From Aphanothece cf. minutissima CCALA 015 (lineage in GTDB: Bacteria > Cyanobacteriota > Cyanobacteriia > PCC-6307 > Cyanobiaceae): a stretch of DNA of 64,000 nt. Shown here piece after piece: positions 1 to 64,000 of the stretch. The notes beneath the pieces were generated by a model. It did no database searches and had not been told where the DNA came from. It saw only the letters and a list, made by a program, of their open reading frames with translations. The position numbers and the translations under genes were made by a program. Each line of letters opens with the position of its first letter. Position 1 is the first letter of the stretch. The DNA is taken from contig PVWP01000001.1 of assembly GCA_003003925.1 (NCBI GenBank), positions 479,876-543,875 on the forward strand, given 5' to 3'.

Positions 1-1
1 G

Positions 2-2545
2 ATCGCCTGGCGTTCCAGCCATAACCGCCGGAAGGATCAACCGGCGACCGGAAGCTTCCGCAGGGAAGGCCACACGTCCTTCCTGACCCACTATGCCCTG
101 GTGAAGGATCTGGAGCCTTCGGCCCTCAGGAAGCACGCCGAGCGCGGCGAGGATGGCTTCCTCGTGACCATCGACTTTCGCTATCTCGAACGGCAACGCG
201 GCTATCTCAGTGAGGTGGAGATCAACAAGATCCTCACAAAGGCCTGTCGTGCCATCGACAAGGGATGGGCCGTACACCCCGGCTTCAATTTCTACCATGT
301 GTCGAAGAACAAGATTGCCCTGATCGTCCGGTCCTCCGGCAACATCCCCATCGATGACAATGGCGCCTGCGAGGCGCTCCTGGCACGTCTGCTCGGCATT
401 GTCTCCGGGTCCATTCAGATTTCCAGCGATTCGGTGCTGGCCTGGGATGATGTGATCATCACCGGGCAACGGTTCCCGCTGGTTGAGCCGCCCGACTCCC
501 TGCTGACGATGCAGGCTTTCGGGGAGATTCTGGCCGCCGAAGACAGACGTTCATACCGCCTGGTGAAGAGCGGTGATGATCTGCTGGTCAAGGATAAAGG
601 AGAAATCAGAAGTCAACTCACGTCCCTGAAGGCGAGTGATCTTGAGCTGCGCTTCCAACCGATTCTGCAGCTCAGCAATCCAGGCCACTTCGGCCTCGAG
701 CTGCTGATCCGCTTCCTGCCCCCGGCCCTGAGCAAGCTCGGCACGGGACATGTGATTCAGCTGGCCCATGACATCGGTATCACCCACAAGATCGATGCGC
801 TGGTTGTCAGCCGGCTCGCTGACGTGCAACAGCAGCTCAAGGCATCGGAGTTTCTTCGCCATCGCATTGAGTATATCTCCGTCAATGTCAGTTCCGATTC
901 CGTATCCACCGATCAGCGTCTCAATCAGCTGATCAGCCTGTTCAAGCAGCACAGCATCGACAGCTCCATCTTCTGCATCGAAATCACCGAGATGGCCGCA
1001 ACGGACATCCTGGCGGGCTCGGAAGGCGTGACGACGGCATCGGAGCGACTGATGCGGGAGCTGAACTTCAGAATCTTCATCGATGATTTCGGATCCGGAC
1101 TGTCGAACTATCGGCGCATCAGTGAAGCCTGGTACGACGCCATCAAGCTCGACATCGATCTGATCAAGGGGATCGACCGATCCTTCCGGCTGCAGCGTTA
1201 CGTCGGCTCCTTCATCGAAACGGTCCATGCGCTGGGCAAAACGGTCGTCTGCGAAGGCGTCGAAACCCACAACGAACTGACCGCCGTCATCCGATTGGGC
1301 GCCGATGCCCTGCAGGGGTTCCTCGTCTCGCCTCCCCTTTCCCTGGAGGACGTGGAGTCGTTCATTCAATCCTCCGACTGGGCGGACCGCGATTCCCTGC
1401 AGCAGACGCTGGAGCAGATCCGTGCTACTTCGCGGCTGCGTGACTCCGGGCATGGCGAAGGCTACCAGACCTCCGACAGGAAGATTCCACTGGAGCGCTA
1501 CATCATCGACAACTGGTCGAGACTGCGCAGCTTCGAGGAGTTCGTGCTTCTGTTTGTCAATGAGCTGAAATCCTGGGGCCTGGAGATCTACCGCTTTTCC
1601 CTGGCCTTTCTGCCCGATCAGGATGACATCGACTGCAGCCAGTATGTCTGGGTCAGCTCCAGACCGGGCCTTGTCAGCACCCTGCGCATGGAGCGGGACT
1701 TCCTGGAGCAGGATGAGCACCTGCGCAGCCCCCTGCATTTCATTGCCACAAGAAGCAAGCTGTTTCGGCAGCAGCTATTCACCACCAAGGACAACGGCTT
1801 CCCCTTTCTGGACTCCCTCAAGGATGTGGGCTGCAGCGATTACCTCGGCATCCGGCTGGACTCGCGTGGTGTTTCCATACCGGTTCTCACGATTGCCCTG
1901 CATGAAGGCAGTGTCTTCAGCGACCAGGAGGTGCAGCGCATCGAAGCGATGAGCAGCCTGCTGAGCCTGCTGTTCTATGCCTTCGAGAGTGAACGCTCGA
2001 AGCGGCTGGCGATGCTGGATCCCCTCACCCAGCTCGCCAATCGCCGCAGCTTCGATTCCTTCCTCAAGGGGAATGTCTCCGCCTCCAGAGCCGCCCAGGT
2101 CAACCTGTCCCTGGCGTTGATCGACATCGATCAGTTCAAGGTGGTCAATGATGTTCTCGGCCACGCCTACGGCGACCGATGCCTCAAGGAGATTGCCGAT
2201 GCCCTCCGGACCGGCCTGAGTCGCAAAAGCGACTTCGTGGCCCGGCTGGGGGGCGAGGAATTCGCCATCATCCTGCCCAAGACCGATGCCGCGGCCTCCC
2301 TGCGCCTGTGCGAGAAGCTGCGCGAGTCCATCCAGGACAAGGGCATCTACCATCCCGGCGTTGCCACGGGCAACGTCCTCACCGTCAGCATCGGCATCGC
2401 GTCCTGGGATCCGCTGTCGATGGCCGAGTGCGACGCCGACCGGATGCTGCAGCTGGCCGACGACTGCCTCTACGAAGCCAAGCGCCATGGTCGCAACCGG
2501 GTGGTCTGCCGGTCCCTGCACAGCCAGGTCGGTCTTTCCGCCTGA
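2..2545 (+). CDS. EAL-GGDEF cyclic-di-GMP phosphodiesterase/diguanylate cyclase (5' partial)
   Basis: Enzyme that would make or break cyclic di-GMP. The frame is open to the left window edge, so the true start lies outside; the first in-window start codon is a GTG at 101. Counting from that GTG, residues ~1-110 look like a degenerate GGDEF-type fold without its active loop. Residues ~175-420 are an EAL domain with its catalytic signatures intact (ELL, NVS, EITE, DDFGSG, IKLD, EGVE, QGF). Residues ~460-640 are an unassigned, possibly GAF-like sensory stretch. Residues ~645-810 are a GGDEF domain with an intact GGEEF loop at 2249-2263. EAL before GGDEF is the reverse of the common order. No membrane segment is visible in the part present. 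Both enzymatic domains look competent; which activity dominates cannot be read from sequence. The Mo-cofactor genes follow 49 bases later but are functionally unrelated. Confidence 0.9.
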   Translation: MAWRSSHNRRKDQPATGSFRREGHTSFLTHYALVKDLEPSALRKHAERGEDGFLVTIDFRYLERQRGYLSEVEINKILTKACRAIDKGWAVHPGFNFYHVSKNKIALIVRSSGNIPIDDNGACEALLARLLGIVSGSIQISSDSVLAWDDVIITGQRFPLVEPPDSLLTMQAFGEILAAEDRRSYRLVKSGDDLLVKDKGEIRSQLTSLKASDLELRFQPILQLSNPGHFGLELLIRFLPPALSKLGTGHVIQLAHDIGITHKIDALVVSRLADVQQQLKASEFLRHRIEYISVNVSSDSVSTDQRLNQLISLFKQHSIDSSIFCIEITEMAATDILAGSEGVTTASERLMRELNFRIFIDDFGSGLSNYRRISEAWYDAIKLDIDLIKGIDRSFRLQRYVGSFIETVHALGKTVVCEGVETHNELTAVIRLGADALQGFLVSPPLSLEDVESFIQSSDWADRDSLQQTLEQIRATSRLRDSGHGEGYQTSDRKIPLERYIIDNWSRLRSFEEFVLLFVNELKSWGLEIYRFSLAFLPDQDDIDCSQYVWVSSRPGLVSTLRMERDFLEQDEHLRSPLHFIATRSKLFRQQLFTTKDNGFPFLDSLKDVGCSDYLGIRLDSRGVSIPVLTIALHEGSVFSDQEVQRIEAMSSLLSLLFYAFESERSKRLAMLDPLTQLANRRSFDSFLKGNVSASRAAQVNLSLALIDIDQFKVVNDVLGHAYGDRCLKEIADALRTGLSRKSDFVARLGGEEFAIILPKTDAAASLRLCEKLRESIQDKGIYHPGVATGNVLTVSIGIASWDPLSMAECDADRMLQLADDCLYEAKRHGRNRVVCRSLHSQVGLSA

Positions 2546-2594
2546 GGCCCACCGGAGCCGCCACCATGGCCATGGCCCAGCCCAGGCAGACCCC

Positions 2595-2882
2595 ATGACC
2601 CAGCCGAGCGTCCCCAGCGTGCGCGTGCGCCTGTTCGCCGGCCTGCGCGAGCGGGCCGGCTGGGGCGAACGGCTCATCCCCCTCGCCCCCCGCCCCGGCG
2701 CCCGGTGCACCACCGCGGCGGACCTCTGGCGGCAGCTGGCCCTGGGCACCGGCCCCGGAGCGGACAGCACCGAGCTGCCGGCCACGGTGCGGGTGGCCAT
2801 CAACCAGGCGTTCGCCGCCCCGGGCAGCCCCCTCGCCCCGGGCGACGAGGTGGCCTTCCTGCCCCCGATCACCGGAGGCTGA
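2595..2882 (+). CDS. moaD: molybdopterin synthase small (sulfur carrier) subunit MoaD
   Basis: Ubiquitin-like sulfur carrier (95 aa) that supplies the thiocarboxylate sulfur for converting cyclic pyranopterin phosphate to molybdopterin, acting with MoaE. The protein ends in the diagnostic PPITGG double glycine, and the middle carries the LFAGLRERAG and VRVAINQ elements typical of MoaD. The frame is open further upstream, but the ATG at 2595 gives the family's usual length and the expected N-terminal beta strand (VRVRLFAGL). It is followed after 3 bases by moaE, whose ribosome-binding GGAGG lies inside the moaD 3' end, so the two are translationally linked. Within the nitrate cluster its likely duty is cofactor supply for NarB. 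Confidence 0.92.
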   Translation: MTQPSVPSVRVRLFAGLRERAGWGERLIPLAPRPGARCTTAADLWRQLALGTGPGADSTELPATVRVAINQAFAAPGSPLAPGDEVAFLPPITGG

Positions 2883-2885
2883 ACC

Positions 2886-3371
2886 ATGGCCACCACCAGC
2901 CCCTTGCGCCCAGCCCCCCCGATCGTGGTGCAGCTCCTGGAGACCCCCTTCCAGCCGCTGGAGCGCCTGGCCGCCTGGCAGCGGAGCCTGGCGGCCGATG
3001 GGCCCGGCGCCACGGACGCAGCCGCCGAAAGCCACTTCATCGGCCGCGTGCGCCCCACCACCGCCACCGGCGATCCCCTCGAGGCCCTGGAACTCGAGCA
3101 CTACCCGGGCATGACCGAGGCCCAGCTGGTCCTCCTCGCCGAGGCCTGCGCGGCGCGCCACGGGGCGGACGCGGTGCTGGTGGCGCACCGGGTGGGGCGG
3201 GTGCGGCCGGGGGAGGCCATCGTGCTGGTGGCTGTCCGGGCCGACCGCCGCGGTCCCGCCCTGCGCTGCGTCCAGGAGCTGCTGGAGGATCTCAAGCACC
3301 ACGCCCCCTTCTGGAAACGGGAGTGGTGCGGCGGCCGCGGCACCTGGGTGGCCGGCAACACACCGCTGTGA
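2886..3371 (+). CDS. moaE: molybdopterin synthase catalytic subunit MoaE
   Basis: Large, catalytic subunit of molybdopterin synthase (161 aa), partner of the MoaD encoded immediately upstream. Family marks are the ELEHYPGMTEAQL segment, the HRVGRVRPGEAIV segment, and the C-terminal HHAPFWKRE segment that carries the catalytic lysine of the K-x-x-x-FWK region. The N-terminus starts a little before the usual QLLETPFQPLE strand, so length and start agree with the family. It is the last gene of the moaDE pair. The next gene (pyridoxamine-phosphate-oxidase-like) begins 43 bases later without an obvious link to the pathway. Confidence 0.95.
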   Translation: MATTSPLRPAPPIVVQLLETPFQPLERLAAWQRSLAADGPGATDAAAESHFIGRVRPTTATGDPLEALELEHYPGMTEAQLVLLAEACAARHGADAVLVAHRVGRVRPGEAIVLVAVRADRRGPALRCVQELLEDLKHHAPFWKREWCGGRGTWVAGNTPL

Positions 3372-3414
3372 CGTCCCCACCTCCCCACGCCCCCTTCCCT
3401 TCGCACCCCGTTCC

Positions 3415-3996
3415 ATGGGCCAGTCCAGCGACGCCCTCACCGCCGACCAGATCACCTTCATCGGCGCCCAGAAGCTCTTCTTCGTCGGCACCGCCACCAC
3501 CGACAGCACGGTGAACGTGTCCCCCAAGGGGCGCGATGCCCTGCGGGTGCTCGACGAGCGCCGCGTCATCTGGCTCAACCTCACCGGCAGCGGCAACGAG
3601 ACCGCCGCCCACGTTCAGGCGTGCCCGCGCATGACCCTGATGTTCTGCGCCTTCGAGGGCCCGCCCCAGATCCTGCGGCTCTATGGCACCGCCCGCACCA
3701 CCCAGCGGGGTGAGGCCGACTGGGAGGCCCTGTTCGGCCACTTCGAGCCCCTGGCCGGTGCCCGCCAGATCTTCGACCTGGCCATCGAACGGGTCCAGAC
3801 CTCCTGCGGCATGGCGGTGCCCCGCTACAGCTACGGGGGCGACCGCACCGAGCTCGACAGCTGGGCGCGCCGCAAGGGCAACGACGGCCTGGAGCGTTAC
3901 TGGAAGCGCAAGAACCGCCGCAGCATCGACGGCCTCCCCGCCCCGATCCCGGCACCGATCGCCGCCCCTGGAGCGCCGGACGCCGTCGGCGACTGA
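3415..3996 (+). CDS. pyridoxamine 5'-phosphate oxidase family (FMN split-barrel) protein
   Basis: Predicted flavin-binding split-barrel protein of 193 aa. The sequence from residue ~10 (DQITFIGAQKLFFVGTA) through VNVSPKG and RVIWLNLTGSGNETAAH matches the broad pyridoxamine-phosphate-oxidase-like family rather than PdxH itself, because the substrate-binding C-terminal part of PdxH is missing. In relatives without PdxH function, these proteins bind FMN, F420 or haem and the substrate is unknown. It ends one base before the convergent moeA stop. The C-terminus is basic, then Pro/Ala-rich, and probably disordered. Function beyond flavin binding is not assignable. Confidence 0.8.
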   Translation: MGQSSDALTADQITFIGAQKLFFVGTATTDSTVNVSPKGRDALRVLDERRVIWLNLTGSGNETAAHVQACPRMTLMFCAFEGPPQILRLYGTARTTQRGEADWEALFGHFEPLAGARQIFDLAIERVQTSCGMAVPRYSYGGDRTELDSWARRKGNDGLERYWKRKNRRSIDGLPAPIPAPIAAPGAPDAVGD

Positions 3997-3997
3997 C

Positions 3998-5254
3998 TCA
4001 GAGCAGCGGCAGCCGCAGCAGCTGGGCCCACAGCTCCGTGCCGGCCGCCAGGGATCCGGCCTCGGCGGGGATCTCCAGCAGCAGGTCGGCCCCCTGCAGC
4101 GAGCCGATGCGGGAGGAGGCCTGGCTGCCCTCCACCTGGGCCAGCAGGGCGCCGTCCCCATCCACCACCAAGCGGGCCCGGGCCAGCTCGGGCCGGCCGG
4201 TGCCCCGCTTCAGGGGCGAGGCCAGGCGCACCTTCAGCCGGGGCAGCGGCACCACCTCGCCCCCCTCCAGCTGCTGCAGGGCCGGCCACAGCAGCTGCAG
4301 GGCCGTGACCGCCGCGGCCACCGGGTTGCCGGGCAGGCCGAAGAAGGGCCGCGGCCCCAGCCGGCCGAAGGCGAAGGGCCGGCCGGGCTTGAGGAACAGC
4401 TTCCAGAAACCCACCTCCCCCAGCTCGGCCAGCAGGGGCCGGATCCAGTCGCTGTCGCCGGCCGAGACGCCGCCGGTGCTCACCACCACGTCGCAGCCGG
4501 CGGCCAGCTCCAGCAGCGCCTTGCGCAGGGCGGCGGGATCGTCGGCCACCACCCGCTGCTCGCTGACGGGGTAGCCCAGCCGCTCCAGCAGGGCCCGCAG
4601 CAGGGTGCCGTTGCTCTCCCAGATCTGGCCCGGCCCCCGGGCCGCACCGGCCGCCACCAGCTCATCGCCGCTGATCAGCAGACCCACCCGCGGCTGGACG
4701 CTCACCGCCAGCGCCGCCACGCCGCAGCTGGCCAGGCGCCCCAGGGTGGCGGCCCCGAGGCGGACCCCGGCCGGCAGCAGCTCGTCGCCGGCGGCGGCCT
4801 CCTCCTCGGGGGCGCGGATCCAGGGGTTGGGGCCCGCCTCTCCGGTCATCCGCAGGCACTCGGCCCCACCGCCGGCGCCGGGGCTCTCGGGGCTCACCAG
4901 CTCCTGGGGCAGCACCCGCTGGGCCCCCTCCGGCAGGGGGGCGCCGGTGAGGATCCGGATCGCCTCCCCCTCAGCCAGCACCCCCCCGTAGGGAGCTCCG
5001 GGGGCGGAACGGCCCACCAGGCGCCAGCGGCGGCCAGGGCCGGGAGCCTCGGCGTCGGCGATGGCGTAGCCATCCATGATCGAGGCCCGGAAACCCGGCA
5101 CGGCCTCGGGGGCCCGCACCGGTTCGGCACTCACCCGGCCCAGGCAGCGCGCCAGCGGCAGCCGCTCACGGCCCGCCAGCGGCGTGATCGCCGCCAGCAC
5201 GCGTCGCCGGGCCTCCTCCAGGGGCAGGCCCTCGCGGGGGAACGGCTCAGCCAT
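3998..5254 (-). CDS. moeA: molybdopterin molybdenumtransferase MoeA
   Basis: Inserts molybdenum into adenylylated molybdopterin, the last common step of Mo-cofactor synthesis. The 418 aa length is normal. Visible signatures are SIMDGYA near residue 58, the MPT-binding core [11 protein letters not shown], the KPGRPFAFG segment and GLPGNPVA. It is the last gene of a leftward operon and its start overlaps the moaC stop by 8 bases, indicating translational coupling. NarB, encoded about 21 kb away, is the expected client enzyme. The matching upstream genes moaA, mogA/moaB and mobA are not in this window. Confidence 0.96.
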
Positions 5255-5762
5255 CGCTCGCCTCCGCCAGGCCCCGCACGGCGGGGTGCTCCCAGGGGCC
5301 CCGGCGCCCCCCCTCCTTGCGCAGCAGCCGTACCGGGCCGATGGTCATGGCCGGATCGGCCGACTTGACCATGTCGTAGAGGGTGAGCAGGCCCACCTGC
5401 ACCGCCGTCAGCGCCTCCATCTCCACGCCCGTGGCGCCGGTGGTGCGGGCGCTGGCCTCCAGCCGCAGCCCGCGGCCGTCGGCCATCGGCTCGATCCGCA
5501 CCTCCAGCCCGGTGAGGGCGATGGGATGGCACAGGGGGATCAGCTCCCAGGTGCGCTTGGCGCCCTGGATCGCCGCCACCCGGGCCACCGCCAGCACATC
5601 CCCCTTGGCCGCCCGGCCCTCCAGCACCAGGGCCAGCACCTCGGGCGCCATGGTGATGCAGCCCTCGGCCACGGCGCGGCGGTCGCTGGCGGGGCGGTCG
5701 CCCACCTCCACCATGTGCACCTGGCCGGCGGCGTTGAGGTGGGAAAGGCCGGGCTGGCTCAT
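5247..5762 (-). CDS. moaC: cyclic pyranopterin monophosphate synthase MoaC
   Basis: Catalyses the second half of cyclic pyranopterin monophosphate formation after MoaA. Family features seen are [17 protein letters not shown] at the N-terminus, [18 protein letters not shown] in the middle and the catalytic [10 protein letters not shown] plus [10 protein letters not shown] longer frame opens at 5807, but starting at the ATG at 5762 reproduces the family's MSQ-type N-terminus and avoids overlap with the modBC gene upstream, so that start is chosen (171 aa). It lies in the operon between modBC and moeA. The start region has no strong ribosome-binding site. Confidence 0.95.
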
Positions 5763-5803
5763 GCCGGGTCGGAGGCGTCGGGATGGTGCACACAGCATGG
5801 CGC

Positions 5804-7681
5804 TCATCGCAGCGGCAGCAGCCCGCCCGCGGGCAGGCAGAGCACCAGGGGGCCAGCAGCGGCGGCCGGTCCCAGGGCCTCCCAGGCCCGACGGGACAGC
5901 TCCACCAGGATCGGTTCGATCGGCCCGCCCCCCGGGAGATCCGCCCCCGCGGGGCTGGCCAGCGGCACCACCGAGACGGTGACGTGCCGCGGCCCCTCGC
6001 TCACCCCCACCACCCGGCAGGGCCAGTGGTGGGCGGCCCCGGGCACGGGGGCGGCGGCGAGCTCCAGCTGGTGGGCCCGCAGCCCCACGTGGCTGACGGC
6101 CGTCTCCAGGGGCTCCGGCAGTTCCAGGTCCAGGCCCCAGGTCGGGGCCCGCAGCCGGGTGGGCCCGAGACGCCGCACCGCCGCGATGTTCCGGCAGCCC
6201 GTGAGCCGCGCCACCGTCACGGCCCCGGGCCGCTCGAACACCTCCGCGCGGGGGCCGTGGCGCAGCAGCACCCCCCGGTCGATCACCAGCAGCTCCTCAC
6301 CGAGGCGGTAGGCCTCCTCCATGTCGTGGGTCACCAGCAGGGTGGGCACCCCGGAGCGGGCCGTCAGGTCCTCCATCAGCTGTTGCAGGTGCCGGCGACG
6401 GTGGGTGTCCTGGGAGGAGAGGGGCTCATCCAGCAGCAGCAGGTCCGGATCGGTCACCAGGGCCCGGGCCAGGGCCGTGCGTTGCTGCTGGCCGCCCGAG
6501 AGCTGGGCGGGGAACAGCCGCGCCTGCTCCTGCAGCCCCACCGCCGCCAGCTGGGCGGCCACCCGGGCGTGGCGTTCGGCCAGCGGCAGGTGGGCCAGGC
6601 CGAAGCCCACGTTGGCGGCCACGGTCAGGTGGGGGAAAAGGGAATCGTTCTGGAGCATCACGGCGATGCGGCGCCGCTCCGGCGGCAGATCGAGCCCCCG
6701 CTCCGCATCGAACAGCACCCGGCCGTTGAGTTCGATCCTGCCGGTCCGGGGGCGCTCCAGCCCGGCCAGCAGGCGCAGCAGCAGGCTCTTGCCCGCGCCG
6801 GAGGGCCCCAGGATCGCCAGCCGACGGCAGGAGGTGTCGAGGGCCAGCTCGAAGCGGAAGTCAGCGTGGCGCTGCTGCAGCGCGAAGGAGAGAGCGAAGG
6901 GGCGGCCGGGCGCCAGCGGGGACACCGGAGGCCTCGGGGACGACGGAGGGCTGAGCAGAGGCGGCTGGGGCAGGGCCGTGGGGGACGCCGCGGCCACGGT
7001 GCCGGGCCGGCGGGAGCGGCGGGAGCGGCTCAGGAACAGCTGGACCAGCCCCAGGCAGAGCCCGTTGAGCAGCAGCACCTGGCCGGTCCACGCCCAGGCC
7101 CGGGCCAGGTCGCCGGCATCGACGGCCGCGTAGATCGCCAGGGGCAGGGTCTGGGTGCGGCCCGGGATGTTGCCCGCCAGCATCAGGGTGGTGCCGAACT
7201 CCCCCAGGGCCCGGGCGTAGCTCAGGCTCAGGCCTGCCCCCAACCCCGGCAGCACCAGGGGCAGGGTGATCCGCCGCCACACCCGCCAGGGCCCCGCTCC
7301 GAGGCTGCGAGCCACCCCCTCCAGGCCGGGATCCAGCTGCTCCAGCGACGCCAGCAGGGTGCGATACATCAGGGGGAAGGCCACCACCCCCGCGCTCAGC
7401 ACCGTGGCGGGCCAGCTGAACACCAGCTCCAGGCCCAGCCGCGCCAGGGGCTCCCCAAGGGGGCCGTAGCGGCCCAGCAGCTGCAGCAGCACGAACCCCA
7501 GCACCGTGGGCGGCAGCACCAGGGGCGAGAGCAGCAGCAGGTCGGCCGAGGCGCGCCGCACACCCCGCCAGCGCCGCACCCGGTCGGCGGCGAGGAATCC
7601 GGCCGGAGCCACCAGCAGCACCGCCAGGGTGGCGCTGCGCAGCGACAGCACCAGGGGCGACAGGCCGGGGTCGGCCTCCAT
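5804..7681 (-). CDS. modBC: fused molybdate ABC transporter permease-ATPase (ModB-ModC)
   Basis: Single 625-residue polypeptide joining two molybdate-transporter parts. Residues ~1-225 are a ModB-type inner-membrane permease with five to six hydrophobic helices and the [11 protein letters not shown] signature of the ATPase-contacting loop. A Pro/Ser/Arg-rich linker (~225-260) follows. Residues ~262-490 are a ModC ATPase with Walker A GPSGAGKS, signature LSGGQQQ and Walker B LLLLDEP. The C-terminal ~120 residues resemble a TOBE/MOP molybdate-binding regulatory domain. The start overlaps the modA stop by one base. Fused ModBC proteins are known in cyanobacteria, so the fusion is not an assembly error; the frame is clean throughout. 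Confidence 0.94.
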
Positions 7682-8499
7682 CAGGGGGCCCGACCGGGCA
7701 GGACCTCGAAGCCCTCGCGACGGAACAGGGCCCCGGCGGCGGGGCTGCCCAGGGATCGCAGGTAGGCGCGGGCCAGCTGGGGCTGGCGGCTGCTGCGCAG
7801 CACCGCGCCGCTGTAGCGGATCGGGGCATGGCTGGCGAGCGGGGCGGTGGCCACCACCCGCAGTCCCCCCAGCTGCACCGCATCGCTGCGGTAGACGAAG
7901 CCGGCGTCCACGTTGCCCTCTGCCACCGCCCGGGCCACAGCCCGCACCGATCCCAGGGGCACCAGCTTCCGGGCCACGGCCGCCGTGAGTCCGTAATGGG
8001 CCAGCACCTGGCGGGCGTAGTCGCCGGCCGGCACGGTGCCGTCACCGATGGCAATGCGCCGCACCCTGGGGCCCGCCAGTCCCGCGATGTCCAGAGGCCG
8101 CCGTGGCGATCGGGCCGGCACGACCAGCACCAGCCGGTTGCCGAGCACATCCCGCCGGCTGCCGGCCAGCAGCAGGCCCGCCCGCTCCAGGCTGTCCATC
8201 GGCCGGACGCCGGCGGAGAGGAACACGTCCGCCGGCGCCCCCTGCTGGATCTGCTGTTGCAACAGCCCGGAGGCGCCGAAGTTGAACTGGGGCGGCGCCG
8301 CCCCCTGGCCCCTGGCGAAGGGAACGGCCAGGGCCTGCAGCGGCCCCGAAAGGCTGGCCGCCGCACTCACCAGGAGCGGCGGTGCCGCGGCCCTGGCCTC
8401 GTCCTGGCGGCCGCCCGCCGCGGCCACCAGGGCACCGACGAGCAGGGGTCCGGCCAGCAGGGCCGCGACCGCTGCACGCCGGGGCAGGGGGGTGGCCAT
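7681..8499 (-). CDS. modA: molybdate-binding periplasmic protein ModA
   Basis: Periplasmic binding protein that delivers molybdate to the ModBC transporter encoded next. The N-terminus is a basic stretch (PLPRRAA) followed by a hydrophobic helix, consistent with a Sec signal peptide. The mature protein carries VSAAASLSGPLQALA, FNFGASGLLQQQIQ and GAPADVFLSAG, all ModA hallmarks with the Ser residues that ligate the oxyanion. I use the ATG at 8499 (272 aa); an in-frame GTG at 8508 would add three residues. The stop overlaps the modBC start by one base. It sits 17 bases after cobA in the same leftward operon. Confidence 0.93.
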   Translation of the reverse strand: MATPLPRRAAVAALLAGPLLVGALVAAAGGRQDEARAAAPPLLVSAAASLSGPLQALAVPFARGQGAAPPQFNFGASGLLQQQIQQGAPADVFLSAGVRPMDSLERAGLLLAGSRRDVLGNRLVLVVPARSPRRPLDIAGLAGPRVRRIAIGDGTVPAGDYARQVLAHYGLTAAVARKLVPLGSVRAVARAVAEGNVDAGFVYRSDAVQLGGLRVVATAPLASHAPIRYSGAVLRSSRQPQLARAYLRSLGSPAAGALFRREGFEVLPGRAP

Positions 8500-8516
8500 C
8501 AGCGGCACTGTCAGCG

Positions 8517-9326
8517 TCAGAAGGGTATCGGCATCGCCACATCGGCGGGCGACGGGGCGCAGGACGGCACCCGCTCCTGGACCACCGCGCCGACGACGAC
8601 GATCGAGGGGGAGGCGAAGGCCTCGGCCTCCACCCGGTCGGCCAGCACCTCCAGGGTGGCCACCAGCTGGCGCTGGCCCCGCACGGTGCCCTGCTGGATC
8701 ACGGCGGCGGGGGTGGTGGGGGCCAGTCCGCCCGCCACCAGCTCCGCGACGATGTGGCGCAGGTTGTGCAGGCCCATGTAGATCACCAGCCCGTCGCTGC
8801 TGCGGGCCAGGCCGCGCCAGTCGACGCCGGGGCGGCGCTTGTCGATCTCCTCATGGCCGGTCACGAAGGTGACGCTCGATCCGGCCCGGCGGTGGGTGAC
8901 GGGAATGCCGGCATAGGCGGGGGCGGCGATGCCGGCCGTGACCCCCGGCACCACCTGCACCGGGATTCCGTGGGCCGCCAGGTGGGCCGCCTCCTCCCCA
9001 CCGCGGCCGAACAGGAACGGATCGCCGCCCTTGAGGCGCACGATCAGCCGCCGGCGCCCGGCCAGCTCCCGCAGCACGGCGTTGGTGCTGGGCTGGGGCA
9101 CCGAATGGTGGCCGCGGCGCTTGCCCACGAAGTGCCGCTCACAGCCCTGGGGCACCAGATCCAGCAGGGCGGTGGGCACCAGGGAGTCGTAGACGAGGGC
9201 ATCGCACTGCTGCAGCAGCCGGTGGGCCCGCAGGGTGAGCAGGTCCGGATCCCCCGGGCCCGCCCCCACCAGGTACACGGTCCCGGGGCCGTCCTCGATG
9301 GGGGGGGCCGGGGTCTCGTCGGTCAT
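8517..9326 (-). CDS. cobA: uroporphyrinogen-III C-methyltransferase (SUMT)
   Basis: S-adenosylmethionine-dependent methylation of uroporphyrinogen III at C2 and C7 to precorrin-2, the first committed step to sirohaem. The 269 aa length and motifs fit SUMT: YLVGAGPGDPDLLT (SAM loop), DALVYDSL, RLKGGDPFLFGRGGEE and VPGVTAGIAAPAYAGIPVTHR. It is a single-domain CobA, not a CysG fusion, so dehydrogenation and iron insertion need other proteins; the chelatase-like gene 7 bases upstream is a natural candidate for the latter. The context (modABC, nirA) indicates that sirohaem for nitrite reductase is the purpose. Confidence 0.96.
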   Translation of the reverse strand: MTDETPAPPIEDGPGTVYLVGAGPGDPDLLTLRAHRLLQQCDALVYDSLVPTALLDLVPQGCERHFVGKRRGHHSVPQPSTNAVLRELAGRRRLIVRLKGGDPFLFGRGGEEAAHLAAHGIPVQVVPGVTAGIAAPAYAGIPVTHRRAGSSVTFVTGHEEIDKRRPGVDWRGLARSSDGLVIYMGLHNLRHIVAELVAGGLAPTTPAAVIQQGTVRGQRQLVATLEVLADRVEAEAFASPSIVVVGAVVQERVPSCAPSPADVAMPIPF

Positions 9327-9333
9327 GGCTCCG

Positions 9334-9990
9334 TCATGGCAGTGCCATCAGGGCCTCCAGCACCACGGCCCGGAACCGGGGCCGCTGCAGCAGCGGCAGG
9401 CCCAGCGATGGTGGCAGGGCGTCGGTGAGCCGGTTGGCCGCCAGGGCCAGGGGCAGGGCGGGACGAGGCAGGGACAGCGGAGCGTCCTCGGAATTGGGGG
9501 CACTGTATGGAGTGGCGTGGCAGCGGGCACCGGTGGCCGCCTCCAGGTGGGCCAGGAAAGCCACCCCCAGCGGACCCTCCAGCGGGTGATGCAGCAGCCA
9601 GGGTGCTGGCTGGGCAGGGGCTCCGGCCGGCTGAACCGGCGCCGGCAGCGCCGCCAGCTCGGCGGCCAGGGCCCGCTGCCAGGCGGGCCAGGCCCCCAGG
9701 AACGGCAGGCGCCGCACCGGCCCGCGCCGGCGGCAGCGCTCGGCGATCCGCGGCACGTCCCGGCGCACATGGCTGCCGGGCAGGAGAAACAGGGGCACCA
9801 GCACCAGGGGGGCGGCGGCGCTGCCGCAGGGAACCGCCGGCGGCTCCCCCGCCGTCAGCGCCTCGAGCCCCACCGCAGCGCCGCGCCCCGCCTCCAGCTC
9901 CCTGGCCAGGGCCTGCAGTTCGGCGGGGATGGCGCCACCGGCACGGCCATGCACCACCAGCAACAGGGGGCTTGCGATGATCCCGGGCAT
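9334..9990 (-). CDS. sirohydrochlorin chelatase (CbiX/SirB-like)
   Basis: Probable metal chelatase that would insert iron (or cobalt) into sirohydrochlorin. From the chosen ATG at 9990 the protein is 218 aa and starts with LLLVVHGRAGG, the position where CbiX/SirB proteins carry their catalytic HGS-type histidine. A second block, VLVPLFLLPGSHVRRDVPRI, matches the conserved metal-binding 'GxHxxxDIP' region. The open frame extends ~100 codons further upstream, but that part is low-complexity and antisense to the neighbouring divergent gene, so it is excluded. First gene of the leftward operon CbiX-cobA-modA-modBC-moaC-moeA. Family assignment rests on two motifs and context. Confidence 0.72.
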   Translation of the reverse strand: MPGIIASPLLLVVHGRAGGAIPAELQALARELEAGRGAAVGLEALTAGEPPAVPCGSAAAPLVLVPLFLLPGSHVRRDVPRIAERCRRRGPVRRLPFLGAWPAWQRALAAELAALPAPVQPAGAPAQPAPWLLHHPLEGPLGVAFLAHLEAATGARCHATPYSAPNSEDAPLSLPRPALPLALAANRLTDALPPSLGLPLLQRPRFRAVVLEALMALP

Positions 9991-10013
9991 GCCCCTCACC
10001 CTAGGGATCACCG

Positions 10014-10022
10014 TAAGGAGGT
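10014..10022 (+). promoter_or_regulatory. strong Shine-Dalgarno fixing the start of the AnPRT-like gene
   Basis: TAAGGAGGT, a near-complete complement of the 16S rRNA 3' end, ends 8 bases before the ATG at 10031. It decides that start over an in-frame one at 9929 that would overlap the divergent chelatase gene. Only 40 bases separate the two divergent start codons. Confidence 0.8.
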
Positions 10023-10030
10023 CGCCGCGC

Positions 10031-11146
10031 ATGTCGACGCCGAGCCCCGGGGGGGAATGGACGGCGCAGCGGCGGCTGGAGCGGGCGGAGGCGCTGGGGG
10101 CCGACCCGCGCCGCTTCCGCGAACTGATCGCCGCCCTGGGCAGCGGCGAACGCAGCGGCCGGGCCCTGAGCCGGGCCGAAGCCGGCGAAGCCCTCGATCT
10201 GCTGCTCGACGGGTGCTGCACGGACGCCCAGGCCGGCGCCTTCCTGATCGCCCATCGCCTGCGGCGCCCGGAGCCCCAGGAGCTGGCCGGCATGCTCGAC
10301 AGCTACGCACGCCGCGGACCGCGGCTGGCGGCGAGCCCGCGCCGGGTGCTGAGTTTCGGGGTGCCCTTCGATGGCCGCAGCCGCTCGGCGCCGCTGCTGC
10401 CGCTGGTGGCCCTGCTGCTGGTGGCGGCGGGGGCCGGGGTGGTGCTGCACGGCGGCGATCCGATGCCGGTGAAGTACGGCCTCACCACGGCCGAAGCCCT
10501 GGCCGCCCTCGACCTCGACCGCCGCGGCCTCCCCTGGGACGCGGTGAACCGCCATTTCGCCGCCGAGGGGCTGGCCCTGCTCCACCAGCCGACCCACTTC
10601 CCGGCGGCGGAGCGGCTGGTGCCGCTGCGGGAGCAGATCGGCAAGCGCCCGCCGGTCGCCACCCTGGAACTGCTCTGGAGCTGCCACCCCGGACCCCACC
10701 TGCAGGTCAGCGGCTTCGTCCACGCCCCGACCGAGCGGCTGGCCGGCGAGGCCCTGGCTGCCACCGGCCAGGACGACCTGCTTCTGATCAAGGGGCTGGA
10801 GGGGGGCGTGGAGCTGCCCACCAACCGGGTGGCGATCGCCTCCCACCGGGTGGGGGGAGCGGCCGGTGGGGCGGAACGCCTGATCCTGCGGGCCCGCGAC
10901 CACGGCCTCGGGGCGCCCGAGGTGCCGCTCGAAAGCCTGGCCCAGTGGCGGGACCAGGCCCGGGAGGCCCTGGCCGGCTCCGGACCGCTGCGGCCTGGAC
11001 TGATCTGGAACGGCGGCTTCCTGCTCTGGCGCGCCGGGATCAGCGACAGCCTCCCGGCGGGGCTGACCCGGGCGGAACGGCTGCTGGAGGACGGGGCGGT
11101 GGAGCAGGGCCGCCGCCAGCTGGCCGACGGGCTGACGGCGCGCTGA
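10031..11146 (+). CDS. anthranilate-phosphoribosyltransferase-like protein, paralog 1
   Basis: Glycosyltransferase-family-3-type protein (371 aa), TrpD-like in overall plan: an N-terminal helical domain with the RFRELIAALGSGE and AGAFLIAHRLRRP segments, then the nucleotide/PRPP domain. It is not a normal TrpD. The canonical GTGGDG loop reads GVPFDGRSR and the KHGNR loop reads LHGGDPMPVKYG, so anthranilate or PRPP binding would be altered. A second copy of the same type lies at 19980, next to nirA; by eye about half of the aligned residues are identical. It is divergent from the sirohaem/molybdate operon. Such proteins recur near cyanobacterial nitrate genes (established observation as I recall it), but their substrate is not known to me. 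Confidence 0.82.
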   Translation: MSTPSPGGEWTAQRRLERAEALGADPRRFRELIAALGSGERSGRALSRAEAGEALDLLLDGCCTDAQAGAFLIAHRLRRPEPQELAGMLDSYARRGPRLAASPRRVLSFGVPFDGRSRSAPLLPLVALLLVAAGAGVVLHGGDPMPVKYGLTTAEALAALDLDRRGLPWDAVNRHFAAEGLALLHQPTHFPAAERLVPLREQIGKRPPVATLELLWSCHPGPHLQVSGFVHAPTERLAGEALAATGQDDLLLIKGLEGGVELPTNRVAIASHRVGGAAGGAERLILRARDHGLGAPEVPLESLAQWRDQAREALAGSGPLRPGLIWNGGFLLWRAGISDSLPAGLTRAERLLEDGAVEQGRRQLADGLTAR

Positions 11147-11161
11147 CCATGGCACCGGCCC

Positions 11162-11920
11162 TCAGAGCAGGGGATACCCCCCGAGCAGGGCGCCGATCCG
11201 ATCCAGCAGGTTGTTGATCAGCCGGCGCCCCTGGCGCTCCCCCTCCTCCCCCCAGCCCTCCCGACCGGCCCGCAGCTGCTCCACCCCGTCCGGGCCCAGG
11301 GCGAGGCGCACGTAGTCACCGTCCTCCTCGAGCCAGGTCTCCAGGGCGGCGTCCGTCACCTCCACGTGGAACTGGAGCCCGTGGGCGTGGTGCCCGATGC
11401 GGAACATCTGTTCGGTGCAGAGGGGCGTCGACCCCAGCAGGACGGCGGCGGCTGGGAGCCGGATCCGGTCCCCGTGCCAGTGCAGGGCCGGCAGGGCGGC
11501 GCCGAGCCCCGCCAGCACAGGCTCCTGATCCTCGGGCCGTGTCCAGGCCACCGGCTCCCAGCCCACTTCGTACGCCCGTACGGGCGGGTCCCCCGCCGTC
11601 AGTGGCACCACCTGCCCACCGGCGGCGAAGGCCAGCAGCTGGGCCCCCAGGCACAGCCCCACCACCGGGCGCTCGCACTCCAGGCACTCCCGCAGCAGGG
11701 CCACCTCCGCCTCCAGCCAGGGAAACGACGGCGATCCGATGTCACCCACCCCCATCGGTCCCCCCAGCACCAACAGGGCCTGGCCGGGCCCGAGCCGGGG
11801 CATCGGCTCCCCCCGGTCGGGCCGGCACACCGTCACGTCCCAGCCCCGGCGTCGGGCCTCCTCGCCGAAACGACCCGGACCTTCGCGCTCCAGGTGCTGG
11901 AGCACCACCAGATGGGACAT
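11162..11920 (-). CDS. type 1 (class I) glutamine amidotransferase
   Basis: Stand-alone GATase domain of 252 aa that would release ammonia from glutamine or act on a gamma-glutamyl compound. The catalytic cysteine is in PVVGLCLGAQLLA and the His/Glu pair in LQFHVEVT; the oxyanion-strand motif LVLGGPMGVGD is also present, as in the GuaA-type relatives annotated simply as 'glutamine amidotransferase'. The open frame reaches back to 13003, but that extension is antisense to DUF924; the ATG at 11920 gives the family's MSHLVVLQHLEREGPG N-terminus. No synthetase partner is adjacent. Converges with the AnPRT-like gene, 15 bases apart. Confidence 0.88.
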   Translation of the reverse strand: MSHLVVLQHLEREGPGRFGEEARRRGWDVTVCRPDRGEPMPRLGPGQALLVLGGPMGVGDIGSPSFPWLEAEVALLRECLECERPVVGLCLGAQLLAFAAGGQVVPLTAGDPPVRAYEVGWEPVAWTRPEDQEPVLAGLGAALPALHWHGDRIRLPAAAVLLGSTPLCTEQMFRIGHHAHGLQFHVEVTDAALETWLEEDGDYVRLALGPDGVEQLRAGREGWGEEGERQGRRLINNLLDRIGALLGGYPLL

Positions 11921-11983
11921 GGGTGGGCAGGACGGCGATGGGAGCCCCAGCATGGGGGCGTCCGCCGCTCCGGGCCAGGTTCC

Positions 11984-12205
11984 ATGGGCAGCGATCCCAG
12001 CCTCCGCCAGCTGCTGACGCTGGTGATCGGGTCGATCGGGCTGGGCTACCTGCTCTACGGCCGGAAGCAGGCCCATGCGGTGGCCCTGGGCTGCGGCGTG
12101 CTGCTGATGGTGGTTCCCTACGGCATCAGCCACCTGCCGGCCCTGGTGGCCATCGCCCTGCTGCTGATGGTGCTTCCATTTCTTCTGCACCGATTCCTCG
12201 TCTGA
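11984..12205 (+). CDS. small two-helix membrane protein
   Basis: Short predicted integral membrane protein (73 aa). Residues ~8-24 (LLTLVIGSIGLGYLLYG) and ~30-70 form two to three hydrophobic helices split by a basic GRKQAH turn. It resembles the small membrane proteins often mis-labelled 'amino acid transporter' in cyanobacterial genomes, but has no catalytic motif. It lies 3 bases ahead of the DUF924 gene and likely shares its transcript. The ATG at 11984 is the first that gives a sensible N-terminus (MGSDPSLRQLL). Function unknown. Confidence 0.7.
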   Translation: MGSDPSLRQLLTLVIGSIGLGYLLYGRKQAHAVALGCGVLLMVVPYGISHLPALVAIALLLMVLPFLLHRFLV

Positions 12206-12208
12206 ACC

Positions 12209-12754
12209 ATGCCGACCCCGCAGGAGGTTCTGCGCTTCTGGTTCGAGGAGACGCCCCCCTCCGCCTGGTTCCGACCCGGTCCCGACCGCGACCGGACCGT
12301 GCGGGAACGGTTCGGGGCCCTCACCGACCAGGCCCTGGACGGCGGCCTGGCCCCCTGGGGGGAACGCCCCGCCGAGGCCCTGGCCCTGCTGCTGGTGCTC
12401 GACCAGTTCCCGCGGCAGATCTGGCGCGACCAGGCCCGCGCCTTCGCCGGCGATGGTCAGGCCCTGGCCCTGACGCTGCGGGCCGTCGAGGCCGGCTGGG
12501 TGGCGGCGGAGCCGGCACCGGAACGGCGGCCGTTCTGGCTGATGCCCCTGATGCACAGCGAGGATCCGGCGGTGCAGGAGCTGGGCCTGCCCCTGTTCGA
12601 GCGCCACACCGACGCCCGCACAGCGGAGTTCGCCCGCCGCCACCAGGCGGTGATCGCCCGCTTCGGCCGCTTCCCCCACCGCAACCGGATCCTCGGGCGG
12701 CCGAGCCTCCCTGAGGAGGAGGCGTTCCTGCAGCAGCCCGGCTCCCGCTTCTGA
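12209..12754 (+). CDS. DUF924 family protein
   Basis: Conserved helical protein of 181 aa, function unknown. The features that identify the family are VLRFWFEE at the N-terminus, LLLVLDQFPRQIWR (the DQFPR block), FWLMPLMHSED, and the closing FGRFPHRNRILGR. Length and motif order match DUF924 proteins, which are TPR-like all-helical folds found widely in bacteria and plastid-bearing organisms. It starts 3 bases after the small membrane protein gene and is followed 7 bases later by the MpaB-like gene, so these three probably form one transcription unit. Confidence 0.88.
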   Translation: MPTPQEVLRFWFEETPPSAWFRPGPDRDRTVRERFGALTDQALDGGLAPWGERPAEALALLLVLDQFPRQIWRDQARAFAGDGQALALTLRAVEAGWVAAEPAPERRPFWLMPLMHSEDPAVQELGLPLFERHTDARTAEFARRHQAVIARFGRFPHRNRILGRPSLPEEEAFLQQPGSRF

Positions 12755-12761
12755 GTCCCCG

Positions 12762-13700
12762 ATGACCGATCCCTTCGATACCGGCGACGCCCCGGCCGCC
12801 GGCACCACGGCCGACGCCGCAGAAACCGCCGACGACGCCGCGAGCCTGCGGGCCGCCGAGGCCACCGCCCACCGGCTGGCCGGCGAGCTGTTTCCCTGGG
12901 ACCTCACCCGGGCCCTGGAGCTGGCCCTGCTCAAGACCTTCTGTGTGCCCACCATCTCCGGCCTGCTGGCCCGCACCGGGGAATTCGAGCGCCGGCCCCG
13001 CAAGCGCTATGACGACACCGGTCTGATGGTGGCCGAACTGCTGCGCCATGGGCTGGACAGCCCGGCCGGGGCGGCGGTGATCGAGCGCATGAACCGCATC
13101 CACGGTCATTACGCGATCGGCAACGACGATTTCCTCTACGTGCTCTCCACCTTCGTGGCCGAGCCGATCCGCTGGCTGGCGCGCTACGGCTGGCGGCCCC
13201 TGACCCCCCTGGAGCAGGAGCACCTGTTCCGGTTCTGGCGCGGGGTGGGCGAGCGCATGGGGATCGTGGACCTGCCGGACACCCTGGCCGACCTGCTGGC
13301 CCTGAACGAACGGGTGGAGCGGGAGGCCTTCGCCCCGGCGGCCACCAACCGGCGCATCGCCGACGCCACCCTGGCCATGCTCCTGGCCAACTGGCCCGCC
13401 CCCCTGCGCCCCGCCCTGCGCTGGGCACTGATGGGCCTGCTCGACCACCAGACCTGCGCGGCCCTGGGCTGGAGCAGGGCGCCCGAGGGGCTGCAGGCGC
13501 TGGTGCTGCAGGCCCTGCGGGCCCGCAGCCGGGCCGCCGCCCTGGTGGCCGGAGTCCGTGCCGGGCTGGGCAGGCCGACCCCCGCCCGCTTCTATTCCCA
13601 GCGCCCCACCCCGAGCTACGGCGCCACCTTCCACCTCGAGCAGCTGGGGCCGCCGCCGCTGCTGGACCAGCTGGCACCGCCCCCCTCCGAGGGTCCCTGA
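12762..13700 (+). CDS. MpaB/DUF2236-like oxygenase-family protein
   Basis: 312 aa protein of the group annotated 'oxygenase MpaB family' (DUF2236), relatives of the haem-b latex-clearing proteins. Supporting segments are MNRIHGHYAIGNDDFLYV (the conserved R/N-x-x-H helix with its histidine), STFVAEPIRWLARYGWRPL, EEHLFRFW-type and RVGERMGIVDLP-type helices. The N-terminal ~35 residues are Asp/Ala/Thr-rich and likely disordered; there is no signal peptide. Haem binding and substrate cannot be shown from sequence. Third gene of a probable operon with the small membrane protein and DUF924. Confidence 0.6.
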   Translation: MTDPFDTGDAPAAGTTADAAETADDAASLRAAEATAHRLAGELFPWDLTRALELALLKTFCVPTISGLLARTGEFERRPRKRYDDTGLMVAELLRHGLDSPAGAAVIERMNRIHGHYAIGNDDFLYVLSTFVAEPIRWLARYGWRPLTPLEQEHLFRFWRGVGERMGIVDLPDTLADLLALNERVEREAFAPAATNRRIADATLAMLLANWPAPLRPALRWALMGLLDHQTCAALGWSRAPEGLQALVLQALRARSRAAALVAGVRAGLGRPTPARFYSQRPTPSYGATFHLEQLGPPPLLDQLAPPPSEGP

Positions 13701-13767
13701 GCTCCCCGGCGCTGCCCGCCCCGCCGGCCCTGGCTAAGCAGGAGATACCGCTGCCTTCCCGCCAGCC

Positions 13768-13929
13768 ATGGCCGCCCCCTTCCAGTCCCCCCACTTCGCC
13801 GTCGTGCGCACGGAGGATGGCTGGATCCTCGAGGCCCGCGTCACCAAGGATCTCGACGGCGACTGGCTGCTGAGCCGCCACGAGCTGGAGGAGCTGCACG
13901 GGCTGCTGGAACGGGTGATCGCCCCCTGA
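13768..13929 (+). CDS. small conserved-type hypothetical protein
   Basis: Open frame of 53 codons between the MpaB-like gene and the APC permease. The product is well formed for a real small protein: residues ~7-20 (SPHFAVVRTEDGWI) suggest a beta hairpin and ~26-48 (DGDWLLSRHELEELHGLLE) an amphipathic helix, with balanced charge unlike the shadow frames around it. There is no clear ribosome-binding site close to the ATG at 13768; an AGGAG lies too far upstream. No function can be suggested. Confidence 0.55.
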   Translation: MAAPFQSPHFAVVRTEDGWILEARVTKDLDGDWLLSRHELEELHGLLERVIAP

Positions 13930-13952
13930 CCCGCCCCGCTCCCCCCGATCCG

Positions 13953-15329
13953 ATGGTCCCGGACCAGGCGTCGACCGCCCAGGCCCCGGGCCGCCTGCTC
14001 AGCGTGCTGGGGGTGAGCTTCGGCATCGCCGGGGCGGTGGGGGGCACCATCGGCGCCGGCATCCTGCGCACGCCTGGCCTGGTGGCGGCCCAGCTGGGCA
14101 GCGGCCCCTGGGTGATGGCGGCCTGGCTGGCCGGCGGCCTCTACGCCCTGCTCGGCGCCAACGCCGTGGCGGAGCTGGGGGCCAGCCTGCCCCTGGCCGG
14201 CGGCTGGTACGTCTACGCCCGGCGCTGCTTCGGCGATGCCGCCGGCTTCACCGTGGGCTGGATGGACTGGATCGGCCACTGCACCGGCATCGCCTGGGTG
14301 GCGGTCACGATCGGCGAGTACGCGGCCTTCCTGCTGCCGGGACTGGCGCCGCACGGAAAGCTGGTGGGGCTGGCGGTGCTGCTGCTCTTCACCCTGATCC
14401 AGCTGCTGGGGGTGGAGGCCGGCAGCGGCAGCCAGAAGCTGCTGAGCCTGGCCAAGGCGGTCGCCTTCCTGGCGGTGGTGGCGGCCTGTTTCCTGCTGGG
14501 CGGCCCCGCCACCCGGGCCACGGCCGCCGCCGCGATCCCCACCACCGCGGCGGTGCTTGCCACCCCGGTGGGCTGGACGGGCCTGGCCGTGGCGCTGGTG
14601 TTCTCCCTGCAGGCGATCGTCACCACCTACGACGGCTGGCACAGCCCCATCTACTTCTCGGAGGAGTTCAGCGAACCCCAGGAGGACCTGCCCCGCTCCC
14701 TGATCGGCGGCGTGCTGGCGGTGATCGGCCTCTACACCCTGTTCAACCTGGCCCTGCTGCGGGTGCTGCCGCTGCCGGCGATCGCCGTCTCCAGCCTGCC
14801 GGTGGCCGACGCGGCCGCCCTGCTGTTCGGCGCCTTCGGCGGCCAGGCGATCACCGTGCTGGCGCTGCTGTCCCTGGCAGGGCTGATCAACGCCTCAATC
14901 ATGGGCGCCCCGCGCATCCTCTACGGCCTCAGCCGCGACCGCCTGTTCAGCCCCCTGGTCGACCGCGTGAACCGGGGCGGCACCCCCACCGTGGCCCTGG
15001 TGCTCACCAGCCTGGCGTCGGCCCTGCTGGTGCTCGGCGGCGACTTCACCATCCTGCTGGGGCTGGCGGCCTTCCTGTACGTGAGCCTCTACCTGGTGGG
15101 GATCGTCTGCCTGTTCGTGCTGCGGGCGCGGGAGCCGGAACGGCCGCGGCCCTACCGGGCCTGGGGCCACCCGTGGAGCACCGCCATCGTGCTGATCGGA
15201 TCGGTGGCGTTCCTGGTCGGCGCCCTGCGCAACGACACCGCCAACAGCGGCTGGGCCCTGCTGCTGATCGGGGTGGCCGTGCCGGTGTTCCAGGCCACCC
15301 GGGCCCTGACGCCGGCCGAGGCGCCATGA
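13953..15329 (+). CDS. APC-superfamily amino acid permease
   Basis: Secondary amino-acid/polyamine/organocation transporter of the inner membrane, 458 aa with about twelve hydrophobic helices. TM1 carries the unwound substrate-binding motif VGGTIGAGILRTPG, typical of APC proteins; GGWYVYARRCFGDAAGF and YDGWHSPIYFSEE lie at the expected places in TM3 and TM6. Substrate is not predictable. Its stop overlaps the start of the osmoprotectant permease-binding-protein fusion (ATGA at 15326-15329), implying co-translation and perhaps a shared physiological role in solute uptake. Confidence 0.9.
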   Translation: MVPDQASTAQAPGRLLSVLGVSFGIAGAVGGTIGAGILRTPGLVAAQLGSGPWVMAAWLAGGLYALLGANAVAELGASLPLAGGWYVYARRCFGDAAGFTVGWMDWIGHCTGIAWVAVTIGEYAAFLLPGLAPHGKLVGLAVLLLFTLIQLLGVEAGSGSQKLLSLAKAVAFLAVVAACFLLGGPATRATAAAAIPTTAAVLATPVGWTGLAVALVFSLQAIVTTYDGWHSPIYFSEEFSEPQEDLPRSLIGGVLAVIGLYTLFNLALLRVLPLPAIAVSSLPVADAAALLFGAFGGQAITVLALLSLAGLINASIMGAPRILYGLSRDRLFSPLVDRVNRGGTPTVALVLTSLASALLVLGGDFTILLGLAAFLYVSLYLVGIVCLFVLRAREPERPRPYRAWGHPWSTAIVLIGSVAFLVGALRNDTANSGWALLLIGVAVPVFQATRALTPAEAP

Positions 15330-16921
15330 CCTCCCGGTGGCCGCCGGCCTGGTGGGACGGCGCCCTGGCGGGGGAGATCCTGCAGCGCAGCGGTGAGCAC
15401 CTGCTACTGGTGGGCAGCGCCATCGGCCTGGCCCTGGCGATCAGCCTGCCGCTGGGGCTCTGGATCAGCCGCCGGCCCCGCTGGGCCGGGCCGGTGCTGG
15501 CGCTGGCCAGCACGGTGCAGACGGTGCCGAGCCTGGCGATCTTCGGCCTGCTGCTGACCGTGCCGCTGCTGGGGGGCATCGGCACCACCCCGGCGATCGT
15601 GGCCCTCACCCTCTACGCCCTGTTGCCCCTGCTGCGGGGGCTGGTCACGGGCCTGGCCCAGGTGCCCCCGGGGCTGAAGCAGGCGGGCAGTGCCCTGGGG
15701 CTCAGCGACCGCCAGGTACTGCTGCGGGTGGAGCTGCCCCTGGCCCTGCCCACCCTGATGGCGGGCCTCCGCGTGGCCACGGTGATCGGCGTGGGGGTGG
15801 CCACCATCGCCGCCGCCATCGGCGCCGGTGGCCTGGGGGTGTTCATCTTCCGGGGCATCGCCACGGTGAACAACGGCCTGATCCTGGCGGGGGCCCTGCC
15901 GGCCGCCGCCATCGCCCTGCTCGCCGATGGCGGCCTGGGGTGGCTGGAACGGCGGCTGGCCCGGCGCCCCAGCGGCACCAACGCCCCCGGCCGGCAACGG
16001 GTGCTGCGGCTCGCCTGGGGCCTGGCGGGCCTGGCCCTGGGGGCCGTGCTGGCCCTGAAACTGCTGCCGCCCGCCGGCGGCGGCACGGTGCGGATCGGCA
16101 GCAAGAGCTTCACCGAGCAGCTGATCCTGGGGGAACTGCTGGCCCAGCAGATCGAGGCCACCACGCCACTGACGGTGCGGCGCGACTTCGGCCTGGGGGG
16201 CACCGGCCTCATCCACGCCGCCGTGCGCAGCGGCCGCATCGACGGCTACGTGGAGTACACCGGCACCGCCTGGACCACGCTTCTTGACCAGCCGCCGCCG
16301 CCACCGGAGACGCCCGATCCGGCGGAGCGGGTGTTCGAGCAGACGCGCCGGCTCTACGCCGAGCGCTTCGGGCTCACCGTGTTCCCCTCCCTGGGCTTCG
16401 AGAACAGCTTCGCGATCCTGGTGCGCCGCGCCGAGGCCAGGCGGCTGGGGATCGCCACGATCAGCGAGGTGGCCCCCCACACCCCCGGCTGGCGGGCGGG
16501 CTTCGGCTACGAATTCCTCAACCGGCCCGATGGCTTCGCCGGCCTGGCGCGGCGCTACGGGCTGCGCTTCGCCCGGCCCCCCGAGGCCATGGATCTGGGC
16601 CTCACCTACCGGGCCCTGGCCGAGGGCCGCGTCGACCTGATCGCCGGTGACACCACCAACGGACTGATCCCCGCCCTCGACCTGCAGCAGCTGCGGGACG
16701 ACCGGCATTACTTCCCCCCCTACGACGCGGTGCCCGTGTTCCACACCGCGACCCTGCAGCGGCGCCCGGAGCTGGTGCCCGTGATCCAGGGGCTGACCGG
16801 CCGGATCTCCGCCGCCACCATGCAGCGCCTCAATGCCCAGGTCGACCTCGACGGCCTGGACGTGGCCGAGGTGGTACGCCGCTGGCGGCTTCAGGAGGCG
16901 GGGGCCGAGGGCGCTTCCTGA
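15326..16921 (+). CDS. fused osmoprotectant/glycine-betaine ABC permease and substrate-binding protein
   Basis: One 531-residue polypeptide with two ABC-importer parts of the OpuB/OpuC/ProWX type. Residues ~1-215 form the permease with five to six helices and the GSALGLSDRQVLLRVELPLA coupling loop. A further helix (~235-255) leads into a periplasmic binding domain from ~258 (VRIGSKSFTEQLILGELLA), with DGYVEYTGTAW and DLIAGDTTNG motifs that line the quaternary-amine pocket. Permease-binding fusions of this kind are known. The unusual point is that no cognate ATPase is encoded next to it. The ATG at 15326 overlaps the APC permease stop; the 3' end overlaps the convergent UspA gene by 31 bases. 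Confidence 0.9.
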   Translation: MTSRWPPAWWDGALAGEILQRSGEHLLLVGSAIGLALAISLPLGLWISRRPRWAGPVLALASTVQTVPSLAIFGLLLTVPLLGGIGTTPAIVALTLYALLPLLRGLVTGLAQVPPGLKQAGSALGLSDRQVLLRVELPLALPTLMAGLRVATVIGVGVATIAAAIGAGGLGVFIFRGIATVNNGLILAGALPAAAIALLADGGLGWLERRLARRPSGTNAPGRQRVLRLAWGLAGLALGAVLALKLLPPAGGGTVRIGSKSFTEQLILGELLAQQIEATTPLTVRRDFGLGGTGLIHAAVRSGRIDGYVEYTGTAWTTLLDQPPPPPETPDPAERVFEQTRRLYAERFGLTVFPSLGFENSFAILVRRAEARRLGIATISEVAPHTPGWRAGFGYEFLNRPDGFAGLARRYGLRFARPPEAMDLGLTYRALAEGRVDLIAGDTTNGLIPALDLQQLRDDRHYFPPYDAVPVFHTATLQRRPELVPVIQGLTGRISAATMQRLNAQVDLDGLDVAEVVRRWRLQEAGAEGAS

Positions 16922-17400
16922 CCATGGCCGGCGGCGGGTCCTGGGCGCCGGAACACCAGCACCGGTAGCTCGGTGTGGGTCAGCACCCGCTGGGTCTCGC
17001 TGCCCAGCAGCAGCCCGGCGAGGCCGCGGCGGCCGTGGGAAGCCATGAAGATCAGGTCGCAGCCATGGCGAGTGGCGGCCTCGATGATCGCCTCGTAGAC
17101 GACCGGATGCTCACCGACGGCGGTGTCGCAGGGGACCCCGGCCTCCTCGGCCAGGGCCCTGGCCCGCCCCAGCAGCTCGTCGGCATAGCTTCGCTCCGCC
17201 TGGCTGAACTGCTCCACCACGGCCGGGTCCAGCAGCACCGGATCGCCGTAGAGGGAGCCCTGGGGTGGCATCGCCAGGTTGGCGAGCACGTGCAGGAAGG
17301 TGATGGTCGCCCCGGAGTCGCGGGCGAAGCTCACCGCCCGGCGGATCGTGCCGTCGGAGAGATCGGAGCCATCGGTGGGCACCAGCAGGTGACGGAACAT
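16891..17400 (-). CDS. universal stress protein (UspA family)
   Basis: Single-domain Usp of 169 aa. The N-terminus MFRHLLVPTDGSDLSD is the conserved first strand with the nucleotide-contacting Asp, and the C-terminal MASHGRRGLAGLLLGSETQ has the SHG-x9-GS phosphate-loop pattern of ATP-binding Usp proteins. The first glycine of the full G-x2-G-x9-G motif is Ala here. The last ~15 residues (PGPAAGHGQEAPSAPAS) are a disordered tail created in the stretch that overlaps the convergent ABC gene. Role in stress survival is known for the family; no specific partner is indicated. Confidence 0.92.
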   Translation of the reverse strand: MFRHLLVPTDGSDLSDGTIRRAVSFARDSGATITFLHVLANLAMPPQGSLYGDPVLLDPAVVEQFSQAERSYADELLGRARALAEEAGVPCDTAVGEHPVVYEAIIEAATRHGCDLIFMASHGRRGLAGLLLGSETQRVLTHTELPVLVFRRPGPAAGHGQEAPSAPAS

Positions 17401-17430
17401 CGGCCTCGCCTCAAGCGCGCTGGGGTGCGG

Positions 17431-18123
17431 TCATGATCGCCCGGCCGCCAGCCGCCGCTCCACCCGCCGCGCCAGCTCGGGGGCCAGGCGGCAGCGATCC
17501 AGGGCGGCCAGGTCCTGGCCTCCCCCGGGCAGACGGGCCAGCAGGTCCACGGCCGTGGCGGCCAGGGTCGGGTCCAGATCCTCCACCAGAGCGATGAGCA
17601 CCTGCCGCAGGGAGAGCAGCGGCCAGGCCCCGAGCCCCACGGCCAGGCCCTCCAGGGCGGCCCGCCGCTGCTGATGCGGCAACGGCGCCAGCACCCGTTC
17701 CCGCAGCAGCGGGAAATCGTCCGGGTGCCGCTGGTGGCCCAGCAGGGGCAGCAGCAGCGCGGCCGGCGCCCCTGCGGCGGAGCCCTTGCCGGGGACGTCG
17801 GCGATCGGTGCCAGGGCCTGCCGCAGCAGGGTCCGGCAGCGGGGGTGGCGGTGGCGGCCGATCACCGCCAGCAGGGCCGGGTCGGCGGCGGGCTCGGCCA
17901 GCCACCAGGCCAGCAGCCGCGCCGCCGCCGGGCCGTCGAGCCGCTCCGCCAGGGCGGCGAGCAGGTCGGCGTCGGGCCGCAGCGATCCCGCCTCCACCGC
18001 CTGGAGCCAGGGCTCCAGGTCGAGGTCCCGGGCCCGCCGCAGGCCCTGCAGCCAGGGCCAGCGCTCGGGGCTGCCGCCGGCCGGCAGCTGCCGGGGATCC
18101 CACGGGCCGCAAGCGGCCGTCAT
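17431..18123 (-). CDS. HEAT-repeat-like protein encoded just downstream of nirA
   Basis: All-helical, Leu/Ala-rich protein (230 aa) with repeating ~30-residue helical hairpins, e.g. LLLPLLGHQRHPDDFPLLRE, LSLRQVLIALVEDLDPTLA and AATAVDLLARL. This pattern suggests HEAT/ARM-type repeats. It begins 7 bases after the nirA stop on the same strand, so it is almost certainly co-transcribed with nitrite reductase. The frame is open a little further upstream, but the ATG at 18123 avoids running into nirA. HEAT-like proteins in cyanobacteria include phycobilin lyases and NblB-type factors; here a scaffolding or maturation role for NirA is an inference from position only. Confidence 0.72.
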   Translation of the reverse strand: MTAACGPWDPRQLPAGGSPERWPWLQGLRRARDLDLEPWLQAVEAGSLRPDADLLAALAERLDGPAAARLLAWWLAEPAADPALLAVIGRHRHPRCRTLLRQALAPIADVPGKGSAAGAPAALLLPLLGHQRHPDDFPLLRERVLAPLPHQQRRAALEGLAVGLGAWPLLSLRQVLIALVEDLDPTLAATAVDLLARLPGGGQDLAALDRCRLAPELARRVERRLAAGRS

Positions 18124-18130
18124 GGGGCAC

Positions 18131-19750
18131 TCACGGCGCCGCCCGCCGCCGGGCACCGAAGCGCTCCACCAGCAACCCCTCCAGCACGTCCGGGAGCTCG
18201 GAGAGGGGCACGGCCTTCCCGTGCAGCTCGGCCAGCTGCGGGTCGCTGTCCAGGCGGCCCCCCAGGAAGATCTTGGCCGCCTCCACCATCTGGCCGTCCT
18301 GGCGGGCCTTGGCCCCCATCAGGCCGATCTGGCCCATGTAGGGCTGGCCGCAGGCGTTGGGGCAACCGGTCCAGTGGCTGCGCACGGCCTCGGGCAGCTC
18401 CAGCCGGCGCTCCAGTTCGTCGATCACCGTCTGGGCGGTGCGCTTGGTGGGGATCAGGGCAAAGCTGCAGTACCGGCTGCCGGTGCAGCTGACCGCTTCA
18501 GCCTGGAGGGCACCGGGCTCCAGCCGGAACCGTGCCAGCAGGGGTTCGGCCCCCAGGGCCGCCAGGCGATCGGCCGGCACATTCACGATCAGCACGTTCT
18601 GGGCCTCGGTGAGGCGCAGCTCACCGCTGCCGTAGGCGCGGGCCAGGCGGGCCAGCTCCAGCATCGAAGCGGCATCGAGCCGCCCCATCGGCACGTGCAG
18701 CCCCGCCCAGTGGAGGCCCGCCTGCTTCTGGGGCTGGAATCCCAGCCCGTCGCGGGGGGGCCGCACCACCAGATGGCGGCCGTCATGGGGCAGGGGCGCC
18801 TGCGCCGACGCCCCGGCCAGCTCCCGGTAGGCCGCCACCACGGCATCGCGATAGGCCGCCAGCCCCAGCCCATCGATCAGATACATCAGCCGGCTCTTGT
18901 TGCGCTGGACCCGGTTGCCGTGGGCGTCGTAGTGCCGCAGCAGGGCCAGGGTGAAGTCGGGCAGCTGGTCGGGCCGCAGCCACAAGCCGAGAGGCACGGC
19001 CAGTTCGTTGCGCTGGGCCGAGAAGAAGCCGCCCACCATCACCGTGAAGCCCAGCGGCGCGGCCGGATCCTGGGGATGGGGCGCCGGCAGGAAGGCGAGG
19101 TCGTTGTGGAGCAGGAAGCTGTCGGGGGCCCCGCCCACCGCCACGTTGAACTTGCGGGGCAGGTTGCGGGGGCCGTCATCAGCCAGGAGGCGGGCCTGGA
19201 TCGCCGCCACCAGCGGCCGGGTGTCGATCAGCTCCTCCGGGTCGAGGCCCGCCAGGGGGTTGCCGGTGATGTTGCGGGGGTTGTCATGGCCCGACTGGCG
19301 GCTGGTGAGGCCGACCCGCTCCATCCCCTCCAGCAGGGGAGGCATGTCCTCCAGCAGCAGGCCGCGCAGCTGCAGGTTCTGGCGCGTGGTGATGTCGGCG
19401 CTGCCGTGTTCGCCGCAGCGGTCGACCGCGTCGGCCAGCAGCTCCAGCTGGTCGGCAAGGAGGACGCCGTTGGGCAGCCGCAGCCGCACCATGAAGCGGC
19501 CGGGGGTGACGGGACGGAAGAAGATCCCCAGCCACTTGAGGCGGATCGTCAGGGTGGCCTCATCGAGGGACTCCCAGCCCGCCGCGGCCAGTTCCGCCAG
19601 CCTGGGGGCCAGGTCGAGGCCGCAGAGCTCCGCTTTGGCCCGTTCGACCTTGCTGAGGCCCTCCGGCGGCAGGGCGGAACCGTCGCTGGAAGAGCGGTCG
19701 GGGGTGGGGCTGGCGGTGTCGTTGACGACGCTGGTGTCGGTGCTGTTCAT
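18131..19750 (-). CDS. nirA: ferredoxin-nitrite reductase NirA
   Basis: Six-electron reduction of nitrite to ammonium using reduced ferredoxin, with sirohaem and a [4Fe-4S] cluster. The protein is 539 aa with both ferrodoxin-like half domains. The cluster/sirohaem cysteines are visible as CTGSRYC (C-x5-C) and GCPNACG (C-x3-C), and the sirohaem-binding basic residues occur in ITTRQNLQLRG and SGHDNPRNITGNPLAG. I take the ATG at 19750; an in-frame ATG at 19780, inside a perfect palindrome, would add MAGHADRRFR. It is divergent from the second AnPRT-like gene and followed by the HEAT-like gene. In most cyanobacteria nirA leads the nrt operon; here it points the other way. Confidence 0.96.
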   Translation of the reverse strand: MNSTDTSVVNDTASPTPDRSSSDGSALPPEGLSKVERAKAELCGLDLAPRLAELAAAGWESLDEATLTIRLKWLGIFFRPVTPGRFMVRLRLPNGVLLADQLELLADAVDRCGEHGSADITTRQNLQLRGLLLEDMPPLLEGMERVGLTSRQSGHDNPRNITGNPLAGLDPEELIDTRPLVAAIQARLLADDGPRNLPRKFNVAVGGAPDSFLLHNDLAFLPAPHPQDPAAPLGFTVMVGGFFSAQRNELAVPLGLWLRPDQLPDFTLALLRHYDAHGNRVQRNKSRLMYLIDGLGLAAYRDAVVAAYRELAGASAQAPLPHDGRHLVVRPPRDGLGFQPQKQAGLHWAGLHVPMGRLDAASMLELARLARAYGSGELRLTEAQNVLIVNVPADRLAALGAEPLLARFRLEPGALQAEAVSCTGSRYCSFALIPTKRTAQTVIDELERRLELPEAVRSHWTGCPNACGQPYMGQIGLMGAKARQDGQMVEAAKIFLGGRLDSDPQLAELHGKAVPLSELPDVLEGLLVERFGARRRAAP

Positions 19751-19764
19751 GCGAAAGCGGCGGT

Positions 19765-19784
19765 CCGCATGGCCGGCCATGCGG
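19765..19784 (-). promoter_or_regulatory. perfect 20-bp palindrome in the nirA leader
   Basis: CCGCATGGCCGGCCATGCGG reads identically on both strands and lies 15 to 34 bases upstream of the nirA ATG. As RNA it folds into an 8-bp stem with a CCGG loop and would cover the alternative ATG at 19780. It could be an operator or a translation-modulating hairpin; nothing proves either. Confidence 0.45.
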
Positions 19785-19979
19785 AGGAGTCCTGCCAGGC
19801 AGGTGGGCGGAAGCGGGGCTTGGGGAGCACGTCTCAAGCCGGTCAGGCGAGACGGGAACCCGGGACGCCGATGAGAGCTGCGTCGTCCGGAAGGATCGTT
19901 GTGTCGGGGAGCGCCGGAGAAAGCTGCGCGAACCCACCGATCAGGAAGGCTTTAGTTTCCGGCATGGAACCGTCCACCC

Positions 19980-21158
19980 ATGTCGTCACTGTTACCAGAA
20001 CCGGCAGGTCCGGGACCTGACGCCTCCCCGCCGGGGACGGCCCAGCCGCTGCACGGTGCGGAGGATCGCCGTCAGGTGCGCCTGCGGGCGCTCGGCCCCG
20101 AGCGGTCCCGGTTCCGCGAGCTGATCGGCAAGGTGGGCAGCGGCGAGCACACCAGCACCGGTCTGGACCGCCAGGAGGCGGCGGAGGCCATGGACCTGAT
20201 GCTCCAGGGGCTGGTCGATGACGCCCAGATGGGGGCCTTCCTGATCGCCCACCGGATCCGCCGCCCCCACCCCACCGAACTCTCCGGCATGCTCGACAGC
20301 TACCGGCGCAGCGGGCCGGTGCTGGAAACCCCCGGCCGGCGGCCGCTGTGCTTCGGGGTGCCCTACGACGGCCGCAGCCGCACCGCCCCCCTGCTGCCGC
20401 TGGTGGCCCTGGTGCTGGCCAGCGACGCGGTGCCGGTGGTGCTGCACGGCGGCGATCCGATGCCGGTGAAGTTCGGCGTCACCCTGGCGGAGCTGTTCAG
20501 CGCCATCGGCATCACCTGGACCGGCCTGCCGCTGGACGCGGTGCAGCGGCGCCTTGACCGGCATGGGCTGGCCCTCACCCACCAGCCCGACCATTTCGTC
20601 TGGGCGGAACGACTGGTGCCGGTGCGGGACGCCATCGGCAAACGCCCCCCGGTGGCCAGCCTGGAGCTGCTCTGGACACCGCACCGCGGGGAGCACCTGC
20701 TGGTGAGCGGCTTCGTCCATCCCCCCACCGAGACCCGCGCCTGGCAGGCCCTGCAGGACTGCGGCGAGACCGACCTGCTGACGGTGAAGGGCCTGGAGGG
20801 CTCCACCGACCTGCCCACCTCCCGCGCCGGCATCACCGCCCGGGTGCGCCGGGGAGCCACCGAGCGGATCCTGCTCCACCCCCGCGACCACGGCATCACC
20901 AGCGCGGAGGTGCCGTGGCAGGGACTGGAGGTCTGGCGGACCCAGGCCCTGGAGGCCCTCCGGGGCGAAGGGGCCCTGGTGCCGGCGCTGCGCTGGAACG
21001 TGGCGGCCTACCTCTGGTTCGCCGGACGCTTCGAGCACCTCGAGGACGCCCTTGAGCAGGCCACGGCGCTGCTGATGGCCCGCAGCGGCGAACGGCTGCG
21101 CCGCCAGCTGGCGGCACCCGAGAACGGAGACCCGCCGCTCGAAGATCCGAATCGGTAA
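19980..21158 (+). CDS. anthranilate-phosphoribosyltransferase-like protein, paralog 2
   Basis: Second TrpD-like protein in the window (392 aa), lying between divergent nirA and the nrt operon. It shares with paralog 1 the RFRELI-x-x-x-GSGE start, GAFLIAHRIRRPHPTELSG, GVPYDGRSRTAPLLPLVAL, LHGGDPMPVKFG and KRPPVASLELLW blocks. Like paralog 1 it lacks the canonical GTGGDG and KHGNR loops of tryptophan-pathway TrpD. The first ~25 residues are Pro/Gly-rich. No ribosome-binding site is obvious at the ATG (19980), and a start further in cannot be excluded. The position suggests a nitrogen-linked function; the reaction is unknown and tryptophan synthesis looks unlikely. Confidence 0.8.
   Translation: MSSLLPEPAGPGPDASPPGTAQPLHGAEDRRQVRLRALGPERSRFRELIGKVGSGEHTSTGLDRQEAAEAMDLMLQGLVDDAQMGAFLIAHRIRRPHPTELSGMLDSYRRSGPVLETPGRRPLCFGVPYDGRSRTAPLLPLVALVLASDAVPVVLHGGDPMPVKFGVTLAELFSAIGITWTGLPLDAVQRRLDRHGLALTHQPDHFVWAERLVPVRDAIGKRPPVASLELLWTPHRGEHLLVSGFVHPPTETRAWQALQDCGETDLLTVKGLEGSTDLPTSRAGITARVRRGATERILLHPRDHGITSAEVPWQGLEVWRTQALEALRGEGALVPALRWNVAAYLWFAGRFEHLEDALEQATALLMARSGERLRRQLAAPENGDPPLEDPNR
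19982..19995 (-). promoter_or_regulatory. candidate NtcA-binding site upstream of nirA
   Basis: Read on the nirA strand the sequence is GTAACAGTGACGAC, i.e. GTA-N8-GAC, one mismatch from the NtcA consensus GTA-N8-TAC. It lies ~230 bases upstream of the nirA ATG and within the first codons of the divergent AnPRT-like gene. No good TAN3T -10 box is seen at the expected distance, so support is weak apart from the match to the nrtA-side site at 21155. Confidence 0.3.
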
Positions 21159-21168
21159 CCGACGCGAC
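21155..21168 (+). promoter_or_regulatory. candidate NtcA-binding site upstream of nrtA
   Basis: GTAACCGACGCGAC fits GTA-N8-GAC, the same one-mismatch form of the NtcA consensus as the nirA-side site, with identical first five and last three bases. It overlaps the stop codon of the AnPRT-like gene, 168 bases before the nrtA ATG. No convincing -10 box is placed ~22 bases downstream. Confidence 0.3.
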
Positions 21169-21283
21169 CCTGGTGGGGGCCGCCGGCGTGGTCTTTTGAG
21201 AGCTGACTGGTCAGCCTGCGCGCCAGCCACCCCACTTTTCGCCAGCACGGTGCGCTTCGTTGTGGAGCCCGTCCTGAGAACCC

Positions 21284-21301
21284 ATGCACCTCACGGTGCA
21301 T
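21284..21301 (+). promoter_or_regulatory. hairpin in the nrtA leader
   Basis: ATGCACC and GGTGCAT form a perfect 7-bp stem around a TCAC loop, ending 34 bases upstream of the nrtA ATG. A 5-bp hairpin (GCTGA/TCAGC, 21202-21215) lies further upstream. There is no T-run, so it is not a terminator. An RNA-level control or a dyad operator are both possible. Confidence 0.35.
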
Positions 21302-21335
21302 CCCTCCGGTCCTTCCTGGCTCCCCTTCAGGCTTC

Positions 21336-22649
21336 ATGTCCAACCTTTCCCGTCGCAAGTTCCTGATCACCGCTGCCGGCACCACGGCAGGCGCCATCTG
21401 GCTGAGTGCCTGTGGCGGCAAGAAGGAGGTCGCCACCCCCGCCGCCGCTCCAGCCGCCGGTGGTGCCGATGCGCCCGAGGTCACCGGTGTGTCCCTCGGC
21501 TTCATCGCCCTCACCGATGCCGCCCCGCTGATCATCGCCAAGGAGAAGGGCTTCTTCGCCAAGCACGGCATGCCGGAGGTGAAGGTGATGAAGCAGACCT
21601 CCTGGGCCGTCACCCGCGACAACCTGGAACTGGGCGGCGGCGGCGGCGGCATCGATGGCGCCCACATCCTCACGCCGATGCCCCTGCTGCTGGCGGCGGG
21701 CAAGATCACCAAGAGCCAGCAGCCGCTGCCGATGGCCACCCTGGCCCGGCTGAATCTGCAGGGCCAGGGTCTGTCGGTCTCCAAGGACTTCCTGGCCAAC
21801 AAGCTCACCATCGACAACAAGGCCGGCCTCGCCGACGCCGTGGCCGCCACGGCCAAGACCGGCCGGAAGTTCAAGGCGGCCGTTACCTTCCCCGGCGGCA
21901 CCCACGACCTGTGGATGCGGTACTGGCTGGCCGCCAACGGCATCGACCCCAACAAGGACGCCGACCTGGTGGTGGTGCCCCCGCCCCAGATGGTGGCCAA
22001 CATGCAGACCGGCACCATGGACACCTTCTGCGTCGGCGAGCCCTGGAACCAGCGGCTGGTCAACAAGAAGCTGGGCTACACGGCGGCGGAAACGGGTGAA
22101 CTCTGGAAGTTCCACCCGGAGAAGTCCTTCTCGATGCGCGCCGACTGGGTCGCCAAGAATCCCAAGGCCACCAAGGCCCTGCTGATGGCGGTGCTGGAAG
22201 CGCAGATGTGGTGCGAGGACCCCGCCAACCTCGACGAGCTCTGTGAGATCACCTCGAAGGACAGGTATTTCAAGGCGTCGGTGGCCGACATCAAACCCCG
22301 CCTCGCCGGCACCTTCGATGCCGGCGACGGTCGCACGGTGACCGACAGCCCCTACCGGATGCGCTTCTGGAGCGAGAACGCCTCCTTCCCGTTCAAGAGC
22401 CACGACCAGTGGTTCGTGATCGAGGACATGCGCTGGGGCTACCTCCCCGCCAGCACCGACGTCGACGCCCTCGTGAACCAGGTGAACCGGGCCGATCTCT
22501 GGAAGGAGGCGGCCAAGGCGATCGGCCAGGAGAAGGCGATTCCCGCCAGTGATTCCCGTGGCAAGGAAACCTTCTTCGACGGTGTCGTCTTCGACCCGGA
22601 AAATCCGAAGGCCTACCTGGACGCCCTGAAGATCAAGGCCATGTCCTGA
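21336..22649 (+). CDS. nrtA: nitrate/nitrite ABC transporter substrate-binding lipoprotein NrtA
   Basis: Captures nitrate and nitrite in the periplasm for the NrtBCD complex. 437 aa. The N-terminus has a twin-arginine motif (SRRKFL), a hydrophobic core and the lipobox LSAC, so it is probably Tat-exported and lipid-anchored; an Ala/Pro-rich linker follows. Diagnostic segments are LGFIALTDAAPLIIAKEKG, TFPGGTHDLWMRYWLAANG, VVPPPQMVANMQTG and FCVGEPWN. First gene of nrtABCD; 52 bases separate it from nrtB. Nitrogen control by NtcA is expected from the family; the candidate site and the leader hairpin are listed separately. Confidence 0.97.
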   Translation: MSNLSRRKFLITAAGTTAGAIWLSACGGKKEVATPAAAPAAGGADAPEVTGVSLGFIALTDAAPLIIAKEKGFFAKHGMPEVKVMKQTSWAVTRDNLELGGGGGGIDGAHILTPMPLLLAAGKITKSQQPLPMATLARLNLQGQGLSVSKDFLANKLTIDNKAGLADAVAATAKTGRKFKAAVTFPGGTHDLWMRYWLAANGIDPNKDADLVVVPPPQMVANMQTGTMDTFCVGEPWNQRLVNKKLGYTAAETGELWKFHPEKSFSMRADWVAKNPKATKALLMAVLEAQMWCEDPANLDELCEITSKDRYFKASVADIKPRLAGTFDAGDGRTVTDSPYRMRFWSENASFPFKSHDQWFVIEDMRWGYLPASTDVDALVNQVNRADLWKEAAKAIGQEKAIPASDSRGKETFFDGVVFDPENPKAYLDALKIKAMS

Positions 22650-22701
22650 CGCGGAAGCCCCAGCTTCCCTTGCCCCCGTTGCCATTCCCCACCCATTCCC
22701 C

Positions 22702-23535
22702 ATGGCCCTCAGCGCAGCAGCACCCCACCAACGTTCCCGAAGGATCACGCCGATCTGGGTGTCCCGGGTGTCTCCCTATCTGATCTGCATCGGCGCCTTT
22801 CTGGTGCTGTGGCAGCTGCTGTCGCTGATCCTGGGAGTCGCCCGCCTGCCGGGGCCCATCAATGTCGTCGTCGACACGTGGGACCCCTACATCATCCATC
22901 CCTTCTTCGATGATGGGGGCACCAGCAAAGGCCTGGCCTGGCAGATCCTGATCTCGCTGCAGCGGGTGGCGATGGGCTACGGGCTGGCCGCGGTGGTGGG
23001 AATCACCATCGGTGGCCTCCTGGGAATGAGCCGCTTCCTCGGCAAGGGCTTTGATCCCGTGATCCAGGTGCTGCGCACCGTGCCGCCCCTGGCCTGGTTC
23101 CCGATCGCCCTGATGGTGTTCCAGGATTCCACCGTCTCCGCCGTCTTCGTGATCTTCATCACGGCCATCTGGCCGATCATCATCAACACAGCCATCGGCA
23201 TCCGTGAGATCCCCGAGGACTACATCAACGTCGCCCGGGTGCTGAAGCTGCGGAAAGGGGCCTACATCAGGGACATCGTCATCCCGGCCACCGTACCTTT
23301 CGTGTTTGCGGGCCTGCGCATCGCCGTCGGCCTGGCCTGGCTGGCGATCGTGGCCGCCGAAATGCTCAAGGCCGACGGCGGCATCGGCTATTTCATCTGG
23401 GATGCCTACAACTCAGGGGGAGATGGCAGCTCCAGTGAGATCGTGCTGGCCATCATCTATGTGGGTCTTGTCGGCCTGCTGCTCGATCGCCTGGTGGCCT
23501 TCGCCGGGCGCAAGCTCAGCAAGGGAGCCGCCTGA
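22702..23535 (+). CDS. nrtB: nitrate ABC transporter permease NrtB
   Basis: Inner-membrane channel subunit of the nitrate/nitrite importer (277 aa). About six hydrophobic helices are visible. The cytoplasmic coupling loop is the RVLKLRKGAYIRDIVIPATVP stretch (abridged: VLKLRKG followed by DIVIPATVPF) and the family motif EMLKADGGIGYFIWDAYN near the C-terminus is intact. The gene ends 2 bases before nrtC, so the two are translated together. Substrate assignment relies on the complete nrtABCD context, because permeases of the related cyanate and taurine systems look alike. Confidence 0.95.
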   Translation: MALSAAAPHQRSRRITPIWVSRVSPYLICIGAFLVLWQLLSLILGVARLPGPINVVVDTWDPYIIHPFFDDGGTSKGLAWQILISLQRVAMGYGLAAVVGITIGGLLGMSRFLGKGFDPVIQVLRTVPPLAWFPIALMVFQDSTVSAVFVIFITAIWPIIINTAIGIREIPEDYINVARVLKLRKGAYIRDIVIPATVPFVFAGLRIAVGLAWLAIVAAEMLKADGGIGYFIWDAYNSGGDGSSSEIVLAIIYVGLVGLLLDRLVAFAGRKLSKGAA

Positions 23536-23537
23536 CC

Positions 23538-25580
23538 ATGGCCGCCCTGTTCACCGTCGACCACGTCACCCAGGCCTTCCCCCTGCCCGGCGGGGGGGAG
23601 TACGTGGCCCTCAGGGACATCTTCCTGGATATCGCCGAGGGCGAGTTCATCTCCCTCATCGGCCACTCCGGCTGCGGCAAGTCCACCCTGCTCAACCTGC
23701 TGGCCGGCCTCACCACCGCCACCCAGGGCGGCATCCTGATGAGCGGCCGGCAGGTCACCGATCCGGGGCCCGACCGGATGGTGGTGTTCCAGAACTACTC
23801 GCTGCTGCCCTGGCTCACGGTGCGCCAGAACATCGCCCTGGGTGTGGACAACGTGATCACCGCCAGCGACCGCCGGGAGCGGGACGCCCTCATCGAGCAC
23901 CACATCCAGCTGGTGGGCCTGAAGGCCGCCGCCGACAAGTACCCCCGGGAGATCTCCGGCGGAATGAAGCAGCGGGTTGCCATCGCCCGCGCCCTGGCCC
24001 TGCGCCCGAAACTCCTCCTCCTCGATGAACCCTTCGGGGCCCTCGACGCGCTCACCCGGGGCAACCTGCAGGAGCAGCTGATGCGGATCTGCCAGGAGGC
24101 GAAGGTCACCGCCCTGATGGTCACCCACGACGTCGACGAGGCCCTGCTGCTCTCCGACCGGGTGGTGCTGATGACCAACGGCCCCGAGGCCCACATCGAT
24201 CAGATCCTCGAAGTGCCCCTGCCCCGGCCCCGCACCCAGCTGGGCACGGTGGAGCACCCGCGCTACTACGGGCTGCGGGCCGAGATCGTCGGCTTCCTCT
24301 CAGACCAGCGTCGGGCCCGGCAGCAGCGGCTCAAGCCCGCCGAGGCCATCGCCGCCGACGGACTCGAGAAGGTGAACCTGGAGCTGGGCTTCATTCCCCT
24401 CACCGACTGCCTGCCCCTGGTGGTGGCCCAGGAGAAGGGGTTCTTCGCCCGGCACGGCCTGACCCAGGTGCAGCTGCGGCGGGAGAGCAACTGGAAAACC
24501 CTCGAGACCCACGTGCGCCAGGGCGTTCTGGACGGTGCCCTGATGGTGGCGGGGATGCCGATCGCCATGACCCTCGGCTGCGGTGGCCAACCGCCCCTGG
24601 CGATGGTGAGTGCCCTCACCCTCAGCTGCAACGGCAATGCCATCACCCTGCACCGCCGCTTCCACGACGCCGGGGTGAACACCCTGGCCGACTTCAAGGC
24701 CTGGATCGGCGCCCACCCCGAGTCCAGGCCGGTGCTGGCCGTGGTGCACCCGGCCTCGATGCACAACCTGATGCTGCGGGCCTGGCTGGCCTCGGCGGGG
24801 ATCCACCCCGACCGTGACGTGGAACTGCTGGTGATCCCGCCGCCCCAGATGGTGGCCGCCCTCAAGGCGGGCACCATCGATGGCTACTGCGTCGGCGAAC
24901 CCTGGAACTCCCGCGCCGTCCAGGAGGGCCTCGGCACGGTGATCGCCACGGATGTGGAGCTGTGGAACGGCCACGGTGAGAAGGTGCTGGGGGTGAAGGA
25001 GGCCTGGGCGGCCGCCTACCCCCGCACCCACCGGGCCCTGGTGCAGGCCCTGCTGGAGGCCTGCCGTTACTGCGAGGACCCGGCCCACCGCGGCGACCTG
25101 GTGGAGCTGCTCTCCCAGAGCCAGTACGTGGGCACGGATGGGGCCATGCTCCGGCCTGGTCTCGTCGATGCCTACGACCGCGGCACCGGCGCGCCCGCCG
25201 CCATGCCGTCCTTCAACCGCTTCTACGGCCCCGAGGTCAACGAGCCCAACCCGGCGGAGGCGGTCTGGATCCTCTGCCAGCTCGGCCGCTGGGGCCTGGC
25301 CAGTTTCCCCAGCAACTGGCAGGAGGTGACCGAGCGCGCGCAGGATCGGGCCCTGTTCCGGAGCGCGGCCGCCGCCCTGGGGCTGCCGGCCGCCGAGCGC
25401 CCCCTGTCACCGGTGGCGGTGGTGTCGGCGTTCGATGGTGATCCTCTCGACCCGCTCAATCCCCTCGCCTACCTCGAACGCCTGCGCGTCAAGGGTCCGG
25501 TGACGGTGGCCCCGGCGCCCCTGCCGCCAGCGCCGGTGCGGGTCCCGGACCCCCCGCTGCCCGCCCCGGCCCGCCGCTGA
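23538..25580 (+). CDS. nrtC: nitrate ABC transporter ATPase with NrtA-like regulatory domain, NrtC
   Basis: 680 aa two-part protein unique to NrtABCD systems. Residues ~1-260 are an ABC ATPase with Walker A GHSGCGKS, signature EISGGMKQR and Walker B LLLLDEPFGALD. From ~280 to ~650 the sequence repeats the NrtA fold (LGFIPLTDCLPLVVAQEKG, VIPPPQMVAALKAG, GYCVGEPWN), the cytosolic domain that mediates ammonium-dependent inhibition of uptake in Synechococcus (family knowledge). The last ~30 residues are Pro/Ala-rich. Both parts are full length and in one frame. nrtD follows after 39 bases. Confidence 0.97.
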   Translation: MAALFTVDHVTQAFPLPGGGEYVALRDIFLDIAEGEFISLIGHSGCGKSTLLNLLAGLTTATQGGILMSGRQVTDPGPDRMVVFQNYSLLPWLTVRQNIALGVDNVITASDRRERDALIEHHIQLVGLKAAADKYPREISGGMKQRVAIARALALRPKLLLLDEPFGALDALTRGNLQEQLMRICQEAKVTALMVTHDVDEALLLSDRVVLMTNGPEAHIDQILEVPLPRPRTQLGTVEHPRYYGLRAEIVGFLSDQRRARQQRLKPAEAIAADGLEKVNLELGFIPLTDCLPLVVAQEKGFFARHGLTQVQLRRESNWKTLETHVRQGVLDGALMVAGMPIAMTLGCGGQPPLAMVSALTLSCNGNAITLHRRFHDAGVNTLADFKAWIGAHPESRPVLAVVHPASMHNLMLRAWLASAGIHPDRDVELLVIPPPQMVAALKAGTIDGYCVGEPWNSRAVQEGLGTVIATDVELWNGHGEKVLGVKEAWAAAYPRTHRALVQALLEACRYCEDPAHRGDLVELLSQSQYVGTDGAMLRPGLVDAYDRGTGAPAAMPSFNRFYGPEVNEPNPAEAVWILCQLGRWGLASFPSNWQEVTERAQDRALFRSAAAALGLPAAERPLSPVAVVSAFDGDPLDPLNPLAYLERLRVKGPVTVAPAPLPPAPVRVPDPPLPAPARR

Positions 25581-25619
25581 CGCCCCTTCCCCTCCTGTCC
25601 CTCCCCACGCTCCGATCGC

Positions 25620-26453
25620 ATGCAGACCCAGACGTTGCCCCAGCCCAGCACCGCCGGCGTCGCTGAACCGTTCCTGGTGATCGATGGGGTCAGCAAGGTG
25701 TATCCCACCCCCAACGGGCCCTACACCGTGCTCGACAACATCAGCCTGGAGGTGGCCGAAGGGGAGTTCGTCTGCGTGATCGGCCATTCCGGCTGCGGCA
25801 AATCCACCCTGCTCGACCTGGTCTCCGGCTTCGGCCAGCCCACCAGCGGTGAGGTGCGCCTGCAGTCGGTGCCGATCCGGGAGCCGGGGCCGGACCGGAT
25901 GGTGGTGTTCCAGAACTACTCGCTGCTGCCCTGGATGTCGGCCGCCGAGAACGTGGCCCTGGCGGTGAACAACGTGTTCCCCCATCTGCGGCGCAGCGGC
26001 GACACCGACCGGATCGTGGAGAGCCATCTGGCGATGGTGGGGCTGAGCGAGGCCGCCGACAAGCGTCCCGCCAGCCTGTCGGGGGGGATGAAGCAGCGGG
26101 TCTCGATCGCCCGGGCCCTGGCGCTGCAGCCCAAGGTGCTGATCCTCGATGAACCCTTCGGAGCCCTCGATCCGATCACCAAGGAGGAGCTGCAGGAGGA
26201 GCTGCTGCGGATCTGGAGGGAGCACCGGGTGACCGTCCTGATGATCACCCACTCGATCGATGAGGCCCTGTTCATGGCCGACCGCGTGGTGATGATGACC
26301 AACGGCCCGGCGGCGACCATCGGCGAGATCCTCGAGCTGCCCTTCCCCCGACCCCGCCAGCGGGCCCAGCTGATGGAGATGCCGGAGTACTACGACTACC
26401 GCAACTACGCCCTGGACTTCCTCTACCGCCGCTTCGCCCACGACGACCAGTGA
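25620..26453 (+). CDS. nrtD: nitrate ABC transporter ATPase NrtD
   Basis: Second ATPase of the heterodimeric NrtC/NrtD engine (277 aa), without the binding-protein-like extension of NrtC. Walker A GHSGCGKS, signature SLSGGMKQR, Walker B VLILDEPFGALD and switch histidine in VLMITHSIDEA are all present. The N-terminal ~15 residues (QTQTLPQPSTAGVAE) precede the ABC core. It is the last gene of the rightward nrtABCD operon and converges with narB, 29 bases away, across an inverted repeat that could terminate both. Confidence 0.96.
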   Translation: MQTQTLPQPSTAGVAEPFLVIDGVSKVYPTPNGPYTVLDNISLEVAEGEFVCVIGHSGCGKSTLLDLVSGFGQPTSGEVRLQSVPIREPGPDRMVVFQNYSLLPWMSAAENVALAVNNVFPHLRRSGDTDRIVESHLAMVGLSEAADKRPASLSGGMKQRVSIARALALQPKVLILDEPFGALDPITKEELQEELLRIWREHRVTVLMITHSIDEALFMADRVVMMTNGPAATIGEILELPFPRPRQRAQLMEMPEYYDYRNYALDFLYRRFAHDDQ

Positions 26454-26460
26454 TCCACCG

Positions 26461-26486
26461 CTGAGCCACCCCCCGCAGGGGCTCAG
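26461..26486. terminator. possible bidirectional terminator between nrtD and narB
   Basis: CTGAGCC and GGCTCAG form a perfect 7-bp stem with a 12-base C-rich loop between the convergent nrtD and narB ends; the right arm covers the narB stop codon. Neither side has a T-run, so efficiency is doubtful. Confidence 0.3.
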
Positions 26487-28651
26487 TCCCCCGGGGCCTG
26501 CTCGCAGGGACGCACGGTCACCGCGGCGGCCTTGAGCTCCGGCTGCTGGGAGATGGGGCAGCCGAGGGCATGCATCAGCCGGTTGGCCTCGCAGGCCCGC
26601 TCCTGGGCCGCCCCCCAGTGCATGGGCAGGAACAGCGTGCCCTGGCGGATGCGGTCGGTGACGCACACCCGGGCCGTCACGGCGCCCCTTCGGGAGCGCA
26701 CCTCCGCCCGGCCGCCATCGACCAGTCCGTGGGCTCGCGCGTCGCCGGGATGGATCTCCAGCAAAGGCTCGGCGTGGGGCCGCAGCAACCGCTCGACCTG
26801 GCCCGTGCGGGTCATGGTGTGCCACTGCTCCAGATAGCGGCCCACGGTGAGCACCAGGGGGTAGGCGCCATCGGTGGGTTCGCCCAGGCCCATCGGCTGC
26901 TCGCTGATCAGCCGGGCCCGGCCGGAGGGGGTGGGGAAACGGCCGGAGGTGTGCAGACGCGGGGCACCGCCTCCGGGCGCCGTGCCGGCGGGGAAGGGCC
27001 ATTGCTGGGGACCGTGCTCCCGCAGCAGCCCATGGCTGAGGCCGCTCAGATCGCACACCCGGCCGGCCGTGATGGCCGCGAACTCGGCGAACACCTCGGC
27101 CGAGGAGCCGTAGCGGAACTGCTGCTCGAAGCCCAGGCGCCGGCCCAGTTCGGCGAAGATCGCCCAGTCGGGACGGGCCTGCCCCGGGGGGGTGCGGAAG
27201 GCCGGGCAGAGGGTGACGCGGCGCTCGGAATTGGTCATCACCCCGGCCTTTTCGCTCCACTGCGCCGCCGGCAGCACCAGGTGGGCGATGGCGGCGGTTT
27301 CGGTGCCGGCGTAAGCCTCGCTGAGCACCACCAGCGGGCAGCGGGCCACGGCAGCCCGCACCCGATCGAGCCAGGGCAGGCTCACCAGCGGATTGGTGGC
27401 CGCCACCCACCAGAGCCCCAGGTCCCCCCGCTCCATCGCCTCGATCTGCTCCCACACGGTGAGGCCCGAGGCCGGCGCGATGCTCCCCGGCGCCAGGCCC
27501 CAGTGCTGCTCGATCTCGCTGCGGTGGCCGGCGTCGGTGACCGAGCGGTAGCCCGGCAGCAGCCGGGCCAGGCCGCCGGCCTCCCGGCCCCCCATCGCAT
27601 TGGGCTGGCCGGTGAGGGAGAAGGGCCCCGCCCCGGGCCGGCCGATCTGGCCGCTCACCAGGTGCAGGTTGATGATCCCCGCCACGGTGGCGGTGCCCTC
27701 CACGCTCTGGTTCACCCCCATCGACCAGAGGCTCATCACGCCGCTGCTGGCGGCCCAGCGGTCGGCCAGCTGGTGCAGAAGCTGCTCCTCGATGCCGCAG
27801 AACCGGCTCACCGCCTCGGGCGTCCAGCCCGCCCAGAGCTCCGCGAGCGCCTCGAAACCCTCGGTGGACGCCGCCACATAGGCCCGGTCCAGCGCCCCCC
27901 GCTCCAGGAGCAGATGGCCGAGGCCATGCAGCAGGGCCAGGTCGGTGCCGGGGCGGATCGCCAGGTGCAGGTCGGCGGCATCGCTGGTGGCGGTGGCGCG
28001 CGGATCCACCACCACGATCTGCAGGTCGTGCTGATGCTTGCGCCTGCGCTTCAGCAGCCGCTGGAACAGCACCGGATGGCACGCGGCCGTGTTGGTGCCG
28101 ATCAGCAGCACGAGGCCGGCCTGGTCGAGATCGTCGTAGCAGCAGGGGGGGCCGTCGCTGCCGAAGCTGCGCACGTAGCCGGACACGGCCGAACTCATGC
28201 ACAGGCGCGAGTTGGCATCGAAGTTGTTGCTGCCCAGCGCCCCCTTGATCAGCTTGTTGGCGACGTAGTAGTCCTCGGTGAGGAACTGCCCCGAGCCGTA
28301 CATGGCGATCCCTCCGGGGCCCTTCTCGGCCAGGGTGCGGCGCACCTGGGCCTCGATCAGTTCGAAGGCCCGGTCCCAGCCGATCGGCGCGAAGGGCTGG
28401 TCGGTGCGCGGCCGGTAGAGCGGGGTGGTGAGGCGATTGCGGTGCAGGGTCTCCCCCACGGTGGCCCCCTTGACGCAGACCTGCCCCAGGGAGGAGGGGT
28501 GGTGGCGGTCACCGCGGGCCGTCCAGATCGCCGCACCGGCGTCGCTGGCCGCGGGGGGCTTCATCTCCAGGCCGCAGCCCACACCGCAGTAGGGACACTG
28601 GGCGCGGGCCGGGCCGTCAGAGGGGGAAGGAGGCGTGGCGGGGAGGCTCAA
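26483..28651 (-). CDS. narB: ferredoxin-nitrate reductase NarB
   Basis: Reduces nitrate to nitrite with reduced ferredoxin; Mo-bis-MGD enzyme of 722 aa. The N-terminal [4Fe-4S] motif is visible as CPYCGVGC with the fourth ligand in GQVCVKG. Core molybdopterin segments follow (SANSRLCMSSAV-type NSRLCMSSAV, GTNTAACHPVLFQR, SMGVNQSVEGT, LTGQPNAMGGREAGG) and the C-terminal MGD-binding barrel runs from ~590. The first codon is TTG at 28651; no better start exists in frame. It is transcribed towards nrtD with its own promoter, unlike the classic nirA-nrtABCD-narB order. Cofactor comes from the moa/moe genes of the same cluster. Confidence 0.96.
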   Translation of the reverse strand: MSLPATPPSPSDGPARAQCPYCGVGCGLEMKPPAASDAGAAIWTARGDRHHPSSLGQVCVKGATVGETLHRNRLTTPLYRPRTDQPFAPIGWDRAFELIEAQVRRTLAEKGPGGIAMYGSGQFLTEDYYVANKLIKGALGSNNFDANSRLCMSSAVSGYVRSFGSDGPPCCYDDLDQAGLVLLIGTNTAACHPVLFQRLLKRRRKHQHDLQIVVVDPRATATSDAADLHLAIRPGTDLALLHGLGHLLLERGALDRAYVAASTEGFEALAELWAGWTPEAVSRFCGIEEQLLHQLADRWAASSGVMSLWSMGVNQSVEGTATVAGIINLHLVSGQIGRPGAGPFSLTGQPNAMGGREAGGLARLLPGYRSVTDAGHRSEIEQHWGLAPGSIAPASGLTVWEQIEAMERGDLGLWWVAATNPLVSLPWLDRVRAAVARCPLVVLSEAYAGTETAAIAHLVLPAAQWSEKAGVMTNSERRVTLCPAFRTPPGQARPDWAIFAELGRRLGFEQQFRYGSSAEVFAEFAAITAGRVCDLSGLSHGLLREHGPQQWPFPAGTAPGGGAPRLHTSGRFPTPSGRARLISEQPMGLGEPTDGAYPLVLTVGRYLEQWHTMTRTGQVERLLRPHAEPLLEIHPGDARAHGLVDGGRAEVRSRRGAVTARVCVTDRIRQGTLFLPMHWGAAQERACEANRLMHALGCPISQQPELKAAAVTVRPCEQAPGD

Positions 28652-28751
28652 GATGGCGTTCGGGTGTCAGCGGCGGCCACCCTCATCACCTCTCCGGCCG
28701 GGGTGTCGAGCTTAAGTGAGCGTCACGACGTCATCCCGCGGGAGCCCTTCC

Positions 28752-29372
28752 GTGACAACGATTCAGAACGGCCCAGCCGCCACTCCCACCGGCCCCGTCG
28801 AGGTGGTCCTGATCCGCCATGGCGAGACGGCATGGAGCCTCTCGGGTCAGCACACCGGCAGCACCGACATCCCCCTCACCGCGCGGGGGGAGGAGGCGGC
28901 CCGCAGCTTGGCGCCGCTGCTGGCGGCCAGCCCCTTCTCCCTGGTGCTGTGCAGCCCCCTGCAGCGGGCCCGGCGCACCTGCGAACTGGCGGGCCTGGCC
29001 GCCCAGGCCTGCCTCGAGCCCGATCTGGTCGAGTGGGACTACGGCGCCTACGAAGGTCTGACGACCGCGGAGATCCAGGCGCGGCGTCCCGGCTGGATGG
29101 TGTTCCGCGACGGCTGTCCGGACGGGGAGAGCCCGGCCCAGGTGGGGGAGCGGGTCGACCGGGTGATCGGCCGGCTGCGGCAGGAGGGCGGCCGGGTGGC
29201 CCTGGTCGCCCATGGCCATCTGCTGCGGGTGTTCATGGCCCGCTGGATCGGGCTGACGCCCAGCCACGGCGCCCATTTCCTGCTCGACACCGCCACCCTC
29301 TCGGTGCTCTCCGATTACCGCGGCCTGCCGGCCGTGAAGTGCTGGAACGCCCCCCTGGCCCCGACCCCCTGA
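28752..29372 (+). CDS. histidine phosphatase family protein (phosphoglycerate-mutase-like)
   Basis: Acid-phosphatase/PGM-type enzyme of 206 aa. The catalytic RHG motif is in VVLIRHGETAWSLSGQHTG, the second basic pocket in CSPLQRARRT, the acid/base glutamate in LVEWDYGAYEG and the second histidine in VALVAHGHLLRVF. These features match the branch that acts as a sugar-phosphate or mannosyl-3-phosphoglycerate-type phosphatase rather than glycolytic PGM. I take the GTG at 28752, preceded by GGAG at 7 bases; an upstream in-frame GTG at 28716 has no ribosome-binding site. It is divergent from narB and precedes the phosphoketolase genes by 110 bases. Confidence 0.88.
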   Translation: MTTIQNGPAATPTGPVEVVLIRHGETAWSLSGQHTGSTDIPLTARGEEAARSLAPLLAASPFSLVLCSPLQRARRTCELAGLAAQACLEPDLVEWDYGAYEGLTTAEIQARRPGWMVFRDGCPDGESPAQVGERVDRVIGRLRQEGGRVALVAHGHLLRVFMARWIGLTPSHGAHFLLDTATLSVLSDYRGLPAVKCWNAPLAPTP

Positions 29373-29482
29373 GGGCGGTCCATGTCGGATTCCTGACCCC
29401 TCCAAAGGAGAGCGGTTGATTTACCTGCTTTTTTACGAAGGCAGGCGAAAGTTGAGGTCACAGCCCCCTGCATACGACGGCC

Positions 29483-31915
29483 ATGACCATCTCGACGATG
29501 GCCCCCTTCGAGGCCCAGGCCATGACGCCGGAACTGGAGCAGGAGCTGTCCCTGATCGATGCCTGGTGGCGCGCCGCCAACTATCTGGCCGTCGGGATGA
29601 TCTATCTGCGCGACAACCCGTTACTGGCCCAGCCGCTGCGCCATGAGCACGTCAAGGCCCGGTTGCTGGGCCACTGGGGCTCCTCCCCCGGCCAGGCCTT
29701 CCTCTGGGCCCATGCCAACCGGGTGATCCGCCGCCACGACCTCGACATGATCTACCTGTCGGGGCCCGGTCACGGCGCCCCCGGCGTGCTGGGCCCCACC
29801 TACCTCGACGGCAGCTACAGCGAGGTGTATCCGGACAAGAGCCAGGACACCGAAGGGATGCGCCGCTTCTTCAAGCAGTTCTCCTTCCCCGGCCACATCG
29901 GCAGCCACTGCACCCCGGAAACCCCCGGTTCGATCCACGAGGGCGGCGAACTCGGCTACGTGCTCTCGCACGCCTGCGGAGCGGTGTTCGACAACCCCGA
30001 CCTGATCGCCCTGGCCTGCGTGGGGGATGGCGAAGCGGAGACCGGCCCCCTGGCCACCTCCTGGCACATCAACAAATTCCTCAATCCCATCGACGATGGT
30101 GCGGTGCTGCCGGTGCTGCACCTCAACGGCTACAAGATCGCCAACCCCACCCTGCTGGCCCGGATTCCGCGCGAGGAGCTGGCCAGCCTGATGCGCGGCT
30201 ACGGCTGGGAGCCGATCTTCGTCGAAGGCCACGAACCGATGGCGATGCACCAGGCCATGGCGGCCGCCATGGACCGGGCGATCGGGCGCATCCTCGAGAT
30301 CCGCGCCGAGGCCCGCAGCAGCGGCGAGGCCGTCCGCCCGGCCTGGCCGATGATCGTGCTGCGCTCGCCCAAGGGCTGGACCGGACCGGCCTCCCTGCAC
30401 GGCAAGAAACTGGAGGGGTTCTGGCGCTCCCACCAGGTGCCCCTGGCCTGCCCGAACACCGATCCGGAGGAGCTGCAGCTGCTCGAGCAGTGGCTGAAGA
30501 GCTACCGGCCCTGGGAGCTGTTCGACGGGAACGGCACCCTGCGGCCGGAGCTGCAGGCGCTGTCACCCCAGGGGCACCGGCGCATGGGCTCCAACCCCCA
30601 CGCCAACGGCGGCCTGCTGCGCCGCAAGCTGCAGTTCCCCCCCCTGGAGGACTACGCCGTGGAGGTGGCGGCCCCCGGCACCACCCAGGTGGAGAACACC
30701 CATCCCCTCGGCGAGCTGCTGCGCGACATCATCGGCTCCAATCCCGATTCGATGCGGGTGTTCGGCCCTGACGAAACGGCCTCCAACCGGCTGCAGGCCA
30801 TCTACGAAGTGAGCAAGAAGGTCTGGATGGAGGAATTCCTGCCGGAGGACCTCAACGGCAGTGAACTGGCCCGCAGCGGGCGGGTGGTGGAGATGCTCAG
30901 CGAGCACACCCTGGTGGGGATGATGGAGGGGTACCTGCTCACCGGGCGCTACGGCTTCTTCCACACCTACGAGGCCTTCGCCCATGTGATCGCCTCGATG
31001 TTCAACCAGCACGCCAAGTGGCTGGAGTCCTGCCTCCTGCATGCCCCCTGGCGGGCCCCGATCGGCCCCTGGAACTGCCTGATCTCCTCCACGGTGTGGC
31101 GCCAGGACCACAACGGCTTCACCCACCAGGATCCCGGCTTCATCGACCTGGCCGGCAACAAGAGCGGCGACGTGGTGCGGGTGTACCTCCCGGCCGACGC
31201 CAACTGCCTGCTGGCGGTGGCGGAGGAGGCCCTGCAAGAGACGAACGTCTGCAACATCATCGTCTCCGACAAGCAGAAGCACCTGCAGTACTTCACCCTG
31301 GAACAGGCCCGGCGCCATGTGGCCAAGGGGGTGAGCATCGTCGGCTGGGCCAGCAACGACGACTGCGGCGCCGAGCTGGATGAACCGGACGTGGTCATGG
31401 CCTGCGCCGGCGACATCCCCACCAAGGAGACGCTGGCGGCGGTGGAGATCCTGCGCAGGGAGATCCCGAAGCTGCGCATCCGGGTGATCAACGTGGTCAA
31501 GCTGTTTGCCCTCACCGAGCCGAACGAGCATCCCCATGGTCTGAGCGACCGGGACTTCGACACCCTGTTCACCACCGACCGTCCGGTGATCTTCAACTTC
31601 CACGGCTACCCCTGGCTGATCCACCGGCTCACCTATCGCCGCACCAACCACGCCAACATCCACGTGCGCGGATACAAGGAGAAGGGCAACATCAACACGC
31701 CCCTTGAACTGGCGATGAACAACCAGATCGATCGTTTCAACCTGGTCATCGACGTGGTCAACCGGGTGCCCTTCCTGCGCTCCCGCGCCGCCCACGTGAA
31801 GGAACGGATGCAGGACGCGATCCTCTCCCACCGGGCCTACGCCCACACCCACGGCACCGATGCCCCGGAGGTGACCGACTGGCGCTGGGCGCCACCGGCT
31901 GCCGCGCAGGGATGA
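29483..31915 (+). CDS. xfp: phosphoketolase (xylulose 5-phosphate/fructose 6-phosphate)
   Basis: Thiamine-diphosphate enzyme (810 aa) that splits xylulose-5-P or fructose-6-P into acetyl-phosphate plus glyceraldehyde-3-P or erythrose-4-P. Hallmarks are YLSGPGHGAPGVLGPTYLDG, SFPGHIGSHCTPETPGSIHEG-type (PGHIGSHCTPETPGS) and the TPP motif GDGEAETGPLATSWHINKF. Length and start agree with the family. The stop overlaps the acetate kinase start by 4 bases (ATGA), so the two form one unit giving acetate plus ATP from acetyl-P, a carbon-saving bypass known in cyanobacteria. Upstream (29373-29482) is an AT-richer leader with a weak CTGC/GCAG repeat. Confidence 0.97.
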   Translation: MTISTMAPFEAQAMTPELEQELSLIDAWWRAANYLAVGMIYLRDNPLLAQPLRHEHVKARLLGHWGSSPGQAFLWAHANRVIRRHDLDMIYLSGPGHGAPGVLGPTYLDGSYSEVYPDKSQDTEGMRRFFKQFSFPGHIGSHCTPETPGSIHEGGELGYVLSHACGAVFDNPDLIALACVGDGEAETGPLATSWHINKFLNPIDDGAVLPVLHLNGYKIANPTLLARIPREELASLMRGYGWEPIFVEGHEPMAMHQAMAAAMDRAIGRILEIRAEARSSGEAVRPAWPMIVLRSPKGWTGPASLHGKKLEGFWRSHQVPLACPNTDPEELQLLEQWLKSYRPWELFDGNGTLRPELQALSPQGHRRMGSNPHANGGLLRRKLQFPPLEDYAVEVAAPGTTQVENTHPLGELLRDIIGSNPDSMRVFGPDETASNRLQAIYEVSKKVWMEEFLPEDLNGSELARSGRVVEMLSEHTLVGMMEGYLLTGRYGFFHTYEAFAHVIASMFNQHAKWLESCLLHAPWRAPIGPWNCLISSTVWRQDHNGFTHQDPGFIDLAGNKSGDVVRVYLPADANCLLAVAEEALQETNVCNIIVSDKQKHLQYFTLEQARRHVAKGVSIVGWASNDDCGAELDEPDVVMACAGDIPTKETLAAVEILRREIPKLRIRVINVVKLFALTEPNEHPHGLSDRDFDTLFTTDRPVIFNFHGYPWLIHRLTYRRTNHANIHVRGYKEKGNINTPLELAMNNQIDRFNLVIDVVNRVPFLRSRAAHVKERMQDAILSHRAYAHTHGTDAPEVTDWRWAPPAAAQG

Positions 31916-33003
31916 CGGAGCCGGCGACGGCGGCGGTGGCTGACGCCGCGACCGGCGTGGTGCTGGTGCTCAACGCCGGCAGCTCCAGCCTCAAGGTCTC
32001 CGTGCACAGCCGCTCCGGGGACAGCCTCTGGCGGGACCAGCGCAGCTGGAGCGTCGGCGCCGCGGAAGGGGCGGCCCCTGAGGAGCGCCTGGAGGCCGTG
32101 CTGGACGCCTGGCTGCCCGGCGCCCTGGCCGGCCGCGTCGCCGGGCTGACCGTCGCCGGCCACCGGGTCGTCCACGGCGGTGAGCGGTTCACGGCCCCGG
32201 TCAAGCTCGACGCCGCGGTGCTCGCGGTCCTGGAGGAGCTGGTGCCGCTGGCGCCGCTGCACAACGGTCCGGCCCTGCGGGTGATGCGCTGGCTGAGTCG
32301 CTGGCAGCCCGGGCTCACCCAGTGGGCCTGCTTCGACACGGCCTTCCACGGCACCCTGCCGGCGGCCGCCCGCACCTACGCGATTCCGGCCCGCTGGCGC
32401 GCCGAGGGCCTGCGGCGCTTCGGCTTCCACGGCCTCAACCACCAGCATGTGGCCGAAACCGTGGCCCGCCGGGGTGAAGACCTGCGGCTGATCAGCTGCC
32501 ACCTCGGGGCCGGCTGTTCCCTCTGCGCCATCCGGGGGGGCCGCAGCATCGCCACCACCATGGGTTACACGCCCCTGGAGGGACTGGTGATGGCCACCCG
32601 CAGCGGCTCGATCGATCCCGGCCTGCTGCTGCACCAGCTGCGCCGGGGCGTCACGGCCGAGGAACTCGACCATGCGCTGCAGCAGGAGAGCGGGCTGCTG
32701 GGTCTGTCGGGGCTCAGCGCCAGCATGAAGGACCTGCGCCGGGCCGCCGCCGAAGGCCACGCCGGTGCCGAGCTGGCGATCGCGGTGTTCCGCCACCAGC
32801 TGCTGCAGGGCATCGGGGCCATGGCCGCCAGCCTCGGCGGGGTCGATGTGATCGCCCTCACCGGCGGCATCGGCGAGCACGATGGGGCCCTGAAGCGGGA
32901 GCTGGAGGAAGCGCTGGGCTGGCTGGGGCCGTTCGAGCTGCTGCGGATCCCGGCCGATGAGGAGGGAGTGATCGCCCGGCACTGCGGCGCGGCCGGGGTG
33001 TGA
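31912..33003 (+). CDS. ackA: acetate kinase
   Basis: Transfers the phosphate of acetyl-phosphate to ADP, giving acetate and ATP. At 363 aa it is somewhat shorter than the usual ~400, but the motifs are complete: VLNAGSSSLKVSV, GHRVVHGGE, CFDTAFHGTLP, HLGAGCSLCAIRGG, MGYTPLEGLVMATRSGSIDPG and LTGGIGEHD. An N-terminal Ala/Thr-rich extension of ~14 residues precedes the first strand. It is translationally coupled to phosphoketolase by a 4-base overlap; phosphotransacetylase is not nearby. Converges with sdhB, 4 bases apart. Confidence 0.95.
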   Translation: MTEPATAAVADAATGVVLVLNAGSSSLKVSVHSRSGDSLWRDQRSWSVGAAEGAAPEERLEAVLDAWLPGALAGRVAGLTVAGHRVVHGGERFTAPVKLDAAVLAVLEELVPLAPLHNGPALRVMRWLSRWQPGLTQWACFDTAFHGTLPAAARTYAIPARWRAEGLRRFGFHGLNHQHVAETVARRGEDLRLISCHLGAGCSLCAIRGGRSIATTMGYTPLEGLVMATRSGSIDPGLLLHQLRRGVTAEELDHALQQESGLLGLSGLSASMKDLRRAAAEGHAGAELAIAVFRHQLLQGIGAMAASLGGVDVIALTGGIGEHDGALKRELEEALGWLGPFELLRIPADEEGVIARHCGAAGV

Positions 33004-33007
33004 GCGC

Positions 33008-33751
33008 TCAGGGGCGCCGCCAGGCTTCGCGGTGCATCCAGCTGATCCAGTCGGCGGAGATCTGCTTGGGGCAGGCGGCCTCGCATTCCAGGTGGCTGCT
33101 GCAGCTGCCGAAGCCCTCAATGACCATCCGGTCCTGCATGGCGCGGGCACGGTCCCTGCGCTCCGGCTGGCCCTGGGGCAGCTGGCCCAGGTGCGCCAGC
33201 TTGGCCGCCACGAAGAGGCTGGCGGAGGCGTTGCGGCAGCTGGCCACGCAGGCGCCGCAGCCGATGCAGGTGGCGGCGTCGAAGGCCTGGGACGCCTGTT
33301 CCCGGCCGATCAGCAGGGCATTGGCCTCCGGCGCGCTGCCGGTGTTGATCGAGCAGTAGCCGCCGCTGGCGATGATCCGGTCAAAGGCGGAACGGTCCAC
33401 CGCCAGGTCCTGCAGCACGGGGAAGGCCCGGGCGCGGAACGGCTCCAGCGTCAGCACGGCGCCGTCGCGGAACTGGCGCAGGTAGAGCTGGCAGACGCTC
33501 GTCGCCCGCTGGGGCCCCTGGGCCTGGCCGTTGACGAGAAAGCCGCAGGACCCGCAGATGCCCTCGCGACAGTCGTGCTCGAAGCCCACCGGTCGTGCGC
33601 CGGCGGCGATCAGCCGTTCGTTGAGCAGGTCGAGGGCTTCCAGCAGGGAGAGGTCGGTGGACACCGCCTCGAGCGCATGGACCTCGAAGCCACCGGGCTG
33701 GTCGGGACCGGCCTGGCGCCAGATCCTCAGGGTGAGGGAAACGGTCGGCAT
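33008..33751 (-). CDS. sdhB: succinate dehydrogenase/fumarate reductase iron-sulfur subunit
   Basis: Electron-transfer subunit with three clusters (247 aa): [2Fe-2S] in CREGICGSCG, [4Fe-4S] in CIGCGACVASC and [3Fe-4S] in CSSHLECEAACPK. It belongs to the non-classical, Bacillus/epsilon-type fumarate reductase-like branch common in cyanobacteria. The open frame starts at 33913, but the ATG at 33751 gives the expected MPTVSLTLRIW first strand. Its partner sdhC-sdhA genes lie 2 kb upstream on the same strand, separated by an oppositely oriented cyclic-di-GMP gene, so sdhB needs its own promoter in 33752-34015. Confidence 0.94.
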   Translation of the reverse strand: MPTVSLTLRIWRQAGPDQPGGFEVHALEAVSTDLSLLEALDLLNERLIAAGARPVGFEHDCREGICGSCGFLVNGQAQGPQRATSVCQLYLRQFRDGAVLTLEPFRARAFPVLQDLAVDRSAFDRIIASGGYCSINTGSAPEANALLIGREQASQAFDAATCIGCGACVASCRNASASLFVAAKLAHLGQLPQGQPERRDRARAMQDRMVIEGFGSCSSHLECEAACPKQISADWISWMHREAWRRP

Positions 33752-34015
33752 GGGAACGGCGGTGTCGGGGACAGCCGTGGCGTGGGGGCTGCCGTCGGCG
33801 AGCCCCGGCAGGCACCGGGGGTCGACCCTGATTCTGCTGCTCGGGCGGCGGGGATGTTGTCGTTCCGCTTCATCCGTGCGGCCAGGGCCCCGGTGGCGGG
33901 GCGAAAGATGCAAGACTCAGTCAATTTTCAGAAATAGGGGTCCGGCCCCCACCCCCCATCGGGTCCCTGCTGCCCCCTGAGCGTCCCGTGTGAACGACCC
34001 GAGAACGACCGCCCC

Positions 34016-35791
34016 GTGAACGACCACCGAAAACTTGTCGTGGAACTTCGCCGGTCGATGGGCCGTCTTGAGGCGGCCCTCGGCACGATCAGCGATGCCC
34101 TGGTGATCACCAGTTGCGAGGGGCGGGTGCTGTGGTGCAACGCCAGCTACGCCCGGCTGGTGGACCGCACCCCCCCGGCGGTCCTGGGCGAGTCGATCTA
34201 CGACCAGCTGCCCCGCGACTGCGACAGCGCCCCCCTGCTCAACCCGGAGCTGGTGCTTGCCGGCGGTGACCTCGGGGGCCACTTCACGCGGGTGCTGGAC
34301 CGCAGCAAGCTGCGGGCCATCGAGATCGAGTGGAAGCCGATCCGCAGCGAGCGGCTGCGGCCGCTGATCTTCTGCTTCCGGGACGTCAGCGCCCTGCTCT
34401 CCTACGAGCAGCTGCGGGTCGAGGTGGAGCGGATCGAGCGGCGCCGCCAGCAGACCGAGAACCTGAACCGGGCCCTGGAACTGGAACGCCTCGCCCTGGC
34501 CACCAAGGTGATGGAGTGTCCGGTCACCGGCCTTCCCAACCGCCGCGGGCTCCACGTCAGCATCCGCGCCGCCCTCAAGACCCAGCGCCAGAGTGGCGGC
34601 CGGATCAGCATCCTGTTCTGCGATCTCAACAATTTCAAGGAGATCAACGACCTGCACGGCCATCAGATCGGCGATGACCTGCTGATCGAGATCGGCCGCC
34701 GGCTGCAGCGCTCGCTGCGCTTCGGCGACATTCTCTCCCGCCTCGGTGGTGATGAGTTCGTTGTCCTGACGATGGGCATCTTCAATGAGGCCGATGCCCT
34801 GCAGCTGGCGATGCGCCTGAACGACGCCGTCGGCCAGGCGTGGTCGGTGGAAGATCACACGATCCGCCCGTCGATGAGCATCGGCATCACCATCTCGGAT
34901 GATCCGGACATCTCCGTCGATGAGTTGATCCGGCGGGCGGATCTCGCCATGTACGAAGCCAAGAGCAACGACCAGCACATCGCTTTCTACCATTCCTCCA
35001 TCGACAAGAAAGTCAGGAAGAACATCCATCTGCGCCATCAACTGGAAGGCGCGATCCAGCACGAGGCCATGTTTCTCGCCTATCAGCCGATCGTCGGGCT
35101 GGAGGATCGGACGGTGGTGGGGATGGAGGCGCTGCTGCGCCTCGGGGACATCACGGCACCGATCGCCACCCCCTCGGAATTCATCCCTCTTGCCGAGCGC
35201 ACGGCCCTGATCCTCCCCATCGGCCGCTGGGTGATCAGCGAAGCCCTCCGGCACCTCGCCGATCTCCGCGCCAGGGGTTCGGAGATCACCATGGCGATCA
35301 ATGTGAGTCCCCTGCAGCTGAAGGAAAGCGGCCTCAGCGATTACTTCCTCACCCAGGCGGAGCGGGTGGGAGTGGATCCCAGCTGGACCGTGATCGAGGT
35401 GACCGAAAGCATCCTGATCGAACACCCCGAACTGGCCACCTGCGAGCTGAGCCGCCTGCGGGAGGCCGGCGTCAAGGTGCATCTCGATGACTTCGGCACG
35501 GGATACTCGAGCATGTCGTGGCTGGCGCGGCTGCCGATCGACTCGATCAAGGTCGACCGCAGTTTCATCGCCGACTTTCTCAACGACCACCGCAAGGCCG
35601 TGGTGCTCGATGCCATGATCCGCCTCTCCCACGACCTGGGGCTGGGCCTGATCGCCGAGGGCATCGAAACCGCCGAGCAGCACGAGGGGCTGCTTGCCAT
35701 GGGATGCGACCAGGGCCAGGGGTTCTTCTTCGGCCGGCCCGAGCCGCTCAGCCGTAGCTTCGCGGTCCCGGCACAACGGATCGGTAGGTGA
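34016..35791 (+). CDS. PAS-GGDEF-EAL cyclic-di-GMP signalling protein
   Basis: Soluble 591 aa signalling enzyme. Residues ~12-140 contain a PAS-type sensor ([24 protein letters not shown]), ~165-330 a GGDEF domain with intact SRLGGDEF and [11 protein letters not shown], and ~340-585 an EAL domain with all catalytic signatures ([46 protein letters not shown]). Both active sites look intact. The start codon is a GTG at 34016 within a short direct repeat of the TGAACGACC type. It is encoded between sdhA and sdhB on the opposite strand and its 3' end overlaps the sdhA 3' end by 44 bases. Confidence 0.95.
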
Positions 35792-37670
35792 GGGGCTCGC
35801 AGTGGCGCAGGGGAGGCTGCCCGGGCCGGTGCTCCCAGGCCGCGATGTGGGCGAAGCGCTCGTCGTCCCGCCGGGCTTCCCCGTCCGGGGTCTGATGGTC
35901 CTCGCGGAAGTGGGCGCCGCAGGATTCCTGCCGCGCCAGGGCATCCCGCAGCATCAGATCCGCCAGCCCGAAGAAGTCCTCCAGCCGCAGGGCCTTCTCC
36001 AGCTCGCCGTCGAGGACACCGTCCTGCTCCGGGAGGCGCAGATCCCCGAGGAAGTCCTGGCGCAGGGCCTCCAGCTCAGCCAGCGCCGCCGTGAGGCGAT
36101 CGGCCCGGCGGCTGATGCCGCAGGCGTCGATCATCAGGTGGCCCAGCCGGCGGTGGAAGACATCCACGGGCTGGGTTCCCCCGGTGCTTCGCAGGGCGCC
36201 GATACGCGCCTCCACGGCCGCCACCGCCTCGCGGCAGGCCGGGTGGTCGTCCGCGAGGGCGCCGGCCCCGGCGCCGGCCAGCCAACCCGTCACCGTCGCC
36301 GGGGAAATGAAGTACCCGTCAGCCAGGGCCTGCATCAGGGCACTGGCCCCGAGCCGGTTGGCGCCGTGTTCGGAGAAGTTGGCTTCGCCGAGCACGAACA
36401 GGCCGCCCACCGTGCTCATCAGGTGGTAATCGACCCACAGACCCCCCATCGTGTAGTGGGGGGCGGGATAGATCCGCATCGGCGTGACCCTGGGGTCCTC
36501 GCCGGTGATCCGCTCGTACATCTCCAGCAGATTCCCGTAGCGGGCGTCGATCGCCTCGGTGCCGTCCCGGTCGATGGCCCCGGCCAGATCGAGGTAGACC
36601 GACCGGCCGCCGGGCCCCACGCCCCGGCCCTCCAGGCAGAGCTCGCGGGCGCGGCGTGAGGCCAGATCCCGCGGCACCAGATTGCCGTAGCTGGGGTACT
36701 GGCGCTCAAGGAAGTAATCCCGCTCCGCCTCCGGAATCGCTGCCGGCGGCCGGTCGTCGCCGGGGCGCAGCGGCAGCCAGATCCGGCCGTCGTTGCGCAG
36801 GCTCTCGCTCATCAGGGTGAGCTTGCTCTGGTGAACGTCGCCGCTGGGGATGCAGGTGGGGTGGATCTGGGTGAAGCAGGGGTTGGCGAACCAGGCGCCG
36901 CGCCGGTGGGCCTGCCAGATCGCCGTGGCGTTCGACTTCAGGGCATTGGTGGAAAGGTAGTAGACGTTCGAATAGCCACCGGTGGCCAGCAGCACCGCAT
37001 CGGCACCGAGCACCTCGAGGGCGCCGGTGCGCTGGTGGCGGCAGACCACCCCCCTGGCCCTGCCGTCATGGACGATCAGGTCGAGCATGTCGCGGCGGCA
37101 GAGCAGCTCCACCCGCCCGGCGGCCACCTGGCGCAGCATCGCCTGGTAGGCGCCGTAGAGCAGCTGCTGGCCCGTCTGGCCGCGGGCGTAGAAGGTGCGG
37201 CTCACCAGGGCGCCGCCGAAACTGCGGTTGGCGAGGGTGCCGCCGTACTCCCGGGCGAAGGGCACCCCCTGGGCCACACACTGGTCGATGATCGCGCCGC
37301 TGATCTCGGCCAGCCGGTGGCAGCCGGCTTCCCGGGCGCGGAAATCCCCGCCCTTCACTGTGTCGCGGAACAGGCGCTCGACGCTGTCGCCGTCGTTGGC
37401 GTAGTTGCGGGCGGCGTTGATGCCCCCCTGGGCCGCCACCGAGTGGGCCCGGCGGGGGCTGTCGTGGTAGGTGAGCACCTGCACCCGATAGCCCTGCTCG
37501 GCCAGGCTCGCGGCCGCCGAAGCCCCCGCCAGGCCACTGCCCACCACCAGGATCCGCAGCCGCTGCTTGCGGTTGGGGCTGATCAGCGGCAGGCTCTCGC
37601 GGCACCGCTGCCAGGCGGTGGCGACGGGGCCGTCGGGCAGGCGCGGATCCGGCCGCATTGGCGTGCTCAT
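35748..37670 (-). CDS. sdhA: succinate dehydrogenase/fumarate reductase flavoprotein subunit
   Basis: Catalytic FAD subunit (640 aa). The N-terminal dinucleotide fold is [31 protein letters not shown] carries the histidine for covalent FAD attachment; [14 protein letters not shown] and [17 protein letters not shown] are substrate/FAD-site segments, and [18 protein letters not shown] is the usual C-terminal FAD loop. The start at 37670 overlaps the sdhC stop by 4 bases. The upstream open frame is antisense low-complexity and is excluded. The last 15 codons overlap the 3' end of the convergent PAS-GGDEF-EAL gene. Confidence 0.96.
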
Positions 37671-38314
37671 CCGCCGGCCAGCAGCGGGGCCGCGGGCCGC
37701 AGCACCAGGGCGATGGGGACCAGGGTGAACCCCGCCCCGAGCAGCAGGGCCAGGCCCCGGCCCCCCAGCCGCAGGGCGGCCGCATGGGCGGGCTCCAGCA
37801 GCCCCAGCCGGCGCACGGCGCTCTCGGTGCCGTGGACCAGGTGCAGACCCGCCGCGACTCCGGCGGCCCCGTACAGGGCCAGGCACCAGGGGGCTGCCAA
37901 CACCTCCATCAGGGCGGCCAGCTCAGCCCCAGCCGCAGGCCGCGGCCAGCGCAGCTGGGTGAGATGCAGGAGGAGAAACAGCAGCAGCAGCGAACCGCTC
38001 CAGGGAATCGCCCGGCCCGCCCAGGCCGCAACGGGCTCCCAGCCCCCCTGGCGGCGGCTGCGCAGGGGGCCGGCCACCGGCCCGCGGGCCCGGCGATTGA
38101 CGTGGGCCCGGTGCAGCGAGAGCAGGGGGTGGGCCAGGCCGGCCGCCAGCAGCGCCACCTCCAGCCAGGGGAGCCAGCCCTGCTGGTGCAGGGAGGCGGC
38201 ATAGGTTTCAAACGACGACGGATCCAGCACGGCCAGGAGCACGCCGCCGAGATGGACGGCGAGGAACAGGACAAGCACCAGGCCGGTGACGGCGATCCAG
38301 AATCCGGTGATCAT
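37667..38314 (-). CDS. sdhC: succinate dehydrogenase/fumarate reductase cytochrome b-type membrane anchor
   Basis: Integral membrane anchor of 215 aa with five hydrophobic helices, matching the single-subunit cytochrome b558-type anchor found with this SdhA/SdhB branch. Conserved histidines that could ligate haem b are visible in [37 protein letters not shown] and [15 protein letters not shown]. It is first in the leftward sdhC-sdhA pair with ATGA-type overlap. Identification rests on topology, length and operon position more than on sequence motifs. Confidence 0.88.
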
Positions 38315-38416
38315 TCAGCTGGCGGTCAGCGCCCCTGGAGGCAAGGTGGCAGAAGGCAGCGGCGGGATCGGCTGGGACGGGGGACCCGGCCGCCACTCAC
38401 CGGGTGGGGCGCCCCC

Positions 38417-39409
38417 ATGAAGCGATCCGACCAGTCGCCTCTCGTCAGCGTCATCGTACCCAACTTCAACCACCGGGCCTTCCTCGGCGAGCGGCTGCGA
38501 TCGATCCTCGACCAGACGTTTCAGGACTTCGAGCTGATCGTTCTCGATGATGCCTCCAGCGACGATTCTCTCGCGGTGATCCGGGAGCGGCTGCGGGCCC
38601 ATCCCCACCGGCTGGTCTGCAATGCGGTCAACTCAGGTCAGCCCTGCGCGCAGTGGCTGGGCGGCATGGCCATGGCCACGGGCCGCTACATCTGGATCGC
38701 CGAATCGGATGACACCTGCTCGCCGCTGTTCCTGGAACGGATGGTGCGCCACCTCGAGGACGGCAGCGTGCTGGCCTACTGCCGCACCACCACGATTGAT
38801 GCCGCAGGCGATCCGATCGCCGACCAGAGCTTCTGGCCGGATCACTTCGACCCCGAGCGCTGGCAGCGTTCCTTCACGCTGGAGGGGGCCCGGCTGTGTC
38901 GCGCCTACATGGACCGGGGCAACGTCATCGCCAATGCCAGTGGGGTGGTGTTCCGCAGGCCCGATCCCGCGACCCTCCAGGCCCTGGGTCCGCTGACCGC
39001 CGGCCGGCGCTGCACCGGCGACTGGCTGTTCTGGAGCCACTACCTGATGCGGATGGGTGGCACCGTGGCCTTCGACGCCGACGCCCTCTCCGGCTTCCGC
39101 TGCCACGACCAGACCACCCGCAGCACCGTCAGCCGCAGCCGGGAAAGGCTCCGCTTCGCGGAATACTCCTCCGCCATCGCCTCGGTGCTGCGGATCACCC
39201 GGCCGAAGCCGGCCTGGCACTGGCATGCCGTCGCCACCAGCGGCGGCTGGGACTGGATTCTCTACGAATACCTCTGGCGCTACCAGCCATCGCTGGCCGA
39301 GAAGCTGCTGATCCGCATTCTGCACGGCCCCCTGCGCCTGGGGCTGTACGCGCGGCTGCTGCAATCCCCGCAGCTGCGCCGCCGCTACCTGGGCTGGCCC
39401 ACCGGCTGA
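38417..39409 (+). CDS. family 2 glycosyltransferase
   Basis: GT-A fold glycosyltransferase (330 aa), probably cytoplasmic and working on a surface or exported polysaccharide. The N-terminus VSVIVPNFNHRAFLGERLRS is the GT2 first strand, VLDDASSDDS binds the nucleotide sugar and IAESDD is the DxD-like metal site. A conserved WLFWSHYLMRMG-type helix follows. Donor and acceptor cannot be predicted. It is divergent from sdhC and is followed by a family 4 glycosyltransferase and an MFS exporter, which may form a small glycan-related cluster. Confidence 0.9.
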   Translation: MKRSDQSPLVSVIVPNFNHRAFLGERLRSILDQTFQDFELIVLDDASSDDSLAVIRERLRAHPHRLVCNAVNSGQPCAQWLGGMAMATGRYIWIAESDDTCSPLFLERMVRHLEDGSVLAYCRTTTIDAAGDPIADQSFWPDHFDPERWQRSFTLEGARLCRAYMDRGNVIANASGVVFRRPDPATLQALGPLTAGRRCTGDWLFWSHYLMRMGGTVAFDADALSGFRCHDQTTRSTVSRSRERLRFAEYSSAIASVLRITRPKPAWHWHAVATSGGWDWILYEYLWRYQPSLAEKLLIRILHGPLRLGLYARLLQSPQLRRRYLGWPTG

Positions 39410-39433
39410 AACGCCGGGGCCAGGGCCGACCCG

Positions 39434-40780
39434 GTGGCCGCGACTATCGTTGGCCCCGGCAGCCCAGGGTGGTCATTGCGCGTCGCCTTTGCCCACTACA
39501 GCCAGGCGGATGACATCAGCGGCGTCACCACCTGGGTGCTGGGACTGGCCCGACGACTGGCGGCCGATGGCATCAGCGTCGCCATCCATTTCGTGATGAC
39601 ACCCGGCGAGGGGGGCCGCGAAGGTCCCGGTGCGGGGGAGGGCGAACCGCCGCTGTTCGAGACACTCCGGCGTGAGGGGATCGCGGTGTTCGCCACGCCC
39701 AGGCGGACCAGCCTGGCGGCGGACGCCCGGGACACCCTGGCCTTCCTCAACCACTGGCGGCCCACGGTGTTCCTGCCCCAGTGCAAGCCGGCCCACTACG
39801 CGGCGGCGGCCCAGGCCGGCCGGCGGGGGCTGCCCTGGGCCCTCACCCTGCATTCGGACGATCCCGACTACTGGGCGACCGTCGGGGGCTTTGGGGGCGC
39901 CCGCCAGGGAAGTGTCCTCGTCTGCGTCTCGCGCCACATCCACGAGGCCTGCACCGCGCGGGGCATCGATCGGCCGGCGCGGGTGATTCCCTACGGCGTC
40001 CAGGTGCCGGAGGCGGTGACGGAGTTCCGCCCCGATCCGTTCCGGGTGGTGTTCAGCGGCCGGATCTGGGAGCACCAGAAACGGGCCTCGCTGGTGATCC
40101 AGGCCCTGATCCGAGCCTGCCGTTCCCACGGCGCCCTCCGCGCCACCCTGATCGGCGACGGCTATGCCCGCCCGGACTGCGAGCGGCAGGTGGCCGAGGC
40201 CGGTCTCGCCGGTGCGATCGACTTCAGCGGATCGCTCCCCCCCGGGGAGGTGAAGGCCCGGCTCCTGGACGCCCAGGCCATCCTGCTGATGTCCGACTTC
40301 GAGGGGCTGCCCATCGCCCTGCTGGAGGCGATGGCGGCCGGGGTGGTGCCCGTGGTGCGCCGCATCCCCAGCGGCATCCCCGAGCTGGTCGAGGACGGGC
40401 GCACCGGCCTGCTGGTGTCGGAGGATCCCGACGAGGCCGCCCGGGCCCTGCGGCGGCTGGCCGACGATCCCGCCCTCTGGCGGCGCTGCTCGACGGCGGC
40501 CAGGGAGCTCGTCAGCACCCGCTACAACGCCGACGCCAGCTACCGGCTGTGGCGCCGGCTGCTGGAGGACCTCGACCAGCAGGGCAGGGCCGCCCCGTCC
40601 AGCCCCTACCCGGTCCCCTGCCGCCGGATCGAGGGCCTGCGGGGGATCCCGGCCTCCTTCCATCGGGAGTACCGGGCCCCCCGATCCCGCTCCGCCGCCC
40701 TGCGGCAGGCCCTGCGCACGGCCGTGGCCAGAGCCAAGCATCGGATCCGACGGGTCCTGGGCCGTCGGCGGGGCGGGTGA
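39434..40780 (+). CDS. family 4 glycosyltransferase
   Basis: GT-B retaining glycosyltransferase of ~434-448 aa. The C-terminal domain shows the family pattern: VFSGRIWEHQKRASLVIQAL, LIGDGYARPDCE, the SDFEGLPIALLEAMA donor-binding E-x7-E segment and RRIPSGIPELVEDGRTGLLV. The GTG at 39434 is the first start, but a TTG at 39476 gives the typical LRVAFAHYSQADDISG N-terminus and may be the true one. The last ~70 residues are basic and Arg-rich (RIRRVLGRRRGG), possibly a membrane-surface contact. Stop overlaps the MFS gene start (GTGA). Confidence 0.9.
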   Translation: MAATIVGPGSPGWSLRVAFAHYSQADDISGVTTWVLGLARRLAADGISVAIHFVMTPGEGGREGPGAGEGEPPLFETLRREGIAVFATPRRTSLAADARDTLAFLNHWRPTVFLPQCKPAHYAAAAQAGRRGLPWALTLHSDDPDYWATVGGFGGARQGSVLVCVSRHIHEACTARGIDRPARVIPYGVQVPEAVTEFRPDPFRVVFSGRIWEHQKRASLVIQALIRACRSHGALRATLIGDGYARPDCERQVAEAGLAGAIDFSGSLPPGEVKARLLDAQAILLMSDFEGLPIALLEAMAAGVVPVVRRIPSGIPELVEDGRTGLLVSEDPDEAARALRRLADDPALWRRCSTAARELVSTRYNADASYRLWRRLLEDLDQQGRAAPSSPYPVPCRRIEGLRGIPASFHREYRAPRSRSAALRQALRTAVARAKHRIRRVLGRRRGG

Positions 40781-42069
40781 CCCCGCCATGGGAGGGTGCC
40801 AGGGATCCCCGGCTCCCGGCCGTGCGACTGTCGCGCCCCTCCACGCTCCTCTGCGCCTTCCTGACGCTGCTGAACGACCGCCTGGGGGAGAGCATCGTCT
40901 TCCCGCTGCTGCCGTTCCTGCTGGCGGACTTCACCACCGACGGCCGCACCCTCGGCCTGCTGGCGGGCAGCTACGCCATCGCCCAGTTCACCTTCACCCC
41001 CCTGATCGGGGCCCTCAGCGACCGCTACGGCCGCAAGCCGGTGATCACCGCCTGCGTCGCCGGCTCGGTGCTGGGCCTGGGGATGTTCGCCCTCACCGTG
41101 ATCCTGCCCTGGGGCCGGGTCTGGCCCGAGGCGGCCGCCGCCGGCCTGCCCCTGGCCCTGCTGTTCGCCGCCCGCCTGATCGACGGGGTGAGCGGCGGCA
41201 CCGCCGCCACCGCCGCCGCGGTGCTGGCCGACATCTCGACGCCGGAACGGCGGGCCCGGGCCTTCGGCCTGATCGGCGTGGCCTTCGGGCTGGGGTTCAT
41301 CCTCGGGCCGGCCCTGGGCGGACTGCTGGGTCGCATCAACGTGAGCCTGCCGCTGCTGCTCGCCGTGGGCTTCGCCGCGTTGAACCTGGTGGTGGTGGTG
41401 ACCCTGCTGCCGGAAACCCATCCGCCCCAGGCGCGGCTGCCCCTGCCCAGGGTCTGGGAGCTGCAGCCCTTCGGCCAGCTGCAGCGGGTGTTCGCCGATC
41501 CGCGGGTGCGCCGCCTCTGCGCCGCCTTCTTCCTGTTCTTCCTGGGCTTCAGCGGCTTCACCGCCCTGCTGGTGCTGTACTTCAAGCAGGCCTTCGGCTG
41601 GGGCCCGGGCCTCTCGGCCGGCGCCTTCCTGGTGGTCGGGGTGGTGGCCACGGTGGTGCAGGGGGGCCTGATCGGCCCGCTGGTGCAGCGGCTGGGGGAG
41701 TGGCGCCTCACCCAGATCGGCCTGGGCTGCGTCATGGCGGGCTTCCTGCTGGTGCCCCTGGCGGATCGGGGCAACGCCGTTCCCCTGGTGTTCACGGCGG
41801 TGGCGATCCTGGCCCTGGGCACCGGCCTGGTGACCCCCAGCCTGCGCAGCCTGGTGTCACGGCGTCTGGCCGACAGTGGCCAGGGCGCCGCCCTGGGCAG
41901 CCTGCAGGGACTGCAGAGCCTGGCCAGCTTCCTCGGTCCGCCCCTGGCGGGGCTGGCCTACGAGACCATCGGCCGCCGCAGTCCGTTCTGGCTGGGGATC
42001 GTCCTGATGGCCGTGGTGGTGTGGCTTGTGGCGGCGGGCACCCACCGTCAAGCAGAGGCGACACCCTGA
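40777..42069 (+). CDS. MFS transporter (TCR/Tet- or multidrug-type)
   Basis: Twelve-helix major facilitator superfamily permease, 430 aa. The loop 2-3 signature is GALSDRYGRKPVI and the motif-C-like antiporter segment in TM5 is GVAFGLGFILGPALGGLLG, which marks drug/H+ antiporters of the TetA/multidrug type. The start is taken as the GTG at 40777 that overlaps the upstream stop by 4 bases; a GTG at 40822 giving VRLSRPSTLLCAF is an alternative. Substrate is unknown. Co-translation with the glycosyltransferase is suggested by the overlap, but a functional link is not established. Confidence 0.9.
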   Translation: MTPPWEGARDPRLPAVRLSRPSTLLCAFLTLLNDRLGESIVFPLLPFLLADFTTDGRTLGLLAGSYAIAQFTFTPLIGALSDRYGRKPVITACVAGSVLGLGMFALTVILPWGRVWPEAAAAGLPLALLFAARLIDGVSGGTAATAAAVLADISTPERRARAFGLIGVAFGLGFILGPALGGLLGRINVSLPLLLAVGFAALNLVVVVTLLPETHPPQARLPLPRVWELQPFGQLQRVFADPRVRRLCAAFFLFFLGFSGFTALLVLYFKQAFGWGPGLSAGAFLVVGVVATVVQGGLIGPLVQRLGEWRLTQIGLGCVMAGFLLVPLADRGNAVPLVFTAVAILALGTGLVTPSLRSLVSRRLADSGQGAALGSLQGLQSLASFLGPPLAGLAYETIGRRSPFWLGIVLMAVVVWLVAAGTHRQAEATP

Positions 42070-42124
42070 GGGCGGGATCGCCATTGCTACGTTGCCGTCT
42101 CTCATGCCCGCGGAGCCCCGCCGT

Positions 42125-44266
42125 ATGTCGTCGCAGCCGGTCGTCGCTCCCGATCTCTACATCAACCGCGAGCTGAGTTGGATCGACTTCAACCACCGGG
42201 TGCTGGCCCTGGCGCTGGATGAGCACACACCGCTGCTGGAGCAGGCCAAGTTCAGCGCCATCTTCAGCAACAACCTCGACGAGTTCTTCATGGTGCGGGT
42301 GGCATCCCTGAAGTCCCAGCTGGAAGCGGGGGTCACCAGCCGCAGCGACGACGGCCTGACGCCCCAGGAGCAGCTGGAGGCGATCCAGAAGAAGCTGCGG
42401 CCCCTGCTGGAGATGCAGCAGCAGCACTACCGCCACTCCCTCAAGACCCATCTGGCCGAGTACGGGGTCCAGCTGCTCGACTACCTGCGGCTCAACGAGG
42501 CCCAGAAGACCTGGGCCGACGACTACTTCCGCAAGGCGATCTTTCCGGTGCTCACCCCCCTGGCGGTGGACCCGGCCCACCCGTTCCCGTTCCTGAGCAA
42601 CCTGAGCCTCAACGTGGCGGCCCTGATCCGCGACCCGGACACGGGCCGGCAGCAGTTCGCCCGGGTGAAGGTGCCCCAGAAGATCCTGCCGCGCTTCGTG
42701 CCGATCCCCACCGAGCTGAGCGGCGTCGTGCCCACCCCGGGCTACACGGCGGTTCCGCTCGAGCAGCTGGTGGCCTTCAACCTGCGCTGGCTGTTCCCGG
42801 GCATGACCATCGAGGGGCACTACTTCTTCCGGATCACCCGGGACGCCGACCTGGAGCTGCGGGATCTGGAGGCGGACGACCTGATGGAGGCCCTGCAGGA
42901 GGGCCTGCGCAAGCGCCGGGTGGGCGGCGAGGTGGTGCGGGTGGAGGTGGCCGACGAGATGCCCGAGGAGGTGGTGCACCTGCTGATGGAGGGCACCGAC
43001 GTGGAGCCGGAGGACGTATACCGCACCAACGGTCCCCTGGGCCTCGACGACCTGATGAGCCTGATGGCGATCCCCCTCAGCCAGCTGCGGGACGCCCCCC
43101 ACAAGGGACGCACGGCGCCGGCCCTGGTGCGGGCCCAGCGCAGCCAGCTGGAGGACGGCTCGATCAAGCAGGAGGAGTTCGAGAGCATCTTCTCGGTGCT
43201 GCGGCGCGGTGATGTGCTGCTGCACCATCCCTTCGACCTGTTCTCCACCTCCGTGGAGGAATTCCTCAGCCAGGCCGCCGCCGATGCCTCGGTGCTGGCC
43301 ATCAAGATGACCCTTTACCGCACGTCGAAGGATTCGCCGGTGGTGGCCTCCCTGATCCGCGCCGCCGAGAACGGCAAGCAGGTGATGGCGCTGGTGGAGC
43401 TCAAGGCCCGTTTCGACGAGGACAACAACATTCAGTGGGCCCGCCAGCTGGAGCGCTCCGGGGTGCATGTGGTCTACGGGGTGCTGGGACTCAAGACCCA
43501 CACGAAGGTGCTGCTGGTGGTGCGGCGGGAGAAGGGGGCGCTGCGGAGCTACGTGCACATCGGCACCGGCAACTACAACTCCAAGACCTCCTCGCTCTAC
43601 ACCGACATCGGATTGCTGACGGCCCGGGAGGACTTCGGCCAGGATCTGGTGGAACTGTTCAACTACCTGACCGGATTCTCGAAGCAGCAGAGTTTCCGCA
43701 AGTTGCTGGTGGCGCCCGTCACCCTGCGCAAGGGGATGGAGGGGTTGATCCGGCGGGAGATCGAGCACGCCAAGGCCGGTCGCGGCGGCCACATCAAGGC
43801 CAAGATGAATGCCCTGGTCGATCCGGCGATCATCGCCCTGCTCTACGAAGCCTCGGCCGCCGGGGTGCGAATCGAACTGATCATCCGCGGCATGTGCTGC
43901 CTCCGGCCGGGGGTGGAGGGGGTCAGCGAGGGCATCACGGTGGTGAGTGTCATCGGTCGCTTCCTGGAGCATTCGCGGCTGTTCTGGTTCGCCAACGGCG
44001 GCCAGCCGGAGATGTTCTTCGGCAGCGCCGACTGGATGCCCCGCAACCTGGATCGACGGGTGGAGGCGGTGGCGCCGATCGAGGACCCGCGGCTCCAGCA
44101 GCAGATCGAGGCCTTGCTTGAGCTTTACCTGACCGATACGGGCGCCTGGCACATGCACAGCGATGGACACTTTGCACAGCGTCAGCACTCCGGCGAGCCG
44201 AAACTGACCCAGAAGCTGCTGATGGAACGCTGGCGGGGTGGCCTTGTTTCGGAGGCCAAAGCGTAG
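42125..44266 (+). CDS. ppk: polyphosphate kinase
   Basis: PPK1: reversible polymerisation of ATP gamma-phosphate into polyphosphate, 713 aa. The family plan is complete: YINRELSWIDFNHRVL at the N-terminus, SNNLDEFFMVRVASLK, the head domain, then two phospholipase-D-like halves with IKMTLYRTSKDS, ELKARFDEDNNI, the GLKTHTK histidine segment (autophosphorylation region), HIGTGNYNSKT and NGGQPEMFFGSADWMPRN. The ATG at 42125 has GGAG at 9 bases; an earlier ATG (42104) has none. The MFS gene ends 55 bases upstream and the sigma factor gene follows after a 114-base gap. Confidence 0.96.
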   Translation: MSSQPVVAPDLYINRELSWIDFNHRVLALALDEHTPLLEQAKFSAIFSNNLDEFFMVRVASLKSQLEAGVTSRSDDGLTPQEQLEAIQKKLRPLLEMQQQHYRHSLKTHLAEYGVQLLDYLRLNEAQKTWADDYFRKAIFPVLTPLAVDPAHPFPFLSNLSLNVAALIRDPDTGRQQFARVKVPQKILPRFVPIPTELSGVVPTPGYTAVPLEQLVAFNLRWLFPGMTIEGHYFFRITRDADLELRDLEADDLMEALQEGLRKRRVGGEVVRVEVADEMPEEVVHLLMEGTDVEPEDVYRTNGPLGLDDLMSLMAIPLSQLRDAPHKGRTAPALVRAQRSQLEDGSIKQEEFESIFSVLRRGDVLLHHPFDLFSTSVEEFLSQAAADASVLAIKMTLYRTSKDSPVVASLIRAAENGKQVMALVELKARFDEDNNIQWARQLERSGVHVVYGVLGLKTHTKVLLVVRREKGALRSYVHIGTGNYNSKTSSLYTDIGLLTAREDFGQDLVELFNYLTGFSKQQSFRKLLVAPVTLRKGMEGLIRREIEHAKAGRGGHIKAKMNALVDPAIIALLYEASAAGVRIELIIRGMCCLRPGVEGVSEGITVVSVIGRFLEHSRLFWFANGGQPEMFFGSADWMPRNLDRRVEAVAPIEDPRLQQQIEALLELYLTDTGAWHMHSDGHFAQRQHSGEPKLTQKLLMERWRGGLVSEAKA

Positions 44267-44344
44267 CCATCACGACATACGCAACATCTTTCCGTCAAAA
44301 TACATACAATCTGCAGCTGGATCCGGGTTTCAACGTTCCCGCGG

Positions 44345-44353
44345 TGCTACATT
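44345..44353 (+). promoter_or_regulatory. candidate extended -10 promoter of the sigma factor gene
   Basis: TGCTACATT is an extended -10 element 28 bases before the GTG/ATG start region; a second -10-like TACAAT is at 44305-44310. No good -35 hexamer accompanies either. The 114-base gap after ppk is AT-richer than its surroundings, as expected of a promoter. Confidence 0.35.
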
Positions 44354-44380
44354 CCGGCCAAATTCATTCGGGAGCCTGGG

Positions 44381-45409
44381 GTGATGGGGACACCTCTGCA
44401 TTCCGCCCTCTCGCTGCTGAAAAGCAGTGCGGATGGGTCTTCGTCCAACAGGACCAGACCCAGCGGCGGTTCAGCCAGTTCCAAACCGACAGCCACAGCC
44501 AAGACAACGGCCCGCCAGGGGGGGCGCATCAGCGCCGACTCCATTGGTTGGTATCTCAGCACCATCGGTCGTGTGCCGCTTCTCACACCGGCTGAGGAGA
44601 TCGAACTTGCCCATCACGTTCAGGCCGGCAAGACCTTGCTGTCCCTCGTTGAGGGGGAACTCACGGCCCGCCAGAGGCGCCAGCTGCGCATGGCCCAGCG
44701 GGCCCGCGACCGCATGATGGCCGCCAATCTGCGGCTGGTGGTGAGCGTCGCCAAGAAGTATCAGAACCAGGGTCTCGAACTGCTCGATCTGGTGCAGGAA
44801 GGGGCGATCGGCCTGGAGCGGGCCGTCGACAAATTCGACCCCGCCATGGGCTACAAGTTCTCCACTTACGCCTACTGGTGGATCCGCCAGGGAATGACGC
44901 GCGCCATCGACAACAGCGCCCGCACGATTCGCCTGCCGATTCACATCAGCGAGAAGCTCTCCAAGATGCGGCGCATCACTCGTGAGCTCTCCCACCGGCT
45001 CGGGCGCCAGCCCAACCGGCTCGAGCTGGCCCATGCCATGGGCATGCAGCCGGAGGAGCTCGAGGAACTGATGACCCAGAGCGCCCCCTGCGCCTCCCTC
45101 GACGCCCACGCCCGCGGGGAGGAGGACCGCAGCACCCTGGGCGAACTGATCGCGGATCCGGCCAGCAACGAGCACTTCGACTCGATGGACCGCCATCTGC
45201 AGAAGGAGCACCTCGGCGCCTGGCTCTCCCAGCTGAACGAACGGGAGCAGAAGATCCTGCGGCTGCGCTTCGGCCTCGAGGGGGCCGAACCGCTCACCCT
45301 CGCCGAGATCGGCCGTCAGATCAACGTCTCCCGTGAACGGGTGCGGCAGCTGGAGGCCAAGGCGATCATGAAGCTGCGCCTGATGAGCAACCTTCACCAG
45401 GCCGCCTGA
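44381..45409 (+). CDS. group 2 RpoD-family sigma factor
   Basis: RNA polymerase sigma-70 factor (342 aa) of the SigA-like but dispensable group 2 found in several copies per cyanobacterium. After a ~48-residue Ser/Thr-rich N-terminal extension, region 1.2 (DSIGWYLSTIGRVPLLT), region 2 (NLRLVVSVAKKYQNQGLELLD-type, FSTYAYWWIRQGMTRAI), region 3 and region 4.2 (LAEIGRQINVSRERVRQLE) are all intact. The region 1.1 of the primary sigma is absent. Starts are GTG at 44381 or ATG at 44384; GGAG at 44371-44374 suits the latter. Which promoters it serves cannot be inferred. Confidence 0.93.
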   Translation: MMGTPLHSALSLLKSSADGSSSNRTRPSGGSASSKPTATAKTTARQGGRISADSIGWYLSTIGRVPLLTPAEEIELAHHVQAGKTLLSLVEGELTARQRRQLRMAQRARDRMMAANLRLVVSVAKKYQNQGLELLDLVQEGAIGLERAVDKFDPAMGYKFSTYAYWWIRQGMTRAIDNSARTIRLPIHISEKLSKMRRITRELSHRLGRQPNRLELAHAMGMQPEELEELMTQSAPCASLDAHARGEEDRSTLGELIADPASNEHFDSMDRHLQKEHLGAWLSQLNEREQKILRLRFGLEGAEPLTLAEIGRQINVSRERVRQLEAKAIMKLRLMSNLHQAA

Positions 45410-45429
45410 CCTGAGCATCCCTGCTGGCG

Positions 45430-46101
45430 TTGGTCCTTCCACCGGAGCATGACGACCTGGCCCGGCTGACCGGCGTGCTGGCCGTGGCCATCTGGCTGGC
45501 CCTGCTGAGCGCCGGATCCCTGCTGGTGCGCCGCCGCTGGCCCGACCAGCGGGAATGGAGCCGCAAGCTGATGCACATCGGAGCCGGGCCGGTGGTGCTG
45601 ATCGCCTGGGCCTTCGGCGTCGAGCGGCTGATCGCGGTGCCCGCCGCCGCCGCCATCACCCTGCTGGCCGCCCTCAACCACCGGGTGAGGGTGCTGCCGG
45701 CCATTGAGGACGTCGAGCGGCACAGCTACGGCACGGTCGCCTACGGCGCCTCGATCACCCTGCTGCTGTGGCTCTGGTGGCCCGCCCACCCCGACACGGT
45801 GGCGGCGGGCGTGCTGGTGATGGCCTTCGGCGACGGTCTGGCCGGTCTGCTGGGCCCGCTGATCCCGTCACCGAGCTGGACGGTGTTCGGCGAGCGGCGC
45901 TCCCTGGCCGGCACGGCCGCCATGGGGATCGCCAGCCTGGCGGTGCTGCTCAGCCTGGGCCTGCTGGGCGGTGGCCCGGCGCCGGCCGCGATCGCCCTGA
46001 TCGCCCTGGTGGCCACGGGGCTGGAGCAGTGGGCCCTGCTGGGCATCGACAACATCAGCGTGCCCCTGGCGGTGGCCGGGCTGTGGCGGGTGCTGAGCTG
46101 A
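45430..46101 (+). CDS. phytol/polyprenol kinase-like (CTP-dependent) membrane protein
   Basis: Integral membrane protein of ~223 aa in the family of phytol, dolichol and diacylglycerol kinases that use CTP. Recognisable segments are REWSRKLMHIGAGPVVL (the conserved RK-x-x-H-x-x-G), VLVMAFGDGLAGLLG (AxGDxxAxxxG) and SWTVFGERRSLAGT (the G-x-x-KS/RSLAG type loop). In cyanobacteria this salvages phytol for tocopherol and chlorophyll. Only a TTG at 45430 is available as a start after the stop at 45412. Stop and next start share one base (TGATG). Confidence 0.8.
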   Translation: MVLPPEHDDLARLTGVLAVAIWLALLSAGSLLVRRRWPDQREWSRKLMHIGAGPVVLIAWAFGVERLIAVPAAAAITLLAALNHRVRVLPAIEDVERHSYGTVAYGASITLLLWLWWPAHPDTVAAGVLVMAFGDGLAGLLGPLIPSPSWTVFGERRSLAGTAAMGIASLAVLLSLGLLGGGPAPAAIALIALVATGLEQWALLGIDNISVPLAVAGLWRVLS

Positions 46102-47564
46102 TGGGACCGATCGAGCGGATCCTGATCGGCCTGGCCCTGGCGGCGGTGCTGCTGGCCCTGCGGCTGGTCAGCCGCCGCCTCCACCTGCCGTCGCCGCCCC
46201 TGCTGCTGCCGCTGGTGGCGGTGCTGCTCTGGGGCGTGCTCGGCGGCACCACCCAGCCGGCCGGGGTGCCCTGGCTCGGCGCCGTCGACGAGCTGGCCAG
46301 CGCCTACGCCCTGATCGCCCTGGTGAGCTGGCTGATCCTGGAATGCCCGGAGGCCCTGGGCTGGTGGCGGCCCACCGCCAAGATCCTGCGCGACCTGCTG
46401 ATGCTGGGCCTCTCGGCCCTGGCGACGGTGCTGGTGCTGCAGCGCCTGGCCAACCTCAACCTGGTGGGCCTGGTGACCACCTCGGCGGTGCTCACCGCCG
46501 TGATCGGCCTGGCGGCCCAGGAGACCCTCAAGGACCTGTTCGCCGGCATCGAGCTGCAGGTGGATCCCCCCTTCCGGGAGGGGGACTGGATCAGCGTCGG
46601 CGACGAGAGCGGCACGGTGGAATCCCTGCACCTGATGAGCACCCGCCTGCGCCGCAAGGACGGCTCGACCGTGAACCTGCCCAACAACACGGTGGCGGAC
46701 AACCCGATGCGGCGCTTCAGCCAGCACGAGCCGGTGGGCAACCGCTTCGAGATCGCCCTGGGCTACGAGATCCCGCCGGCCCGGGCCCGCCAGCTGCTGC
46801 TGCGGGTGATGGTGGAGAACCCCCTGGTGCTGAACGATCCACCGCCGGAGGTGCTGGTCCTCGCCTACGAGGACTCCCGCATCCGCTACGAGCTGCAGGC
46901 CGCCCAGCGGGGGCCCTCGGAGGGGGAACGGCTGCGGCTGCGCAGCGAGCTGCTGGAGCAGATCTGGTATGCCGTGGAGCGGCAGGGCTGGGAGCTGCCC
47001 TATCCGGTGCGGGAGCTGAAGCGGCGCCAGCCCCAGCGGGATCCGGCCCACCCCACCGGTGTGGATGCCTCCCTGACGGCACAGCTGCTGCGGCGCAGCT
47101 GGCTGTTCGCCCAGCTGGATCCGGAGCAGGTGGATCGGCTGGCCGGCTCGGTGCGCTGCCTGCGCTTCGGCTCCGGCGAAACGATCGTGGCCGAGGGGGA
47201 AGAGGGGGAGGCCCTGTTCCAGGTGGTGGATGGCGAGGTGGAGGTGTTCAAGGCCGACGGCTCGCCCCTGGGGCGCTCGGTGGCCGTGCTGGGCCGGGAT
47301 CAGATCTTCGGGGAGATGACCGTCTGCACCGGGGAACCCCGCACGGCCACGGTGCGCTCACGGGGGGAATGCGTGCTGCTGGAGGTGGAGCGGGACGACT
47401 TCATGCCCCTGGTGGAGGACGATCACGGGGTGCTGGAGGCGCTGGCGGCGATCGTGGGCCAGCGGCGCTCCGAACTGGAGAAACTCTCCTCGCCGGATGC
47501 GGCCCGCCGCCAGACCTCGATCCTGGAGCGCATGCGGCAGCTGTTCGGTCTCGAGGGCGACTGA
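46101..47564 (+). CDS. MscS-type channel with C-terminal cyclic-nucleotide-binding domain
   Basis: 487 aa protein of the bacterial cyclic-nucleotide-gated (bCNG) branch of the MscS family. About four helices precede the pore helix (~128-155, LVTTSAVLTAVIGLAAQETL), followed by the MscS beta domain with QVDPPFREGDWISVGDESGTV and DGSTVNLPNNTV. Residues ~340-455 form a cyclic-nucleotide-binding domain (LFAQLDPEQVDRLAG, VVDGEVEVFKADG, DQIFGEMTVCTGEPRTATV with the phosphate-binding GEM...RTA cassette). Relatives respond to cAMP rather than tension. One-base overlap with the upstream gene implies coupling. Confidence 0.92.
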   Translation: MGPIERILIGLALAAVLLALRLVSRRLHLPSPPLLLPLVAVLLWGVLGGTTQPAGVPWLGAVDELASAYALIALVSWLILECPEALGWWRPTAKILRDLLMLGLSALATVLVLQRLANLNLVGLVTTSAVLTAVIGLAAQETLKDLFAGIELQVDPPFREGDWISVGDESGTVESLHLMSTRLRRKDGSTVNLPNNTVADNPMRRFSQHEPVGNRFEIALGYEIPPARARQLLLRVMVENPLVLNDPPPEVLVLAYEDSRIRYELQAAQRGPSEGERLRLRSELLEQIWYAVERQGWELPYPVRELKRRQPQRDPAHPTGVDASLTAQLLRRSWLFAQLDPEQVDRLAGSVRCLRFGSGETIVAEGEEGEALFQVVDGEVEVFKADGSPLGRSVAVLGRDQIFGEMTVCTGEPRTATVRSRGECVLLEVERDDFMPLVEDDHGVLEALAAIVGQRRSELEKLSSPDAARRQTSILERMRQLFGLEGD

Positions 47565-47580
47565 GGGGCGCCCCAGCAGC

Positions 47581-47937
47581 TCAGGCCCGCAGGAGCTGCT
47601 CGCAGCGGAGCTCCCAGTCGCGCTGGGTGCCGATGCCGGCCACCAGCACCCGCTCGGCCGGTTCCTCCCGCAGCCGCAGCTGCCACTGGCGGATCACATC
47701 GGCCCGCTCCATCCAGACATCGATCACCAGGCGCTGGATGGCCTCACCGTCCCAGCAGCGGCCCCGGGCCGTGTCGAGGGCCCAGCCCAGCAGGTCGTCA
47801 AGCTGGAAAGGGCGGAAGCCGCCGTAGATCGGGCCGGGGGCCGGTGTGCCGCCGGCGGGGGCGGCGGCCGATTTCTGTTCGAGATAGAAGAGCTGCAAGG
47901 GGTCGGACAACCCGCAGAACTGCAGGAGATAGGTCAT
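47581..47937 (-). CDS. hypothetical protein
   Basis: 118 aa soluble protein I do not recognise. It has balanced composition, unlike shadow frames: MTYLLQFCGLSDPLQLFYLEQ at the start, a Pro/Gly-rich linker near residues 26-36, then a helical part with FRPFQLDDLLGWALDTARG and an aromatic helix VIDVWMERADVIRQWQLRLRE. It ends 17 bases from the convergent MscS-type gene. Upstream (47938-48085) lie 148 non-coding bases with a strong hairpin belonging to the aroG side. Probably a real small cyanobacterial gene; no function can be offered. Confidence 0.65.
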   Translation of the reverse strand: MTYLLQFCGLSDPLQLFYLEQKSAAAPAGGTPAPGPIYGGFRPFQLDDLLGWALDTARGRCWDGEAIQRLVIDVWMERADVIRQWQLRLREEPAERVLVAGIGTQRDWELRCEQLLRA

Positions 47938-48027
47938 CAGCGGACCACCACGATCTTGCTGATGCCAAACGTACCCAGGGCACGCCAGTCAGCTGTTCAC
48001 CAGGAACACTCTGTTGCAGAAGATGGG

Positions 48028-48056
48028 ATCAGCACTCTCACCCTCGGAGTGCTGAT
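48028..48056 (-). terminator. terminator-like hairpin downstream of the DAHP synthase gene
   Basis: ATCAGCACTC and GAGTGCTGAT form a perfect 10-bp stem with a 9-base loop, starting 29 bases after the aroG stop on the minus strand. The T-tract on that strand is poor (CCCATCTTC), so it may act as a weak terminator or an RNA-stabilising end. Confidence 0.4.
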
Positions 48057-48085
48057 TTCGGTGTTCTGGAGTTGGCCACAGCCCC

Positions 48086-49159
48086 TCAGGCGAGGGCCAG
48101 ACTGCGGGCCTGGGCCTGGCGCACGGCTTCCGCCAGCTCGACGAGCAGATCCAGGGTGGTGGCCAGATCGATGCAGGCATCGGTGATGCTCTGGCCGTAG
48201 GTGAGCGAGGCCAGGTCGGCGGAAATCTTCTGATTTCCTTCCACCAGATGGCTCTCCAGCATCACCCCCATCACGTGGACGGAACCGCCCCGCACCTGCT
48301 CGGCCACGCTGCGCAGCACCTCCCCCTGGCGGCGGTAGTCCTTGTTGGAGTTGCCATGGCTGCAGTCCACCATCAGCCGGGCCGGCAGGCCGTCCCGGGC
48401 CAGCAGGGCGGCGGCGGCCTCCACCGCCTCGGCGTGGAAGTTCGGGCCGCTCTTGCCCCCCCGCAGCACCAGGTGGCCGTCCGGGTTGCCGGTGGTGGAG
48501 ACGATGGCGGCCTGGCCCTCCTTGTTGATCCCCAGGAAATGGTGGGGCCGGGCGGCCGCCTCCATGGCGTTGATGGCGGTGGCGGCGCTGCCGTCGGTGC
48601 CGTTCTTGAAGCCGATCGGCATCGACAGGCCCGAGGCCATCTCCCGGTGGGTCTGGCTCTCGGTGGTGCGGGCGCCGATGGCGGTCCAGCTGATCAGGTC
48701 GGCGAGGTACTGAGGCACCACCGGGTCGAGCACCTCGGTGGCCGCCGGCAGGCCCAGCTCCGCCAGGTGCAGCAGCAGGGAACGGGCCCGGCGCAGGCCG
48801 GTGTTGATGTCGTAGCTGCCATCGAGGTGGGGATCGTTGATCATCCCCTTCCAGCCCACGGTGGTGCGGGGCTTCTCGAAGTAGACCCGCATCACGATCT
48901 CCAGCTCGTCCCGGTGGCGGCGCTGGGCCTGGGCGATCGCCTCGGCGTACTCCCGGGCGGCGGCCACGTCGTGGACCGAGCAGGGGCCGACGATCACCAG
49001 AAGCCGCTGGTCGCCGGCGTGCAGGATGGCCTTGATCCGCTCCCGGGCCTGCTGCACGGTGCGGGCCGCCTGATCGGAGAGGGGCAGCTCCCGGTGCAGC
49101 ACCGCCGGCGGCACCAGCGGCCGGGTTTCCACCACATGGAGATCGGAGGTGGGGATCAT
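48086..49159 (-). CDS. aroG: 3-deoxy-7-phosphoheptulonate synthase (DAHP synthase, type I)
   Basis: First step of the shikimate pathway: condenses phosphoenolpyruvate and erythrose 4-phosphate. 357 aa, of the AroF/G/H (type I-alpha) family: [71 protein letters not shown] and [16 protein letters not shown] are all present. Which aromatic amino acid inhibits it is not evident. It is divergent from acnB; 164 bases between them hold both promoters. The paralog letter (F, G or H) is not resolved by sequence; aroG is used as the generic name. Confidence 0.94.
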
Positions 49160-49323
49160 GCGGCCGACGGCGGGGAATGGTCAGACCCCCCAGCCTACGA
49201 ACTGGCCGCACCGATGCCAGCGCCGACTTCTGCAGCCGTCGTCACCAGAGGGCGGACCCGCGGGGAAGAACAATGGAAGCCATGCCCATGCCAACCGGGG
49301 GTCCGACCCGGTCATCCGTCCAT

Positions 49324-51966
49324 ATGTCCGTCTCCCCCAGCCCCGCTCCCCTGACCCCGGCCGAACTGCTGCCCAGCTACCGCGAGGCCGCCGCGGCCCG
49401 CGAAGCCCTCGGCGTGCCGCCCCTGCCGCTCACCGCCCCCCAGGCCCAGGCCCTCACCGAGCTGCTGGAGCAGCCGCCCGCCGGTGAGGAAGCTTTTCTG
49501 CTGCATCTGCTGAGCGAACGGATTCCGCCGGGGGTGGATGAGGCTGCCTATGTGAAGGCGGGCTGGCTGAGTGGGATCGCCAAGGGAACGGCCACCAGCC
49601 CCCTGGTGAGCCCCCTGGAGGCCACCCGGCTGCTGGCCACCATGATCGGCGGCTACAACGTCGGCGCCCTGATCGAGCTGCTCTCCTGCCCGGAGGCGGC
49701 CGTCGCCGAGGAGGCCGCCCGGGGGCTGAGCCGCACCCTGCTGGTGTACGACGCCTTCCACGACGTGCTGGAGCTGGCCGAGACCAACCCCCTGGCCCGC
49801 CAGGTGGTGGACAGCTGGGCGGCGGCGGAATGGTTCCACGCCCGGCCGCCCCTGCCGGAGGCGATCACCGTCACGGTGTTCAAGGTGACCGGGGAAACCA
49901 ACACCGACGACCTGTCGCCGGCCACCCACGCCACCACCCGCCCCGACATCCCCCTGCACGCGATGGCGATGCTGGAGACGCGGATGCCCGAAGGGCTCGG
50001 CCTGATCACCGAGCTGAAGGCCAAGGGCCATCCGCTGGCCTACGTGGGCGATGTGGTGGGCACGGGCAGCTCCCGCAAATCGGCGATCAACTCGGTGCTC
50101 TGGCACATCGGCACCGACATCCCCCACGTGCCCAACAAGCGCAGCGGCGGGGTGGTGCTCGGGGGCAAGATCGCGCCGATCTTCTTCAACACCGCCGAGG
50201 ATTCCGGCGCCCTGCCGATCGAGTGCGACGTCAGCGCCCTCAACAGCGGCGATGTGATCACGATCCGGCCCCACGCCGGCACGATCGAGCGGGCCGCCGG
50301 CGAACCGGGGGCCGGGGAGGTGCTGGCCCGCTTCGAGCTCAAGCCCAGCACCATCGCCGACGAGGTGCGGGCAGGCGGCCGCATCCCCCTGCTGATCGGC
50401 CGCTCCCTCACCGACAAGGTGCGGCTGCAGCTGGGCCTGCCCCCGTCGGAGGCCTTCATCCGGCCGGTGGCCCCGGTCGACACGGGCAAGGGCTTCACCC
50501 TGGCCCAGAAGATGGTGGGCAAGGCCTGCGGCCTGGCGGGGGTGCGCCCGGGCACCAGCTGCGAACCGCTGATGACCAGCGTCGGCAGCCAGGACACCAC
50601 CGGGCCGATGACCCGCGACGAGATGAAGGAGCTGGCCTGCCTGGGCTTCTCCGCCGATCTGGTGATGCAGAGCTTCTGCCACACCGCCGCCTACCCCAAG
50701 CCGGTGGATCTCAAGACCCACGCCGAGCTGCCCGACTTCATCAGCTCCCGGGGCGGCGTCGCCCTGCGGCCCGGCGACGGCATCATCCACAGCTGGCTCA
50801 ACCGCCTGCTGCTGCCGGACACGGTGGGCACCGGCGGTGACAGCCACACCCGCTTCCCGCTCGGCATCTCCTTCCCGGCCGGCTCCGGCCTGGTGGCTTT
50901 CGCCGCCGCCATCGGCGCCATGCCCCTCGACATGCCCGAGTCGGTGCTGGTGCGCTTCTCCGGCTCCCTGCAGCCGGGCGTCACCCTGCGGGACGTGGTG
51001 AACGCCATCCCCTACGTGGCCATCCAGCAGGGCCTGCTGACGGTGGAGAAGGCCGGCAAGAAGAACATCTTCAGCGGCCGGATCATGGAGATCGAGGGGC
51101 TCCCCGACCTGAAGCTGGAGCAGGCGTTTGAACTGACGGACGCCACCGCCGAACGCTCCTGCGCCGGCAGCACGATCAAGCTGAGCGTCGAGACGGTGAG
51201 CGAGTACCTGCGCAGCAATGTGGCGCTGATGCGCAACATGATCGCCCGGGGCTACAGCGATGCCCGCACCCTGGCGCGGCGGATCAAGGCGATGGAGGCC
51301 TGGCTGGCCGATCCGGTGCTGATGGAGGCCGATGCCGATGCCGAGTATGCGGCGGTGATCGACATCAACCTGGACGAGCTGAGCGAACCGATCCTGGCCT
51401 GCCCGAACGATCCCGACAACGTCAAGCTGCTGAGCGAGGTGGCGGGCGACCGGATCGATGAGGTGTTCATCGGCTCCTGCATGACCAACATCGGCCACTA
51501 CCGCGCCGCCGCCACGGTGCTGGACGGGGCCGGCACCAGCGCTGCACGGCTGTGGGTCTGCCCACCCACCCGCATGGACGACGAGATGCTGCGGGCCGAG
51601 GGCTACACCGCCAAGTTCGAGACCGCCGGCGCCCGCATGGAGCTGCCCGGCTGCTCCCTCTGCATGGGCAACCAGGCCCGGGTGGAGGACAACACCACCG
51701 TGTTCTCCACCAGCACCCGCAATTTCAACAACCGCCTCGGCAACGGCGCCCAGGTGTACCTGGGCAGCGCCGAACTGGCGGCGGTGTGCGCCCTGCTGGG
51801 CCGCATTCCCAGCCCGGCCGAGTACCTGGAGATCGCGGCGGCCAAGATCGATCCCCTCTCCGACCAGCTCTACCGCTACCTCAACTTCGACCAGATCGAT
51901 GGCTTTGAGGATGTGGGCCGCGTGGTGAGCGTGGAGGAGGAAGAGAAGGTGCTGGCGGAGGTGTAG
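49324..51966 (+). CDS. acnB: bifunctional aconitate hydratase B / 2-methylisocitrate dehydratase
   Basis: Tricarboxylic-acid-cycle aconitase of the AcnB type (880 aa), interconverting citrate and isocitrate with a [4Fe-4S] cluster. The N-terminal HEAT-like domain ([26 protein letters not shown]), the swivel domain ([27 protein letters not shown]) and the cluster domains with [14 protein letters not shown] and GCSLCMGNQ cysteines are in AcnB order. The ATG at 49324 gives the family start; the frame opens further upstream with low-complexity residues. The last 184 bases (51783-51966) recur in diverged form at 54251-54434, flanking an inserted gene pair. Confidence 0.96.
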
Positions 51967-52088
51967 GGGGGCAAGGCCGGCCCTGCAGCCGATGACTGGC
52001 GAGCCGGCCGGAGCCAAAGCGGGCTTGCAGACGTCCGATCAATCCATGGCTTCCATCGGGCTGGAACGCTGTTTGTGGAGGCGACCGG

Positions 52089-52838
52089 TTACCAGGCGAG
52101 AGCGATCGGGCCTCCAAACTTACGCATTTCTGCAAAGAACTTGCCCTGAGGGCCGCCCTCCAGAAGGGTGGCCAGATAGACGGCGACTTCCGCACCCTCA
52201 TCGGCTGTGAAGGGCGCACCAGAGCCACCCATATCAGTCTGCATCCAGCCAGGGGAGTAAGCATTCACCAAGATATTGGTGCCGTTTAGCTCCTTTGCCC
52301 ACAACACTGTCAGGGCATTCAGACCAGCTTTCGAAAGGCGATAAGAAGGAGCTAATGGATAGAAATCACTCCCCATCGACGTGAGGGATGCCATCTCAGT
52401 AGACACATTGACGATTCGACCATAGTTTTGGGCTTTCATTAATGGCAGCAATGCCTGGGTGATACGCGCTACTGCCAAGACATTGGTTGTCAATGTATCC
52501 AGCATTGTATCAACCTTCACCGAAAGCAGGCTGGCTTCCTCGGGTTTCGCAGAGGGATTAACGCCTGCATTGTTGACTAGAATATCGACCCTGCCATAGG
52601 CTTGCTGTATCCAGGCGGTAAACTGTTGGACGCTGGCATCACTGGTGACATCCAGAGGGTGAAAGCCCACGTGACAATTTTCAGAAGCTAGCCGCTGTCG
52701 AGCGTCCATCCCATCCTGCTCCTGGCGACTCGTGACAACAACTTGAATGTTCTCGACTTGCGCTAACTTGCGAGCGATCGCATAACCCAGCCCCTTGTGA
52801 CTGCCCGTGATTACAGCAACTTTCTGCGTCATGGCCAT
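52089..52838 (-). CDS. SDR-family oxidoreductase, probably horizontally acquired
   Basis: Short-chain dehydrogenase/reductase of 249 aa, NADP(H)- or NAD(H)-dependent. The coenzyme motif TGSHKGLG, the structural NNAG (LVNNAGVNPSAK) and catalytic YRLSK with its upstream Ser (VNVSTEMAS) are present. The C-terminal AYSPGWMQTDMGG is typical of carbonyl-reductase-like SDRs that act on small aldehydes or ketones. Base composition is visibly AT-richer and codon use differs from the flanking genes; a GCGATCGC (HIP1) octamer lies inside. It is divergent from the LysR gene, its probable regulator. Part of the insert between the two acnB-tail copies. Confidence 0.92.
   Translation of the reverse strand: MAMTQKVAVITGSHKGLGYAIARKLAQVENIQVVVTSRQEQDGMDARQRLASENCHVGFHPLDVTSDASVQQFTAWIQQAYGRVDILVNNAGVNPSAKPEEASLLSVKVDTMLDTLTTNVLAVARITQALLPLMKAQNYGRIVNVSTEMASLTSMGSDFYPLAPSYRLSKAGLNALTVLWAKELNGTNILVNAYSPGWMQTDMGGSGAPFTADEGAEVAVYLATLLEGGPQGKFFAEMRKFGGPIALAW
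52774..52781. repeat. HIP1 octamer GCGATCGC in the SDR gene
   Basis: GCGATCGC, the highly iterated palindrome of many cyanobacterial genomes. One of two copies within ~0.9 kb of the AT-richer insert. Confidence 0.7.
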
Positions 52839-52903
52839 CAGATCCCTTGATTAGCATGGATTCTGAGCCAACCTAACAAGCGCTATCCTTTTTACGAAGT
52901 CAA

Positions 52904-52918
52904 TCTTTTAGATAAAGA
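52904..52918 (+). promoter_or_regulatory. LysR-type dyad in the SDR-lysR intergenic region
   Basis: TCTTTTAGATAAAGA is a 5-bp inverted repeat (TCTTT/AAAGA) that contains two T-N11-A matches. It lies 6 bases before the LysR start in an 86-base divergent region. A TTGACT hexamer on the SDR strand (52898-52903) is next to it, so binding could repress lysR and control the SDR gene. Confidence 0.45.
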
Positions 52919-52924
52919 CTATCA

Positions 52925-53881
52925 ATGAAATCGATAAGCTTGGCTGCGATCGACTTGAACTTGTTGGTTGCCTTTGAAGCCCTTCTTGACCAGCGCAGCG
53001 TTACGAAGGCCGCCGAGCAGCTTCAGATTGGTCAGCCTGCGATGAGTGCTGCACTCAGTCGTCTGCGTCTTCTGTTTGAAGATGAGCTGTTTGTGCGGTT
53101 GGGACGGCAGATGCAGCCAACACTCAAAGCCCAAGCCATCGCACCAAGCCTATTGGCCGCATTGCAGCAGATTCGCCAGACTATCACCGCCAGCCAGACC
53201 TTTGATCCACCTTCGAGCGACCGCACATTTGCCATCGGCAGTTCGGATTACACCAGCTTTGTGCTGGTGCCACAGCTGCTGGAGTTAAGACAGAAAGCAG
53301 CTCCATCCATTAACTTTCGAATGATTGGATTTGAGAAGGACAGCGTCGGAGATCTGCTGGAACAAGGGGAAATTGATGTGGCGGTGGGTGTTTTCCCCGA
53401 TCCGCCGCGAAAAACAAAATGGGAGCCTATCTTTGAAGAACGATTTGTGGGAATCGCCCGTCAAGGGCATCCTGCGCTTCAGCAAGGGATGATAAGTGTA
53501 GAAGTCTTTGCCCAGCTTTCCCACGCGCTCACAACTCTTCGTCGAGACTCTACAGGTGCCCTCGACAAGGCGTTGAATGAGAATGGTTTAGAGCGCCAGA
53601 TTGCCTTCACAACTCCGCATATGATGGTGTTGCCATTTGCGATCGCATCGAGCGATTTGGTCGCAGCACTTCCCCAACGCATTGCCCTTCGTTTAGCATC
53701 TGTCTGCGATTTAACGGTTTTTGAGCTGCCAATCAGAACAAAACCGTGGACGGTTTCAATGCTATGGAGCACTTTAAGTGATCAAGATGAAGCCAATCGC
53801 TGGTTGCGCGACGCAATTAAAGCAATTGCTCAACAGATTTGGGCAAGTACTGACATAGGTTGTGTCCCTACCAAGTACTGA
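52925..53881 (+). CDS. LysR-family transcriptional regulator, probably horizontally acquired
   Basis: DNA-binding regulator of 318 aa. The N-terminal winged helix-turn-helix is clear (LDLNLLVAFEALLDQRSVTKAAEQL-type; LNLLVAFEALLDQRSVT then AAEQLQIGQPAMSAALSRLR), followed by a periplasmic-binding-protein-like effector domain (DRTFAIGSSDYTSFVLVPQL, GEIDVAVGVFPDPP). Overall it is close to the NodD/PcpR-like LysR group that regulates an adjacent divergent oxidoreductase. Base composition is AT-rich for this genome and a HIP1 octamer is at 53639-53646. Upstream dyad suggests autoregulation. Effector unknown. Confidence 0.94.
   Translation: MKSISLAAIDLNLLVAFEALLDQRSVTKAAEQLQIGQPAMSAALSRLRLLFEDELFVRLGRQMQPTLKAQAIAPSLLAALQQIRQTITASQTFDPPSSDRTFAIGSSDYTSFVLVPQLLELRQKAAPSINFRMIGFEKDSVGDLLEQGEIDVAVGVFPDPPRKTKWEPIFEERFVGIARQGHPALQQGMISVEVFAQLSHALTTLRRDSTGALDKALNENGLERQIAFTTPHMMVLPFAIASSDLVAALPQRIALRLASVCDLTVFELPIRTKPWTVSMLWSTLSDQDEANRWLRDAIKAIAQQIWASTDIGCVPTKY
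53639..53646. repeat. HIP1 octamer GCGATCGC in the LysR gene
   Basis: Second copy of GCGATCGC in the insert. Confidence 0.7.
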
Positions 53882-54250
53882 GCCGCATCACGCTGCCGCC
53901 GAGTGGCAGGCAGGGAGTCCAACTCTTGATGACGGTATCTTCTCGACTTTTCGACTCAAGGGGTCTCCTCTGTGGCTTGCCACTTGACCCAAGCGGAAGG
54001 GTGGCCTCCATCACGGTGTCCTTCTGAGCGGTGTCCTTCCCGTCCAGAGGGATGAGGACACGATCACCGGCCCAGGAGAACACCGTCATGGGTTGGGCAG
54101 CGGAGGTCGCCCAATCCTGCATCAGCAGGCCGATGTCCACGGCAGGCTGTATGGAGTTGGGCTGGGACACTCCGGTGCACATAGGTCCTCCAGCGCCTCC
54201 ACGACTGAACTCTCCCAGAACTGTTGATCTTTCGGCAAACTTCAGCCGAA
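53882..54250. other. intergenic spacer of the insert, possible gene remnant
   Basis: 369 bases between the LysR stop and the acnB-tail copy, of intermediate composition. On the minus strand a protein-like stretch runs from ~54214 to ~53880 (segments PAVDIGLLMQDWATSAAQPM and FSWAGDRVLIPLDGKDTAQK), but it has no credible start because upstream it runs antisense through the acnB-tail copy. It may be the 3' part of a truncated gene. Not recognised. Confidence 0.35.
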
Positions 54251-54434
54251 GGTGTGCGCCCTGCTGGGCCGCATCCCCAGCCCGGCCGAGTACCTGGAGA
54301 TCGTGGCCGCCAACATCGACCCCCTCTCCGACCAGCTCTACCGCTACCTCAACTTCGACCAGATCGATGGCTTCGAGGATGCCGGCCGCGTGGTGAGCGT
54401 GGAGGAGGAGGCGAAGGTGCTGGCGTAGGTTTAG
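54251..54434 (+). pseudogene. second, diverged copy of the acnB 3' end
   Basis: Aligns without gaps over 184 bases to the end of acnB (51783-51966) with 12 differences by my count, about 93% identity. It encodes [16 protein letters not shown] onwards to EEEAKVLA and stops at TAG 54426-54428, two codons earlier than the intact gene. Several of the differences are synonymous third-position changes, so this looks like a homologous allele tail and not a recent copy. There is no acnB sequence upstream of 54251. The remnant and the intact gene bracket the SDR-LysR insert. Confidence 0.9.
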
Positions 54435-54492
54435 GGGCCGCAATGATGGAGAGCCGTGAGTCACGGCTCGATCCTTCGCCGTAGCCGGGGGC

Positions 54493-55236
54493 TCAGCCCC
54501 CCACCACCAGGGCGTCGACAATCTCGTAGCGCTCGAAGTTCTCGCCAAGCAGCAGCACCGACAAATCGCCGCGCCGCTGCACGGTGAGCTTCTCGGGCTG
54601 ATCGGAAGCGACAGCCTTGCCCTTCACGAACAGGAACTGGCGCTTCTGGCCCTCGGGGGTGGTGACCACCACCGTGGCGCTGCTGTTGGCCCGGCGGATC
54701 ACGGAAGCCTTGCACCTGGTGGCCTTGCCGCTGCTCCCGGAGCCACAGGGCACCTCCGCGGAGGCGTGGTACGGCGTGCCTGGGATCAGGGCGTCACGGG
54801 ATGCGGGCACGGGGGCGAGGGGAGCACCATTGATCCCCACCTTGAGGCTGTAGGTGCTGGATTCGTTGCGGCGCGCCGCCGGCCGCATCAGATACACCCT
54901 CACCCTGACGTCGCCATCGCTTGGCAAGGGTCCACGGAAGCGATTGCCGGAGCTGCTGCCGATGAACAGGGCGGTGTCGGTCCCGGCCGCCATCACGTTG
55001 AAGTAGTTCTGTGGGTTGGAACCCTTGAGTTCCACGCTCAGGGTCTGACCGGCACCGGCCCGCAGTTTGTAATCGATGGTCTGGTCGCCCTTGAGCTGGC
55101 CCTTCAGCAGGGTGGAATCAGCTCCGGCTCGAAACGTGACCCTCTGACTCTCGATCGCCGTCCGGGCCAGTCCGACTCCAGCCGGGAGGCTGATGGCCAC
55201 AAGGCCAGCGGCTGCGAAGGCGAGTGGTGTACGCAT
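54493..55236 (-). CDS. secreted protein with lysozyme-inhibitor (PliG/PliI)-like domain
   Basis: 247 aa protein with an N-terminal signal peptide (RTPLAFAAAGLVAISLPAGV, cleavage after ~GLA) and a beta-rich mature part. Residues ~30-130 (GQLKGDQTIDYKLRAGAGQ, SVELKGSNPQNYFNVMAAG, DVRVRVYLMRPAARRNE, STYSLKVGI) resemble the g-type lysozyme inhibitor / 'DNA breaking-rejoining' family common in proteobacteria. The C-terminal part (~155-245) has two cysteines (VPCGSG, TRCKAS) and ends FERYEIVDALVVGG. The ATG at 55236 places the hydrophobic core correctly; the frame also opens at 55257. Periplasmic. Role could be lysozyme defence, but only fold-level similarity supports it. Confidence 0.62.
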   Translation of the reverse strand: MRTPLAFAAAGLVAISLPAGVGLARTAIESQRVTFRAGADSTLLKGQLKGDQTIDYKLRAGAGQTLSVELKGSNPQNYFNVMAAGTDTALFIGSSSGNRFRGPLPSDGDVRVRVYLMRPAARRNESSTYSLKVGINGAPLAPVPASRDALIPGTPYHASAEVPCGSGSSGKATRCKASVIRRANSSATVVVTTPEGQKRQFLFVKGKAVASDQPEKLTVQRRGDLSVLLLGENFERYEIVDALVVGG

Positions 55237-55442
55237 TGGGCCATTGCTCGGGGCCAATCCATACCCTATCTCTCTGGCTCTAGAGACTGTTTCTTACCGC
55301 CTGTGGAATAACTGGATGGGCAGTTCCGATTTGTTGAGAAAAGTGGGATGAACTCGTGAGCTAACGCTGCCCCCGAGTTACAGGGAGATAGCATAGGGAA
55401 AGGGTGAAAAGCTGGAGGTGGCCTGTCAACTCAAAAGGCATA
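55237..55442. other. 206-base AT-richer intergenic region, nothing recognised
   Basis: Lies between the lysozyme-inhibitor-like gene and the HNH gene, both leftward. Composition is markedly lower in GC than the core genome. No ORF, tRNA-like fold or clear terminator seen; it presumably holds the promoter of the secreted-protein gene. Confidence 0.3.
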
Positions 55443-55907
55443 TTAGGCACTATCTGGACAACCAATTCTGGGTGAACCTGTATTCATGCCACCAGAATAG
55501 GCTGCACCAGCGCCAATCGTTACAGCTGCAACGAGCCTCGCACCATTCGCATATCCAGCTTGTGTGCCATCCCGATTTCGTGCATGGTACGATCCACCTT
55601 TTAGTATTTCGATTCTGCCGGCATTTGCCCCTCCCCGAGTTGTTGCATTCTGCGCATCACAGTTGGGACATAAGAGCCTCAGATTCTCGGTCCTGTTATC
55701 CCTTGCATTGCCAGATATATGGTCCAGAATCAGCCCTAGCGGTTGTCCATTCCAGACCAGAGGATTTGCATTAAATTGGCACTGCTGGTTGTCGCAGCGT
55801 TCAAGTAGGCCGCGTGAGCGTCTCCATTCAAGGTAATGGCGGCGCACTGTGCTTCGGTTTGGCTTGTCCTCCGACATTCGGAGCACCTCTTCAGCTGAAC
55901 GTTTCAT
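55443..55907 (-). CDS. HNH endonuclease domain protein
   Basis: Predicted small nuclease of 154 aa. The HNH zinc fold is visible: first Cys pair in RCDNQQCQF, the catalytic region LILDHISGNARDNRTENLRL (His and Asn) and the second pair in CPNCDAQ. The N-terminus KPNRSTVRRHYLEWRR is helical and basic. The C-terminal ~45 residues are Gly/Ala-rich (AAVTIGAGAAYSGGM), an odd tail for this family. An AAGGAGGTG ribosome-binding site at 55912-55920 on the minus strand lies 4 bases before the ATG, supporting a real gene. AT-richer than the core; likely a mobile-element or phage-derived orphan. Confidence 0.85.
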   Translation of the reverse strand: MKRSAEEVLRMSEDKPNRSTVRRHYLEWRRSRGLLERCDNQQCQFNANPLVWNGQPLGLILDHISGNARDNRTENLRLLCPNCDAQNATTRGGANAGRIEILKGGSYHARNRDGTQAGYANGARLVAAVTIGAGAAYSGGMNTGSPRIGCPDSA

Positions 55908-55911
55908 GGAG

Positions 55912-55920
55912 CACCTCCTT
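55912..55920 (-). promoter_or_regulatory. strong Shine-Dalgarno of the HNH gene
   Basis: AAGGAGGTG on the minus strand, 4 bases from the ATG at 55907; it supports the start and the reality of the HNH gene. Confidence 0.75.
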
Positions 55921-56215
55921 CATTGATGCCTAACACTTCTTAGGCGGAACCATCTAAGTCCCAAACTTTCAGCCTTGGGAAGCATAAAAGCGAGTTGCCC
56001 TGAGGGCAACACAACCCCGTCGACCTAGGCAGACCCGTCGAAACACCCTGCTGCCGCAGTGGCCCAACTTGGCCATCCATTGACACTCCATCCAAGGACT
56101 GGTTGCACCCCATCTCGCCGCATTGGGGCAGATTGAGACGGACCAGCTTGAGCGCGAAGCTTCCACCAGCGTCACTCTGAATCGCTGAACCTCTGGCGCC
56201 CGCTGGCTTGGCCGA
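55921..56215. other. intergenic region without a gene
   Basis: About 300 bases between the HNH gene and the HEPN gene. Apart from a terminator-like hairpin (55994-56010) and a 5-bp repeat (CCTAA/TTAGG, 55928-55943) I see nothing. A 68-codon open frame on the minus strand (55969-56175) has no homology-like features and no ribosome-binding site. Confidence 0.4.
55994..56010 (-). terminator. leftward terminator-like hairpin after the HEPN-MNT pair
   Basis: GTTGCCC and GGGCAAC pair perfectly around TGA. On the minus strand the stem is followed by TCGCTTTTATG, a short T-rich tract, so it could end transcription of the HEPN-MNT operon ~206 bases after its last stop. Confidence 0.4.
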
Positions 56216-56587
56216 TCAACCGAGCCCCGCCACAGCCCGCTCGCAGCGTTCCAGTTCGGCCTCCAGCAGGGTCAGCAGCACCGATCGCTCGGCCGGCAGC
56301 GGGAAGGGGCCTGCCTCGTAGCGGGCCTCCACGGCGAACTCCTGCAGCGCCGCCAGCCGGGGCTCCAGAACCTGTCCCGCCACAGCGGCCAGGTCGCTCA
56401 GCTCATGCACCCGTGGTGGCCGGCGATCGCTCAGCACGATCCAGGCCTTGAGCAGCTTCTCCACCACCTGCTGGGCGGTGAAGCCCCAGTCCTCCTCCGG
56501 ATACGCAGGGTCCAGTCCGATCCGCAAGGTCCTCAGATGGCGGCGCACGATCGCCAGCAGCAGGGCCGCGTCCTCAGCCGGCGACAT
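56216..56587 (-). CDS. HEPN domain protein (toxin-like partner of MNT)
   Basis: All-helical HEPN protein of 123 aa. Characteristic parts are DWGFTAQQVVEKLLKAWIVL (the helix that packs in the dimer), RRPPRVHELSDLAAVAG and the terminal ARYEAGPFPLP (the 'ARYP' block of MNT-associated HEPN). The RX4HXY RNase motif of classical HepT is not seen at the C-terminus; an R-x4-H (RPPRVH) occurs mid-protein. The start is the ATG at 56587, 14 bases inside the MNT gene, so the two are translationally coupled. In this family the HEPN protein is the toxin and the MNT its antitoxin; here that is inferred. Confidence 0.8.
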   Translation of the reverse strand: MSPAEDAALLLAIVRRHLRTLRIGLDPAYPEEDWGFTAQQVVEKLLKAWIVLSDRRPPRVHELSDLAAVAGQVLEPRLAALQEFAVEARYEAGPFPLPAERSVLLTLLEAELERCERAVAGLG

Positions 56588-56993
56588 AGAGCACCTTCCC
56601 CTCGCAGGCCACATCGCCGAACACGTGCCAGCGGGAGCCACTCAACCGTTCCGCGTCGGCGGCACCGGCCAGCACCAGGTCCACCCTGACGCCGAGGGGC
56701 CCGAGGGCCGCTCGAAAGCGCTGCCAGCAGGCGGCTTTCTCGGCGGGGGTGAGCTGGAGGCGGTCCACGATCACGGCCAGGTCCAGGTCCGAATCGGGGC
56801 GCGCCTCGCCCCGGGCCCGCGATCCGAACACCAGCACCGCCCTCACATCGGCGTCGGCACAGAGCCGTGCCAGGGCCAGGGCACAGGCCTCCGGATCCAG
56901 GCCGGGGCCGAGATCCGGCAGCGCCGCCAGCCCCCTGGGCTCACGCCAGGGAATCGCGGGCGGTACGAACGGCTGTGCGAAGGCGGAAACCAT
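56574..56993 (-). CDS. MNT-type nucleotidyltransferase (antitoxin-like partner of HEPN)
   Basis: Minimal nucleotidyltransferase of 139 aa with the pol-beta signature VLVFGSRARGEARPDSDLDL (GS-x10-D-x-D) at residues ~54-73, so the metal-binding aspartates are intact. MNT antitoxins of the MntA type inactivate their HEPN partner by adenylylation. The ~45 residues before the catalytic motif are Pro/Leu-rich with LARLCADADV. It overlaps the HEPN gene by 14 bases. Located in the accessory stretch between the HNH gene and the core antiporter gene. Confidence 0.85.
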   Translation of the reverse strand: MVSAFAQPFVPPAIPWREPRGLAALPDLGPGLDPEACALALARLCADADVRAVLVFGSRARGEARPDSDLDLAVIVDRLQLTPAEKAACWQRFRAALGPLGVRVDLVLAGAADAERLSGSRWHVFGDVACEGKVLYVAG

Positions 56994-57064
56994 GGCAAAA
57001 CGCTACCGCCGCTGACCCCAAGGGCCTATCGGCGTGACTCACACCAGCCAGGCCTGCCGTCCTT

Positions 57065-58156
57065 CTAGTCGCCGCCCTGAACGGCCAGGAGCTTGCGCTG
57101 CTGCTTCCAGCGCAGCACCTGCCAGACCAGGAACACCATCAGCAGCGGCAGCACCGCCACCAGCACCACGAACCGGTAGGTGTTGTCGACGATCTCGCCG
57201 CCGGCGGTGGAGGCCAGGACCTGCTCCACCAGATAGAGCCCATAGAGACCCAGCAGAATCCAGCCCTCAAGGCGGGAGATCACCCCGTTGGTCCAGAAGA
57301 TCGGCAGGCAGGCCAGGGTGGTGGCCACCATGATCGGCAGATCGCGGTTAATCATCACCGGATCCACCGCCAGCCCCTTGCCGCCGGCCACCACGGCGCA
57401 GAGCCCCAGGATCACGATCTGGTTGAGCAGGTTGCTGCCCACCACGTTGCCGATGGCCAGGTCGGCCTTGCCCCGGTAGGCGGCCACGACGGAGGTGACC
57501 AGCTCGGGCATGGAGGTGCCGGCCGCCACGATCGTCAGGCCGATCACCGTCTGGCTCACCCCCAGGGCCACGGCGGCCGTGGTGGCCCCGCGCACCAGCA
57601 GCTGGGAGCCGACCACCAGCAGGGCCAGGCCCGCCGCCAGCTTGAAGGCGGCCACCAGCGGTGTGGCCCGCTCGTTCTCGTTGTCGTCGTCCTCCTCGGA
57701 ATCCTCCGAGGCGGTGCGGATCTCCCAGACCAGATTGGCCACCGTCGCGAACAGCAGCGCCACCCCGGCCTGCCAGGTGAGCCGGCCCCCCGAGGCCATG
57801 CCCCACACGGCCATCGAGACACCCAGCAGCAGCGGCACGTCCCGGCGCACCAGGCGGCTCCTGACGCGCAGGGGAACGATCGCCGCGCTGGCGCCCAGCA
57901 CCACCAGGATGTTGAAGATGTTGCTGCCCACCACGTTGCTGACCGCCAGGTCCGCATCCCCCTGAATGGTGGACAGCACGCTCACGAACAGCTCCGGCGT
58001 ACTGGTGCCCAAAGACACCACCGTCAGGCCGATCACCAGCTGGGGGATGCCCAGCAGCAGGGACAGGGCGACCGAACCGGCCACGAACAGTTCCCCGCCG
58101 CCGAACAGCACCAGGATCCCGAGGATGATCTCGACGAAACTGGGCAGGGTGGGCAT
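57065..58156 (-). CDS. calcium/sodium antiporter (CaCA family, YrbG-like)
   Basis: Inner-membrane cation exchanger of 363 aa with ten or so helices and two inverted alpha repeats: GTSTPELFVSVLS with SNVVGSNIFNILVVLG in the first half, GTSMPELVTSVVA with GNVVGSNLLNQIVILG in the second. A central acidic cytoplasmic loop (EDSEEDDDNENER) may sense cations. The open frame extends to 58303, but the ATG at 58156 matches the family start just before TM1. Resumes core-type composition after the accessory region. Divergent from the radical SAM gene. Confidence 0.93.
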   Translation of the reverse strand: MPTLPSFVEIILGILVLFGGGELFVAGSVALSLLLGIPQLVIGLTVVSLGTSTPELFVSVLSTIQGDADLAVSNVVGSNIFNILVVLGASAAIVPLRVRSRLVRRDVPLLLGVSMAVWGMASGGRLTWQAGVALLFATVANLVWEIRTASEDSEEDDDNENERATPLVAAFKLAAGLALLVVGSQLLVRGATTAAVALGVSQTVIGLTIVAAGTSMPELVTSVVAAYRGKADLAIGNVVGSNLLNQIVILGLCAVVAGGKGLAVDPVMINRDLPIMVATTLACLPIFWTNGVISRLEGWILLGLYGLYLVEQVLASTAGGEIVDNTYRFVVLVAVLPLLMVFLVWQVLRWKQQRKLLAVQGGD

Positions 58157-58244
58157 GGTGGCCTGTCGGATAGCGCGTGAGTTTAGGGAGGCGCCAGCCC
58201 GCCACCGGAAGTGACACGCTGGATCTCCCCGTCCCACCGCCCCC

Positions 58245-59918
58245 CTGAACCAGGAAACGCTGCTGTTTGAGCCGGCCCGGCCGGCCGCCGATGCCCTGCG
58301 CACCGTGCTGGCCTTCCCGAGCAGCTATTCGGTGGGGATCACCAGCCTGGGCTACCAGGTGGTGTGGGCCAGCCTGGCGCGCCGCAGCGACCTCGACGTG
58401 CGGCGGCTGTTCACCGACCAGGGGGACCCACCGCACCGCCATTGCGACCTGTTCGGCCTGTCGCTCAGCTGGGAGCTGGACGGACCGGTGCTGCTCGACC
58501 TGCTGGAGCAGCAGGGCATCCCCCTCTGGAGTCACCAGCGGGGAGAGGACGACCCGATCGTGTTCGGCGGTGGCCCGGTGCTCACCGCCAACCCGGAGCC
58601 CCTGGCCCCCTTCTTCGATGTGGTGCTGCTGGGCGACGGTGAACTGCTGCTGCCCGCCTTCATCGACGCGCTCCAGGCGGCTCGCGCCCTGCCCCGGCCC
58701 GAACGCCTGCGGCAGCTGGCCCGGGTTCCCGGGGTCTACGTGCCGGCGCTCTACGCACCCCGCTACGACAGCGATGGCACCCTGCTCGGGGTGGAGCCCA
58801 CCACCGCCGAGGTGCCGGCCACCATCGCCAAGCAGACCTGGCGCGGCAACACCCTCAGCCATTCCACGGTGATCACACCGGAGGCGGCCTGGCCCTCGAT
58901 CCACATGGTGGAGGTGGCCCGCAGCTGCCCGGAACTCTGCCGCTTCTGCCTGGCCAGCTACCTCACCCTGCCGTTCCGCACCGCCTCCCTCGACGACGGC
59001 CTGATCCCGGCGGTGGAGACGGGGCTGGCGGTGACCCAGCGGCTCGGCCTGCTGGGGGCCTCGGTGACCCAGCACCCCCAGTTCGCCGACCTGCTCACCT
59101 GGCTCGATCAGGACCGTTTCGAGGGCACCCGGGTCAGCGTCAGCTCGGTGCGGGCCGCCACGGTGACCCCCCAGCTGGGGCGGATCCTGGCCCGGCGGGG
59201 CAGCAAATCACTGACGATCGCGATTGAAAGCGGCAGCGAACGGATGCGCCGGGTGGTCAACAAGAAGCTGGCCGGCGAGGAGATCTTCGCGGCGGCCCGC
59301 TACGCGAAGGAAGGGGGCCTCAGCGGCCTGAAGCTCTACGGCATGGCGGGCCTGCCCAGCGAGGAGGAGGCCGACATCGAGGCCACCGCCGACCTGCTGC
59401 TGGCCCTCAGGAAGGCCACCCCGGGCCTGCGGCTGAGCCTCGGGGTGAGCACCTTCGTGCCCAAGGCCCACACCCCCTTCCAGTGGGAAGGGGTGCGGCC
59501 GGAGGCGGAGAAGCGCCTGCAGCGGCTGGCCCGGCGCCTGCAGCCCAAGGGGATCGAGCTGCGCCCCGAGAGCTACGGCTGGAGCGTGATCCAGGCCCTG
59601 CTCTCCCGCAGCGACCGGCGCCTGGCGCCGGTGATCGCCGCGGCCCGCGGCCGCCACGACAGCCAGGGCGGCTGGAAGACGGCCTACCGGGCGGTGCGGG
59701 CCGGGGAGGCAACGGCCCCCGCCGACCTGCCGGTCCCCCTGCCGGCGCCGCCCCCCTGGGAGGAGGTGGTCCACGCCACCTGGGACGAGGAGCGGGTGCT
59801 GCCCTGGACCCATCTGGAGGGTCCCCTGCCGCCCGCCACCCTGCTCAGGCATCGGCAGGAGGCGCTGGCCGGCGATAGCAGCGCAGACCCGCCAGCAGCA
59901 CCCACCCCGCCACATTGA
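58245..59918 (+). CDS. radical SAM protein with N-terminal B12-binding-like domain
   Basis: Radical S-adenosylmethionine enzyme of ~557 aa. The cluster motif CPELCRFC (C-x3-C-x2-C) is at nucleotides ~58927-58950, after an N-terminal Rossmann-type part (FPSSYSVGITSLGYQVVWAS, GLSLSWELDG, VFGGGPVLTANPEP). IAIESGSERMRRVVNKKL and KLYGMAGLPSEEEADIE are Elp3/MiaB-like barrel segments. The conserved N-terminus begins upstream of the first canonical codon (GTG 58305), and the only candidates before the in-frame stop at 58212 are CTGs, of which 58245 is used here. Its 3' end overlaps the convergent O-antigen-ligase-like gene by 74 bases. Substrate unknown. Confidence 0.88.
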   Translation: MNQETLLFEPARPAADALRTVLAFPSSYSVGITSLGYQVVWASLARRSDLDVRRLFTDQGDPPHRHCDLFGLSLSWELDGPVLLDLLEQQGIPLWSHQRGEDDPIVFGGGPVLTANPEPLAPFFDVVLLGDGELLLPAFIDALQAARALPRPERLRQLARVPGVYVPALYAPRYDSDGTLLGVEPTTAEVPATIAKQTWRGNTLSHSTVITPEAAWPSIHMVEVARSCPELCRFCLASYLTLPFRTASLDDGLIPAVETGLAVTQRLGLLGASVTQHPQFADLLTWLDQDRFEGTRVSVSSVRAATVTPQLGRILARRGSKSLTIAIESGSERMRRVVNKKLAGEEIFAAARYAKEGGLSGLKLYGMAGLPSEEEADIEATADLLLALRKATPGLRLSLGVSTFVPKAHTPFQWEGVRPEAEKRLQRLARRLQPKGIELRPESYGWSVIQALLSRSDRRLAPVIAAARGRHDSQGGWKTAYRAVRAGEATAPADLPVPLPAPPPWEEVVHATWDEERVLPWTHLEGPLPPATLLRHRQEALAGDSSADPPAAPTPPH

Positions 59919-61182
59919 CCCGGCTGTCATAAAGGGGGATGTCGGTGGCGTGCAGGGCCACCAGCACCAGGGCCGCGGCCCACCAGGCCCGGTCGAACAG
60001 GGCCCCGCCGGCCATGCCCAGCCGCCCGGCCCGGAGCAGCAGCCACAGCACCAGGCCCACCACCAGGACGGCGACCGGCACCCCGTGGCTCATCGCCAGA
60101 TCGATCGGGAGGTTGTGGGGGTGGCCGTGCCAGAAGCCGGTGCGCATCGGATAGATGATGCTGAAGGCGGCCGCCCCCCAGCCCAGCCAGGGCCGTTCGG
60201 CGATCAGCCCCAGGGCCACCTGCCACTGGGCCAGGCGGGTGATCGCCAGGGGCCGCTGGCCGCCGTGCTCGAGGTCGATCAGCCGGCCCCAGATCGCCTC
60301 GGGCACCACCTGCCGGGCCAGTTCCTGCGGGGCCGCCGGCACCCAGGGCAGGGTGGACAGGCCGATCACCGCCAGCACCACCAGCAGCACCGGCAGCAGC
60401 CACAGCCAGCTGCCGGGCCCGGCCACCACGGGCACCGCCAGCATCAGGGCCCCCCAGGCATTGCGAGAATCGGTGAGGAACACCGCCGCCACCAGGCCGG
60501 CGGCGATCACCAGCACCACCCCCCGGCGGCGCCAGCCGAGGCCCCCCTCCAGCAGGGCCGCCAGGGTCAGGGGCCAGGCCAGCACCAGCCAGGCGCCGGC
60601 GATGTTGGCGTAGTCGAACAGCCCGGCCAGCCGCTCCGGCGGATTGCCGCCGGCCTTGATGTGCCAGATGATCAGGCCCCCCAGCCACTGGAAGGGTCCG
60701 CTCCAGCCCCACCAGATCTGGCCCAGGCCGGTGAGGATCACCGGCACCGTGCCGGCCACCACCGCCAGGGCCACCCGGCGGCGGGCGGCGGGGGTGCCCA
60801 GATACACCTGGAAGCCCCAGAACCCCCAGAAGAAGGGCAGCCAGTTGCCGAGCCCCAGCCAGGCCAGGTCATTGCTGGCGGCCCGGAAGCAGCCCAGCAC
60901 CATCAGCACCGCCGCCGCCAGGAGCACCACGTTGGCCCGGTCGGCCAGCACCGGGCGGCGGTGGCGGCTGCCCAGGATCAGGGCCAGCAGCAGGGCCAGA
61001 CCCGCCAGAAAGGCACTGCTGGCCAGCAGGACCATCCCCAGCTGGAAGCAGCGCCAGCCCAGGGGCGTGGCGGCGGCCGGCTTGGGCGCCATCAGGCGCT
61101 CGTCGAGGGCGGAAAAACGGATCACCGGAGCGGTGGCGGCAGCGGAGGACCGACGGCGGGTCCCGGGAGACGGCTCAATCAA
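59845..61182 (-). CDS. O-antigen ligase family membrane protein (Wzy/IctB-like)
   Basis: Polytopic membrane protein of 445 aa with about twelve hydrophobic helices and the large periplasmic loop of the Wzy_C family (around LARQVVPEAIWGRLIDLEHGG, RPWLGWGAAAFSIIYP and FWHGHPHNLPIDLAMSHG, the H-x-x-x-HN signature). Relatives ligate polysaccharide to lipid A; one cyanobacterial branch was named IctB for a supposed role in inorganic carbon accumulation. Which applies here is not decidable. The start at 61182 overlaps the purU stop by 8 bases, suggesting co-transcription; the end overlaps the radical SAM gene. Confidence 0.85.
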   Translation of the reverse strand: MIEPSPGTRRRSSAAATAPVIRFSALDERLMAPKPAAATPLGWRCFQLGMVLLASSAFLAGLALLLALILGSRHRRPVLADRANVVLLAAAVLMVLGCFRAASNDLAWLGLGNWLPFFWGFWGFQVYLGTPAARRRVALAVVAGTVPVILTGLGQIWWGWSGPFQWLGGLIIWHIKAGGNPPERLAGLFDYANIAGAWLVLAWPLTLAALLEGGLGWRRRGVVLVIAAGLVAAVFLTDSRNAWGALMLAVPVVAGPGSWLWLLPVLLVVLAVIGLSTLPWVPAAPQELARQVVPEAIWGRLIDLEHGGQRPLAITRLAQWQVALGLIAERPWLGWGAAAFSIIYPMRTGFWHGHPHNLPIDLAMSHGVPVAVLVVGLVLWLLLRAGRLGMAGGALFDRAWWAAALVLVALHATDIPLYDSRVNVAGWVLLAGLRCYRRPAPPADA

Positions 61183-62029
61183 ACACGGCGGTTCGGCCCC
61201 TGTAGACCATCACCTGTCGCCGCAGAAACAGGCGCACCGCCCGGGCCAGGGCCAGCCGTTCGGTGTCGCGGCCCTTGCGGATCAGGTCCTCCACCTCGTC
61301 GCGATGGCCCACGTGCATGGTGGCCTGCTCGATGATCGGCCCCCCATCCAGCTCCTCGGTGACGAAGTGGGCGGTGGCGCCGATCAGTTTGACCCCCCGC
61401 TCCCAGGCCCGGTGGTACGGCTGGGCCCCCTGAAAGGCCGGCAGGAAGGAGTGGTGGATGTTGATCACCTGGGAGAAGCGGTCCAGGAAGGCGGGGCTCA
61501 GCACCTGCATGTACTTGGCCAGCACCACCAGCTCGATCCGCTCCTCCTCCAGCAGGGCCAGCTGGACCTGCTCCACCTCCGGGCGGGTGGCCGCCGTGAC
61601 CGGCAGATGGACGAAGCGGGCACCGAAATCGACCGCCAGCGCCTCCAGGTCGGGGTGGTTGGAGATCACCAGGGGCACCTGCATCGGCAGCTCCCCGGAG
61701 CGGGTGCGCCAGAGCAGGTCCACCAGGCAGTGGTCCTGGCGGCTGGCGAAGATCGCCACCCGGGGCAGGGCATCGGAGAAATGCACCTGGCCTTCGCCGC
61801 CGAGGCGCCCCGCCAGGGCCGCCACGGCCGGAACGATCGCCTCACGGGGCAGGCCGAACCCCTCCAGGGCCCATTCGATCCGGCTCAGGAACAGCCCCGC
61901 CCCCGCATCGGTGTGGTGGTCGGCATGGAGGATGTTGCCGCCGTTGGCGGCCACCCAGCCCGAGAGTTCGCTCACCAGCCCTGGCCGATCGGGGCAGATC
62001 AGCTGCAGGATCGCCGTGGGGGAACGCAT
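61175..62029 (-). CDS. purU: formyltetrahydrofolate deformylase
   Basis: Hydrolyses 10-formyltetrahydrofolate to formate and tetrahydrofolate, supplying formate for PurT or balancing one-carbon pools. 284 aa: an N-terminal ACT domain (ILQLICPDRPGLVSELSGW) then the formyltransferase-type domain with LAKYMQVLSPAF, INIHHSFLPAFQGAQPYHRA and TAHFVTEELDGGPIIEQ (catalytic Asn/His/Asp set). The frame opens at 62374, but the ATG at 62029 is the family start. Divergent from psbQ with 91 bases between, and coupled to the O-antigen-ligase-like gene. Confidence 0.95.
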   Translation of the reverse strand: MRSPTAILQLICPDRPGLVSELSGWVAANGGNILHADHHTDAGAGLFLSRIEWALEGFGLPREAIVPAVAALAGRLGGEGQVHFSDALPRVAIFASRQDHCLVDLLWRTRSGELPMQVPLVISNHPDLEALAVDFGARFVHLPVTAATRPEVEQVQLALLEEERIELVVLAKYMQVLSPAFLDRFSQVINIHHSFLPAFQGAQPYHRAWERGVKLIGATAHFVTEELDGGPIIEQATMHVGHRDEVEDLIRKGRDTERLALARAVRLFLRRQVMVYRGRTAVFD

Positions 62030-62120
62030 CAATGAATCCGGAACGGATCGGTCGGAAGCTGCATCGTGGCGCAGTCGGGCCGGTAAAGTCACGGCGCCAG
62101 CCACGTCACTGCACCGTCCC

Positions 62121-62717
62121 ATGGCCGTCGCGTCGATCCCTGCGCCCCTCTCCCTGATGGGTGTCCTGCGCCGCCTCAGCCTGCTTGCGGTGGCCCTGGT
62201 GCTTAGTTTTTCCCTGGTGGCCTGCTCGGGTGACCAGACCCGCAAGCCGCCGACGATCAGCCCGGAGGACATGACCCTGATCGCCCGCCAGGCCGAAGGG
62301 TTCCTGGCGTCGAAGGAGCGCCTGCCGGAACTGGCCGACCTGGTCAACGAGCGCAACTGGGTGTTCACCCGCAACCTGATCCACGGTCCGATGCAGGATC
62401 TGGGCCGCCAGATGCTCTACATCAACCAGCGCCTGCTGCCGGCGGACCGGGCCGAGGCCACCAAGCGGGCCACCAAGCTGAAGGCCTCCCTGGCCAAGCT
62501 CGATGAGGCCGCCCGTCTGCAGGATGGCGAGAACCTGCGCAAGGACTACATCAAGGTGGCCACCGGCTTCAGCTCCTATGCCGAGGTGATCCCCGCCGAG
62601 GCCATCGCCCTGGCCGAGACCTTCGCCGCCGAAGCCAAGGTCTCGAACGCCGTGCCTCCGGCCCCGTCCCCCACCACCCCCGCGCCCCAGCCCGTCGCCA
62701 GCGGCGACGACGCCTGA
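62121..62717 (+). CDS. psbQ: photosystem II protein PsbQ (CyanoQ lipoprotein)
   Basis: Lumenal PSII accessory protein that stabilises the oxygen-evolving complex. 198 aa from the ATG at 62121 (a second ATG at 62157 would also leave a full signal). The hydrophobic stretch ending LVACSG is a lipobox, so the mature protein is lipid-anchored to the thylakoid lumen face. The four-helix-bundle part contains ERNWVFTRNLIHGPMQDL and RRQ-type MLYINQRLLP, matching CyanoQ. A Pro/Ala/Thr-rich tail of ~25 residues at the C-terminus is longer than in model strains. A photosynthetic marker for the organism. Confidence 0.88.
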   Translation: MAVASIPAPLSLMGVLRRLSLLAVALVLSFSLVACSGDQTRKPPTISPEDMTLIARQAEGFLASKERLPELADLVNERNWVFTRNLIHGPMQDLGRQMLYINQRLLPADRAEATKRATKLKASLAKLDEAARLQDGENLRKDYIKVATGFSSYAEVIPAEAIALAETFAAEAKVSNAVPPAPSPTTPAPQPVASGDDA

Positions 62718-62767
62718 TCCGCACCGCAGCGGGCCCCGCCACCCCTCCTGAACCGGGAGGGTCCCCA

Positions 62768-63937
62768 TTGGCCGCATCCGGCACCTCCGTCATCGTGATC
62801 GGAGGAGGCATCGTGGGTCTGGCCTGCGCCTGGTGGCTCCAGGGCCGTGGCCATACGGTGCTGCTGCTCGATCCGGCCCATCGCCTTGCCCCTGGGGAGC
62901 CCCCCGGCGCTGACCCCGGCCCGGGCGAAGGCCCCGAGCGCAGCGGCAGCCTGGCCGCCCTCGGGGTGTTGATGGCCGACAGCTTCCACCGCGACCGGGG
63001 CCGGGCCTGGGAGCTGCGTCAGCGCAGCCTGGAGCTCTGGAGCCGCTGGCGCCACGATCTGGCCCGGCGGGGACATCGGGTCCCCTACCGCTCCGGGGTG
63101 CTGCTGCTGGCGGCCGATGGGGACGAGCAGGAACGGCTCGTGGCACTGGGGGCCCGCAAGCGGGCCCTGGGCCTGCCCCTGGAGCCCTGGGACCGGCGGC
63201 GGCTGGATCAGCTCGAACCCGGCCTGCCCCAGCCGTCGCTGGCCGGGCTCCACTCCGGCCGCGACGGCCAGCTCGATCCTGGATCGGCCCTGGCCGCCCT
63301 GGCGGCGGACGGCCGCGAACGGGGTCTGACCGTGCGGGCGGAGGCGGCCGTGGCCCTGCGCCCCGAAGGGGACGGCTGGCGGGTGGAGCTGGCCGGTGGC
63401 GGCGTGGAGCGGGCGGCGTGGGTGGTGCTGGCGGCGGGCAGCGCCAGCGGCACGCTGCTGGAGGCTGCGGCGGGGCTGGCCGCGGGGGTGAACTTGGGGG
63501 GGGATGGTGGCCCCAGGGTGCTGGAGCCGGTGCTGGGCCAGGCCCTGGAGCTGGAACTGGACAGCCCTCTGCCGACCCACTGGCCCGGGGCGGTCGTGTG
63601 GCGGGGCATCAACCTGGTGCCCCGTCCCGACCTGGAGGGGGGCCGGCGCCTGTGGCTGGGGGCGACCCTGGAGCCGGGCCGCGAGGCCGACCCGGACCAG
63701 CTCAGTGGGCTGCGGGACCTGGGGGGGTCGGCACCGGCGTGGCTGCGGCAGGCGCGGGTGGTGCGCCGCTGGCAGGGCCTGCGCCCCCGCCCGGTCGGCC
63801 GGCCGGCCCCCCTGCTGGAGCAGCCGGCCCCGGGGCTGCTGCTGGCGAGCGGCCACTACCGCAACGGCATCCTGCTGGCTCCCGCCAGCGCCGCCTGGGT
63901 GGCGGAGCAGATCGAGGCCCGCCCCAGCGGCGCCTGA
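62768..63937 (+). CDS. FAD-dependent glycine/D-amino-acid oxidase family protein
   Basis: DAO-type flavoprotein of 389 aa. The N-terminal Rossmann motif is VIVIGGGIVGLACAWWLQG; ARRGHRVPYRSGVLLLA and DGQLDPGSALAALAADG are typical mid-domain segments, and LLLASGHYRNGILLAPASA is the C-terminal FAD-binding block (GHYRNGI-L-P) seen in ThiO glycine oxidases. A Pro/Gly-rich insertion (~45-58) breaks the usual spacing. The first codon is a TTG at 62768 with GGGAGG 7 bases before it. It may be ThiO of thiamine synthesis or another amine oxidase; no thi gene is adjacent. Confidence 0.87.
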   Translation: MAASGTSVIVIGGGIVGLACAWWLQGRGHTVLLLDPAHRLAPGEPPGADPGPGEGPERSGSLAALGVLMADSFHRDRGRAWELRQRSLELWSRWRHDLARRGHRVPYRSGVLLLAADGDEQERLVALGARKRALGLPLEPWDRRRLDQLEPGLPQPSLAGLHSGRDGQLDPGSALAALAADGRERGLTVRAEAAVALRPEGDGWRVELAGGGVERAAWVVLAAGSASGTLLEAAAGLAAGVNLGGDGGPRVLEPVLGQALELELDSPLPTHWPGAVVWRGINLVPRPDLEGGRRLWLGATLEPGREADPDQLSGLRDLGGSAPAWLRQARVVRRWQGLRPRPVGRPAPLLEQPAPGLLLASGHYRNGILLAPASAAWVAEQIEARPSGA

Positions 63938-63954
63938 ACACTGCGGCAGCCATG

Positions 63955-63979
63955 AAAAAGCCCCCCTGGAGAGGGGGGC
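63955..63979 (-). terminator. intrinsic terminator of a leftward gene beyond the window
   Basis: GCCCCCCT-GGAG-AGGGGGGC forms a perfect 8-bp stem (63960-63979). On the minus strand it is followed by TTTTT (63959-63955), a canonical Rho-independent terminator. The gene it serves lies to the right of the window; on the plus strand there is no T-tract. Confidence 0.8.
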
Positions 63980-64000
63980 CGTGGCTGTCGGAACCGCGGC

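Follow-up and report, generated by a model that had tools for sequence, protein, structure and literature searches.

What kind of event leaves the 3′ end of a gene standing twice at one locus, once within the intact gene and once more behind an insert? In the 64,000-nucleotide stretch of freshwater cyanobacterial DNA that we analysed (the window), acnB, encoding a bifunctional aconitate hydratase 2, is intact (49177..51966, forward strand; TIGR00117, 1517 bits), and its last 184 bases (51783–51966) are present again on the same strand at 54251–54434. Alignment of the two copies needed no gaps and showed 12 differences, exactly the coordinates and count given in the first-pass annotation of this DNA; eight of them fall on third, three on second and one on first codon positions. 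A repeat search of the window returned the pair as 187 nt at 94%, second in length among direct repeats of at least 60 nt (the longest, of 279 nt, is 77% alike). Compared codon by codon, the tails show seven synonymous and four non-synonymous differences, in line with the earlier remark that several were synonymous, which amounts to four amino-acid differences together with a GAG-to-TAG change that lies two codons ahead of the stop in the remnant. With this premature in-frame stop, the second copy is decaying. The repeat may have a slightly indistinct left edge: the motif GCCGAA directly precedes the remnant and is also present in acnB, 8 bases further off. A transposon target-site duplication was ruled out, since the flanking repeats are 184 nt long with 12 differences rather than short and identical, and a fresh duplication was ruled out by the same divergence (12/184), as the annotation had also held.

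Between the two tails lie a GC-rich stretch (51967..52088), which found only chance-level matches in other slots, a short-chain dehydrogenase/reductase (SDR) gene on the reverse strand (52089..52838; PF00106, 141.7 bits), a divergent gene for a LysR-family regulator on the forward strand (52925..53881; PF00126, PF03466) and a spacer. The spacer opens with a degenerate, attC-like integron site on the reverse strand (53884..53979), the one such site on the 3′ side of the pair, lying behind lysR and on the opposite strand; its remainder (53980..54250) contains a weak second attC-like match (54108–54163, 13.4 bits), and a Pfam search matched no family to the spacer open reading frame. Rfam gave four matches between 48000 and 60000, every one under its gathering score. 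Both SDR and LysR are uninterrupted reading frames backed by Pfam matches, and neither encodes a recombinase; the best relatives of the SDR in the PDB are isopiperitenone, menthone and carbonyl reductases. Estimates of dN/dS are about 0.09 for the SDR against three orthologues and 0.08–0.12 for LysR against four. GC content is 0.53 in the SDR, 0.38 in the SDR-LysR gap, 0.51 in LysR and 0.60 in the spacer, against 0.70 in acnB, bearing out the description of this DNA as AT-richer than the core. Its proposed foreign origin is likewise borne out: the whole pair is covered by one alignment, at 73–81%, in 4 of 386 genomes of the phylum, all from other families, and within the genus it occurs in one genome of 42, the window's own.

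Behind the remnant, after 58 bases, follows g254, a gene of no known family on the reverse strand (54493..55257), then an integron attC site (55358..55449, reverse strand; 42.7 bits, E 3e-9), an HNH endonuclease-like gene with this attC at its 3′ end (55443..55907, reverse strand; PF13392) and, as right border, a radical SAM gene, rad (58305..59918, forward strand; PF19864, PF04055). We compared this acnB-to-rad slot across a genus set of 42 genomes that includes the window genome (G000). The slot is hypervariable: in the 24 genomes where a single contig spans both borders, its length ranges from 0.2 to 6.3 kb. When the 200 bases past the acnB stop were compared between 15 close relatives and the two acnB ends of the window, they sorted into 8 kinds (10 without two links of 33 and 29 nt), and the kind behind the intact window acnB stands alone. 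The annotation had proposed looking for relatives in which acnB is followed directly by the gene at 54493, and two were found: in G024, the only acnB is followed by 60 bases and then g254, uninterrupted, and in G044 fewer than 100 bases lie between the two genes. The window remnant and the DNA downstream of it resemble G024 at 76% over the 71-nt junction, at 88.5% over the 192 nt past the stop and at 91.9% in g254.

Second acnB tails behind acnB were found in five of the 42 genomes (G000, G010, G011, G015 and G021), with four kinds of junction and differing cargo, their starts lying about 184, 540, 154 and 65 bases before the stop. G021 carries two layers. Its contigs C31 and C20 share an overlap of 129 identical bases, and the joined order reads acnB, 9.1 kb, a tail of 154 bases, a region termed J, a 333-base rad prefix, a tail of 65 bases, an esterase gene and rad; at the join of rad prefix and acnB tail, at most about 3 bases, judged by eye, are shared. 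An uninterrupted form was found in a relative for three of the four tail events. The remnant of G010 with its downstream DNA matches the uninterrupted slot of G023 at 92.5% (335 nt), and that of G021 matches those of G015, G011 and G052 at 89.4%, 87.4% and 86.9%; for the fourth event, no relative with acnB directly before the esterase gene was found. Two further candidates, G051 (99.3% over 137 bases) and G056 (98.6% over 290), proved to be overlaps between contig ends and were rejected. A family-wide search for tails matched 144 of 201 genomes, with at most 3 places scored per genome, and outside the genus yielded at least one second 40-base piece behind acnB (G176) and at least one at a contig edge (G134). 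Neither the corresponding scars of the four other genus members nor the integron sites of the slot had a counterpart in the first-pass annotation.

The structure is best explained, with a probability of roughly 60%, by additive recombination that fused two alleles of a single hypervariable slot head to tail. Allele 1 would comprise acnB, the SDR-LysR pair and the spacer with its degenerate attC, and allele 2 an acnB end, g254, the attC site and the HNH cassette. Incoming DNA, probably after uptake, would have paired with the resident chromosome through acnB homology on one side and been joined on the other with little or no homology, that is, illegitimately, so that one version of the slot was added to the other rather than replacing it. 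This reading draws on observed features: the two acnB ends, which supply the one-sided homologous anchor that marks homology-facilitated illegitimate recombination, the foreign cargo, the uninterrupted allele 2 of G024, the decay of the second tail and the analogous fusions in G010, in G021 and in the group of G011, G015 and G021. A donor carrying both anchor and cargo was not among the 42 genomes of the genus, where acnB followed by the SDR-LysR pair occurs in the window alone.

One direction of such a fusion had been put forward in the first-pass annotation, namely that acnB arrived from another strain together with the foreign cargo and that the remnant is the end of the resident acnB. From their sequences, the two tails do look like a pair of alleles belonging to one clade and not like a fresh copy, and the foreign cargo and the uninterrupted acnB-g254 allele of G024 agree with this part of the proposal; its direction fared worse. 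The annotation had expected the remnant to group with the host lineage and the intact gene with another, yet in our trees the tail-less part of acnB joins G022 and G002 first, then G008 and G006, much as rad joins G022 and G008; the intact tail comes closest to G008 (5 differences). The intact gene follows the host lineage. The remnant sits in an open fork of the tree, where 184 bases cannot place a tail. Sliding identity along acnB showed a clade mosaic in which no import breakpoint could be drawn, and neither this analysis nor the trees lent support to import of acnB from another lineage. It is the lineage test that fails here and not the topology, which would still accommodate a donor drawn from that close lineage; we regard import of the intact acnB as possible but doubtful.

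A second alternative keeps the event within the genome: the acnB end would have been duplicated long ago as the insert arrived, by tandem duplication or template switching, and the spare copy would have drifted as a pseudogene. The annotation had named tails closest to each other as the outcome that would mark such a duplication. Sister tails were not rejected by the AU test in G000 (p 0.33) or G021 (p 0.118), the two tails of G010 are sisters (support 95/89), as local duplication would give, and where the rad prefix meets the acnB tail in G011, G015 and G021, the join looks like the junction of a tandem duplication. Against this, the G000 remnant has four synonymous differences from G022 or G013 and seven from the intact tail, although these numbers are small, and the G021 remnant matches G020 (89.4% over 151 bases) and G015 (90.4% over 135) better than it matches the intact tail of G021 (86.1% over 151). 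Moreover, at positions 132–133 the window remnant retains the bases common to the clade, whereas the intact copy has a derived codon found otherwise in G008 alone, so that under simple descent the duplication would predate the split from G008; G008 has no second tail, although recombination could also have moved the codon. On balance, we consider internal duplication unlikely.

In E. coli, e14 and phage 21 integrate at icd and bring a replacement gene end, and a comparable site-specific integration into the 3′ end of acnB would account for a scar that recurs at one gene and for a second tail whose length, divergence and position resemble those at icd, where the 3′ end of a metabolic gene likewise stands twice, diverged, around inserted DNA. 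Unlike icd, the acnB slot has no integrase that we could find and no constant crossover point, the tails starting at the four differing distances given above. No recombinase family was matched among the tested insert proteins, in agreement with the annotation, which had seen no integrase in the insert; the set comprised the SDR, LysR and HNH proteins of the window and two proteins from G010, five from G021 (two of them without a family), two from G011 including the esterase and three from G015, with small frames lying outside it. G021 also gave no match to the integron integrase profile, and we judge site-specific integration very improbable. Least probable of all is an origin of the duplication through an integron integrase that moved a piece with an acnB end: attC sites do occur in slots, and in G002, G003 and G009 they lie no more than about 10 bases from the acnB stop, but no GTT or AAC core lies within 10 bases of the start of the G000 remnant, and the slots of G010, G011, G015 and G021 have no attC match at E up to 1.

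Integron sites are nonetheless a recurrent component of the slot, with 18 attC sites in 10 of the 42 loci. Sites were located with a model (R1) built from 23 attC sites outside the slots, in which 97.3% of pair cells are formed; two count measures of covariation were not above shuffles (both-side changes as high in 275 of 500, pair types in 403 of 500). The window slot has one strong site and one degenerate one (53884..53979), which scored 15.6 bits, with E 0.059 in 64 kb and 0.0049 in 5.2 kb, and shows short matches to attC sites elsewhere; between the SDR gene and acnB, the model gave no match with filters off. Other slots hold more, with four sites each in G041 and G045 and three in G009. 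All 20 sites (18 in slots plus the window's two) lie on the strand opposite acnB, although these are not 20 independent events. Content changes at one attC core beside g254 in 8 of the 10 genomes compared, and shows no break there in the other two (G043 and G006); at the changing core, the model recognises attC in G000, G008, G024 and G004, G042 has TAAC without a model match, and G012, G044 and G048 have no attC. At position 55361, the g254 side is 58–88% alike among these eight genomes, and the outer side 48–60% against 47–52% for shuffles, with the exception of G012, G044 and G048, which are mutually 77–91% alike. The HNH gene, present in one of the 42 genomes, reads with its 3′ attC as an integron gene cassette.

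An integron integrase scored above the profile cut-off of 265 in 28 of the 42 genomes and in none of 14 controls. The window genome carries intI on its contig C14 (455 bits, 312 residues without a stop), and the slot of G041 holds intI residues 134–312, which are 66% identical to the IntI of the window genome. The change of content at a fixed core points to an integron integrase, acting from a former local integron or from elsewhere in the genome, and because of the intI fragment in the G041 slot we lean towards a former integron there over attG insertion. In these picocyanobacteria, integron cassettes change at one set position with no intact integrase adjoining. A Synechococcus does figure among the integrons of PMC3108266, but no study devoted to picocyanobacterial integrons was among the literature matches listed. 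The integron is not needed for the acnB tail duplication and probably did not make it. As a tentative synthesis, the slot could be a fixed docking site that began as an integron and lost its integrase, at which an integrase acting from elsewhere in the genome would still swap cassettes beside g254, at a core precise to one base, and slot versions would be stacked by additive recombination, leaving acnB scars. If so, the scars at this locus would record the sequence in which cargo arrived. Hypervariable regions of this kind between core genes are frequent, yet one can seldom see how a locus gains cargo while keeping the old; here, acnB ends mark each layer in five genomes, and because three of the four events have an uninterrupted counterpart in a relative, their order is legible.

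Nothing specific on acnB as an insertion site was found among the literature matches listed, and the locus is best placed by comparison with known systems. With the attG insertions of Loot et al. 2024 (as presented in PMC12444791), the slot has in common that cassettes occupy a chromosomal position remote from the integron; it differs in that no empty site was found and in that the intI fragment of G041 speaks for a former integron. As in CALIN, the slot attC sites share one orientation at a conserved position, with no intact integrase adjoining and intI elsewhere in the genome; it differs in that several slots have a single attC, G041 keeps half of intI, and the slot grows by joining of whole alleles with duplicated acnB ends. 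A likeness in mode of growth is seen in the T6SS immunity-gene arrays of Vibrio cholerae, for which a mechanism akin to homology-facilitated illegitimate recombination has been proposed (PMC5361080): in both, modules enter one conserved place, the older gene leaves its displaced 3′ end and the adjoining gene behind, and layers stack, whereas at acnB the anchor is a housekeeping enzyme gene, the cargo is unrelated and integron cassettes are also present.

The last 184 bases of acnB (51783–51966) recur without gaps at 54251–54434 with 12 differences, as the first-pass annotation had described, and between the two copies lie, as it also stated, an SDR gene (minus strand), a LysR gene (plus strand) and a spacer, each AT-richer than acnB. 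Both genes look functional from their sequences, because their frames are open and dN/dS against orthologues of other cyanobacteria, where computable, is ~0.09 for SDR and 0.08–0.12 for LysR. Among 42 genus genomes, the window's own is the one that carries the pair, which is absent from the rest of 201 family genomes save for pieces of 28–51 bases; of 386 phylum genomes, four gave it as a single alignment at 73–81%, and each of these belongs to another family.

Compared with 15 close relatives, five of the 12 differences are unique to the remnant (the second tail) and two to the intact tail; the intact tail and relative G008 share two adjacent ones, the remnant and G043 share one, and the clade is polymorphic at the last two. 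Against the common clade state, the remnant carries three amino-acid changes (one also in G043) and a stop. Synonymous differences number seven between the two tails, four between the remnant and G022 or G013, and five between the intact tail and G008, G022 or G013. The tails resemble a pair of clade alleles of which one is decaying. However, a tree of 43 acnB tails left most of the window's clade as one fork, and an AU test did not reject the window's tails as sisters (p 0.33). The earlier suggestion that the remnant belongs to the host lineage and the intact acnB to another was not supported: without its tail, acnB clusters with G022 and G002, next with G008 and G006, the radical SAM gene rad (58305) clusters with G022 and G008, and DAHP synthase shares an unresolved group with these relatives (G022, G006, G008 and G002), so that the intact gene follows the host lineage, although a donor from the same close lineage would look alike.

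Second acnB ends stand behind acnB in five of the 42 genus genomes (G000, the window's own; G010, G011, G015 and G021); two further candidates, in G051 and G056, turned out to be overlaps between contigs and are not counted. By junction, these represent four distinct events: the window's own; a remnant with an internal gap in G010, after a methyltransferase and a hexapeptide-repeat protein; a remnant in G021 after 9.1 kb encoding SnoaL-like, alpha-amylase and GH15 proteins and two without family; and, in G011, G015 and G021, a join of rad's first 333 bases to acnB's last ~65, with a DnaJ-domain gene before and a carboxylesterase after. The slot between acnB and rad in G021 (contigs C31 with C20; loci L040, L051) holds two stacked acnB-tail layers, the 9.1 kb cargo of one being partly sugar-active. 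DNA past the remnant matches DNA past acnB in G023 for G010, and in G011, G015 and G052 for G021. For the window, a relative with acnB followed by g254 (the gene at 54493) exists as had been anticipated, DNA past acnB in G024 matching that past the window's remnant; acnB directly before the esterase was seen in no relative. Genome G176, which belongs to a different genus, shows a second piece of acnB, 40 bases long, ~1.1 kb behind the gene (G176:C16:127080–127119).

The slot itself is variable. acnB and rad share one fetched contig in 24 of the 42 genus genomes, with gaps of 198 to 6338 bases, the window's being the longest; in G021, the distance would be ~12.6 kb if C31 and C20, which have 129 identical overlapping bases, are adjacent. 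Single linkage sorts the first 200 bases past the acnB stop, taken from 15 close relatives and from both acnB ends of the window, into 8 kinds, and into 10 when two short links are left aside; one kind is common to G004, G006, G042, G043 and G048, one to G008 and G012, and one to G024, G044 and the window's remnant. In the window, a HEPN-domain gene adjoins a nucleotidyltransferase gene (56216–56993, minus strand; PF05168, PF18765), the combination found in HEPN-MNT toxin-antitoxin systems; this stretch has partial matches only, in slots of some relatives. Elsewhere, repeats ~2.1 kb apart and 77–83% alike (23617–26357) read like parts of two consecutive ATP-binding transporter genes, a diverged pair ~10 kb apart (10223–10421 and 20220–20418) is 76–85% alike, and within rad (59605–59637, minus strand) a CRISPR repeat family matches below threshold, probably by chance.

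A short repeat in the spacer after lysR led to attC sites, the recombination sites of integron cassettes. In a covariance model built from 23 sites, all outside slots, 97.3% of pair cells were formed, and none of 500 shuffles reached this or the covariation score; on two count measures, the real sites did not exceed the shuffles. The model finds an attC at 55358–55449 (42.7 bits) and a weak attC-like site at 53884–53979 (15.6 bits) in the window, 18 sites in its genome (E up to 0.1), and 1 to 62 in each of the 42 genus genomes. Of 42 loci around acnB, 10 contain sites, 18 altogether and every one behind acnB, and these and the window's two (20/20) lie on the strand opposite acnB. In G002, G009 and G003 (L027, L030, L031), an attC starts at most ~10 bases past the acnB stop. 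An HNH endonuclease-like gene whose 3' end carries an attC (55358–55907, minus strand; 1 of 42 genus genomes) has the look of an entire integron gene cassette. In eight of the ten genomes compared, the DNA upstream of g254 stays similar as far as a single place, set by eye, past which G000, G008, G024 and G004 run into different attC sites, G042 into TAAC without an attC model match, and G012, G044 and G048 into a common neighbour without attC; in G043 and G006, the change comes earlier. This is the pattern expected from cassette insertion at the core, and we infer that the integrase carried out the exchange.

Integron integrases were found above cut-off in 28 of 42 genomes, on a contig other than the window's in its own genome, and ~46–50 kb from acnB in G022, G008, G013, G004, G044 and G048. 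The G041 slot contains half an intI gene (L066 about 8275–8799; G041:C9:51349–51798 by profile), covering residues 134–312 at 66% identity to the window genome's IntI, with a stop in the profile match; it lies on the strand of the slot's attC sites and adjoins four of them on their far side from acnB. This piece argues that the slot, at least in G041, once held an integron. Searches of the other fetched slots with the same IntI gave no match at 1e-3.

The integron fails to explain the acnB tails, because there is no core at the G000 remnant join, no attC model match in the G010, G011, G015 and G021 slots, and no integrase match in G021. The duplicated tails can instead be explained by two slot alleles joined head to tail; homology within acnB would have served on one side of the event, while on the other the join between rad and acnB shows, by eye, no more than about three bases in common.

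The separate parts are already known, and no description of their combination at acnB was found. Integrons are mentioned for Cyanobacteria (PMC9668308) and for a Synechococcus (PMC3108266), and PMC12444791 lists Cyanobacteria as an attC class and describes CALINs at conserved positions in Xanthomonas. The closest published case found comes from V. cholerae, in whose T6SS clusters immunity genes stack up; there, displaced 3' ends stay behind and the proposed mechanism is akin to homology-facilitated illegitimate recombination (PMC5361080).
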